Positions 1 through 64,000 of a stretch of DNA of 64,000 nt are shown here, piece by piece (the stretch's first letter is position 1; every line of letters begins with the position of its first letter). Location of the stretch: positions 78,612-142,611 of the forward strand of contig JAJDCD010000010.1 of the NCBI GenBank assembly GCA_029261035.1, written 5' to 3'. The notes under the pieces were generated by a model. The model was not told where the DNA came from, did no database searches, and saw only the letters and a program-made list of their open reading frames with translations. The translations under genes were made by a program, and so were the position numbers. The DNA is from Candidatus Omnitrophota bacterium. GTDB taxonomy: Bacteria > Omnitrophota > Omnitrophia > Omnitrophales > JACROU01.

Positions 1-3000
1 GCCAATTCTATTACTTCAGAAACTTTTCTAGCCTGTGTTGTTCCTCGTTCTGAAGCAGCAACCATTTCTTCATCTCTTTCAGAAGCAAAACGAATCTTGC
101 CATCGACATCAGCAGCAACTTCTGTTCCTACTAAAATTAATGTTTCATCGGAAGTCCAAATTACTTTACTGCGAAGAGACACTTCTAATAAATCCCCTAA
201 AAGACCCCTGTCTTTTAAATAGTCGACATCATTGATCACCAATGAATTTTGCTGAAGAAGTAAATCCTTCAACTCCATCGCTTCTCGATGCGTTAATTCC
301 GCTTCAGGCATACGAAGATATTGTAGTGTTTCTATTTCTGAAGGTTTAAAATGACTTTTTAATCTGTAGAGCGCATCCTGCAATCTCTGATTTTCGTATT
401 GAACAACTCGTCCTTCTCGAGTTAAAACAGTTTCGACATCAAAGGTCGTGGTCTTTGGTTTTCCATAAATATCCGTGTCGTTTGCATAATAAGTGTGTAT
501 TCGCCCTTCGCTGATATAGTCGGTATAAGAGCCCTTTGCATTACGATATCGCTTACGGTCACTTCGTAAATCAACAGGCTTGTTTTCAATATCATCCAAT
601 TCTGTTTTAATTTGTTGCTGAACTCTATCTGGAAGTTCATTGAATTCCGTACTGTTTACAATTTGCTTCAGCTGACGAACTACTTTACTGACGGCCCCTC
701 TAAGCTCATCAATACCACTCTGAACTCCTGGCAATCGAGTATCTGTGTTTAATTGATGCTTGTTGTCATAATCTTTTTGGATGTTACCCAAAATTTCTAA
801 CGCACGTTCCATATTCTGTTCCGTTGCTACATCGTTCTCTGCTCTTGCTTTTTCAAGAGTCGTTCTAAGGGTACTGCGGATATCTTCAAAGAAGGTTTTA
901 AATTTATCATCAATATCATCCACAAAGGTTCTAAGGGTGGCTTCTTTCGATTTAAAGAGCTCATTGTCTTTTAAGGTTCGAATGAGATCTGCTTTTTCAA
1001 TGTCTGCTCTCGAATTTGGATCCAAATAAACAATATTGAGTTCATGAAAAACTGGGGAGGTCCCTTGGAAATCAAAAGTAAACATGGCATCTCTCTCGGG
1101 TAATGGAAGACCTTGTTTCTTCGCTTCCTCAATAGCTCGTTTCTGAGCTACATCTTTCTGCAATTCCTCCATCACTTTTTCCATGGTAATCAGACCGTCA
1201 GAAAACATACGTGCATAAATTGGATTTCGAGTATAAACAAAGTTGCTGCCCGCTTTAATTTTACCGTCTTTCAACCAGCCTTTAAAATTAACACGGACAC
1301 CTCGGTCACGACGCAATAATTGAACCGCTTCGTAATTACGAGTGTGTGCATCAAATAAAGCAAAGGTCGACATATTTCCGCTGAATTTTACGTCTACACC
1401 ACGAGTCGCTCCCAAGTTGAAGAAGAAAGCGACACGATCATTCTCTGTGACTTCTTGTTCTTCAGAAATATCTGCAAGCAAGTTCTTCACATTCAACGCA
1501 TTGTCTTCATCGGTTGCCGGTTGAAATTTAATTGATTTTTCTTCAACCAAGATTTCATTGGTAGCAACATTACGAACCACATTCCCAAACTCATCTTTTT
1601 TAACAGAAATTAAACGCCAAGTCGTTTCTTGATCTTTTAGGATAATAAAGTCCATACGCGCGTCTTCATCTTCTGTTTTAAGAAGTTTATCGATAAGTCC
1701 GCGAACTCTTTCAGCTTCGGAACCCACATCCCCTACAATCTGACGTTCATCCACGTTGGACATAGCATCTAAAATAACAAGGTGCCTATTACTTCCTTCA
1801 GTCATCTTAGAATTAATAGCATTCAATACTTGAGGAATATCATTCGCCGTTGTCAAACGATGTTGCTGAACATTAATATAAGCATCATCCCCTACAACCG
1901 TTTCCTGAACATCAATTCCGTAAGTAGAGTAAAGAGCCTTGGTCAAATAACTTAAAGTTCCACTAAAACCACTGACGTCCGAACCTCCATCGAGCCAAAG
2001 ATTAATCGTTGCGGTACGAGAAGAACGAACCGTCTCGCTGGATACTTTCACTTTCTTCAGTTGATCATTAATTCCATCTTCATCCCGTAACATTTCTTCA
2101 ATTCGGGTTAATCCTGCCTGAGCACCCATATAACGCAAGAACACCAATTGCGTATGCGCCGCTAAGTAAGGATCGCTTTGTTGCAAACGAGGAGCTATTG
2201 CATAATTGGCGAATACTTTAATTTCTGGAATTTCAACTTCAAAGAAATCAATCAAACTTAAAAATTCAGGATTTAAGAATGTTTGATATTCCGGATCTCC
2301 TTGAATTTGACTCAATACATAAGGATTCACTTGATCTAAGGAAGCTTCTCCACTTGCAATCTGAGCTCTCTGCTGCGGCGTTAAGTTAAGAGCCAAACGT
2401 CTTAAACTCTCCTTACCCATCTCACCCAAGCCTTTAAGAACAGCATCTGCTTTTTGAGCTTTTTTCTTTTCTGCGTCCGTTGCATCTTCGGCCAAGTCTC
2501 TAACTCGAATATCGAAATAACGACCCACATCTCGACCTTCAAATTGTTTTAATGCCATAGCACGACCTACCAAAGAAGCTCTTATCTGCTGGATATGCTC
2601 TGGTAAATCATCCACCTTAGAATCTTCCTCGGTTAGCATCTTAAGATCCACTTTCAAGCCTTGTTCTTTTGCGATATCTTGAATCTTACGCACAAGATCT
2701 CGGTCACCCATTTCATCCTTAGATTCATCACGAAGTTTATCTAAATCAAATCGAGCTCCAACAATCACTCCCTGACGATTTTGTTTTACATAATCTTCCC
2801 AAGTCATATCTTTTAATTTTCGATCCTGAACTTCTTCGTTAAAATCCCAAACCTGAAGGGTTAACAATCTTCTTTCTGCTTGCAACCGTTCTATTCCGCT
2901 TAAATCACGGATCTTCTTTTTCGTTTTAACAAAAGTATCTTTTCCCTCATCAGAAAGAGTCTTTGAAAAAACTTCTACTTCTAACTCTCCAATCGCAAGA

Positions 3001-6000
3001 TCAATCAAGCCTGATCTCATTTGATGATCCACACGAAGAGCTTCATCTCCAGAACCTCCAGAAGACTGCACCCCTGTTTCAAACAAAGAGGTATCCGATT
3101 CGTCTAAAACTATACGGTTATTTTTATAAATAATGTCCCTAAGTTTCTGGATATTAGCTCTCTGAGATTCTTCTTTTTCTTTTCTATCTACAAAGTCTTT
3201 CTCAGTTTCTCCAGAATTTCTTTTAATAGCCCCTTCTCTCAAGCCCAAGAAGTCGGCCGCTTTACCTTCAGCTAAGATCACATGAGCATTTCTTAGTTTG
3301 CTTAGAATCTCCTCTGCCTTTTTTGGATCTGCTTGACGGACTTCATTTAAAACGTCTTCTGTGAAAATTTCTTGGCGAATACCTAAGGCAGAGTACATTC
3401 TTTGTAAATCTGGGTCATCTCGAGTTGCTGTAAATAACACAGGGTTAGGCAACACAAAGATAAACTTGTAATCTTCCGTACGCCCTAAAATATTTAAGAT
3501 TTCAGCATTCCCTCTAATCCGCGCATGCATCACAGACGCCATATTAAAAATTGTGGTTGTTTTACCAGCACCCGCAGGAGCTCGGTAAAATGTTTTATCT
3601 CGGAATACCATGTTGGCAACCGCTACAGGGTGATTCACTCCCAAACGATAAGTTGGATAAATTTTTCCAGGAACAAAGAAAGGACTATTTTGTGTAAACT
3701 CATCCATAACTTGATTATAGAAATCAGCGAGTTTCTGTGATTCTTCTTTTTGCTTCCCTGTCAGACCTTCTTTCGCTTTAGCAAAAGCTCGAAGCCCATT
3801 CCATCCTTCAGGAGCTTGTTCCCAGTAAAGATCAAAAAGAAGCTGATCGGCTCCTTGTTCTTGAATCTTGGTACCCACCACCGTGTTACGGAGTTCAAAT
3901 TTCTGGAAAGAAAGAATATTGGCATCGTAAACTCGTTCCATCTGCTTTTGCGCATCCAATACTCGTTTTGCCAAAGCACTGATTTTTAAAATACTGTCTT
4001 CAATTTGAATCATTGCTTTTCGATATTCTAAATTCATAATCTTGGCGTCTGAGAATCGTGCTTGAGCTTTTTGTACCATATCTCGAATATTTTGAAGCAC
4101 TTTCAAAGAAGCTTCAGCATCTTTTAAAATTTGTTCATGCTCTTTATAATTCCTGAGAGCCTGCCCTAATTTTCTCTCACCCTGGTTTCTAGATGCAATC
4201 GCCTGATCCCCGTCTTGTGTTTCGGAAAGTTCAATCAACTGAATACCTTCCTCCGTTAATTGATCGAATTGCTGTGCTTGTTTTGCAGCTTGGTCTCTAA
4301 ACCCAAGAACATTGTCTTCCTGAGATCCTTCAAACTTCTTTTGGATTTCAGATAATGTACGAAGTGCATTTTCAATTTTAACTTTATCTGGGAAATCTGT
4401 CTGCAAAGACCATTGCAGTTTTCTTAACTGTTTACGAGAAAAGTTTAATTGCTGCAGATTTAACTTCAACTCCCGTTGCAATCTTTGGATTTGTTCTTGT
4501 TGTGCCGCGGTAGGTTTTTCTATTGCTTGAAGTTCAACAACCACTTCAAACAAGGTTTTTCTTTGCTTTTTCAACAACTCAATAGCAAGCCTTGCTTTAC
4601 TTACAGATTTAAGTTCACTCGCAGGAGGTGCTGTTTCAAAGCGAATCGTTAATTCTTTTTCTCTACGATTTGTTTCCGCAATTTTAGATTCTAATACAGC
4701 CTCCCGAGCCATAAGTGCTTTAACTTGTTCTTGATTTTCAGAATCTTGCTGCTGATTCAATTTTATTCGAACCTGCTTTAATTCTGTTCTTAAATCATTC
4801 AATTGCGTCTGAACTTGAACACGTTCTTTTTGAACGCCTTTTCTAGATTTCATAGCCGCTGTAGCATCCACTTGTTGCGTGTTCCAAGTATCTTGATTTA
4901 GGAGTCGTCCATCTCTATCTCTCCACTCTATAACCAACAAAGAATCCCGACTTTCACCGATACGGCTTACCTGTATACGCGAACGGTTAAGCCCTGCTTC
5001 CACATCCATCACAACAGGAAACGCTGCTGTTTTAGTGACAGAAAGCAATTGATTTTGACTGTTATAACCCTCAAGCGTGGTTTGATTGAGAAGCAAGAAT
5101 CGATTCATTAATTCGCCCAATCGATTTTGAGCAATGATGTGCGCTTGATTATCTCTACGCTCTCCTAAAGTACTTAAAGTCGTAGTCGTTGTTTCATCCG
5201 CATCCATAACACTATCAATCTGCAATTGATCTAGATCATTGAGCTCTGTAATTAAATTATTGTAAGCATCACGAACTTCAAATTGACCTTCTCGAGCAAC
5301 AATTTCAAGAAGAGCCTTACCTTGACCTTCTTGATCTTTAGCCATTGATTCTGCAGAACCTTGCTTGAAGACCTTGATATTGGCTACTTCCATTTTAAGA
5401 TCTCTCATTCTAAAAGCAACTTCTGTTTCTAGCCCTTGAGAAGTCAATAAACGAGCAACATAATTATCTCCATCCAAACGTGTTGTCAAACCAACGACAT
5501 CTCCACCGAATTGAAGCATAGAGTCATCCCAACTACCCAACGTCGTTTTTTCTGCCCCACGGCTCAATTTTAATTTAAATGGATGATCGGCTCCTTTTAT
5601 CAAAATTTCGTCTTGAGTAAATTGCTCCAATAAATCCATGCTATTGGTATTAAATAGAACTGGAGATCCAGAAGCTTCTATCGTCATTACAGTAGGTTGA
5701 TTCGTTGCATTAAACGAACGTCCTTCTTGAGCTCGAACAGAGCGTCCTTGAGTGCGTGCAATAAATCGAAGGAATTGAGAAAAATCCATATTAGACTTAC
5801 CACTAATTGAAGCAAGCGTATCCCCATCGAGTTTAAGCATAGCATCCGCCAACTCCACCCTCTCTTCTTGATCCATTTCTTGAGCATCCAATCGGGCAAA
5901 GAAAGCCTCAACTTGTTTTTGAGAATCCACATTTGCACCCCGAATCATTCGAAGTTTGGCTTGAATTAAAGCTGCTTCCGTTTCAGTAACCTCTTGCTCT

Positions 6001-9000
6001 GGAGTCATAACTTTTAACTCTCTGAGCTCTGTCTCTTTGATCGCTTGATCTTTCTTGGCATTTTGTCTTAGGATTGCCAAATGAATAGTGCTTTGGATAT
6101 CATCAAATGCACTCTGCAAGAAGAAGTCACTTTCTTTTAAAAAGATAACGTCCGTGTTATAAGAACTAAGCTGTGCATCGTTATAGCCTCGATCTGGAAT
6201 AATAAAAAGAGATAGCGGAGATTGCATATCTTCACGCACATCCACATGAATACGATTTAAAATCTTTTCGATGGCATCATAAGAAACAATCGAATTCTCA
6301 CTATGATAGTGAATTATCACACGCGTAGGCTCCAATGTAACTACAGATCCAATTTGAAGAGAAAGATTAGCTAGTGCAATCTCTTCTATATTTCCTCTCA
6401 TAATATCCTCTAAGAGTTGAAGCGCTGCTTCATCCGCACCTGCTTTAAAGAGTTCCGTAATCAGATCCAAAACTACAAAACTTCCAGCATCATTCCGTGT
6501 TGTTGAAATTCGAGACGCCATTTCTTTGATAAGACCTTCACTTACCTCTTCACCACGACCCACCAAAAATTCTCCTGCCAAAGCTTCATTAACCACGGTT
6601 AACACTTCACCGAAAATTCGGTCTATTCTTGCTTGATACCCTTCGCTTTCTGTAAGAAAGTTTTTGTAGAATTCTACATCCGTTAAAGATTTTAAGAGTT
6701 GCAAACTCGTATTTTGAATCGTTTGAGACAAATTAAAGTAAGGACTTTCCTTAAAACGTTCTTTTAATAAAGCTCCTCCATTTTCCAAGAAAGCAGCCTT
6801 TGATTTTAACAAAGACAACTGACCTTCTATAGAAAGCTGTCTTGTCGCAGAGATTGGCAGCACAGGAAAAAATTGATTATTAAACTGAGGTCCCACGGCA
6901 CCCGCATTAAAAGCTGCAAAAAGAAGCGCTGGATTAATCGCCTGGCTTTGATTTACTAATTGTATAAATTGAAGTAAATTTTTAAACGCATCTGGAGAAT
7001 CTGTTTTAGAGCGATTAATCAGCTCCAAACCTTCTGCTAAACTGATTTCTGTTTGGAATACATTTAAATTTGCGTCATGTGTGAGCAAAACAAATTTATC
7101 TCCAATTAATATTAATTCAAAAAGTACTTTTCCATCATTTATAATTTGATTTCGCTGCATATTAAGTGCATTCATAAATGTCGCTACATCCGTTGCACTT
7201 ACAGGCTCTGCATTAGGATGGTTATGAACGCGAAGCTGTACTTTGTCGGATGTTAAGAAATTTAATAAATCTTGTGACACTTGAATCTCTCCTGGCTGTC
7301 CCGTGGAGTAAAGAACAAATTTATCCCCCACAACCATCAACAACACTTCAAAATTCAAACTTTGAATGACCGCGAGTTCTTGCATCGTAAACTGGTCCAC
7401 ATCCAAAACAAAAGCCATTGGTTTCTGAGCGCCTTGAGCATTAAAGATCAGTTGGCTAATCGCAGAGCTAAATCCCACTTCATTCAAAGCCGTATTAAAA
7501 CTGTCTGCCACAATATCCTTCATCATACGCAACTCAGGCTTCGTCAACGTGGTATCTTGGTCCATCGTACTCATAATCGTGTTATAACTTTTCATCAACT
7601 CAAGTGGGTTGCTGGACTTCGATTGATCCAAACTACCAATAATAGCTCCATCGGCAACACGAACAAATTCCATTTTGCTGGAAACAATCTTTTGAGCTGT
7701 ATCTTTAATCACAACACGACGAATTAAATACTTCCCTGCATAAATAGGTGTGATCGAAGTGCTGAATTGAGCTTGTGTTTGATTTGTTTGCGTTACCTGT
7801 TGAGAGATTAAATTATTAACCACAGCTAACTGATCATTTAAAGTGATCTGAGCTATTAATGCTTGGCTTAACTGAGCGGAGGTGGCTCCTAAATCTACCA
7901 GCTGATTTACAATTTGATCCACTGCCGTTAAATCATTTCTAATTTGATCTCGAATCGCATTTAAATCATCATTAATTGAGAAAGTAGCATTGGTATTTAC
8001 CGTTGGTAGAGACTGTATTAATTGATTAATTTGAGCCAAGGTAATTGGATCTTGAGTCAAAATTGTTCCCGCTAAATTTTGACTAATTTGACTATTAATT
8101 AAACTGATTTGATTCACTAGGTTTGCTTTAGTATCTAACGCATTCTGCATTTGAGATGGCGTTGCTCCCAAATCAGATAAAGATGTAATAACACCGTTAA
8201 CCTGATTGAGCATGGATTGCAAGGCATCTCTATAAGTACTCAAAACACTCGTGCTCATCGTTGCTATATCTGGTAAATTAGAAACTTGAGGCACTTGATT
8301 CTGAAGAGCTACGATCTGCTGTTGAAGAGCCTGATCTTGAAGAGCCTCTTGAACTTTATCAGTAGCAATTTGATTTACTGCATTCATCAAACTCGTTAAT
8401 TGCGTCTGTACATCCAATGCCGGTTGAAGCAATGTGCCTTGTGCCCCTAAATCAGAAAGATCATCAATAATTTGAGCTACTTGATCCAATAATTGTTGAA
8501 TTTCGTCTCTCTTCTGATTAATTTCAGATTGAGATGACTGCGTTGTTACAGTAACCGATGGTAACGCATTGGTATCCGGAAGCTGATTCAGTAAGCTTTG
8601 TATTTGAATTAGGTTAGCCACAGCATTGGCTTGATTTTGAATCAATTGATTTACTTGCTGAATCAAATTCTCTACCGCCCCTTTGGATTGAAGCGCATTT
8701 GCTAACTGATCTTGAGTTGCCCCAAGCCCAATTAAGGTTTGAATATGATTATCCATTTGCCCTAACACAGCTCTTAAATCATCTCTTTCTTGCTGTAGAT
8801 CCTGCAAAGAACTATTTTGGTTTACCGTCAACGCAGGCACTGCTGGCAAGTTTGCTTGTTCTTGAGCAATACGGTCTTGAAGAGAGATGGCTTGTGTTTC
8901 GAGAACAAACACACCATTTTGAATTTTTAACTCAAAGTTCTCAACATTATTTCCTTGGCTCAAAACGTCCTGAAGCACATCCACTAATGAATCAAGCACT

Positions 9001-12000
9001 AAAGAACTTGTTAAAGCACCATTGCGGACCATTGCAATTTGAGTTTGAAACTGATTAATAAATGTTTGAAGCGCAGCTGTCTTCAAGTAAGGCTTTTCTC
9101 CAAAGGTTTCATTAATCAATATACGGAGCACTTCAGCCAAAACACTCACTTGTCCATCAATCGTAATTTGAGCTAAGAACGCATTCGAAAGCACCCCAGT
9201 CGTATTATTGTCATTTAATACCAATCGATCCGTACGCGCAATTTCGTTTAACAATGCTTCTAATTGAGATGCGTCCAACGTTCTTAGGTAATCTGCTTTA
9301 TCTGTAAGGGTTGCTAGAGCATCAAATTCCTGAAGCTTATCTGCAAGTGTGATTCCTTCTGCAAAGATAAAATGAGTTGCAACACCACTTGGATTATAGA
9401 AATTTAATGTTTCTGGTGTATTCACAGCATAACTACCATCCGCATTCATCATAAAGGTATAAGACTCACCATTAACATTTGTAATACGTGCAATCAAACG
9501 GTTGTTTCGCGTGCTGACCTGAATTAATCCAGGAATCTCAGCAACATCGGATAACGTAAGTTCTGTTCCACCCAAACGAACAACTACATTCCCTTGTTGA
9601 TCTAATTTTTCTAATTCAATCGTAGCTTGATCGTTTCCAAATAACTGGTAGGTTCTTGTATTGCCTACATTTTGAATAGAGTATCCCTGACCTGCTAAAA
9701 TATTTTGCCCAATTAATTCAGAAGGTAATGTTTGGGATAAACGAATTACAGACGCTAAACTTTGAACCCCATCCGATGTTTTAAAAGTCACTTGAACTTC
9801 TCGACCAGAGAGAACCGTAATGTGATCAATCACACCGGTCACACTTTGAACTCCCTGCTTCCCTAACACTTCTAATAAAGCGCTTTTCAATTCTGGAGTT
9901 GCTTTACTTAAAATATCCATATTGCCACGAGAGCTATTAGATAAGGAGTTAAAGAAAATAGACCTTTCTTTCCGACCTTCAAAACCCCTCTTGGTGCTCA
10001 TGCTATCCAAAGCTTCTTCAATCAAGTTGATTCCTTCACCCACTTGAGATTGCCCTGCAAGAACTAAAAATTCAGAAAAGTCACTTCGTAGAAAACCAGC
10101 ATCTTCCAACTCCGTTATAAAATCTCCCAACGATACATTGCTGGCTAAAGACTCAATAACTGATCTAATATTTGAAGTACTTCCTAATATAGATGTAGGA
10201 ATATTATCCGTCACATAAGAAAGCTCTGGAAAATCAATTCGAACTTGCTGCAACAAAGCCAAGTTCGTCACTAATGTTTGAGCGGTAAAACCAGGTTGCA
10301 CGAGATCACTAGGGTTCACAGAAAGCAAAATATCTCTGGTTACATCCCCTGCATTGGTGTTTTGAATGGCTGTTTCTAACGTCATGAGATCTGCCACAAG
10401 ATCTAAGTAATCATCCTCTGAAACTAGAGCGTTCACCACATTACGATCCAGTTGACCTACTTCCAAACGGTCCAAAATAGCTCGAGCCATTGTTGTGTAT
10501 TGGCTTAATCCTTCAGCATTAATATCATAACCCAAAATTTCCAACAGCCCTTCTGGACCCGCAATATTCGCTCTATATTTTTCAACAAAACGGGTTTGAG
10601 TTAATTCATTACGCGTTTTAAGACTGTCGTCCAACACAACCCCTGAAGACTCCACCTGAATGCCTGTCAGTAAAAGAACCACATTCTGCATTGTTTGATC
10701 TAAAGAACTTAAAATATCTTGAACAGCAACATCATCCAAGCTTAGCTGTTTTGTTAATGAAAGATTTCTTAGACCCCGCACAACAGGTTCTATCGTTTGT
10801 AACTGAGTATGAGTTATAAGATCAGAAGCTTCTGCACCCAATTTATCTTTAACTTCATTCAATAAATTACGCTCACGACTTAAAGCCTCTTCCCCATCAA
10901 AAAGTAGATCCACAGAGCGCATCACTTCTACCAGGGTCATATCTGGGAATTGAGCTCTTAATGCTTGAGTCACCGCCTCAAAATCTTTGATTCTAAATTC
11001 TCCAAACGGAACTCCTTCCAATCCTAAAGAATACTGATTAACCGCATTTGCAATTGCCTGAGCACGATCTCTTGCTTCCGCAGAGGTAAAGGTAATTTCA
11101 GAGCTCGCATCGGCAATCAATCGGGTTAGGGCTCCTGGAATAGCTAGCTCTCCTAAACGTTGAATACTCAAGTTCTGAGTATTAATACCCAAAGCATCAA
11201 TCGAAGCTTGAGCCTCCCCTAAACTTTGTATGAAATTCGTACTGGTGTTGGCAAATTTCACTAAAAAGAGTACGTGTTTTAAATTTTCAACAGAACTAGA
11301 ACCAAAATGATTCTGAGCAATCTGCGCAAATTCAGAATAACTTGGAACTTCCGTTCTTCCTTCTTGGTTCATCAGCGCTTTTAATTCATTCGCTGCCGCT
11401 TGTAATTGAGTCACAAAGGTGATTTGAGAACTTTGAGCATTTGCAGCTGTTAGATCTGTTAATTTTTGATCTACAAGCACGCTCATATCATCAAGAAAAC
11501 GCTTAAGACCAACAAATTCCTTCGTATCCACATCTTGAATTTGAAACAAGTCTGACAAGTCTAAAATATTGGCAATGGCAGAATCCGTAAGAGCAACAAG
11601 ATCCATTGCTTGAGGCTTAATCACATCTTGTCTTTCGATGTTAATGAGACTCAACAAACGCTGTAAGTCTGCTTGTTCTAAATCGAGTTCTCCACGAGCT
11701 GCTTGAGCACGAACTTCATTCAAATCCCGATCTTTATTAATAAAAGCAATCTCTTTGAGTTTTTGGACTGTTACACTGCGTCCCGCACTTTCTATTCGAT
11801 CCAATTCCGTCCATTGAAGCAACGCACGAATAACGGTATCAATAACCCCATCTGCCTGATGAATGGACAGTAATGTTAATAATGCTGTTGGCTTGCCTGT
11901 TTCTGTTAATGCTGATTGTATAAAAGATGCAATCGATTGATCTAAAGCTGGGTTTGCCGCTTTACTAAAACGTGTTACTAAGCCAACAACTTGTTTGAGT

Positions 12001-15000
12001 AATGTTGGATTGTTAATTTCCAGAATCAAAGTAGAAGCCAACCCTTGATCTGACAATTGATTGACTGCAGCAATACCGAGTTCTTTTCCTGTTTCATAAG
12101 CAATAACCGCATCTTCAAAAGAACGCATTTGAGCTACGTTTTGCGCATTCAAGAAAACCTGAAGTGCAAAACCATCCGAAATCAAATCATTGATATACTC
12201 AATGGTTGTATTAATACCCACAACACCCGAAGCATCTAATTGAATCAAACTTTCCAGGAGTTGAAGCTCGGCCAAATTATTTACACTTGAAATAACACTA
12301 CCCGAAACCCCTTGGTTAGCAAGTGCATTCATACGAGTTACCGCATCCGTTTGATCAACACCATTCAATTGAGAAATCATACTTTCTAAACGTCTCAAAT
12401 TCTCGATTCGAGAAACAGACGAAAGTAAATCGGAATTCAATCCACGATTAACCAAAGCCTGTCTTAAGGCAACCACTTCAGAAACTTCGGCGAGTGTGTT
12501 TAAATTAGAAACAAATTCTGGTGAAAAACCAAAAATATCTCTAAGCTGATTCACCCCTGAGGTCAGCGTTTGAATGTCTTGCAAATTATCTAATTGCAGA
12601 ATGAGCTGCGTCGCAACTCCCTTTTCTGCTAACTCATTCAAATCAGATGAAGAAGCTGTTAAATCAATTAAGCCTTGAACTTTGTTTACTTCTGCTAAGT
12701 TATTTAAATCAAAGATCAAAGTTGAATTTAAATTCTGAACAACTAAATTATTCATCGATTGAATAAATGCTTGAGTATCATCCGCATTCTGAATTTTTAT
12801 CTGTAAATTAAAGATTTGAGAACGCTGACTCATGTCTGCTAATAATTTAAGAGAAACACCTTTCTCGATTAAATCATTGATATTAAGAACAAGTTCAATC
12901 GCATCTCCAAAGTCTTTTTTCGTTCTTTCAATAACGGAATTAATACGTTGTAAATCATCAACACTATTAACCCCTCTCAAAATCGTTGCTAACACGCCTT
13001 CATTTCCTAAGTCATTAATTAAAGCAATAATCTCCGCTTGTGTAAAACCTGGCGTTTGAGTCAATTGAGTAATTGTTGTTGTAATTTCTGACAATTCAGA
13101 GATCTCACGAACACTCAAAAGAACCGTTGGAGCAATATTTAGATTTTGAATACTATTCAATGCTGCAAGAACATCTGCCAATTGAGTACTGCTAAATATT
13201 TGTTCAATTAAATCTGAAGAGATGCCCACAGCGGTAATCTGATCAATTTGTGCTTTAAGCTGAGGTAACGTAGAAGCGTCATAAGAAACGAGCAGATCCC
13301 CTCGAGCACCTGCAAAAGAAAGGTCATTGATCATATCAATAATATTGGTAACCTGAGATGAGTCTGCTCCATTAATAATGGATTCTATGTGATCAATCTC
13401 AAGCAATGTATCACTCAAGGCAATCGTGTCTACATTAACCCCTTGACCGACTAAACGACTAATCTGATCGACTGTATCGGTCAGTACCGTTCCCGTCAAA
13501 CCGCCAATTAAAGAAGCTAAACTGAGAATGGAATTCGCTCGACTCAGTTGACGAATAACCGCTTCAGAGAGTCCTTGAACACGCAATGCATCAAGCACAG
13601 TGACTTGATTAGCCACATTTGTCAGAGTAGTAGGATCTTTCACATCTGCCAACACCCTAAGGATAGAACCGGTATCTTGAAGCGCATTTAACAAAGTACT
13701 AATTGCTGTCACAGAATCAAGTCCAGGAATTTGAACCTGCGCATTTCCACTTTGCTGAACCATGCGAATCACATTCAGTAACGCCCCAAAGTTTTGTTCT
13801 GCATCCAAGCGTGTAACCAAAGCAGCTAACGCATCATTAACGGATGGAGACAGCTGAAGCTGAGAGGCCAACCCTAACGATTGAGAAACATCAATAATCG
13901 TAAGTAGCTTTTGTATATCCAGTACTTTCTCTGCAGAAGTAAACTGTGTCGTCACTACTGCCTCTAAACCATTTAATTGCGTCTGATCCAGAGATGGAAA
14001 ACCCATACCTAAAGCTTGCGCCACTTCAATTAACGATCGGACATACTCTAAATCTTGAGTATCTACGGCTCGAATAAATTCGGTGTTAAATTTAACATCA
14101 GAACCTTGAGGAATAAAAGCAATATCCAAATTAGTCTGACGAGCAATCTTAACCAAATCAAATGCCTTGAAGAAATCTTCTTGATTGATTGCTTCAAACA
14201 GTTGGTCTGTTAATTCTAGTTGGGCTTGCGCAGGAAGAGCCGGTAAATTCATTCCTGAAATATTAGCAATCTGAATCAAACGTTCTAGAGTCTTAAAGTT
14301 TCCCTGTTGAGCTGCCTGAATCACATCGCTCTTGAAACGGATTTGCGTATTATTCGTTGGTTCAAAATTAGACAATGGCGGCAAAGTAATCCCTGCAAAA
14401 CGAGCTTGAAGCATAATAAGAGAAGCTTGAGTAAAGTCAGATTGCTTCAACGCATCTCTTACTTGTTGAGTTACAGGAGCCTGAGCTGGATCTGTAAAAT
14501 TGACAAAATCATTATTTACATTTTGAAGCACTTGAATAAAGGCAGTTTGATAATTAGCATCCCCTACTTCAATGCCGGCATTAGACAATATATATAGCGT
14601 CGTTGCATGCATCAACTGTTCTAGTTGTCCTTGAAGGTTATTCAGAGATCCGGAATCGGCAACAAAAAATCGATCTTTCTCAAAATTAAGGGTTGGCAGC
14701 TCATTCCCATAACCATTAAAAGAAATGTTCAAGGCTTGTAACTGATTGAAAAACTGACTCAAACTATCTTGAGTAATACCAGAAGCAACATCTCTTTGAT
14801 TAATAATATCGAGCACACTGGCTAACTCAGGGCTTACTGCTGTTAAATCAATGCCGGATAAATCACTCTGATTACTAATCAAGGTATCCACGTCGTCTTG
14901 ATTCAACGCAAAAACCAAATTAGTAAAATTAGGAACTTCAGCTCCAGAAAGAATGTTGCTTGCTAATGTATTTGTAGCATCTTTAAAGTTACGCACCACT

Positions 15001-18000
15001 TCCGTCATCTGCGTTGTTCCACGAACACCCGCTCCACTGGCTTGCGTGTTAGATATTCTTTGAATTGAAGCGTTGTCTAAAGCAGAAGTACGTCCGACAT
15101 ACTCTGGAACATCTACTTTCTTTCTTAAGGTGTTATTTACGATATTGACCACTTCAGCAACAGAAGTTGCAGAAGCATAGGTTCCAAAAGAATTAATACC
15201 TGCTTCAGGAAGCACTGCATTTCCTTCTAATAATTTTACTGTAGGTTCTTTAGCGGACTTCACACTTTCAAGAAAAGCCGTGAACTCTGCTGGAATTTGA
15301 ATACCGCTATACTGCTCTGTCGCTGCTAAACGCTGTAAATCAGCAACTAAATTATTAATCTTTGTATTCGCTGATTTAGCTGTTTGATTCAACTTGACCT
15401 CAGCTGTTGCTCTAAAATCTCCTTTAAATAAATGTTTTTCAAACTCTGCTGCACGACTCAATTCAAACTTTAACGCATCGACCATATCAAAGAAGGTGTT
15501 ACCCTTACCGGATGTTGTGCCACTTGCTCCTCTTTGTAGCGCAGACAACTGATCCGCTCGAACAATTTCTAAAGCACGATTCACAAGAGTCACTGGTAAG
15601 TCTTGAAAGGCTTGTGAGGCAGTTTCAAAATTATTCCATTGATTACGCGCTTGATCATTACGTAGCAATAATTCTGTGAACTCTGCTTCATATTGCAACC
15701 GTGTATTTCCATCAATAAATTCACGGCTAAAAGAGTCGCCAATATGAACGTTCGTTTGTCTATTGTAAAGCTTCGTTCCTTCAGGAAGGCCAACACGATC
15801 GGTACGTTTAACCCATTTTCCATTCACATTGTCATAAATAGCACGGGAACGTCCTACGGCTTGACGGTAAGTATCAAAACCAGTTTGACCACTTTTGGTG
15901 CTACCGAGAACAATGACTTGCTGAACATGTTCCGGAGTAATCAAGTCTGTCCCGGTTGTTGCTGATCTTTCCAGCAAAATGACTCTGTTTTTCTGAGTTC
16001 CAAATTCTTTGATAAAACGTTGTAAGCCTTGCGATGTGGTGCTATATCCGTTTCGCGATAAAACCTGACGAACCCCCGCATTGTCGATACTTCGTAAATC
16101 AACACGAGATTCACCCAACCGATATATTGGATTATTTCCGTTAGCATCAATAATTAAAATTTCCTGCCCATTATGTTGCCGAACGACTTCACTTTTAAAA
16201 GAAGATGCTTCAAATTTGTGAGAGATAAATTCATACATTACGGTATCTGCTTCGACCCCTTGTTGACGAGCCGCCTGATCCACCCGGCTTTTCGTTTGTT
16301 CAACGACATTCACCACGTCTTTAGCTCCTTCACGGAAAAGATCATATTTTTCTCCGCCAAAGATTTCTCGTGCTTTACCAGAAGGAAGCTCTACAAGTTT
16401 CGCTCCAAAACTACGCGCTAAAATATTAATACTTCCCGTAAAGGTTGCGGAATAAGCTGAGATTTGGCCGCCACTCCGCTGAATGGCATCAATCAGCATT
16501 TTAGGGGTATAAGAAATGCTGTTCGAAGAAACATTAAAATGTTGAAATTCAAAATTTAAGTTTTGTCCCGTTCGATGCGCAACGCGTGCCTGATCCACAA
16601 ATTCATAAGTAAATTTTTGGATCACACTGCTCAAATCCTGTCTTACTTGAGCATTCCCTGCTTTATTGGTTGGCTTTACAACATTTAATGTCGTTTCCCC
16701 TATCGCTGTAGGTACGCGAGAATAATCACGACCTTCAACCGCTGACAATGCTTCTGCAAAACCTTCTGCGATAGAAAAAATGCGGGATGCACTCTCATTT
16801 GTGAACTTACCATTCACATCCAAGCTTTTAGCCGCTTGTTCTAAAGCATTCCAGTTTTCAAAATTAAAGTTTCCATTCGCATCACGCCCACCCACTTCTT
16901 GAGCGATCTTATCTCGAGCACGAACCACTGAATCTGTTTTTAAGAATTCCGCATCGCGTAAAACGCCCCCTTCTTCAACAGCCTTTAAATTACTACGGTT
17001 AATTCCACCTTGACTGTCTACAAAATCAAGAACGCCTTCTTGACGAAAAATTTCCCCAATTTGACTAACTTCATTTCCATAACGCCCCAAAACTTCCGTG
17101 GATAAAGTCCCTGTACCTTCTGTTAACCCAACTAACTCTGCCCAAGTATGCGCTTCATCAATAACAAACTTGCTTCGCGTTAGTTTTTGGAATAAAGCTC
17201 TGGCAAGCGCATTATTAGGATTCTTAATGGTTTCTAAACCTAATGCTTGAATCTGTTCAGGAGTTGTAAAAACAGCATCCCCTCTTTCTAACCCATTCAA
17301 TAATTCCCTTCCAGCAGCAGAATCGTTTCTAATTTTGTCCCATTCAAAAATACGCACCTGTTTTTGAACACCGGTGTTTTGAAAAGTTTGTTCGATCGCA
17401 CTTTCGAGCGGCAGCTCCGCATCTTTTAAGGCTGCTCTTAAGTCACCCATATTCTTGAATACACCCACAGAAGCTCGGTTGCCAAACATCAATTCTGCTG
17501 CTAGCTCTCCTGGGATTAAAGCAAAACTCTTACCAATACCTGTACCCGCTTGGAAAGCCGTATAGAAACTCGACTCCGAACGTGCTTTTAGAATAGAAAG
17601 TAATTGTCCTTCGTTATAAGAATTGCCTCCTCGTTCAAACGTATTAATCAATTCTTGAAGCGCAGGACCTACTTCTGCAACAACTTCTTTTCCGCTAACC
17701 GTCTCAACACGCCCCCAGTTTTGTTGGGTTAAATCAGTAAAACGCTGACGTAGGTTGCTGAGCTCTTGAGTCTTTACAGAATCCAATCCTCCTTCTGTTT
17801 TTAGACTCTCAGCATCCAACTGTCGAATCTGCTCTACAACACGTGTGATCTCTTGAATTTGAGTTCCAACCTGTTGGTAGTCCACTTTTTGAAGTTGTCT
17901 AAACTCTCCTTCAAGTCGAATTTTATTCCCATTCGTATCAAAACTATCAGAGAAACGAGAGAAACGCGTATTGATTTCTCGGATCGTATGTAAATTACTT

Positions 18001-21000
18001 TCATAATTCTTAATAAATTCTGGAAGCTTCTCCCCAACAAAGCTCAACTGTTCTGTTGCTGGAGCTCCTTTAGCATCTAAGGTTTTATATATTTCCCCTA
18101 AGAAATTAACATCCGTAAGCAACTGATCCAAACGTCCATTTTCAAACGCATCTGCTAAACGTTCTTTAGCTGCACTGGAAAGGGATTCAAAAACTTCCCC
18201 ACCGGCTTTGTTGTAAGTTTCGAACGCTCCTTTTCCATCTAATCCCTTAACCTTATCTAAAAGTAACGTACGATAATTGGAGTCCAACGCCCAACGCCCA
18301 AATTGCTGAACCCCTTTAAGCATGGACTTCCCTTCATTAAAAAGAGGAATCGCATTTCCTAAAGGCTCAAACGCACTTCTCTTGGGTGCGTTAAAATCCA
18401 ACTTATCAAAGCCGCCCTCATTTTGGAAACGACGGAAGGCTTCTACATTTAAGTCATACCCTTCCACCTTACCATCAGCCCCTCTTATTTCACGGAGGAG
18501 TCCTTTAACAATTTGATTCATTTCAAACCCAAAATCAAAACTACGAAGTGTATCCACAATCGAACGTTTCCAACGTCCAAGACGAAGACTCCCTAAGAAG
18601 CCTGGCTCAGACACAACGCCATCTTTCAAAAACTGCCCCTCTTCATTAAGAGATCGAAGCAGTTCTCCAGAAGTTTCAATCAATCCATTCTTTGTTCCTT
18701 TTCCACCACGAATCAAATCAACTAAATTAAACCCTGTTTTGGTTAACCCTCTGAGTAAACCAAAATCCAAAAAGGCCGCTTTTCCAAACAAGTGGAACAA
18801 TGGCAAAATAGGTTTCACAAAGAGATTTGCCGCATAAGCTCCAGCTGTAACTGTATTTTTAAACAAAGAACTTCCTCCAAAGCGAGGAAAGCTTGCCGCA
18901 AATGTTCCTTCTTTTAAAATATTTAGGATTTGTCCTGGAGCCTGGAAACCGACATAAATACCAATACCGGTACCAATGGTTTCACCAATTTTTTGAGCTT
19001 CAAAATGAAACCCTTTCAGTCCGCTCTTAATTAACGTTTCTCTATGCTGCAACATACGCTCATTTGGATTGCGAGACAGCTGCGTAAAGCCATAACTGAG
19101 CAAACCTAGTGTCGCAATGATATTCTCTCCAAAACTTAGATCTTCTCCATTCAACATATCTTCAGCCAAAGTTGTAAATAGTGCTGACAATGTTCCTTGA
19201 TCTTGACCAAAAAGAGGGTCGAGTAAATGAAGAAAGAAATCTCTAAAACCGATCAGCGTATCTGCCAGTCCTTGTCTAAAATCAACCAACATTCCTGCAG
19301 GAAGTGCTGCTAACTGAGGAAGACCTAACAACGCATGAGATACTCCATTGGCAACACCTGTAAGTAGATTAATTGTTCCACTAGCCGCGTTAAGGCCTGT
19401 GGAAAGAACCTTATCTGCTCCTCCCAAAATCGTTGATAGAACTCCTTCTGATTTTAAGAAAGAATTAATAGCTCCTTTAGCATCCGTGTCATAACCAAAA
19501 AAATCAGCTATACCATCAATAGATCCTCCCAGAACAGAAGCAAAAAAACCAGTGCCTTTATCCGTATCAAAATCCCTGGTAATCGCTGAAATCTTTGTTT
19601 TCGCAAAAAGATCGGCATAGGATGCTTGCATGGTTTGAAATGCTTTGTTATACCAATAGTTATCTGCTTGACCAAAACCATCAACACCATCCCCATTAAT
19701 CAATCCCTTCGGCCCATAATAAAGCACACGGGATAGAAAAGAGTAAATACCACTTCCCAAAGTATCTAAACTTCCTAACACAGAACGTCCAAATGCTAGC
19801 AAGGAGTCCCCTACCCCTGTTGCTGTATATCCCAGAAAGTTCCAAGCATCTGCCAGAATATTATCGGAGTTCCAATATAAGTTTTCTGTAAAGAAATCGG
19901 TTGCTACATTCTTCGTAGAATTTCTTAACGAAATTTGGCCTGTATTAATGTTGTAATACTCTTGTCCGCCTACATACCAAGCAGAACCATCAATCACATA
20001 GCGACCTTGAGCATCTCGAGTTACATTACGATCTTTATTTTTTCCTGCGACAAACTGAATGCGGTCAACGGCAGGTAAACCATCTGGATCTATAGAGAAA
20101 TGACGAATGGATTCGTGATCATAAACACGCGCTAAAACATCTCCGTTAAAAGCTCGTGCTACACCACGATCTAAATCAATTTCAATTCGGAGCCCGTCAA
20201 TAATTTGATTACTAGTCAACTCTTCCCCTGTAGCAACATTAATCGTATGCTTAATAATTTCACCCGACTGCGTATCAAAGGATTCAAAGGTTTTATGTAA
20301 TAACTTATTATTTGCATCAAAAATATGACGCTCTTTAACTCCGCTTGCATTTACAACAGAATTCGCTCTTCGAGTTAAACGCCATAATGTTTCTGTCGAT
20401 TGCGCCTTCGGATTATATTGAAATGTTTCTGACATTCTTCCATTCGAGTCATAAAAAATAAACTCGCCGCCAGAAATTCCACGAGCCGTTTGGGTTAAGG
20501 TTCGGGTATGAACCAGGTTCACATCCCCCCCACTCAATAAATGGATGTTGTCATAATTAATCGTACTTGGATCCAAAGCGCTGATGTCTAAGTATTGAAC
20601 ACTGCTTGCACTCATATCAAAAGATCCATCTGCATTTACACCTTCAGAAACAATGACCTGAATTATTTTTTGATTGGCTCCAACGGTAATATCCCCTCGA
20701 GGACCTGCAAAATAACGTTTCTCTAACGTTAGACTTGGATTTTGTTGTCCCTGCGCATTCGTGGTCATCTCAAAGTTATAACTAACTGAACGAACTAAGC
20801 TCCCAACATTTCCTTCGGTTGTGAAGTTCGCATTTTGACCTACTTCATAAGTAAAAACAGAGAGACGAATATGGTTTTCGATACCAAATCGAGATTGCGC
20901 TTTTCCAATAATCAAAAGTCCTTTCTCTCCTACTTCACGAGCTACATGCTCAAAATCCGCTTGTCTAAAATTAGCCAAACCTTCAAGTTGCAAAATATAA

Positions 21001-24000
21001 GGATTGCGGTCATTGGTGACTCCCGCAGTATTTCGATTTACATTTAAACTCACATAGGTTTTTTCCCCACTCCGAGTGGTTATTTGTCTTTGAAGGGTTA
21101 ACAACCCACGAGGAATGTTGTTGCTATCTAAAGTAGCGTCGTAAGTTCCCGCTGCCGTACTTCTAAAAATCTGAATGTCACCACCCGTTGCTGCCGCAGG
21201 ATTAATACGAATATAATCAATCTTTTGATTTCCCGCTGCATCCAGCTGCCCTGAATTGATGGCTCTAAGTTGAAAATCTACTTTTCCATCAACCGCATAA
21301 ACGATTGTATCTGTAATCGTCTTTCCTGTTGTCGCATCCACTTGAGGAACAGAAATAAACACATTTCTCATAGTTCCATTAACCACTTGTTGTTGTATTT
21401 GACCTAACTGATTTCCAATAGTTCCATTTAAGTTGCCTTTATAAACCTTTCCATCTGAAGTGATTACTTGGTAGGTTGTTTGAGTTGTCAGGTTTGCCCC
21501 AGTACCTGTTGTTGTTTCTATCTGTTTAATCGTATAACCTTGCTGCGTCATCAATCCGTTCGAGTCTCGAACTGGAGCTACTTGAATATCTCCATTGGCT
21601 AAAACAATATAATCTCTATTTGCTTCTATTTTTCCAGTTTCAAAACTATAAAGAGCTCCCTGCCCCGTTTGTCCTACATAACTTGCAAAAATATTAGGAA
21701 TAATCAGACCCCCAAAAGAAAGAAAGGTGTTTGCAGAAGAAATTTTTCCATATTCATCTGTCTTAAAAATACTTCCGTTAGCAAAACGTGTCTGAAAACT
21801 TACTTCTCCTGTTTGAGCATTTCTAATCCTCTGAATAACAGCGCCTTCTTTTACTACGTTGCCATTCTTATCCGTGACGGCAAATATTTGACGTGCGCTT
21901 CCATCAGCCGAGATAAAAGATTGTCTTTCTTCTCCACCAAAAGAAACTTTTTCAACTGTTCCTGCAAAGTTGCGCGCTGCGTCAAAGTCCCCTGAGACAC
22001 TCGAACGGTATACTTTTATTGTTTTAGGATCAATTTGTTCTCTAGTGGTAAAAACCGTTTCCCCTGTCTTTAAGTCAAATGTTTCTTCTTGAACAATTGT
22101 TCTTCCATCCGATGTTGTAAACTGAACTCTTTCGGACACACCTCTAAGAAGATCTTCACCTGAAATTTCTAAAGATAAAGCCTGAACTCTTTGCCCATTG
22201 TAAATAATACTCGTAACTGTTGCTTGAAGATCACCTAGATTACCATTCGCATCTGACTCATAAATCTTATTGCCTTGAATTGCACGATAAGTTGTATTCC
22301 CATTCGAATCTGTCCCAGTAGAGCGCACCACATACTGAACCGCTCCTTCGTCATTCAAAACTAACCGAAGTTCTTCACTGCGAAATTGGTTTTTATTTTG
22401 TATTAAAATATCTGTATCTTGACCATCGACAATACGAGAAATCAGCGTGGAATCCACAACCGTATTCCCACTGCTGTCCGTTAATACATTTCCATTTCCA
22501 TCGGTTCTAAAAGTACGCAATCCGGTCGTTTTTTTCAACGCATCCTGTTTATCTGTCGTATCTGCTGCAGGATCCACAAAGGTGTAAAATCGATTTCCCT
22601 GATCATCTTTTCTCACTTGCAACACTACATTCTGATATTGCTGCCCTCCAATGGTTAGAGTCCTTCTTAAACCAATAAACTCTCCAATTTTTCTATTATC
22701 TGCGTCATAGGCATAAATCGATTTTCCAAGACCGTCCTCTATTTCAATTTGAAGCTTAAGTTGCCCTGTATTCACATCTCGTGAACCTCGTGCTTCATAA
22801 TCCAACTCTCCATTCGCTTTCAAGAATTGGACAACAACTGCATTAGAGTCTTCTCCTTCAAACTTTGAATATTCAATTTGACGAATACGTCCTGACTCTT
22901 TCTTCGTAATGGTATAAACATTACTTCTGACAATGGCATTCCCATTAGCATCTTGCCCTTTGTAGACACTTTCCTGAACATTCGTAATATTTCCAGATTC
23001 GACAGTCACTCTGCGAGTGGCATCCCCATTTTTTAAATTTTTATTCGACTTGGATTCAAACACCGTTGTGCGGACACCGTCTTCAACAGAAACCACTTGT
23101 TTAAAACGACTCGAATCTGTAGTAATTTGACCTTCTACAAGTTGCCCCCCAACAAGCAAGGTTCCGCCTGCATAAGTAATCGTTGTACTAAACCCTCTCT
23201 TCTGAGAAGAATCTACTAAGAAACGTTTGCTAAGCAAGTTTCCTTTTGCGTCAAAAAGCGAGGTGTTTCCTAACACGTCTGTTTTTTTGGTTGCCAGAGA
23301 CTTTCCTAAGTCGCTGTAGTAAAGGGTGGTCGTTGTACCAAAAGGACCAATAAGTCCTCGGTCATTTCTATCTCGATTACGTGTTGAACGAAAACGAGTG
23401 GTTAATAAATTGTCTTTTTCCCTTTTATTTCTTTTATCTATACTAAAATTAAAAGAACCTGAATCTTCTTTTTTCTTGATATTAAACCGTTCTTCTAAAA
23501 TCTGATCTCGTTCTCTTGATCTCTTACCTGTAACACGATCAATCACCGTGTAAACACGATCAACGAAACGAGACAAAACGGTACCCTCTTGATCTCTTGT
23601 GAATTCTGTAGAGGTTCCATTTGCCTCAACCACTTTGGAAGGAAGTTGCTTGAGCTGATCTAAAAGACTGTTGTATTCCACAACACGTCCTTGTCTTGTA
23701 AGTAAATTGTGCATTTCTTCTGCTTGCTGCCATAACGCATCATCAGGATTGGAATTCTGTTTCGCATTGTCATAAATACCCGAAGCGGTAGCGACATCCA
23801 AAATAAATCGGTGAACTGCTTCAAAAGGAATATCAAAATTTTCATCCGGAAAAGCTCCACCCGCATATTGATTTGCCTTCGACCAACGCTCCCATTCAGC
23901 ATAAATATAACTATTCTCTGCTTGAATAGTCGAATTCTGATTTGTCACTTGCGTATTTACGAGACGGGAATTATTAAAAGATAGTGACCAGTTCTGAACG

Positions 24001-27000
24001 TTCGTTTTTCGATTTTTCTCTAAGTTTTCATTAAGAACTCTCACACCATCAATTAGTCCGTTATCAAGGCGTTTGGTATGCCTAACATTAACAATATTAT
24101 TGTAGTAATTGTCGTAAGAACGATATACAGGAACATCCACATCCGTCAGATTTCCAGCATCATCGGCTTCTTTCACTGAAATACATTTAATTCCTGGAAA
24201 CGCTGTTTCCACACAAGACTTATCTCCCGTCTGAGGATCATATTGAGCCCGACCTCCAATCATTGGTTCAATATACCGTGCCAATTCAGCTAGACCCCAT
24301 GCTTCATATTTCATGAAACGATCTTTTTGATTAATAGAAGTCGCAGATTCATAAAACAAGGTTTCAATATTACTAATTTCACCTGTTGGATAAGCTGAAG
24401 CATCGACCGTTTGCTTCTCTATTTGATTCCCATTCGCATCTCTCGTCCACTCACGCACATAAAATTGAGTCACATTATCTTGTTGATTCCAGTGTTGTGT
24501 GAATTGAGGATAAGATTGAAATTTTCCGTAATGATGACGATGAGAAAACTGAATCTTTCCATCGGCTGGATAAAGCGTTGGCACGATATAAGCGCCTAAA
24601 CCCGCAACAGAGTTAATATAAGCTGTTGCCTGAGGCTGCCAAGTTGCCTGCGCGGCATTAAGGTGTGTCGTATAAGAAGTCACATAGGCTACAGCCGCAT
24701 CTTTTACTTTTTGAATAGCCCCTTTATTAGTTCCATCTCCAATAAAATGTTTAACAACTTTATCAACTTCACTTCTCTCTTTCGTATACATATCGGTATA
24801 CACATTTTTCATCTCGTTGATATGTGTTGTATAACCATTATTAATTAAGTCTGTTCTAGAAGCTTCATCAATATTTTTCTTTTGAGTGAAAAGAGCCTCT
24901 AAACCTGCATTAAAATCCTCTTCAGCACCTTCTCTTCCATCTTTATAATCTTGAACAGCCGTATCGAATTCCAACTTTGCACTTTCTTGCTCGACACGTA
25001 AGGCATCCTTTGCTGCATTAATATTATTCACATAAGTTTGATGTGCTGATGACCATAGAGAAGACGCATTAGCCATTTCAGAATCATGGGTTTGCTTTGC
25101 CGCTGTAATCGAACTTTGATACGTTGTCATTGATTGGGACAGTTGAGCCATTAACGCACTCGAATCTTGATTACCAATATAAGCAATAACCGCTAAACGT
25201 AAATTGTTTAAGTAGCCATCTTTTGCTGATTTCACCGATTGCTTATACGTATCCGTAGATTGAGTCCATGCATTACGTACGTTGGTTTCTGCAGCATCAA
25301 GAGCCACTAAAGCAGAGCCTTTAATTTGATTCTGTTCAAGCGCTGAAGGCGTTTGTCCTCCTGCTTGAATTTGCCGTGCCAAATCAGCATCTCCAGCAAT
25401 TTGATAGAAATCTTGAACAGCTGAATCGCTCGCATTTTGAAAAACGTTGAAAGCCGATTCATAAGGAGCTTCCAAACCAGCTAAATCATTTTCGTATTGT
25501 TGCAGCAATTGTGTAATTTCATCATCTTCTTCAAAATTAGCGGTCGAATGACGGTTGAGGAAATCACCAAAAACCGCATTCTGCCAGGTTTGCTTAGAAT
25601 CATCTGCTGCTTGTGGAGTAAAAGCCCAAAAAGCAAGTTGAGGGCCTTCATCCGCATAAATTTCTCTCCACGATCTTTCATCTCGTTGATCCGCTGGAAG
25701 CCCTGGGTTTATAATTTGATTGAACTGTTCTCTATTTTGGGCCGACAATTTTGCACTATTAATAATGGAATCAACGCCTCCTCCAGAACGTTCTGTGCCA
25801 TTGGCTCCAAGTGCATTGTAAATAATCTCAAAATACATTGAGGAGTTGGCATTCTCAATCCCTGTTTTTCCTAAAGTAGTCGCGCGTGCTGTTCCTTCAG
25901 GTGTGGTTCCGGTTCGGAACACATTCCATGCATTCTGAGAATTTCCATCCGCAAAAATACCTGCTTCATAAAAAGAAGTTAAATAAGTCTGAAGCGCTGC
26001 GTCCATATTAGTCTCAAATGAATTAGCAACGGTGTTAAAACTAGTTTCAAAACCAGCATTTAAAGCACTCAACTGAGCGGCTCCTGAAGCATTCCCCCAA
26101 GCATCTAAACCATAAATATTTTGAGGCCCATAATCAAAACGTGCATTTAAATAATTATTACCTGTAACCTGATTGTAATTATTGTTCGCATCATAAAAGC
26201 CATAATTTGTAGTCGGCTCACGAAACATAGATTGCATTGTAAGATCAATTGCATTTGGATCCATTTGATAGAAAGGAGGTCCATCTTGACTATTCCAAAC
26301 ACTATTAAACATATCCATATTCCATTCATGAAGCGTGGTTAAAAATTGATACTCACTGAGCCTTTGATTACTCGTGTAATTGTTAAGAAAGAAATCAAGT
26401 CGGCCTGCATTCCCTTCAAGAACCCCTCTAAATTCATCGGAAGCACGATCCAGTTGTTGTGTATACCTAAGGTATTCGCCTAATATTGCTGGACCTTCTA
26501 TATCTGTCAGCTGATTTTGAGGAAAAGAGTCTCCCCAGTAAAAATCTCCTCTTAAACGAAAAGGCTCTCCTAAATCACTCACCCAACTTTCTACATTCTC
26601 TTGGGTTTGTCTCATATAATCCGTTACAGAATCATTAACAGCTCTTTTGTACCCCGCCATAGCTGTATTTAACTTTTCATCAGCACCACCAATAACAGCT
26701 TCACGTAAATTAATTAAGTTCTCAACATCATCTGCATAAGTTTTTAATGTTTGAGACCATCCGCTTTCTAAAGCTTGTAAATTATTTTGATAAGTGGCAT
26801 TTGCTTGAATAATTGCAGCATCTCGTGCTTGGTCTGCTGCAAGACGTGCTGTTTGATTTTGTTGACGCGCTCCTTCAGGATTAAAAGTCACCACAGCTGC
26901 TTCCACCCCTGTTTTAAAAGCAAGTAAATCAGCCGTTAATTGAGTTACATTTTGAGTACTTGAAGTCAACGTGCGATTTTGAATGCTGTCGTACTGATCT

Positions 27001-30000
27001 AAATAAAGTTGAATGCGATTGTCTATATAAACTTGTCGGTTTGTTGAGTACCCCGTAATGGTTGTCACATCATCTCCCATAGCAATGAGAAGAGACTCAA
27101 TCTGATCGTAATAAAGACTCAAGGAAACCTGCATTGTTTGATCCGCCGCTTGAACAGAAAGTGCGTAACCATTTTCCGCTTGCACAAGCGCCTGTTCTCG
27201 AGTTTGCTCTTCTTGAGATTTTGAATTTAGATAGGTTTCTCTGGCAATATTTAAAGCATCTTCAAGAGCAAGACGTTGTGATGTATAGGCCGTTCCTGCA
27301 TTCGTTCTTTCATTGGTCATTATATTTAAAGCTTCTTGCAATAATTTGGCAGCAGAATCTGTATTCTTACTCGAATCATTAGGAAAGTCAGGGTTAGGAA
27401 ATTCTGCATTTGGATTTCGGATATCATTCCATTCATCATCCAAGATACCTGTAAATGTATCGTATCGCGCACCGATTTCGGCAATATGAGGATCTCCCAT
27501 TTGCGCTAAGGCAATACTCCAACCCGCTAAGGCTTCTTCAAATAAATTATCCGTGTAAAAATCCACATCCGACATCGTACTGCTTGGATCTGAAAGAAGC
27601 GCATAAGCACTAGGATCAAATGGTGTTGTGCTATGAACCGCATCAATCGCTTTTTGCATTTCTGTAAAAAGATCCGTGATTCTGTCATCAAAATCAGTGT
27701 CTCTAGAACTATTAAACAAATAGGTGTCTGTCATCATTTGCAGTTGATTGATCGACTCTAAAATAGTTTCATCAAAATTATCCCACACATTATCAATCAT
27801 TGTTTGAGCCGCTGTTTCATACTGATCTTGATACTGATTTTGCAAAACCAATTGATCCAAAGCATAATCTTTCCCTGCATTTCTTAAACTAACACTTGGC
27901 GCAGAGGTTCCGTTAAAAATATTTTCTGCTTGGTTCTTGGCTTGAGTTGCTTTTGGGTCCGGAATAAAATCATAAGGATTAACTGCAAATCCTCCAGACA
28001 TATTTCTAGGGCGGGTATATGCATTCTCAGCATTATCTCTCACATGTTCCGCAAGAGCTACTAAACTGGACCACGCAATCGATTTGTCCAAGTTTCCAGC
28101 AGAAATATATCCATTCAATCGAGCAATAAAATCATTAATGGTAATTGGGCCAGAATCGTCCCAACCCACAATGTCTTGACTAGGCTTAAAGCTAGATGGG
28201 TAAATTTCATATTGAGTTTGTCTACCTACAATCCACGTAAAGCCCAGGTAGTCTCCATCATTATTGTAAATGGGGTTATAAATAAAATCAGTATCAAAAG
28301 TAATATTTCCAATCGATGTAAGCGAAGAAGACAAACTATTGTAGAGTAAATCTAAATTTTGTTTGTACTCTGCTTCATTCGCAACAGTTGCATTTTCATA
28401 ATTATTTACGAAATTAGTAAACTGCTGAAGATTAGTAGCGTAATCTGTTGCAAACGTATTATCCTGAATAAATTGAATGTCCGCTTCTTTGACCTTCTCT
28501 TGATCCGCTGCGGTTAAGTCATCCGTATAAAAGGAAGAATCGCTTGCAAGTGGGTTATTAGCAATCAGTTGCTCCGCAAACTCCTCTGACGCTTTCTTGA
28601 AAAGTTGCGCAATATCAAATCGGGATTCATAAACTGCCTTAGCATATTCATACTCTTCACGCGACTGAATAAAGAAACGTAAATCCTCTTCATTACGAGT
28701 CGTTGCCGTTAAATAACGCGTTTTATCTTGAGTGTACTTATCTCTTGCTAAAGTCAATTGAGTTTCTGCATCATTGAGCTTTGCCAAGATACCACCCGTC
28801 TGATTTGGATCGGCCCCTTGATAAAGCGCATTCATATAATCTTTCCAAGCCAATGCTACTTGGTTATTTCTATTTCTCGCCGCTTGAAGTTCGGCATCTG
28901 TTAAACTGGAATCCTCAGAAACAAAGTAATAAAGATCGAACCACTGATTAGCCGCATAAGGATCATAATCAGAAAAAGTCGGACGTATTGGATCTCCATT
29001 CGCATCTACCTGAGGAAAACTTCCTGGAAATACATCTACAGGTTTGTACTCTCTAGAGGTTTGAGCAATATTCATCCAAATTCCAAACCGATCAAGCTCC
29101 TTATTGATTTCTCCTTTATACTCTCCTGTATTTGTATTTAATTCCCAATCAAATACTTTTTTAGCTAACGCTTGTTTTTTTAATGCCCCTACAATCGCAG
29201 ATAGAAAAGTGCTCTTAGATTCTTGAGACATCACTAAAGGTGGAACCGTGGTCTGAGCAAAAAAGGCCTGAATTTGTGTGATTTCGTCCGTCACTTTGGT
29301 TAACTCATTTCCTGTCAACCAATCGGGAATATAATTAGAAGGATCTCCTCCACCCGCAAGTACACCATAGTAAGCCTGAATACGAGTCATAATATCTTCC
29401 GTAGAAATACCGTCCAAAGAATTTACAAATGCTGTAGGAGGATAACTCAATATATCTCCCTGTGCCGGAGTTGTTGTGATCGCTCCCGTCAAAGAAATTG
29501 CATATCGAGGTAAGTTGTTAATGTCTGAAACATCAAAGTCTTCCAAGATCCACTTCGTTGGGTCTAAGACATCAATATTGTCGATAACGGCGGAATCGTA
29601 AAGAGCGTACTCTGCAGATTCTCTTGTGATGAGTTTAAATGTTCCGTCAGGAAAAATTGCTTTAACCGCAATTGGGTTTAGATCCCCTGTCTTAAAGTAC
29701 CAAATCTCTCCTAATTGCCCATTTGGATTCGTCCAAACTTTTCTCTTATTCGGATTAATCGTTTGTCCCGCAATATCAAACTGAATGTTATCCGAAGCAG
29801 GAACATTTTCTTCAATAAAGCTCCACCCTTGTTTTCTAAGTGCAGAAGCTCGGCCTTGAAAACCTAACCGTTCTCCATTGGGGCCAAAGAAAAATTCATT
29901 TTCTTGGTCTCGTTGAATCGTAAGAACAATATTTCCATCCGCATCGGTTTCATATTCATAATCCACAACACGAGGAGACTGAGCTCCCGTCTGCGATGTA

Positions 30001-33000
30001 ATTTGAGAAGGCCTTTCATTCTCATCATAAGTAATATTTGTAACCGATTGAGTTCCATTCACTACGGCAGTATCCACACTACTAATCAATTTTCCATCCG
30101 CATCTTTCACATAAGTAAGTGTATGTTGTTCCGTACCAATCACATTTCCTTGAGCATCTAACTCTTCTGTTGTGTAATAAGTTAAATCTCCATCAATATC
30201 ATATTCCCAATGTCCTCGCATACGAATTGGAGGTTGGCTTTGATCAAACTGATTTCGATCAACCAGAATTTCACCATCCACGATGGTTTTAACCAATGCT
30301 CCTGTATTTGGATCATATTCATAGGTATAATCTGAAGCAGTACCGTCATTACGTTCTGCTAGCACCAATCTTCCAGCAGAATCAAAATAAGATTTATCCC
30401 CTACCGTACTATCCTCCGGATCATTAAAGTCATCCCGAGTAATTTCAGCAACACTTAGGGTAACTTCTCCATTAATATCCCGAATATAAGTCCAAGTCGT
30501 ATCAATACCCAAGCTGTTCGTATCCACCAACAACTCATTGTCCGTATTGAATTGCGCAAAACTGACATTACCCACTTGAGCTGGATTGTCTGAAGCTACG
30601 ATTGTGGTCATTCTTCCTGTCGCATTTCCTAACCCATCGAAGAAATATTTGTATTCAAATCGATTGCCTCTATCATCACTAAATGCCGTTAAGTCGCTAT
30701 TTCCATCAAACTCACGAATAATGACTCTACCGTCAGGACGTGTCTCTGTTGATTTTTTAATAAGTCCATTCGTATACTTTTCGTAAACAAATTGACTACT
30801 TCCTTGAAAGCCAGGTTGTGTAAAATCTTGGAACGAAGTGACATCTCCTGCATTGACATCAAAAGTACGACGCACACTTGGTGTTCCTGATACCACAATA
30901 CCATTAGCTCCTTGAGATTGAGACGTTCGCATCCAACCTGTTGCGGAAAACAAAGCTGTGTCAACAGTGTTCACCGCTTGTTGCATTTCGTCTACAAGAG
31001 CTTGTGCCGAATCCAACTCTACTTGAGACACCCCTGAAGTTAAATTAATATCCGCCATAATATCTTTGGCTTTTTGTAAATTTTGTTGAAGACGGGTTAA
31101 CTTTAGAGACGCCAAGAAATACTGTTCTCTATTAATCTCATCTTGAGATATAACAAGAAGCACATTAGAAGCATCTCGATAACCCATTAATTCTTGTGTT
31201 AACTCCTGAGTCGTTGGCTGTGTTAGAGCTCCTGAAAGAGCCAGCACGTTATCTTCTACACTGATAATTTGAGAAAGAATATTAGTCACAACAAGATCAG
31301 CAGCATCTATCACAGATTGATCTGCGGCTAAATTTTTAAGTCCCAAAGAAGCAATCTCCGCATTATCCAACGCGGCTTCTAATTGGCTGAGCAATTTTTT
31401 AGCTTCCCTTTTGTCTTGGTTTTGAATCTCTGTGTTAATAGATACAACTAATGCAGTTGCATCCTGAGAAGCGGTTGTAGACAAAGATGCAAGCTGGGTT
31501 TCGGTTGCGGCATCTGCAGCTTGGAGCCCATCAATAATAGGTTGAGCTTGAAGAAGTGTTAAATTAATTTGATTCACAACTGCTTGAGCCGCATCTTTTT
31601 GAGCTTGTGTTGCATAGGTGTTTACCTGAAGATTAGCCAAAGAAGTTTGCGCATTAGTTTTCAGCACTTGCAAATTGTTATAAGCACTCAGAACTTTATT
31701 TATTTCTCCCGACTGAATTCCGTCATTTAAAGCTTGGGTTACATTAGCTGTTGTAACGACATACTCGTTCGAAGCTGTATTTCTTCCTTGAGTATCTTTT
31801 TCGTAAGTAAATAAAATTAAAGAAGCGATTCCATTTATAGGGCTGAGGTTAGAGACTAGAATCACATCCCCATTACCGCTAGGATCAAATTCTGTAGTGG
31901 TCACATTTCCATTTTTATCTACTTCTGTAATTCGGAAGTTGTAACCTCGATTATCTTTATCATAAGTAAACGAGCTTACACCCCCATCCACATCGGTACG
32001 ACGAATTAAATCATTTTGAGAGTTATACAGTAAAGCAGACTGATCTCCATTTGGAGCTGTCTCAATAACTTCGAGCCCCCCATCTGCAAGAGGGGTATAA
32101 CTGAACAGTGTCGCAGCAGATGTTCCCTCCTGAACATTAACCAAAGTTCGAGATAATAAAAATCCTGTGACAGGATCTAAAACTTCGACAATTTGGTTTC
32201 CTAAATCATCCGTTCTAACAGAACCTACAACATCCCCGTTAACATCTCGAGTGGTTGTAATATTCGATGTTTGAGACGAGCCTTGAGATGTATTCTCGGA
32301 AACAATTGAAAGGTTGTCTTGTGTATCTGGATCGACATTACGGATAGTTCTATTACCAAAACTATCTGTTTCTATAATTTGAGTAATCTGATTATCATCA
32401 TTTTTTTGATATTCAAACGTAGTTTCACTTGCTGACCCTTGAAGAACATTCTCAATACGAACCTTTAATGTAAGGCCGCTATCTAAATCAATTTCCCGAA
32501 CACTTCGATTCCCATCTGGTTGTGTTTCGTAAACAATCTGCACATTTCGATCTAAATCAAAATAATATTCAAAAGTGCTCACACGACCAAAGCTATCCAT
32601 AAAACGCTGAACCTGGCCATCTTGATCAAACTGAGTATTTAAAATCAATTGATCCGCATTGTTTTCGAAGCTAAACTCATTATCCCCTTCTAAATTCTTT
32701 AAATACTCGAACGTACGCGTCTGACCGAAACGATCTGTCGTTTGGGTGACATTCCCATCCACATCTGTAATCGTAATGGATTCAACAGCGGCAGTTCCAA
32801 TATCTGCCTGTGTTACAAACCCATTCACATCTGTCTGGAAATTAAATCCTGTTGCTTGATTTTGAGATCGCGTTGTAGTGGTCTGTTCATTTCCACCTTG
32901 AGCATTCTTTACATAATCAAAAAAGGTAATAGATCCATCTGTAACACCTTGAATCACTCGGACATTTCCTTCAGAATCATAAAAATAGTCGTTCCGAAGC

Positions 33001-36000
33001 GTTGAAGTTACATTGCCTTGAGTATCTTTCGTAAATGGAATAGTGACATAGTCCACCACATCTCTAAACTCATCCTCAAATTTCATGCGTTTATAATATG
33101 TTTTAACACCCGTAGATAAATTCTCTGTCAAAGCTAAACGAGAGAAGCCTTGAGAATCATCATAGGTATAATTAATACGCACGCCATTCCCATCAATTAC
33201 GTGATCCACGATATCCTGGCCAAAAGAATCTTCGCGATAAAAAATAGTAGATCCATCACTATTTTCAATACGTTGCAATCGGTCTTCAGAATCATAACGA
33301 TAATTAGATATCGCAGCCACATTATTGTTAGAATCAAAATTCGTTACTCGAGCCACTCTTTCCTCACCTTCATCGCCCGTATACTGCGTAATGCTGACCT
33401 GTCCTCTATTATTCACTAAGATATAATCTAGATCTGCATCAGGATCATCTCCGTCCAAATCAAGAGAAAGATCATCTCCCGCTTCATCCCCATAGTGATA
33501 CGTTGTTGTTCCAATCACATCTGGATTCGAGTCCGCATCGGGTCCATCTGGAGCAAAGTTCGTAATCGAGTTAATTCGCTCATCTCCACGAATACCTTCG
33601 TAATCTACAAGGGTGTAAACAAAGCTCGAAGAACCTCGAGTAATAGTCGTAAAATCCAAAGCACCATTATCATAATTAAAGGTGGTTGTACTTCTTACTT
33701 CCGGAGGACCTGCAGGTTCATAATCAATAGCTTGCGAAGGTTGTCCATCCTCATTAAAAGTGGTTAAGTTCCGTAGCTTATCTTTAAATGCTTGAACACT
33801 GTTTAAATTAGAATGCGTATTCGTGTTAAACACAGGAAGTTGAAGTCCTATTGAGTTTCCATCTTGATCCAAGACAGAAAAAGTTCTCGTTTCAAGAACA
33901 TCCCCATCGGTGTCTGTAGTTATTTCTTGAATACTACTAATTTCCCCATCCTTATTAATCGTAATCGTTCCTTCAGGACTGCCGTTAGCGTCAAAAAAAG
34001 TTCGGCTTGTTTGTCTTCCTTGAAAACCAGCGACACTTGCCAAGTTATTTTGAGTATTACCATTAAAAGCTGGAAGCTGATTCCCTGATTGGTTAGGATC
34101 TTGATCTGCAATATCAAAATTATCACTTTGTTCAATATTTCCATCGGCATCCAAAATAAAAGCGGTTAAGCTGCTAATATTGTTATCCGTATCAATTCCT
34201 ATACTTCCCTCAGGATTTCCATCAGAATCAAAAAATGTTCTTCCAGTTTGACGTCCTCTTAAAGAATCCACACTCGCCAATGTCATATGAGTCACAGCGT
34301 CAAATACTGGCAATTGGTCTCCTGGCTGAGCGGCATCTTGGTCCGCGATTTCAAAACTATCACTACTTTCGATATCTCCTTCTGGAGTTAAATTAAACAA
34401 AGTCAATCCAGAGATATTGCCATCCGTATCAATCGCAACACTTACTTCAGGGTTTCCATCGGCATTAAAAATAGTACGTCCTCGTTGCCTACCCTGAAAT
34501 CCTGTTACAGCTGCAATCGTATTATGATTAGCGGCATCAAACAAAGGAAGCTGAGTTCCTGCTTGATTTACATCTTGATCCGCAATTTCAAAACTGTCAC
34601 TCAATTGAATGTTGCCATCCCCATCTAAAGTAAAAAGCGTCAAAGAGCTAATGTTGCCACTTTCGTCAATAGCAACACTTCCAAGAGGATTGCCGTCGGC
34701 ATTAAAGAAAGTACGACTGGTTGGATTACCTTGAAAAGCAATAACGCTCGCAAAGTCTGTTTGAGTTGATGCATTAAAAACTGGAAGTTGCGTTCCTGCT
34801 TGATTTACATCTTGATCTTGAATATCAAAAGAGTCACTTAATTGAATGTCGCCGTCGGCATTCAAAGTAAATACGGTAAGACTGCTAATCTCACCATTAT
34901 CATTAATGTTAATACTGCCTTCAGGATTTCCATCGGCATTGAAATAGGTTCGGCTATTTTGATTTCCTTGAAAAGCCGCAACGTTAGCTAAACCCACATG
35001 AGTCGTTGCATCAAAGAGTGGCAACTGCGTCCCAAGTTGATTTGGATCCTGATCCAAGATGTCATAATTATCTGTAATCTGAACAGTTCCTTCCGCATCC
35101 GTCGTAAACAACGTTAAACTGCTAATTTCCCCATCCGAATTAATGGCAATACTTGCTTCAGGATTTCCATCGGCATCGAAGAAGGTTCGGCTTTCTCTCT
35201 TGTCTTTGAGCGCGTCCACGCTCAATAATGTGATATGCGTTAAACTATTGAAATCTAAAAGAGGTTCCTTCATAGAATAAGCATCTACGTACTCAATGTC
35301 GCCGTCGGGATTTGTAGAAAATAAACTAAAAGCACTAATTTTTCCATTTTCATCAATAGTAATACTGCCTTCAGGATTTCCATCGGCATCAAAGTAAGTT
35401 CTGTTTTCTAAACGATCTTTTAAAGAGTCTATACTCACGAAAGAAGAATGTGTGTTTTCATTAAAATCCGTTAATGGCTCTGTAACAGAGTAAGCATCCA
35501 CAAAAAGAATGTCTCCATCTGCATTTGTCGTAAACTCACTAATCGCACTGATTTTTCCATCTTCATCAATGGCGGCACTGCCTTCAGGATTTCCGTCTGC
35601 ATCGAAAAAGGTTCGAGTCTCTCTTCGGTCTGTGAGTCCCGTAACCGTCGTTAATGCTGTATGAATACCAGCGTCAAAATCCGTCAAAGGTTCTGTAACA
35701 GAATAAGCGTCAATGTATAAAACATTTCCATTAGCATCTGTTGTAAATAAACTCACACCACTAATTTTTCCATCCTTATTAATGGTAGTACTCCCTTCAG
35801 GATTTCCGTCCACGTCAAAGAAGGTTCGAGTCTCTCTTCGATCTTTCAAACCATTCACACTTGCTGAAGAATTATGAACATTGGCATCAAAAGCCGTTAA
35901 AGGCTCTGCTGCTGAATAAGCGTCTACATAAAGAATGTCGCCATTAGAATTTGTTGTAAACTCGCTAATTCCACTAATGTTTCCATCTGTATCAATAGTG

Positions 36001-39000
36001 ATGCTTCCTTCAGGGTTTCCATCGACATCAAAGAATGTTCGGTTTGTTTGGAGATCTTTTAAGCCTGTGACACTCGTCAAACTATTATGTGTTAAATCTA
36101 CAAAGTCCGTCATTGGCTCTGTTGTAGAGAAAGCATCCACAAGAACAACATTGCCATCGTTGTCGGTAGCAAATTCACTGATCTGAGAAATTTTTCCATC
36201 TTCATCAATCGTGATACTTCCTGATGGATTTCCATCTACATCAAAGAATGTTCGGCTTTCTCTGTTTCCCTTTAAAGCATCAACACTCGCTGAAGAATTA
36301 TGAACATTGGCGTTATAATCCGTAAGAGGCTCAAGCGCTGCAAAACCATCGACAAAAAGAATATTCCCGTCTCCATCAGTGGTAAATTCACTGATCGCAC
36401 TAATTTTTCCATTCTCATCAATGGTGATACTTCCAACAGGGTTTCCATCACTGTCAAAAAAGGTTCGGCCTTCCTGTTGCCCCTTTAAGCCCGTAACGCT
36501 CGCCAAACTGCTATGAGTCGTTTCATTAAAATCAATTAAAGGTTCGGTTGCTGAAAAATTATCCACAAAGAGAATGTTTCCATCACTATCCGTAGCAAAT
36601 TCACTAATCGCACTAATTTTTCCATTCTCATCAATGGTAATACTTCCAACAGGGTTTCCATCGGAATCAAAAAAAGTTCTCCCTTCAACAGCCCCCTTCA
36701 ACACAGCAACACTTGCTGAAGAAACATGAACAGCTCCATCAAAATCCGTAAGAGGTTCAACCGCAGCATAATTATCTAAGAATAAAACAGTTCCATCATT
36801 GTCAGTTGTAAACTCACTAACACCACTAATCTTTCCATCTTCATCGATCGTAACACTGCCCTCAGGGTTTCCTTGCAAATTAAAGAAAGTTCGGCTTTCC
36901 AATCGATCTTTCAGAGCATTCACACTCGCAATGGAAGTATGTGTTCCGCTGACAAAGTCTTGAAAAGGTTCAAGTGCTGAAAAACCATCAACATAAAGAA
37001 CGTTTCCATCACTATCTGTAGTGAACTCACTGATATTCGTTATCTTGCCATTTTTATCAATTGAAATACTGCCAGAAGGATTTCCGTCACTATCAAAAAA
37101 GGTTCGATTTTCTTGAGCATCTTTCAATGCGGTAACACTGGCTAAATCGGTATGCACAAGTGTGTCGAAATCCACAAAAGGTTCTGTTGCTGAAAAACTA
37201 TCCACATACGAAATATTACCGTCGCTGTCGACCGTAAATTCACTAACGTTTGTAATCTTACCGCTTGCATCGATGACAATACTTCCAGAAGGGTTGCCGT
37301 CCCCATCAAAAAATGTTCGGCTTTCTTGTCGGTCTTTTAAACTTGTTACTGCCGACAATGCATTATGCACATTGGCATCAAAATCGGTTAAAGGTTCTGT
37401 TACTGAAAAGCTATCCACATAAAGAACATTTCCGTCACTATCCGTAGCAAACTCACTCACACCACTCATCTTGCCATTCTCATCAATAGAGACACTTCCG
37501 ACTGGGTTGCCGTCACTATTAAAGAATGTTCTCGTTTCTCTATCCCCCTTCAAACCAGCCACATTTGCTAATGAATTATGTAGATTGGCATCAAAAGTCG
37601 TTAAGGGCTCAACAGCTTGAAATCCATCGACAAAAAGAATGTTTCCATCACTATCTGTAGTAAATTCACTAAGACCACTGATCTCACCGTTCTCGTCAAT
37701 CGTGATACTTCCTGATGGGTTGCCGTCCGCATCAAAAAAGGTTCGGCTTTCTTGTCGGTCTTTTAAAAGTGTTACTGCAGATAAAGCATTGTGAACATTA
37801 GAGTCAAAATCCGTTAAAGGTTCAATAACAGAGAAGCTATCCACTAAGAGCACATCCCCATCACTATCCGTAGTAAATTCGCTCACACTACTGATTTTTC
37901 CATTCTCATCAACTGCAATACTACCTACCGGGTTACCGTCAGCGTCGAAAAAGGTTCTACTTGTTTGAGCCTCTTTTAAAGCCATAACACTATTTAAATC
38001 GGTATGAACGGCAGAATCAAATGCAATTAAAGGTTCCATCACTGAGAAACTATCAACGTAAAGAACATTCCCATCGGCATCCGTCATAAATTCACTGATA
38101 CCGCTGATGTTTCCATCTTCATTAATAGAAATACTTCCTTGAGGATTTCCATCGGCATCCAAAAAGGTTCTACTACTGAGTTTATCTTTCAAAGGAGCTA
38201 CACTTGGAGCACTGGCATGAACCGCCGCATTAAAAGAAGTAAGTGGAGTCGTTGCTGAAAAACTATCTACGGATAGAACACTTCCATTAGCGTCTGTGGT
38301 AAAGTCGCTAATAGATGAAATGTTTCCGTTTTCATCTATTCCGATACTGGATTGAGGATTTCCATCGACATCTAAAAAAGTTCTGCTTGTTTGAGCATCT
38401 TTCAGAGCTGCTACACTTGCTGCATCTGTATGAATACTTCCATCAAAAGTAGGCAACGGTTCCGTCACAGAATAAGCATCGACATAAAGAATATTTCCAT
38501 CGACATCCGTTGTAAATTCGCTAATACCACTGATCTTTCCATTCTCATCAACGGCAACACTGGCGGTTGGATTTCCATCACTATCCAGAAAGGTACGAGA
38601 GGTTTGCTTATCTTTTAAAGGTGTAATACTTGCTAAGCTTGTATGAATGCTTGCATCGAAATCGGTTAAAGGTTCGATTACTGAAAAACTATCCACATAC
38701 AATAAATTTCCTTGCGCATCGATTGCAAATTCACTCACACCACTCATCTTGCCGCTTTCGTTAATTGTAACGCTCGCTGCCGGATTTCCATCGGCATCTA
38801 AAATCGTTCGGGTCGTTTGACGATCTTTAAGAGCATCTACACTTGTTAAACTTTTATGAACACTAGAATCAAAATCTTGAAGGGGTTCCGTTACGGAAAA
38901 ACCATCAACATAAAGTACATTTCCGTCGGCATCCGTTGTAAACTCATTAATTCCAACTATTTTCCCTGCAGCATTCACAGAGATATTACCTGTTGGATTT

Positions 39001-42000
39001 CCGTTAAGATCCAAAAAGGTTCTTCCGGATAGCTGATCTTTAAAAACGTTTATACTCGCTAAATCCATATGTACGGCTGCATCAAATGCAGGCAACGGTT
39101 CTGTCACAGCGTAGGTTTCTACATAGAGAATATTTCCATCGGCATCCGTTGCAAATTCACTGATTCCACTTATCTTCCCATTATCATCAATGGTAATACT
39201 TCCTGTTGGGTTACCATCGGCATCTAAATAGGTTCGTGTCGTCTGACGATCCTTCAAGACGTTGACATTAAGCATGCTCGTATGCACTGCTACGTCAAAA
39301 ACCTGCAAGGGCTCTGTCACTGAGAAACCATCAACAAAAAGAACATTTCCATCGGCATCCGTCGTAAATTCACTTAACCCATCCACTTCTCCATTCTCAT
39401 TAATGGAAATGCTGCCAACGGGGTTTCCTTCCACATCCAAAAAAGTCCTGGAGGTTTGACGATCTTTTAAATTAGTTACACTGGCTAAGTTTGTATGAAT
39501 ATTCGTATCAAACACAGGCAATGGCTCTGTTACAGAAAAACTATCAATGTAAATTATGTTTCCATTTGCATCGGTTGCAAATTCACTGATCGCATTAATG
39601 CTTCCATTTTCATCTATCGAAATACTTCCAACAGGATTTCCTTGCGCATCCAATAGGGTACGGCTGGTTAATTTATCCTTAAGTGCATTAACGCTAGCAA
39701 CAGACTTATGAATATTGGAGTCGAAATCGGTTAGAGGTTCGATTACTGAAAAACTATCCACATAAAGCACATTTCCGTCTGCGTCCGTTGTAAACTCACT
39801 AATTCCCACAATTTGTCCTTGAGAATTTACAGAGATACTTCCTGATGGATTTCCGCTGCTGTCTAAAAAGGTTCTACTAATCAAATCTTCTTTAAACGCT
39901 TGAACACTATTTAAATCGATATGAACAACGCCGTCAAATAGTGGGAGTGGCTCTACAACAGAATAGGTTTGAATATAAAGAATATTTCCATTTGGATCTG
40001 TTTCGAATTCACTAATGCCGCTAATCTTCCCGTTTTCGTCAATTGTGATACTTCCGACAGGATTTCCATCCACATCTAAAATCGTTCGGGTCGTTTGTTT
40101 ATCTTTTAAGCCATTCACACTGGCTAAGTTACCATGAACAGCACTATCAAAATCTACTAACGGTTCCGTTACAGAATAGGAATCAATATAAAGAATATTT
40201 CCGTCGGCATCTGTCGCAAACTCACTAATTCCATTAATTTTTCCATTCTCGTCTATTGTGATGCTCCCTTCTGGATTTCCATCCACATCCAAAAAGGTTC
40301 GGCTGGTAAAACGATCCTTGAGAGGGGCTATATTGGTAACCGAATTATGTGTGTTCGCATTAAAGTCAGGCAAGGGCTCCATCACAGAAAAAGAATCTAC
40401 ACTCAATACATTCCCATTGGCATCTGTCGTAAATTCGCTGATCGCACTAATTTTTCCGTTTTCATCTATCGAAATACTCAGTTCTGGATTTCCATCCGCA
40501 TCTAAAAGAGTTCTACTTGTTAACTGATCTTTTAGAGCATTCACACTCGCTAAATCTTTATGAATCGAAGAATCAAAAGCGGTTAAAGGTTCGGTTACTG
40601 AAAAACTATCCACACTTAAAACATTGCCGTTTGCATCTACAGCAAACTCACTAATCCCTACAATTTCTCCTTGAGAATTTACTGATATACTTCCTGCAGG
40701 GTTTCCGTTCACATCCAAAAAGGTTCTGCTAGATAAATTTGATTTAAACGGAGCCACACTTGCTGAAGATGTATGGGTTAACGCATTAAAAGCAGGCGCC
40801 GGCTCTTGAACAGAGTAAGCTTCAATATAAAGAATATTTCCATTCGGATCTGTTTCAAATTCATTGATGGCAACTATATTTCCATTTTCATCAATCGTAA
40901 TACTTCCCTCTGGATTTCCATTACTATCTAGGTATGTACGCGTTGTCATACGATCTTTAAGAGCTGAAACACTGTTTAAAGAGGTGTGTGTATTTGTATC
41001 AAAATTTTGTAGCGGTTGTGTTACAGAAAAACTATCGATAAATGTAATATTCCCATTCACATCCGTAGTGAACTCACTGATTGCGCTGATTTTTCCATTT
41101 TCATCCACTGCAATGCTTCCAATAGGATTTCCACTCGCATCAAATAAAGTGCGGGCTGTCATCGACCCTTTTAGACCAGAAACACTTGTTAAGCTAGTGT
41201 GTACAGAAGAATCGAAATCGGTTAGAGGTTCTGTTGCTTCAAAGTTATCAACGTAGACAACATTCCCATTCGCATCCACAGCAAATTCGTTGATCGCAAC
41301 AATCTTCCCATTCGCATCTAAACTAATACTTCCTTCCGGATTTCCGTTTACATCCAACAAAGTACGGTTGGTTAAACTATTTTGAAGAGAGGCTACGCTT
41401 GCGAGTGAAATGTGAATATTTGAATCAAAAGCTTGAAGCGGCTCCGTAACAGAGAAGCTATCAACACTTAATATATTACCGTCCACATCCGTTTGAAATT
41501 GGTTAATCCCTACAATATTACCGCTCGCATCTAAATTAATACTGCCAACTGGATTTCCCTCAACATTCAAAAGTGTGCGGCTGGTAAGTTGATCTTTCAA
41601 ACCCAAAACGCTGGCTAAATCGGTATGGGTCGTTGCGTCAAAATCTTGAAAAGGTTGTATCAAAGAAAAAGAATCCACTTGGGTTACATTGCCATTAGCA
41701 TCCGTAGAAAATTGACTTAATCCTTCAATTTTTCCATTGGAGCTAATACTAACACTTCCTTGAGGATTTCCATCCACATCCAAATAAGTTCGACTCGTTA
41801 AGTTCCCTTTCAAACCTGAAACACTCGCCAAATCGGTATGCACCGCAGCATCAAACGCAGGGACAGGTGTTTGAACTTCATAATTATCTACACTAGAAAT
41901 ATTACCATTAGCATCTAAGTTAAACTCACTGATTCCAGAAATGTTTCCAGCCACATCAATCGAGATACTCCCCGTTGGGTTTCCATCCGCATTTAGAAAA

Positions 42001-45000
42001 GTTCTGCTTGTAAGTCGGTCTTTTAATGGATTTACGTCTGCTGAGGTTTGATGAATAGCTGCATCAAAGTCAACCAATGGAAGAAGAACGGAATAACTAT
42101 CCACTGTAACCACATTTCCATTGGAATCAACAGTGAAATCACTGATTGATTCTATCTTTCCATTAGAATCAATAGAAATACTCGATACAGGATTTCCATC
42201 CGCATTCAAGAAAGTGCGACTACTCAAACCTGTAGTCAAAGGAAGAACGCTAGCAAAATCCGCATGTATAGCTGCGTCATAACTTGTGAGAGGATCACTC
42301 ATATCATAACTATCCACATTGATTACATTGCCGTTCGCATCTAAGCTAAACTGACTTACTGAGCTGACCTTACCATTAACATTAATAGAGATATTCCCTA
42401 CAGGATTTCCATCGGCATTTAAGTAGGTGCGTGTTGTTAAATTATTTTTCAAAGCACTGACGCTAGAAATATTGATGTGCACTATAGAATTAAAATCTTG
42501 AAGAGGCTCTTGCATACTAAAACCATTAACACTAATCACATCTCCGTTAGCATTAAGAATAAACTCACTGATTCCAGATATTTTTCCATTAGAATCAATT
42601 GTGATGCTGCCCGTTGGGTTCCCATCCACATCTAAAAAGGTTCTGGATACAATGTCCGATTTTAAAGCAGAAACACTGGCTTGCGTTGTATGTACCGCGC
42701 TATCAAAAGCCGTTAATGGGTCGACCATAGAAAAGCTATCAACACTGATTACATTTCCATTCACATCAACCACAAATTCACTCACAGCACTAATATTATT
42801 GCTCGAATCAACCGTAATACTTCCCAATGGATTGCCGTTAACATCTAAAAAGGTTCTGGAGATCTGACGATCTTTCAATGCCGTAACACTCGTTAGATTT
42901 AATTGAGTGGCTGTATCAAAATCACTGAGTGGCTCCAACAGCGAAAAACCATCTACAGTAATAACATTACCGTTAGCATCTGTCATAAACTCACTAATCG
43001 CACTCACCTTACCATTCGAATCGATTGTAATACTTCCTTCTGGATTGCCATCCACATCCAAAAAGGTGCGCGTCTCTTGTGAACCTTTAAATGCATTCAC
43101 ACTCGCTAAATCAGAGTGTACATTCACATCAAAATCAGGAAGAGGTTCTGTCACTGAGAAAGAATCTACAGCAATAATATCCCCATTCACATTAAGAACA
43201 AATTCGCTGATACTGCTGATTTTTCCATTCGAATCAATCGTAATACTACCAACAGGATTGCCGTTAGCATCGAGTAAAGTACGAGAAGTTCTATTCAGCT
43301 TTAACGCATCTACACTGGTTAGAGAATTATGAACCGTTGAATCAAAGCTTTGCAGCGGCTCAACCATAGAAAAGCTATCAACACTCACTACATTTCCATT
43401 GGCATCCAATGCAAATTCGCTCACACCACTAATTGCCCCACCCGCATTGAGCGTTAGACTTCCAACAGGATTCCCATCCGCATCTAACAATGTGCGGTTC
43501 GTTAGTCGATCTTTAATTCCATTCACACTTGCAAAAGTCGTATGAACTCCTGCATCAAACGAAGTTAAAGGAGACACAACAGAAAAACTATCGACACTGA
43601 TAATATTTCCATTTCCATCAAGAACAAACTGACTAATACTTGTGATCTCTCCATTAGAATTGATTGAAATACTCCCTTCAGGATTTCCGTCGGCATTCAA
43701 GAAAGTGCGAGAAGTAATTTGATTTTTAAAAGAAGTAACACTTGCAGCGTCCACATGAACCGCTCCATCAAAAGTAGGTAGAGGCTCGGTAACAGAATAG
43801 GCATCCACACTTAATATATTGCCACTGGCATCTAAATTAAATTCACTGATGCCACTAATCTTTCCGCTAACATTCAAATTCAAACTCATGACAGGGTTTC
43901 CATCCGCATTTAAGAAGGTGCGTCCTGTAAGACGATCTTTAAGCGAATTCACACTTGCCAAATCCACATGAACGTTAGTGTCAAAATCAGGAAGAGGCTC
44001 AGTCACTGAAAAGCTATCGACACTCACAATATTGCCATCCACATCCAAGTTAAATTGGCTTAAATCACTGAGCTTTCCATTTTCATCAATCGTAATCGAA
44101 GCTTCTGGGCTCCCCCCTGCTCCAAGAAATGTTCGTGTGTTCAAACGATCAATCAATGGATTCACACTTGCTTCGGTGTTATGAACTAAAGGATCAAAAT
44201 CCGTCAAAGGCTCCTTAACCAAAAAGCTATCAACACTGCCAATACTGCCGCTGGCATCTAAGTTAAATCGAGTCACGTTACTGATCTTCCCATCCACATT
44301 AATGGTAATACTGGCCGCAGGATTTCCATCCACATCTAAAAGTGTCCGACTCGTTAATCGATCTTTAAACCCATTCACACTATTCAAATCTTGATGTAAT
44401 GCGGAGTCAAAATCAGGAAGAGGTTCTACAATAGAAAATGCATCCACAGCAACAATGTTTCCTTGAGGATCCAATACAAATTCCGAGATTGCCGTAATTT
44501 TTCCATTGGTGCCAATCGTAATACTTCCTTGAGGATTACCATTCGTATCTAATAAGGTTCGACTCGTAAACTGATCTTTCAATCCATTCACGCTGGCAAG
44601 ACTAACATGAATAACTGAATCAAAATCCGTTAAAGGCTCTAGTACAGAGAAACTATCGACACTCACAATGTTGCCACTCGCATCAATAAAAAATTCGCTG
44701 ATACCACTAATCTTGCCGCTCGCATCAATCGTAATACTGCCTACTGGGTTTCCATCACTATCTAAAAGAGTTCTAGAGGTTAAGTTTTGTTTTAAAGAAA
44801 TGACACTTGCTAAATTCGTATGAATAACAGAGTCGAAATCGCTGAGAGGTTCCACAAGTGAGAAAGAATCAACATAAAGAATATTGCCTTCCGCGTCTAA
44901 ACCAAACTCTGAAATACCTGTAATCTTTCCGTTCGAGTCCATACTAAAACTGCCCACAGCATCCCCGTCGGCATTAAATACGGTCCGTGTGCTCAAACGA

Positions 45001-48000
45001 TCTTTCAATGGATTTACAGAGCTAAGGCTTGCATGAACCGCTCCGTCAAAATCGCTGAAAGGCTCAGTTAAATCAAAACTATCTACATATAGAATCGTTC
45101 CATCTGCATCCACAGCAAATTCGCTTAACCCAGAAATTTTTCCATCCACATCAATTGTAATGCTACCTGCCGGATTTCCATCCGCATCAAAAAAAGTGCG
45201 ACTATTCTGTCGTTCTTTAAGAGGGTCGACACTAGCAACATCTACATGAATGACCCCATCAAAAGATTGAAGAGGCTCTGTCACTGAGAAGCTGTCCACA
45301 TAAAGAATCGTTCCATCCGCATCCACAGCAAATTCACTAATGGCCGTTATTTCACCACTAGTATTCAAGTTAATACTTCCTGCTGGATTTTGGTCCACAT
45401 CCAAAAAGGTACGTGTTAATTGCCTTTCTTTTAAAGACTGAATACTTGCTTTAGACGTATGAATAGATCCATCAAAATTTGTGAGAGGTTCTATAACTGA
45501 AAAACCATCCACAAGAATAATATTTCCATCCACATCCAAACCAAATTCACTCACAGCATCAATTTTTCCATCCACATTAATAGTGACACTCGCGCTTGGA
45601 TTTCCATCCACATCCAAATAAGTCCTGCTAGTTAAACGATCCTTTTGAGATGTAACGCTCGCAATACTTGTATGAAGCGCAGCATCAAAATCAATTAATG
45701 GCTCTACAACTGAAAAGCTATCGACAAAAATAACATTACCATTGGCATCGGTACCAAATTCGCTGATTCCAGAAATCTTTCCATCATCATTGATAGTAAT
45801 ACTACCCAATGGATTACCATTCAAATCTAAAATAGTTCGGTTTGTGATCTTATTTTTAAGAGATTGAACATTCGCCAAAGTGTTATGCGTTGTTGCGTTA
45901 TAAGCAACAGGAGGTTCTGTTGTTGAAAAAGAGTCAACATAAAGAATATTCCCTTGGCTGTCTGTCCTAAATTCGCTCACTGTAGCAATGTTACCGTCTT
46001 TGTTAATACTGATACTTCCCTCTGGATTTCCGTCTACATCAAGAAAGGTAACCGTTGTTTGTCTTTCTTTTATAGCGTCTACACTTGTCAAGTCCGTATG
46101 AACCGCTGAATCAAAGTTAGGAAGAGGTTCCTTAACTGAGAAAGAATTCACAACTAAGATATTTCCTTGGGCATCAATTTCAAACTCATTCACTCCAGAG
46201 ATGTTTCCATTATCATCAATAGCAAGACTGCCAATAGGGTTTCCGTCCGCATTAAAAAAAGTTCTTCCTGTCTGACTATCTTTTAAGTTATTGATTGCAG
46301 CAACAGTGCTATGTGTTACAGAATCGTAATCAGGCAATGGCTCTTGAACGGTAAAGGAATCAACGTAAAGAATACTGCCGTCTGTATCGGTTGCAATATC
46401 ATTAATGGCAGAAATCTTTCCATTCTCATCAATGCTGATATTTGCAACTGGATTTCCATTTGCATTCAAAAAGGTTCTAGTCGTTTGTCTGTCTTTAAGA
46501 CCATTAACAGATGCTGAATTCGTATGTATTGCAGGATCAAAAGTTTGAAGGGGTTGCGCTGTAATGAAAGCATCCACAGAAGTTACATTCCCTTGTGCAT
46601 CTGTGGTGAATTCATTAATGTCCGTAATTTCACCATTGGCATTAATGGTAATACTTCCTGTTGGGTTACTGTTCGCATCCAAAAAAGTTCTCTGGGTCAG
46701 ACGGTTTTTTAAAGGGGCCACATTTGCTAATTGGTTATGTACCGCAGGATCAAAATCAACTAAAGGTTCATTCACCGAATAAGCATCAACAGCGATTGGA
46801 TTTCCATTAGAATCTAATGTGAATTCACTCACTCCCGCAATCTTTCCGTCCGCATTCACATTAAGACTTCCTGCAGGATTTCCATTGCTATCCAAAAAGG
46901 TAAAAGATTGGATCTGGTCTTTTAGAGAAGCAACATTCGCTAAACTACTATGAACAGTTCCATCAAAATCAGGGGCTGGTTGATTTACAGAAAAAGATTG
47001 GACAAAAAGCACGTTTCCTTGTGCGTCCGTGGTAAATTCACTAATCGAAGAAATTTTTCCATTTTCATCGATAGAGATGTTCCCCACTGGGTTTCCATCT
47101 GAATTTAAAAAGGTTCGAGTCGATTGTCTTTGTTTTTGTGAAGCGACACTTGCTAGGCTCACATGAACTTGAACATCAAAATCTTGAAGAGGTTCATTAA
47201 GAACAAAGGCGTCAATGGAAATAATGTCTCCATCCACATTAAGGTTAAACTCATTAATACCTGTTATTTTTCCATTTGCATCCACAGAAATATTGCCAAC
47301 AGCGTTTCCATCGGCATTTAAAAAAGTTCTGCCATTAAAACTATCTTTAAAGACAGAGACACTTGCACGATCGGTATGAACAGCTGCATCAAAAGTAGGA
47401 AGAGGTGTTGTTACTGTAAAAGTGTCGACACTGACAATGTTCCCTTGTGCATCCGTCATAAATTCGCTGATACTTGCAATTTTTCCATCGACATCCACAC
47501 TGACACTTCCCGTTGGATTTCCATCCACGTCTAAAAAAGTTCTACTCGTTAATCTGTTTTTCAAAGGATCCAAAGCAGCACTATCTTTATGAATAGCCGC
47601 ATCAAAATCAACCAAAGGCTCGTTTACCGAGTAGGAGTCCACTGCCGTAACACTCCCTTGTGCGTCGGTGGTAAACTCACTAATTCCTGTTATCTTTCCA
47701 TCCGCATTCACTGTAATACTTGCACTTGCATTTCCATTACTATCCAGCAAAGTACGTGTTGTAATTTGATTTTTAAATGCACTGACACTTGCAAGGTCTG
47801 TATGAGTAGCGCTATCAAAATCAGGATTTGGTTCTATAGTGGAAAAAGACTGAACAAAAAGAATATTACCTTGTGGATCCGTAGTAAATTCACTGACACC
47901 ACTAATCTTTCCGCTCGCATCAATGGCAATACTTCCCACAGGGTTTCCATCTAAATTTAAAAATGTACGTGTTGTTTGTCTCTCTTTAAGAGAAGTTACG

Positions 48001-51000
48001 CTTGCAACGGTTGTGAAAAGTGCCGCATCAAAATCGGATAAGGGTTCTGTTACCGAAAAAGCATCCACATAAGTAATACTTCCTGAAGCATCGATACCAA
48101 ACTCATTAATCCCGCTCACCTTTCCATTTTCATCAATGCTCAAACTTCCCACAGGGTCTCCATCGGCGTTCAAGAAGGTTCGAGAAGTTCTTTTATCCTT
48201 AAGAGGCGTTAAGCTAGCAAGGTCTCCATGAATAGCTGCATCAAAGGCCGTTAGCGGAGTTTGTACCGAAAATGAATCCACACTGATAATATTTCCTTGT
48301 GCATCCGTCGTGAATTCACTAATCGCAGAAATATCGCCATTCTCATCAATAGTGATGCTTGCGATTGGATCCCCATCACTATCAAGCAATGTACGTGTCG
48401 TTAATCTATCTTTGAACGCCGAAACTGAAGACAAACTCTTGTGTAAGTTTGCATCAAAATCCGTTAAAGGTTCCGTTGCAGAAAAACTATCAACAGCAGT
48501 AATATTTCCTTGAGCATCTGTTTGAAATTCGGTAATCCCAGTAATTTTTCCAGCGGTGTTAACCGTTAAGCTTCCTACAGGGTTTCCATCAGAATCAAGA
48601 AACGTTCTTCCGGTTCGTTGATCTTTAAGAGCATCTACATTCGCAAGACTATTATGTGCCGCTGAATCAAAATCAGGTAATGGCTCTTGAACAGTAAAGC
48701 TTTCGACGAATAAAATAGTCCCGTCGGAGTCTGTTTCAAATTCAGAAATAGAAGCAAGTTTGCCGTTCTCATCAACCGTAATACTTCCCGAAGGGTTCCC
48801 TTCGCTATCCAAAAAGGTTCGAGAGGTCTGACGGTCTTTCAAGGGATTTAAACTAGCTAAACTTCCATACGTATTAGCATTAAAATCTTGAAGAGGTTCG
48901 GTAACAGAAAATGAATCTACATATAAAATATCTCCTTGAGCATCTGTAGTAAATTCACTAACCCCACTCACTTTTCCGTTCTCATCAATGGAAGCACTGC
49001 CTGTTGGATTTCCGTTGACATCAATATAGGTTCTAGAAGTTTGACGATCTTTAAATACAGAAACACTTGCCATAGAAGTAAAAGTTAACCCATTGAATAC
49101 AGGCGATGGTTGAGTGACCGTAAAAGAATCAATAGAGGTTATATCTCCATTTGCGTCTCGATTAAATTCAGTGATATCACTTATATTTCCACTCCCATCA
49201 ATAGCAAGACTGCCTAAAGGATTTCCATCTGTGTCTAAAAATGTTCGCGTGGTTAATTGCTGAGTCAAACCCAAGGCAACACCAAAATCTTGAAATGTTA
49301 CTGCATCAAAATCTTGAAGAGGCTCGATCATTAAATAATTATCTACTAATATAATGTTGCCATCTGCATCTGTTTGAAATTGACTAACGCCACTCACCTT
49401 ACCCGAAGCATTAATGGTAATGTTTCCAATAGGGTTTCCATTCGGATCTAAATAAGTGCGATTTGTTTGACGATCCCGCAGCGTCGTACTGCTAGCCAAT
49501 GTAGGGTAAAGAGCTCCGTCAAAAGTAGGTGCGGGTTGCGTTAATGAAAAAGCATCAATATTCACAACATTGCCATTCGCGTCTGTTGTAAATTCATTAA
49601 TTCCAGAAACTAATCCATTGGTATCGATAGCCACGTTACCAATAGGGTTTCCATTGCTATCTAAATAAGTCCGAGTCGTCAGCCTATCTTTAAGAGGTGA
49701 TAAACTAGCCAAATCCTTATGAACGGCTGAATCAAAATTAGGTTCAGGACTCACAATAGAATAAACATCAATCGCTGTGATATTGCCATTGACGTCTGTT
49801 ACAAACTCATTTATTCCACTCACTTTTCCATTGGCACCGACCGAAACATTAGCAATAGCTGTTCCGTTCACGTCCAATAAAGTCCGATTAAAAGAACTGT
49901 CTTTGAATCCTACTACGCTTGCAGGCGCTGTATGAATTCCAGCATCAAACAATGGGAGCTGTCTTCCCAATTGATTCACATCTTGATCTACAATCGCAAA
50001 GTTATCTACAGCAATAACATTCCCATTCGCATCTATCACAAACTCCGTAATACCTGAAATACGATCCGTCACATCAATAGAAATACTAGAAATCGCATTC
50101 CCTTGAGCGTTGACAAAGGTACGATTACTTAAAGTTCCTTGAAAAGATCCAATGCTCGCTAACGTCGTATGAACAGCTGGATCAAAATTAGGTAATTGGA
50201 CTCCCGGTTGATTTAAATCTTGATCCAAAACAGTGTAAACATCAATGGCAACCGTATTCCCATTGGCATCCGTCACAAACTGATTGATTCCAGCAATTTT
50301 TCCATTTCCATCCACAGACAAAGTGGCAACGGCATTTCCACTTCCGTCCAACAAAGTACGCGTCGTTACATTCCCTTGCACAATTCCAAAACTAGCCAAG
50401 TCAGTAAATGTTGTTGGATCATATTGAGGTAAATCTAATTGAGGCGTTGAAGGATCTTGGTCTACAATAGAAAGATTATCGACTGAAACCACATTTCCAT
50501 TGGCATCGGTTCCAAATCGAGAAGCCCCACTAATTTCTCCATTTTCATTAATGGTAAAACTAGCAGCCGCCGTTCCATCTGGATTAAAAAAAGTAAAGCC
50601 TTGAGGTTTGTCATTAGACACACTGTTAGGATCGTCAACATCCCCCACCACTTCAAAAACTTGTGTCGATGTCAAAATACCATCTGCATCATAAGCATAG
50701 TTGGTTACTTCATCAGGAATTACATCTTGAGGATCCGTACTTGTTGGATCATCTTTAAAAGTTACAATTTGTTTAATTCGATCATCCCGAAGTAAACCTT
50801 CTTCATAAATAATTTCTAATTGCTTAATCCCACTAGTATCTTCTTGAACAACTTTCTGCAAATAACCTGCAGCATCATAGGTATATCGATTCACAGAGCC
50901 ATCGTTAAATTCAATACGGTCAATCACAGGGGTTCCAAATTGAGGTAATTGGGTATAGAAAATGGTATTTTCTAAATTTCCGCTACCCTTCACCGTTGGA

Positions 51001-53393: not shown

Positions 53394-53395
53394 GG

Positions 53396-55441
53396 TTAAA
53401 TCACCCCCCTTAAAATTACGCTAGAAATATTTTTGATAGAAAAATGAATGTCCATTTTGGGCATCTCCCAAACGGATTGAAGAGAAAAAAAGAGAAAAAT
53501 TGAATGAATCATACATCTGATATAAGTATAACTGATGGAAAATAAACTGGATTGTGTCAAAAAAGAAAAAGAATGACTGGCGTCATTCCATGAGGTAGGT
53601 CGAACAATAGAAGAAAACAAATTAGAAGTTTCAACTATTGGCCCAGCCCGAACTTCAACCTCACTTAATTGCGGCAAAGCATAAAAGGTCCGGTCTTTAT
53701 CTAAAGAGAGCGATTCCTTTTCAGCCTTCAATGTTTCTAATAAAGATTTTTTCATTTCTATAAAATTGCTGGTTGCAGAAATAACGGCAAATAATAAATT
53801 TTGAACCCAACGAATCGGCTGAGGAAGTAAATAACCTATAGAACTTACAGAGTAAACCCACTGCTTAACCGTATTTCCTTCAGCATCATACTCAGCAGCA
53901 TACTCTGGTTGAGACAAACCTTTTTCTGAAGAATAAAAAGTTGATTCATAAACAGAAGAGTCCAAACGAATTCCCTTACGTGTATCTATCTGCATTAAGT
54001 CCCCATTAGGATTTAATGTGTAATCATCACGAAATTGCAATTCACGATGCTTGTAGCTTAAAGTATAACGAATTTGTTCTTCGTTGAATTTTCCTTTTAA
54101 AAAAGTGCTCTTGTTATCTGAATTATTCTCGGTATCCACACGCTTCAAAATACCGTTGGAATCATAATGAAATACTTCCTGCAAAATTTGTTTTCCAGAC
54201 TTCCCATCGAAGTGTTGTGAAGAAGAAGGTTTTCCATCGTTGAAAAAAGTTTTTTCTATCAAAGGTGCTTGTTGAGTATTCAGCCCATCATAAGTCTCAG
54301 ATCGCAACAAATTCCCATTCTGAGAATAATGAAATAAAGTAACTTGAGGAGACTGTTTTTGATCATAGTCTATTTGAAAAAGAGCTTTTTCACTTCCCAC
54401 ATTTCCTTCATAAAAAATTCTCTTAAATATAAACCCATTTTCAGAATTATCTTTTTGGTAAGCCATTTCTTCAATTGCGCCTTCTTCACCATAAACTAGA
54501 TTGATTACTGCTCTAAGAATCCCTTTATTACTGTACTTTAAGACTTTAACAGGTTGATCATTGTGATAATGCGTCAACTCCAACCTTACCCCATCCGCGC
54601 TCTTCTTCTCAGACTGCATCAACGATTGCGTTCTAGGATTGTAGTGATTCACAAGAACAGATCCGTCTAAGTTAGAAACGTAAACCTCTGCAGAATAGTT
54701 TTCTTGGGTATCTAAGTTCTCATTAAATGTTTTTGACATTTTAGGCGACTGCGTTTGCCCTTCAGATTCCAACACCTGAAATGTAATCTTCTGATTCTTA
54801 AAGTCTTTAACAATAACCGTTGTTTGGCGAGACTCCCCTGATCCGTAATGGTTAAATGTGGCTGTCTCTAACAACTCTCCCGACATCGTATTATAAATAT
54901 GATACGAAGCAAGCTCTCCATTTTCCAAATAAGCATAACTTCTTTTAACTCCTTGAGGATTTAAAAGACTAATCAACTGCTGTTCTTGATTGTATATTGA
55001 GGTGACACCCAAACCATCAGTAATAATGGTTGTTTCAACATTTCCATCTTTATCAAAAGTATAATTATAAAGAGTTAAATCGCCAACCCCATCTGAAGTA
55101 TAACGAATGCGCCCTGCCATATCTTTCTCAGTATAAAACCCAGTGACGATGCCAAAAGAATCTACTAGCTCTGTTACATTCCCTTGAGCATCAAATTTAA
55201 TTTTTGAATCGGTTGCATTTGTAGAAATAGTTTCGGAAGAAAGTTCTACTGGATTTAAAGTTTCATTTAGAATGAGAGGTGAAGACAAAGAAATGACCGG
55301 AGCAGGTTGCAATGCCGCTGGAATAAATGCATAACCTACAGAAACTTGCCCCAAAAATAAAGTGAAAGCAACAAATGTTGCGAGACTTCTTTTTGAAAAC
55401 AAACCGCAGTTGAGAAATGACTTTTTTGTTTTTATATTCAT
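53396..55441 (-). CDS. Secreted YD/RHS-like protein, 681 aa, first gene of the giant-protein operon
   Basis: The N-terminus has Lys3, Lys6, Lys7, Lys17 and Arg18, a hydrophobic core LATFVAFTLFLGQVSV and a clean signal-peptidase site GYA|FIP (after residue 38). The mature part is an irregular YD-like series, including KFDAQGNVTELVDSFG, YTFDKDGNVETTI, HYDSNGILKRVDTEN and YDAEGNTVKQW, similar in style to the flanks of the giant protein. The FDAQGNVTELVDSFGIVTGF segment parallels the 71-aa repeat. The last 50 or so residues are hydrophobic and Ser/Phe-rich, and their codons contain the giant gene's Shine-Dalgarno. Its TAA lies two bases before the giant ATG, implying translational coupling. No effector domain is recognised; a chaperone, cap or partner role is a guess. 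Confidence 0.85.
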   Translation of the reverse strand: MNIKTKKSFLNCGLFSKRSLATFVAFTLFLGQVSVGYAFIPAALQPAPVISLSSPLILNETLNPVELSSETISTNATDSKIKFDAQGNVTELVDSFGIVTGFYTEKDMAGRIRYTSDGVGDLTLYNYTFDKDGNVETTIITDGLGVTSIYNQEQQLISLLNPQGVKRSYAYLENGELASYHIYNTMSGELLETATFNHYGSGESRQTTVIVKDFKNQKITFQVLESEGQTQSPKMSKTFNENLDTQENYSAEVYVSNLDGSVLVNHYNPRTQSLMQSEKKSADGVRLELTHYHNDQPVKVLKYSNKGILRAVINLVYGEEGAIEEMAYQKDNSENGFIFKRIFYEGNVGSEKALFQIDYDQKQSPQVTLFHYSQNGNLLRSETYDGLNTQQAPLIEKTFFNDGKPSSSQHFDGKSGKQILQEVFHYDSNGILKRVDTENNSDNKSTFLKGKFNEEQIRYTLSYKHRELQFRDDYTLNPNGDLMQIDTRKGIRLDSSVYESTFYSSEKGLSQPEYAAEYDAEGNTVKQWVYSVSSIGYLLPQPIRWVQNLLFAVISATSNFIEMKKSLLETLKAEKESLSLDKDRTFYALPQLSEVEVRAGPIVETSNLFSSIVRPTSWNDASHSFSFLTQSSLFSISYTYIRCMIHSIFLFFSLQSVWEMPKMDIHFSIKNISSVILRGVI
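53400..53411 (-). promoter_or_regulatory. Strong Shine-Dalgarno of the giant gene
   Basis: On the minus strand the sequence is AAGGGGGGTGAT, then six bases, then ATG. It is close to the ideal AAGGAGGTGAT complement of the 16S 3' end. It lies inside the final codons of the upstream gene (…GVI stop), so terminating ribosomes can restart at the giant ORF. This fixes the start at 53393. Confidence 0.8.
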
Positions 55442-55499
55442 ATATTTTCAAATGAACACTTTATTAAGAGTCTATTAAAACTCTTTAATTAATAGTAGA

Positions 55500-55528
55500 A
55501 ATATACTCGTGAGACCCTTGTTTGTCAA
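55500..55528 (-). promoter_or_regulatory. Sigma70-type promoter of the giant-protein operon
   Basis: On the minus strand there is a perfect -35 TTGACA (55523-55528), a 17-bp spacer and a -10 TATATT (55500-55505). Transcription should start near 55493, about 50 bases before the ATG at 55441. It is the only strong promoter seen upstream of the operon, so the giant mRNA would exceed 55 kb. Confidence 0.7.
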
Positions 55529-55671
55529 ACACTTATTCTACGTTAAATATACCATATTTAGATGGCTTTATTTTTAATATATCTATAAACTATTATAAAT
55601 AAACGACTTACATGAATTATATCAGAATTTGAGTAAAAGAGTTCAAAAAATGGTTTTTTTTCTTCAAAAAT

Positions 55672-55701
55672 TTGTCAAATTGAACTTTGTTAAGCTATAA
55701 T
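55672..55701 (+). promoter_or_regulatory. Sigma70-type promoter of the 1369-aa gene
   Basis: The -35 TTGTCA (55672-55677), an 18-bp spacer and a perfect -10 TATAAT (55696-55701) place the start near 55708, about 35 bases before ATG 55743. No clear Shine-Dalgarno precedes that ATG, since the leader there is A/T only. Confidence 0.65.
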
Positions 55702-55742
55702 TGAAGTGCATAAAATAAATAGATTTATAAGCTTATAAAAAT

Positions 55743-58700
55743 ATGTTTAAAAAACTAGCACAAAAAATCCATATTGGAGTTGCACTCTGCTTAGTGGTCT
55801 GCCTGAGCATCCCACCAGAGCTATATGCAATCGCCCCGGAATTAGCCTCACAAAACAGCTCTGCCCGGCAAGCAATTATCAACGAGCTTTCCCAAGGATC
55901 TCAACAAACTCCTGTAGGCTGGCTACACGAAGCGGGTATCATCCCTGACCATGACACTATTGCTGCTCACTTATTAGCTCAAGCCTTATTAGAAACAGAC
56001 ACACAAAGAAGAGCTCAACAGCTTCAAAACATCGAGAGAAGTACTCTGAATAGACTGGTTACCCGACTAGGCATTGATACCACTGCAAGCTCTGCAATCA
56101 TAGCAGCACTAGAACAACTCGAATTAGACCAACCCGATTCAATGGTAAACACAATGGAGATGCTATTCGATGCAAAAGAAGGAGTTTTAAATCAGCCCGA
56201 AGTCATTGCCGCCGCCTCATTAGGAGATGAAACCAACGATGTACAGCTAGAAAGAATTCTTGCTCAAAAAATAAAATTAGAAAAATATCAACACGGTCTC
56301 GAAAACTTAAAAAGAAGCCTAGAACAAATTCTTCAAGGCAAGAATCTAAAACAACGCTTTAGTCTTCGAACAACTCCTTGGAACACTTTCTTAAACCAAC
56401 TCAGCAGTCTCAATTTTGACTTAAATCAAGGTAAACACGTAAGTCCTCTAGTAGAAATCACGACAACCGCTTCTCTAGCAAAAGCCATAGCAGATGTTTA
56501 TATCGACACAGCTTCACAACAAAGAAGAGATGAGGAACAAATAAAAGCAGAGGCCAATCACGATAGAATAAAAGAATCACTAAAACAAATAGATGATTTC
56601 CTCAAAAAAAGCTCTGAATCCATTAGCGCCCTAAACCTTTCTGCCTGGAAAGTAGGATTTGCTTGGCCTATGATTAAAAGCTATCTTCTCCTTCGAAGAG
56701 CCAAATCTTATTTCCAAAGAAATCCAAACGCAAGAAAAGTCCTTTTCATAGGCTCTATGTTTGGACTAGCTCTTACCGTACTAACAATAGCTGTTGTCAG
56801 TGTAAAAGACGTTCGAACAGAAATTCAAAAAAGAGAAGAAAACAAAAGCACCCTTGAATCGATTCCAAAGATTACAGACTACATCAATCAGGTTCGGACT
56901 CGCTTTGGTTTACCTCCAATAAGTCCTGAAGAATCAGATGCCCTTAAAAGCAGAATTCAATTAGAGCGTAATGGATTTGCTTTGATCGATGCAGAAAGAA
57001 GTGCTTTACTTGAAAGCTATTTTAAGAATACCGTCTCTGACAAAACTTTTTTTGGGGAAGAATCCTTACCATTCCAAAACATTTCTTCTTTACAACTTTA
57101 CAGCTCTAGAATTACTCCTGAAACTCAAAATGCTCCATACGCTCCTTTTTTACAAGGGCAAAGAAAAATAAAGTTTAAAGGCTCCAGCGGACAAGAAAGA
57201 GAATTGCTCGGTTATATTGTTCGAGGTCTTATAGAAATGCGCTACCGTTTAGGCTTGCCTCGTTTTACTCTAAGAGAATTTGAAGAAACTTACAATCATA
57301 TTGATAGAAATAAAATACCTCCTATTCGCTATCGAGATTTTCTATTCAACCTTTCTACTCAAGAAGGGCTCGATCCTAAAAAAGATCTTCTTCCACCCAT
57401 TCAAGCTCGCTCTTTAGGTACGGAAGAAGAACAAAGCTTCAATGAACTAATCACTGCTTATGAACTGCTAGACAACACAACAAGATCCTTCTTCCGAATT
57501 AAAAAATTTAATTTCAATGAGATTTTAAGTTATATCAAACAGTTAAAAGCACAACCTCGAATCCCTTTCACTGGCAGAATCTTAAGCTATGTGTATGTTC
57601 CAAAAGCAACAAGCGAAGAATTGAAAACTACCTTTTGGGGAAGACGTCTTAACTCTATTTATGAGCCCCCAAAGAAAAAACTACGCGTCTCTTTCTGGGG
57701 AGTCCATGACTCCTGGGAAAGAGCCGTTCAAAAAACAGAAAATTTTGTAGAGCCTCTTTCTCAAATCGCAATTCAGGAACCTTTAGCCAGCCTTACCACC
57801 TTTGATCCAATGATGACGGCTATCCAAGAACTATTTCGATTTCAAATCGAAGAATCTATTATTGCGGATAAGTCGCTCGTTAAATCGGCACGTATGTTAT
57901 TAGAACGTTTTGAATTTAGTCCAGAACAAAAAGAAAAATTTAATTTTCTTCTTTCAGGAATCCCTATTCCGGATGGTAGCCTCATAAAAGATATTAAATT
58001 TTCAGCAAGTCAGAATAACGCTATCAAAGAATTTTTAGAAACTGTTGGCTTAAGTAAATATAAAGGCGCAGAAGAAAAAGAGAAAGTTCTTAAACAAAGA
58101 AAAGTCTTGGCCATTGCTTTATCACAAGAAGATGACGAACCTATCATTGTAAAAAAACCTATTTTCATGTCTCAAATACAAGCAAATACAGAGGCTTTAG
58201 AAAAAGCCGAAAAAGCTATCAAAGAATTTATAACAGAAGCAAAAGCAAAGAAAAAAGAAATTCAAGCTGCAATTTTCAAGAGCCATAAATTAGCTAATCT
58301 TAAAAGCGCCCTGTATGGAAGAAGAAGTATTGTTTATCGATTTTTCAGCCAATTAAAAAGTGAATTTGCTCAAGGTGGAATTCTGAAAAAAGGAGGTATG
58401 ATCACTCTTATTGGTGTTCCTATTTTATTTGTTGTTTTCGGGTTCACTTCTGCATTTATAGCAAAACGCAACAAAGACCAACAAGCTCTAGAGTTTCGAT
58501 TAGAAAGAGAAAAAACACAAAGAGAAGTTCAAGCCTATCTCGGACAGCTTCAAACGTATTATGGTAGTAACAATATGAGCAACAAAGATCGAGAAGCTGC
58601 CTATCAAAAATTTCTCAATGACAATAGCTCGGCTCCATTCCGCCAAGCAGAAGTAAATTCTATTTTAAATGGATATTTTTCTAATCAAATACCGGACAGC

Positions 58701-59852
58701 AGCTTCTTTGGAAGCAGTCCCCTATCTCCTCAAGCAACACCTTCACTCAATCTTAGAGGGGAAAATGTCAATCCCTATTCAGCCCCTTTATTACAAGCCT
58801 TAATCCAAAGAAGAGACCTTTCTTATACGGATAGTTCTGGAAGAACACATCGACTTAAAGGACACATCACCAATTTTATTTTAAGACTCTGGAACAAACA
58901 TTCTCCTCAACGCAGATTAAGTTTCCCTGAGTTTCAAGACATTCATGAAAAAGTAAGAACCGGTCAGTGGAAAATGTTTGAGTTAGATCAAAGAATTCGT
59001 CAGCAAGCACAAGGGAATAGTTTAGGAGACAGCTCCTCAGCCAATTCATTAGGAAGTAGAGATTTCTTTGTTAATACGGCTTTTGCCGCTATCGGAATCG
59101 CTGCGAACCATAGAAAGCTAGGGTCTTCATTAGAAAAGCAAGAAGATCTCTATAAAAATGCAACTGGAAGATTAAACTCTGCTAGCAAAGAAGAACGCGC
59201 CGAAATTCAAGACGCTTTGGCTTGGGCACTGGCTCAAAACAGTCTCGTTCGCCCTACTCCCGACACAACGGTTCACGACATTTTACCTTTAGAAACACTC
59301 ATCGAACCATCAGCACTTCAAAAAGCAAACGAAATTAAACTCACTGAAGTAGTACGAATTTTAGGAGCTCTTCCAAAAACAACGGTACTTCACATTGTTT
59401 CAGAAAAAGATTCTCTAATCAACTTACTGACACCAAACTCTCCTCTTTCAGAACAATTAAAATCAGACATAAGAGGACAACTATCGCGGGCCAACATTAG
59501 TGAAAAAACAGGGCCTTTTGCTTCAAACTCCAATCGCATTCTCCAACGCCTAAAACGCAAAGGAGCTTTGGTTGCCCATGATAAAGCAACCTTGCAAAAC
59601 CAAGTCTTTGACACCAACATCTTAGCCCTTTTCGACATCAAACAATTCGGTTACCTAGAAGGCTTAAGCACAGCCATCCTCAACATACTAGGCCGCCTAG
59701 CAACAGAAAGAGATCCTTCAGCCTACCTCTCTCAACTAGCAGAATATGGCATCCGAAAAGAAGGCCTACTCATCCTAGTAGACCTAGAACAATTCCTAAA
59801 CCAAATCGTCGCCGACTTCAAAGCAAAACGCAAAGTCGCCATAGCAGCATAA
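55743..59852 (+). CDS. Envelope protein of unknown function, 1369 aa, with internal duplication
   Basis: It begins with a signal peptide: basic start MFKKLAQKIH, core IGVALCLVVCLSI, likely cleavage ELYA|IAPEL after residue 29. Residues 30-330 are helical and charged. Hydrophobic segments lie at about 332-354 (KVLFIGSMFGLALTVLTIAV) and 884-907 (MITLIGVPILFVVFGFTSAF). Each is preceded by a coiled coil and basic residues and followed by related sequence: RSALLESYFKNTVSDKTFFG matches AEVNSILNGYFSNQIPDSSFFG-type sequence, and NAPYAPFLQG...FTLREFEETYNHI matches VNPYSAPLLQA...LSFPEFQDIHEKV. No known family or catalytic motif is recognised. Divergent orientation next to the giant operon suggests, but does not prove, a shared envelope function. 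The ATG lacks a Shine-Dalgarno. Confidence 0.85.
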   Translation: MFKKLAQKIHIGVALCLVVCLSIPPELYAIAPELASQNSSARQAIINELSQGSQQTPVGWLHEAGIIPDHDTIAAHLLAQALLETDTQRRAQQLQNIERSTLNRLVTRLGIDTTASSAIIAALEQLELDQPDSMVNTMEMLFDAKEGVLNQPEVIAAASLGDETNDVQLERILAQKIKLEKYQHGLENLKRSLEQILQGKNLKQRFSLRTTPWNTFLNQLSSLNFDLNQGKHVSPLVEITTTASLAKAIADVYIDTASQQRRDEEQIKAEANHDRIKESLKQIDDFLKKSSESISALNLSAWKVGFAWPMIKSYLLLRRAKSYFQRNPNARKVLFIGSMFGLALTVLTIAVVSVKDVRTEIQKREENKSTLESIPKITDYINQVRTRFGLPPISPEESDALKSRIQLERNGFALIDAERSALLESYFKNTVSDKTFFGEESLPFQNISSLQLYSSRITPETQNAPYAPFLQGQRKIKFKGSSGQERELLGYIVRGLIEMRYRLGLPRFTLREFEETYNHIDRNKIPPIRYRDFLFNLSTQEGLDPKKDLLPPIQARSLGTEEEQSFNELITAYELLDNTTRSFFRIKKFNFNEILSYIKQLKAQPRIPFTGRILSYVYVPKATSEELKTTFWGRRLNSIYEPPKKKLRVSFWGVHDSWERAVQKTENFVEPLSQIAIQEPLASLTTFDPMMTAIQELFRFQIEESIIADKSLVKSARMLLERFEFSPEQKEKFNFLLSGIPIPDGSLIKDIKFSASQNNAIKEFLETVGLSKYKGAEEKEKVLKQRKVLAIALSQEDDEPIIVKKPIFMSQIQANTEALEKAEKAIKEFITEAKAKKKEIQAAIFKSHKLANLKSALYGRRSIVYRFFSQLKSEFAQGGILKKGGMITLIGVPILFVVFGFTSAFIAKRNKDQQALEFRLEREKTQREVQAYLGQLQTYYGSNNMSNKDREAAYQKFLNDNSSAPFRQAEVNSILNGYFSNQIPDSSFFGSSPLSPQATPSLNLRGENVNPYSAPLLQALIQRRDLSYTDSSGRTHRLKGHITNFILRLWNKHSPQRRLSFPEFQDIHEKVRTGQWKMFELDQRIRQQAQGNSLGDSSSANSLGSRDFFVNTAFAAIGIAANHRKLGSSLEKQEDLYKNATGRLNSASKEERAEIQDALAWALAQNSLVRPTPDTTVHDILPLETLIEPSALQKANEIKLTEVVRILGALPKTTVLHIVSEKDSLINLLTPNSPLSEQLKSDIRGQLSRANISEKTGPFASNSNRILQRLKRKGALVAHDKATLQNQVFDTNILALFDIKQFGYLEGLSTAILNILGRLATERDPSAYLSQLAEYGIRKEGLLILVDLEQFLNQIVADFKAKRKVAIAA
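56535..57345 (+). repeat. Internal duplication, copy 1 (within the 1369-aa protein)
   Basis: Residues about 265-535 comprise a coiled coil, a basic helix (LLLRRAKSYFQRNPNARK), a hydrophobic segment and a following domain with ESYFKNTVSDKTFFG and NAPYAPFLQG. These match copy 2 in order and spacing, with low but collinear identity. Confidence 0.6.
58170..59010 (+). repeat. Internal duplication, copy 2 (within the 1369-aa protein)
   Basis: Residues about 815-1090 repeat the architecture of copy 1: charged coil (EKAEKAIKEFITEAKAKKKE), basic helix, hydrophobic segment, then NGYFSNQIPDSSFFG, NPYSAPLLQALIQRR and RRLSFPEFQDIHEKV. The offset from copy 1 is about 550 residues. Confidence 0.6.
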
Positions 59853-59930
59853 AGTGATAATCACCACCAATCGATTCTGAGGAGTTTCTTACGAAGAATC
59901 AAAACAAATGCGCGAAGCACATCTTCCAAT

Positions 59931-59963
59931 TAACAAAAATTGGCTCGATGTCAATTTTTGTTA
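59931..59963. repeat. Perfect 12-bp AT-rich hairpin
   Basis: The arms taacaaaaattg and caatttttgtta flank a 9-nt loop, 79 bp after the 1369-aa gene's stop. The stem is A/T-rich and is not followed by a separate T-run on the + strand, so it is at best a weak terminator for that gene. Confidence 0.5.
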
Positions 59964-60005
59964 AGCGCCCCCACACAAAAAAGATATTGCATCAACTAAG
60001 GAGGA

Positions 60006-60119
60006 GGAGTGGTTATTTCCCGAGGCGAGTTCACAAAAGTGACAGTCACCAAGGTTTGCGGAACGCAACCTGGTGACAGTCACTTTTGTGCTGTCTGAGC
60101 AGCGGGAAATAACCACTCC
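60006..60119. repeat. Long nested inverted repeat (114 bp) between convergent genes
   Basis: The outer stem of 17 bp is ggagtggttatttcccg (60006-60022) with cgggaaataaccactcc (60103-60119). The inner stem of 20 bp is cacaaaagtgacagtcacca (60032-60051) with tggtgacagtcacttttgtg (60071-60090). The tip aggtttgcg/cgcaacct pairs too. An asymmetric internal loop separates the stems. It sits between the ends of the convergent 1369-aa and DUF2203 genes. It resembles a REP/MITE-type palindrome or a bidirectional mRNA-end structure. Confidence 0.8.
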
Positions 60120-60148
60120 GACGACTGAAAAACTATCCCATATCTAAA

Positions 60149-60559
60149 CTAATCAATTTTCTTCCGACTTTTATAATTATCATTAACCGAATGCCAATAC
60201 CCAATTTTCTTCTCACCCATATGCCAACAAAAACAAACCAAAAACTTATCCCGAACAGCAAAAAAATCAACATACCCCTGCTCAATATCTTTCACAATAC
60301 ACCCTTTTTCATTCACCTCAAGAATCTGATCCTCAAAAGAAAGGATCAACGACTCTAACTCTGCAGATTTCTCTACATACTCTTTTGACTCTGAAGACTC
60401 ATCGTCTTTCACTTTCTCCCCACTCAAAAGATCCAAAACTAAAAGCTCATCATGATGCTTTTGCATCAATTTTCTTTTTTCAATTAAATCTAAGATAAGC
60501 GGCTCTAATTCGGGAATCAAAGCATTCGCTTCTTCTAATGTAAAAATTCTAGGATTCAT
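60149..60559 (-). CDS. DUF2203 family protein, 136 aa
   Basis: The N-terminus MNPRIFTLEEANALIPELEP and the C-terminal VDFFAVRDKFLVCFCW plus GEKKIGYWH match the small DUF2203 family. That family is widespread in bacteria and has no established function. The length (136 aa) is normal for it. The middle is a charged helix (LIEKRKLMQKHHDELL). A Shine-Dalgarno AAGGGTG overlaps the TAA of the ATP-grasp-like gene, and the ATG follows that stop by nine bases, so the two are translated together. It is the last gene of the sucC-sucD operon as seen here. Confidence 0.85.
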   Translation of the reverse strand: MNPRIFTLEEANALIPELEPLILDLIEKRKLMQKHHDELLVLDLLSGEKVKDDESSESKEYVEKSAELESLILSFEDQILEVNEKGCIVKDIEQGYVDFFAVRDKFLVCFCWHMGEKKIGYWHSVNDNYKSRKKID

Positions 60560-60568
60560 ACGGCACCC

Positions 60569-61951
60569 TTATCGGTTATGAGTCTGTTCTTCTCTCAAGC
60601 AAGGGATTAGCCCCCCTCCTTTAGAAATTTTGAGTGAATTTTCATCACTCAAACGTGCTAATCCTGGAGAATACTTCCCATTAAATGTAAACGGATTTAT
60701 ACTCACTTTCTTGAGCACAAATTCAATTCTTTCATTCATTAAAATAGGAACACTTTGCTGAGGTGCCCGTAACATCTCCTGCATCACCCAATTATTCTTT
60801 AACGCTCGATCAATCGTTTTATTCCAAACGTCTTCTACGGCATCCGCTCCAATCACAACATCTTTTATCTCTGAGTCCTTAGACGGCTTCAAAACCAACG
60901 TCTCTCGTTCGTCTTTTAAAAAATCAATTAAATAAACATTTTTCGAACCATAAAAACGCTCTGCATCATACATTTTACGCGTCCAAGGAATTCTTTCTAG
61001 CTTCAATTTATTTTCCTCTTCTGTAAAAAAAGAATCATATTTAGGATTCGTCAACAAAGACAAAACCCGATTATTTGCTACAAGACAAGTCCTTAAAGGG
61101 TTAACCACGCACACCGCTTGAGTTTTATACGCTTTCAAAAAATCTTTAACCTCATCCTGCCTCTCAATAAGTTCATAAGCAATACTTCTACGATAAATTA
61201 AATCTATTTGAAAATCATCATAGAAAAGCTTCCCTTGCTTCAGCTTTAAATCTCTAGGGTCTACAACGCATGTTGGATACCCCTGTTCTTCAAAAAAAGC
61301 TTTTAACACTTCAAACTCTGATTTTGTCTTAACAGTCCTCCAATCCATAATGGCAATTCTAGGATGCTTAGATCCACCCCCTTTAAATTGGCCATAAGCT
61401 TTTAAGAGCGCCTCCAATAGTTTCTTTGCTCTTAACTCTCTTCTAAAATGAAATTCTTCAAAGTACTCTGCTAAATGAGGCGTTTTGAATAAAATATTTT
61501 CCAACAAATCTGCATAGCCCATTCCTGCAGGCGCATCCGTATTCATTTCAATAAATTTAAGATTGGAACCTTCACAAAAACAATCATAGCGTGCTATTTG
61601 AATTTGCGTCTCATACCCAGGGTCTATAGCAATAATTTTTTCAGCATCTTTGGAGGGGCAAAGCAATTCCTTAACTTCTTTGTTTTGAAAATAAACATGA
61701 ATCACTTTTTCTAAAACTTGATTCATCAATTCAATATTTTCTTTTAAAAATTTTTCTTGTTTTGCTGAAAGGAAATAAGGTTTGAAGAAGGTAGGTATGG
61801 CAAAGCGTCCGTATTTAAATGAACTCTGATGGACTTTTTCTTCAAAATTAATCAAGGCTTTAACCATATCTGTGCCTTGATTTATTAAAAAACGGTCATA
61901 GGCTGCTTCCGCGCTATGTCCTAATGCATGAATTGTTGAGGGCCGGTTCAT
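60569..61951 (-). CDS. Circularly permuted ATP-grasp-like protein, 460 aa
   Basis: Motifs fit the permuted ATP-grasp / glutathionylspermidine-synthase-like fold: FIEMNTDAPAGMGYAD (about 133-148), DLIYRRSIAYEL (250-261), NPLRTCLVANNRVLSLL (284-300) and ETLVLKPSKDSEIKDVVIG (350-368, likely nucleotide-binding), then WVMQEML (388-394). Members ligate a carboxylate to an amine or thiol using ATP; the substrate here is unknown. I chose ATG 61951 (MNRPSTIH) because GGTGGTGATC lies just upstream; a GTG at 61963 would add four residues. It lies 45 bp after sucD and nine bases before the DUF2203 gene. Confidence 0.7.
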   Translation of the reverse strand: MNRPSTIHALGHSAEAAYDRFLINQGTDMVKALINFEEKVHQSSFKYGRFAIPTFFKPYFLSAKQEKFLKENIELMNQVLEKVIHVYFQNKEVKELLCPSKDAEKIIAIDPGYETQIQIARYDCFCEGSNLKFIEMNTDAPAGMGYADLLENILFKTPHLAEYFEEFHFRRELRAKKLLEALLKAYGQFKGGGSKHPRIAIMDWRTVKTKSEFEVLKAFFEEQGYPTCVVDPRDLKLKQGKLFYDDFQIDLIYRRSIAYELIERQDEVKDFLKAYKTQAVCVVNPLRTCLVANNRVLSLLTNPKYDSFFTEEENKLKLERIPWTRKMYDAERFYGSKNVYLIDFLKDERETLVLKPSKDSEIKDVVIGADAVEDVWNKTIDRALKNNWVMQEMLRAPQQSVPILMNERIEFVLKKVSINPFTFNGKYSPGLARLSDENSLKISKGGGLIPCLREEQTHNR

Positions 61952-61996
61952 TATGATCACCACCCATCGGTCTAGTTGCCCTAATTCAAGTTTATA

Positions 61997-62881
61997 CTAC
62001 TTACCGCTATGAACTAAAACGCTCTTTAGGGTTTCCCCTATCGTCGCAGAACTTTTGGAAACACGCACTCCTGCTTTTTCAAGACGTGCAATTTTATCTT
62101 CTGCTTTTCCACTTCCTCCAGAAATGATAGCACCCGCGTGTCCCATTCTTTTTCCAGGAGGAGCTGTAACGCCTGCAATAAAAGCGACAACCGGTTTATT
62201 AAATTCTTTCTCAATATATTCTGCCGCTTGCTCTTCTGCGGTTCCTCCAATTTCTCCAATAACAATAACAGCATCTGTTTCCGAATCTTCTTTAAACAAC
62301 TTTAAGCAATCAATAAAACTCATTCCATGAACAGGATCACCGCCAATACCAATACAAGTAGATTGTCCTAGACCCAATTCACTCACTTGCCAAACTGCTT
62401 CATAAGTCAAAGTACCACTTCGAGATATAATACCAATTCTGCCCTTTTTGTGGATGTATCCTGGCATGATTCCAATCTTACACTCCTCTGGAGTAATTAT
62501 ACCTGGGCAATTGGGCCCAATCAAATAGACGTCTGGATAAGCCTTTAGAAACTGCTTTACGGCAACCATATCTAGAGGAGGAATTCCCTCTGTAATCGTA
62601 ACAATTAACTTAATACCAGCCTTAGTAGCTTCAATCATAGCGTCCTTACAAAATGCAGCTGGAACGTAAATCACCGTCGCATTTGCTCCTGTTTGATCTA
62701 CGGCTTCTTGAACTGTATTAAAGACAGGAACCCCTTCAGCTTCTTGCCCTCCTTTTCCTGGAGTCACACCCCCTACGAGCTGAGTTCCATACTCTAACAT
62801 TTGTTTTGCATGAAATCTTCCTGCGGATCCCGTAATTCCCTGCACAATTAACTTTGTATCTTTATTCACTAAAATAGACAC
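61997..62881 (-). CDS. sucD: Succinyl-CoA synthetase alpha subunit, 294 aa
   Basis: It catalyses succinyl-CoA + ADP (or GDP) + Pi to succinate + CoA + ATP (or GTP) with the beta subunit, in the TCA cycle. The CoA-binding start [19 protein letters not shown], then GGVTPGKGG (37-45), [26 protein letters not shown] and the phosphohistidine loop [11 protein letters not shown] (His248) are all present. The start is GTG 62881 ([10 protein letters not shown]...), preceded by AAAGGAAG. This matches the family's usual N-terminus and length, whereas an upstream in-frame ATG at 62944 would add an atypical extension. It follows sucC after a 253-bp gap holding an inverted repeat. Confidence 0.97.
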
Positions 62882-62886
62882 GAGAA

Positions 62887-62894
62887 CTTCCTTT
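62887..62894 (-). promoter_or_regulatory. Shine-Dalgarno deciding the sucD GTG start
   Basis: On the minus strand AAAGGAAG is followed by five bases and then GTG at 62881. The spacing and the conserved SucD N-terminus favour this start over the ATG at 62944. Confidence 0.75.
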
Positions 62895-62980
62895 CGATAA
62901 TCGATTTCTAAATTTGAAATTTTAAAGTAAAAGCTAAAAACCATAATTGAAAAGTCAAAAGCATCTCCAAAATCTTCAAA

Positions 62981-63088
62981 CTGTCATTACGAGGCATTTG
63001 ACAATTGAGCCGCGGCAATCTCAGGAAAAGGAAATTCATTTATCTAAGATTGCCGCAACTCATTTATCGATGTCTCGCAATGATAGTC
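62981..63088. repeat. REP-like inverted repeat in the sucC-sucD gap
   Basis: The arm at 62981-63021 (containing gtcattacgagg and gcggcaatct) pairs with 63048-63088 read in reverse (tatcattgcgag...gcggcaatct) over about 40 bp with a few mismatches and a loop of roughly 26 bp. The core pattern cattgcgag...gcggcaatct matches a dispersed palindromic repeat seen in many bacterial genomes (from memory). It may stabilise or attenuate the sucC-sucD transcript; no transposase is nearby. Confidence 0.75.
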
Positions 63089-63134
63089 TTTCAAAATTCT
63101 TTAATTTTGATCTATGGTTTTTACTTTTTATTTT

Positions 63135-64000
63135 TTACTCTTTAATGGACGCAACGACCTTCTCCGATGCATCTTTTAAATCTTCTGCAGCAATAATAGA
63201 AATATTAGAACTCTTTAAAAGCTCTTTTCCTTTATCTACATTAGTCCCTTCCAGACGAACGACTAAAGGAACTTTCATATCCACTTCTTTCAAGGCTTCC
63301 AAGATTCCCTCTGCAATGACATCACACTTCATAATCCCACCAAAGATATTAACTAAGACTGCCTTGACTTGTGGGTCTTTTAAAATAATTTTAAATGCAA
63401 CTGCAACTTTTTCAGCAGTCGCACCTCCTCCTACATCTAAAAAGTTAGCAGGTTCTCCTCCTGCAAGCTTAATCAAATCCATCGTCGCCATTGCTAAGCC
63501 AGCACCATTAACCATACACCCAATATTTCCGTCTAAACCCACATAAGACAAATCATATTTTTGAGCTTCTAGTTCTCTAGGATCTTCTTCGCTTTCATCT
63601 CTTAATTCTAAAATCTCTTTATGACGAAAAAGACCATTGTCATCAAAATTAATTTTCGCATCTAAAAGAAGGAGCTTATTTTCCGGATTTACAATCAAAG
63701 GGTTTACCTCGACCAAAGAACAATCTTTTTCAACAAAAAACTTTGAAAGTTTAAAGATAATATCTGTTAATTGACTCCCCAATTCTTCCGATAGCCCTTG
63801 GGAAGAGATAAGATCTGAAGCTTGTTGCTTTGTCGGACCTTCTGTTGGATCAAAATGAAGATTAATAATTTTTTCAGGTGATGTTCTAGCTAATTCTTCA
63901 ATTTCCACACCGCCACTTGTTGAAAAAATAATACACGGAAGACCCTTTTCTCGATCTAATGTAATTCCGAGATACCACTCTTGTTCTATGTCAGCAAGTT
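63135..64000 (-). CDS. sucC: Succinyl-CoA synthetase beta subunit, C-terminal part (cut by right edge)
   Basis: Partner of SucD; it binds the nucleotide and supplies the ATP-grasp half of the enzyme. The window holds about 288 C-terminal codons, open at the right edge, beginning [18 protein letters not shown]. Family blocks are clear: [52 protein letters not shown] and the signature [17 protein letters not shown]. It ends in VASIKE and a TAA at 63135. The N-terminal ATP-grasp part and the start lie outside, so ADP versus GDP preference cannot be judged. Confidence 0.97.

Follow-up and report, generated by a model that had tools for sequence, protein, structure and literature searches.

How can a protein that carries the same domain twice be arranged across the membrane? 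The window (the whole stretch of Omnitrophota DNA analysed here, 64,000 nt) contains an ORF that a sequence-only reading had described as a divergent membrane protein made of two related halves. It held that the homologous domains would lie on opposite sides of the membrane if both hydrophobic segments crossed it and the signal peptide were cleaved, yet that basic residues preceding both segments argued for the same orientation. The ORF proved to be real (1369 aa; hereafter D1369), the observation was confirmed in part, and its interpretation was partly supported. The layout is a signal peptide, an N-terminal module, two membrane modules and a C-terminal module, joined at [AG]xSLG motifs, and in both membrane modules a single hydrophobic segment precedes one copy of the repeated domain. 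The features of the region are:

1..53393, − strand: N-terminal 17,797 of the 21,275 aa of the giant G2, divergent from D1369
53396..55441, − strand: gene for a 681-aa protein with a signal peptide, divergent from D1369; RHS-repeat similarity below cut-offs
55743..59852, + strand: D1369 ORF, 1369 aa, stop codon included
55743..55832, + strand: signal peptide, residues 1 to ∼30, cleavage site approximate (hydropathy peak 2.02 at residue 13)
55833..56210, + strand: N-terminal module, residues 31-156, from the signal peptide to the first junction motif
56211..56225, + strand: junction motif AASLG, residues 157-161
56226..57404, + strand: membrane module 1, residues 162-554, with junction motifs on both sides
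56739..56795, + strand: hydrophobic segment 1, residues 333-351, by hydropathy
56868..57266, + strand: repeated domain copy 1, residues 376-508 (E = 9e-14 to copy 2)
57405..57419, + strand: junction motif ARSLG, residues 555-559, between both membrane modules
57420..59012, + strand: membrane module 2, residues 560-1090, with junction motifs on both sides
58407..58463, + strand: hydrophobic segment 2, residues 889-907, by hydropathy
58524..58934, + strand: repeated domain copy 2, residues 928-1064 (E = 9e-14 to copy 1)
59013..59054, + strand: junction motifs GNSLG (1091-1095) and ANSLG (1100-1104)
59055..59849, + strand: C-terminal module, residues 1105-1369; its distance from last junction to end is typical of the class described below
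59730..59849, + strand: shared 40-residue C-terminal element ending VAIAA-COOH (leave-one-out profile, 28.7 bits)

Hydropathy peaks above 1.6 were found only at residues 13 (the signal peptide), 333 and 889. The only two Cys residues lie in the signal peptide, and none is present in the 1334 aa after residue 35. The sole Pfam match, to TrbI, was below the cut-off. A scan of the region for sigma-70-type promoters found 20 sites against 16.8 ± 4.4 in shuffled sequences, nothing beyond chance overall.

Alignment of the two halves by BLASTP gave E = 9e-12, and the Smith-Waterman score was 155, compared with 46.5 ± 7.0 in 300 shuffles (maximum 85). The whole of this signal was carried by residues 376-508 and 928-1064 (E = 9e-14), which scored 140 against 32.4 ± 5.5 (maximum 55 in 1000 local shuffles). 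The parts preceding the hydrophobic segments scored 37 against 36.9, a value reached by 442 of 1000 shuffles; the coiled coil and basic helix claimed for each half thus show no similarity between the halves. The relatedness of the halves therefore stands for the ∼135-aa domain that follows each hydrophobic segment and finds no support in what comes before it: judged by sequence comparison, the halves are similar in layout, and homology is demonstrable for this domain only. The two motifs read in the domain hold approximately, SYFxxxxxDxxFFG being represented by SYFKNTVSDKTFFG and GYFSNQIPDSSFFG, and NxPYxxPLLQ by NAPYAPFLQ and NPYSAPLLQ. Two AlphaFold predictions had mean pLDDT values of 42.5 and 36.8, and the long helices at low confidence in one of them do not settle the coiled coil.

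The charge pattern proved less uniform than had been read. When K and R were counted in the 15 residues before and after each hydrophobic segment, basic residues predominated in front of segment 1 (6 before, 4 after) and not in front of segment 2 (2 before, 5 after). Across 16 class proteins, with 22 internal segments in all, K+R was higher before the segment in 10, after it in 10, and equal in two; excluding the two giants, these numbers were seven, three and one. Comparable cases occur elsewhere. L056, a large protein of the same genome (1381 aa), combines a signal peptide and two hydrophobic peaks with PAS, kinase and receiver domains, and in C24 (2858 aa) two separate junction-delimited modules contain one hydrophobic segment each, with more basic residues in front in both cases. 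The topology is therefore puzzling if the ORF yields one uncut chain, and is not a peculiarity of D1369.

Single-unit homologues near other giant genes, which had been proposed as something to search for, were not found in the same genome or in the other 383 of the 384 sampled genomes of the phylum (E ≤ 0.01). Within the genome, a profile of the repeated unit matched D1369 alone; a third hit (E = 0.196) was taken as chance. Searches with D1369 detected no homologue in its own genome at E ≤ 1, or in the other 192 of 193 relatives at E ≤ 0.001, and a pattern scan of GTDB r220 gave 48 candidate stretches, none of them confirmed. A search of 39 genomes returned three matches (E 0.026-0.13), all taken as chance: L003 lies inside a GGDEF/EAL-like protein, L005 overlaps the end of a glycosyltransferase-like ORF and contains an internal stop (both proteins named from reading their sequences), and L004 is the third. 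An ATP-grasp gene was 58% identical in a genome of the same family (G001, contig C61), and the large proteins adjoining the same ATP-grasp gene in G008, G003, G022 and G020 showed no significant similarity to D1369.

D1369 and the giants have the C-terminal tail in common; the duplicated unit is not shared. In 26 proteins of the same genome the very last residues form a tail matched by the final 40 residues of D1369; these include both neighbouring giants (16,198 and 21,275 aa), encoded opposite D1369, and the tail of G2 ends VQIAA, outside the window. With a 40-position profile run over the genome, 26 of 28 matches ended exactly at a stop codon; ten of these 26 had not been seen previously, and all ten have a signal-peptide-like N-terminus. 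D1369 was the top match (43.5 bits), a score for which its own sequence is in the model. In a leave-one-out profile D1369 scored 28.7 bits, and each of the 159 non-members and 320 internal controls scored lower. Eight of 16 members scored above every non-member when left out, and the test failed for four WD40-type paralogues and a 1236-aa protein. Treatment of the whole C-terminal part (∼230 aa) as one alignable family was rejected, since leave-one-out mostly failed (D1369 came first, in one of ten cases); the similarity holds up only over the last ∼40-100 residues. The tail has a spaced hydrophobic, helix-like pattern and ends in -AA, and proteins from further families of the order end with it too. 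None of 20 tails matched an NCBIfam model at E ≤ 1, two Pfam families matched one tail each (E 0.017 and 0.037), and searches for a family model or paper describing the tail or the junction found none.

The tail belongs to a class of large, nearly Cys-free proteins with a signal-peptide-like segment at their start. Ten large Cys-poor proteins ended in [AS]A (10 of the 11 proteins of at least 1200 aa in the sample), against 3 of 173 others. This ending was noticed post hoc and counted afterwards, and was then tested on a fresh 386-kb stretch, where it was present in six of eight Cys-poor proteins of at least 1000 aa, the other two lacking the tail, and in 7 of 276 proteins below 1000 aa (P = 7e-8). 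In 14 class proteins (25,399 aa) the motif [AG]xSLG occurred 47 times, whereas 454 other proteins (160,534 aa) had 16 occurrences (P = 8e-28); without four paralogues the class count was 28 in 19,329 aa (P = 5e-17). It is 15-19 times commoner in the class than in other proteins, while permuted versions occurred one to three times in class proteins. From the last junction to the C-terminal end there are 169-303 aa in 13 of 16 class proteins. D1369 has a signal peptide (by hydropathy), an [AS]A tail at the stop, four [AG]xSLG sites (at 157, 555, 1091 and 1100, one of them between both hydrophobic segments) and no Cys in its mature part, against 1.25% pooled in proteins without hydrophobic segments. 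The 681-aa divergent protein has neither tail nor junction motif.

Of 12 internal hydrophobic segments in the class, five start no more than 40 aa downstream of a junction (6.5% expected, P = 6e-4), and three of these five have lipoprotein-type ends. The segments of D1369 lie ∼170 and 330 residues after a junction, and are therefore not module-start signals. In relatives the junction reads R[SA]E[LVAS]R. It directly precedes the native Met of CsrA in three genomes (G027, G009 and G038), the standalone CsrA of the window's family also starting MLVLSRK, and in G021 it directly precedes a start with TRRDFLK, which we take to be a Tat-type motif. When three loci found by the CsrA search are left out, the excess of Met after junctions shrinks to 4 of 64 (P = 0.02). 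CsrA is standalone in the window's family and embedded in others; one relative has the cytosol-type enzyme modules glutamate dehydrogenase, 2-hydroxyacid dehydrogenase and CsrA, together with a GAPDH-like match below the cut-off that keeps SNASCTTNC. A DNA-level signal at the junction, such as an in-frame ribosome binding site, was ruled out because codons differ between sites: the Ser of [AG]xSLG is encoded by AGY in 42 cases and by TCN in 15, and at R[SA]E[LVAS]R the codons for R, S and L are variable as well.

Read together, these sequence features suggest that D1369 may be one of a set of exported, polyprotein-like proteins that are separated at their junctions and marked by their tail, a reading to which we give slightly less than an even chance, yet the likeliest of those weighed. 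Either a protease or an event during translation would divide the chain, at the junctions or close to them, and each membrane module would insert alone as a signal-anchor protein, with its first part inside and its domain outside. Both domain copies would then lie on the same side, and the topology conflict would be gone. The C-terminal module with its -AA tail would probably be recognised by machinery that handles these proteins in export, processing or turnover. The duplicated outside domain is probably an envelope-anchored partner or scaffold, the weakest step of this scheme. More tentatively, and with the balance leaning against it, the proteins of this Omnitrophota order might be true polyproteins, in which once-separate genes (for exported proteins, lipoproteins, kinases, CsrA and metabolic enzymes) were fused, their products being split at lineage-specific junctions and sharing a C-terminal precursor mark. 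Because the junction is not the same in all lineages, being [AG]xSLG here and R[SA]E[LVAS]R in relatives, it would have evolved together with a putative processing factor. D1369 would in that case give rise to a pair of parallel membrane proteins that share their outside domain.

The junction may also be a mere linker. D1369 would then be an uncut multidomain membrane protein in which, after signal peptide cleavage, segment 1 runs out-to-in and segment 2 in-to-out, leaving copy 1 cytoplasmic and copy 2 extracytoplasmic, with [AG]xSLG a favoured flexible linker and the tail a feature of the fold or an anchor. This arrangement places the C-terminal module outside, as expected for giants sharing it; the reuse of a linker within one genome is a simple idea, and neither the ambiguous charges of segment 2 nor those around the 22 internal class segments, which show no overall bias, oppose it. 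We nevertheless consider it unlikely: the charges around segment 1 are contrary to the orientation needed, the mature chain is free of Cys, and lipoprotein-type signals, a Tat-type start and a native CsrA Met past junctions would, as sequence signals, make little sense in an uncut chain. A still smaller chance is given to the -AA tail being a degradation or quality-control tag like that of tmRNA, removing chains or C-terminal modules left in the cell; indeed, it is the least probable of the explanations weighed here. Tail-reading proteases recognise ends such as -AA, and ALPLAA, the end of the tmRNA tag predicted for this genome, resembles the class tails VAIAA, VQIAA and VKVAA, but conservation over ∼40 residues with a spaced hydrophobic pattern goes beyond the needs of a degron, and a constitutive degron on every giant would presumably be costly.

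In MARTX multi-effector proteins, cutting of the linkers releases the individual modules of an array. By analogy, the whole chain might be exported via the C-terminal element and its modules freed outside or in another cell, the hydrophobic segments entering a foreign or outer membrane. Signal peptides, large size and the cytosol-type enzyme modules of a relative favour such a payload, and the Cys depletion of the whole chain, kinase module included, fits whole-chain export better than separation inside the cell. It is nonetheless improbable. Neither a MARTX cysteine protease nor RTX repeats were among the Pfam matches listed for D1369, six other class proteins (a minority of the class; for one of the six, 25 of 33 families were listed) and 10,000 aa of G2; no delivery system was identified; and CsrA, alone in the window's family and embedded in others, suggests ordinary housekeeping. 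In contrast to MARTX, the junction motif of the D1369 class is specific and varies between lineages. In the phylum itself, predation or parasitism has been proposed in the portion of a study of Omnitrophota giant ORFs drawn on here (PMC10066038), in keeping with a payload.

That portion describes the giant ORFs as very large and poorly conserved, with predicted membrane helices and extensive outside domains in many of them, and both giants adjoining D1369 are of this kind; it makes no mention of a shared C-terminal element, a junction motif or separable modules, and the terms signal peptide, C-terminal, linker, fusion, multidomain and any word beginning 'cleav' are absent from the main text (PMC10066038). 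The cargo of type IX secretion, as far as the part of the source used here describes it, likewise carries one conserved C-terminal domain on many otherwise unrelated exported proteins, but that domain is an immunoglobulin-like beta-sandwich, whereas the ends of the D1369 class have a helix-like pattern and -AA (PMC11285876). Type IX secretion itself was unsupported, the SprA model giving one match of 16.4 bits against a cut-off of 200, with the control genomes also all below it. In viral and eukaryotic polyproteins, one chain contains modules with internal signal sequences and is separated at defined junctions; the D1369 class differs in being encoded on a bacterial chromosome, in a separation that is putative, and in a junction sequence that changes with lineage.

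That Omnitrophota have giant and very large proteins is known yet unexplained, and the shared tail and specific junction motif offer a way to approach how these are recognised and perhaps dismantled. If the separation is real, whole-ORF topology predictions mislead, both the number of genes and the domain annotation of these genomes have to be revised, and polyproteins, a strategy known otherwise from viruses and eukaryotes, are also encoded in bacterial genomes.

The 1369-aa protein under study, D1369, adjoins two giant genes, G1 and G2, in the following arrangement:

Window 55743-59852, plus strand: D1369 ORF, 1369 aa
Opposite side of D1369, minus strand: 681-aa gene, then G2 (21,275 aa) and G1 (16,198 aa)
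Contig C26 18885-132004, minus strand: G1 and G2; the N-terminal part of G2 is window 3-53393
Right of D1369: 136-aa gene, circularly permuted ATP-grasp protein, succinyl-CoA ligase genes

A 301 bp gap separates D1369 from the opposite-side block. Promoter-like sites (11/12 each) lie divergently between the genes at window 55500-55528 (minus) and 55672-55701 (plus), in a scan that as a whole stayed at chance level. G1 and G2 are adjacent, carry a common C-terminal tail, and show 13 internal hydropathy peaks (several clustered) and one weak peak, respectively; the scanned 10,000 aa of G2 gave no Pfam match above cut-off. The ATP-grasp gene was matched in 36 of 39 genomes (own genome counted; the G002 match only distant), and no D1369 relative below E 0.02 was found in those 39. 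Relatives keep the succinyl-CoA ligase and ATP-grasp genes (window 60149-63998) linked, the giant block often being replaced by other genes.

The sequence-only reading took D1369 to consist of two related halves. The relatedness holds for the ∼135-aa domain behind each hydrophobic segment (E = 9e-14) and stops there: the regions before the segments do not align, their score being reached by 442 of 1000 local shuffles. A search with the unit for single-unit homologues gave none in the other 383 of 384 sampled genomes of the phylum. No reliable structure prediction was obtained for D1369.

Past its signal peptide D1369 has no cysteine. In the sampled genome, with crude protein classes set by hydropathy alone, pooled cysteine content was 1.25% in 100 proteins without hydrophobic segments vs 0.31% in 36 with a lone N-terminal one (P = 4.5e-9). 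The depletion first suggested that the entire D1369 chain lies outside, but it extends to a 1381-aa protein that combines PAS, HATPase and receiver domains (HisKA falls slightly under its cut-off); it is therefore a mark of protein class, not of membrane side.

This class shares a C-terminal tail. When the C-termini of the largest proteins were inspected in contig C26 plus 13 stretches, 10 of the 11 proteins of at least 1200 aa ended in [AS]A, the exception (1211 aa) ending KLVW; all ten are Cys-poor with signal-like N-termini, although the hydropathy rule had assigned two (1236 and 2064 aa) to other classes. Only 3/173 other proteins had this end. Because the pattern had been noticed before being counted, a fresh 386-kb stretch was tested: [AS]A ended 6 of 8 Cys-poor proteins of at least 1000 aa and 7/276 smaller proteins, while three more proteins of at least 1000 aa, Cys-richer and with many membrane segments, lacked it (6/11 in total). 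In leave-one-out profiles of the last 100 aa (16 members vs 159 non-members), eight members outscored all non-members (D1369, 28.7 bits) and three more were outscored by just 1-2; the 1236-aa protein failed, as did a set of four paralogues.

A 40-position profile built from 14 own-genome and six relatives' tails gave 28 matches in the own genome. Two did not finish exactly at a stop codon and 26 did (14 in the model, two paralogues seen earlier and ten new); all ten new proteins have a signal-peptide-like N-terminal segment by hydropathy and reading. Among the relatives' 23 matches outside the model with a fetched locus (further ones were listed without locus), 11, from 10 genomes, finished exactly at the stop, their frames spanning 695-7190 aa; of the remaining 12, eleven fell in frames 33-631 aa long and one in a frame of 11,659 aa. 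Seven of ten relatives' N-termini were signal-peptide-like (of the other three, one was at a contig end and one beside a run of N). No NCBIfam model matched the tails, and Pfam gave two stray matches, one tail each. By eye, an IQDAHxxYxAQxNI-like line recurs shortly behind the signal peptide in several class proteins of five genomes (G000, G001, G011, G032, G037); it was not seen in D1369.

A degradation signal is a less probable reading of the tail, suggested by the predicted tmRNA tag of the own genome, which likewise ends LAA. The tag also happens to include SLG, though not [AG]xSLG.

Locus L121, C24:327859-328266 (C24, contig of the own genome): tmRNA, 27-residue predicted tag ending ALPLAA

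The class also carries a junction motif, [AG]xSLG in the window's family, found 47 times in 25,399 aa of 14 non-giant class proteins vs 16 times in 160,534 aa of 454 others (ratio 18.6). Permuted versions of the motif were found 1-3 times in the class; 28 junctions in 19,329 aa remain without the four paralogues, and the giants have 10 in 37,473 aa. The last junction lies 169-303 aa from the C-terminus in 13/16 class proteins (21, 450 and 1060 in the remainder), so the tail is usually on its own module. In D1369, four sites separate an N-terminal module, two membrane modules and a C-terminal module. A listing of charges around segments showed that several internal hydrophobic segments directly follow SLG; three of them have ends of lipoprotein type (ALSAC, TLVSC, LTSC), and another ends in VQAQ. 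C24 proteins of 1581, 1574 and 2585 aa (loci L062-L063, L072-L073) have internal lipoprotein-type signals directly behind SLG junctions, containing some of their few cysteines.

In the two same-family genomes [AG]xSLG was again enriched in large Cys-poor frames vs others (20 vs 9, P = 1e-7; 5 vs 0, P = 0.001). Large Cys-poor frames occurred in 10/18 sampled relatives, six with a clear junction-like motif: the same-family pair, G008 and G021 with SELR, and G027 and G018 with RSE[VA]R; none was clear in G003, G022, G004 and G024.

Occurrences of [RK][SA]E[VLAS]R in class frames against the rest
G027: 8 in 4,686 aa vs 0 in 14,257
G018: 28 in 11,858 aa vs 0 in 12,662
G008: 15 in 4,362 aa vs 0 in 751
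G021: 8 in 6,191 aa vs 1 in 18,068

Long G027 ORFs contain glutamate dehydrogenase, 2-hydroxyacid dehydrogenase and CsrA domains, with a GAPDH-like match under cut-off. Large ORFs from other families, at L118 (G027, 5938-19998), L209, L210 and L212, hold R[SA]E[LVAS]R-joined CsrA, dehydrogenase, GAPDH-like and NUDIX-like modules, the last label assigned by reading the sequence. A CsrA search of 47 genomes gave seven above cut-off and two weak matches elsewhere under it: three genomes of the window's family have standalone CsrA (frames of 92-127 aa), and G009, G038, G027 and G008 have it embedded in frames 1057-4482 aa long. In three of the latter genomes a junction directly precedes the MLVL[SQ]R start known from the standalone genes; the G008 junction stands before a derived copy that lacks Met. 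Met directly follows [RK][SA]E[VLAS]R at 6/71 sites (P = 0.001), or 4/64 (P = 0.02) without L209, L210 and L211 from the CsrA search; L212, from the same search and without Met after the junction, was kept in the reduced set. One such Met site starts MDDDSRLTRRDFLK, a Tat-type signal; the Tat-type start in L107 (G021) reads MDDDSRLTRRDFLKVVSLG directly behind RSELR, within a long frame.

Neither tail nor junction is described in the titles and abstract openings, among the matches listed, of literature on Omnitrophota giant proteins, secretion and bacterial polyproteins, a source that left subscription papers largely and bioRxiv preprints wholly outside.

The two D1369 segments had seemed puzzling because basic residues were read before both, arguing for one orientation, while homologous domains would lie on opposite sides of the membrane if both segments cross it and the signal peptide is cleaved. 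Around segment 2 the charges are ambiguous (2 before vs 5 after). In a 2858-aa C24 protein two segments in separate modules are both more basic in front (4 vs 2, 9 vs 3). The 22 internal segments of the class show no overall bias (10 more basic before, 10 after, 2 equal); without the giants the counts are 7, 3 and 1. Since junctions lie between modules, module starts resemble those of proteins, and there are signals that would be expected to act only at an N-terminus, we favour separation of the chain at the junctions. We infer a separating agent, and roles for the tail and for the repeated domain. Such separation would let the two membrane modules of D1369 lie parallel and would remove the topology puzzle.
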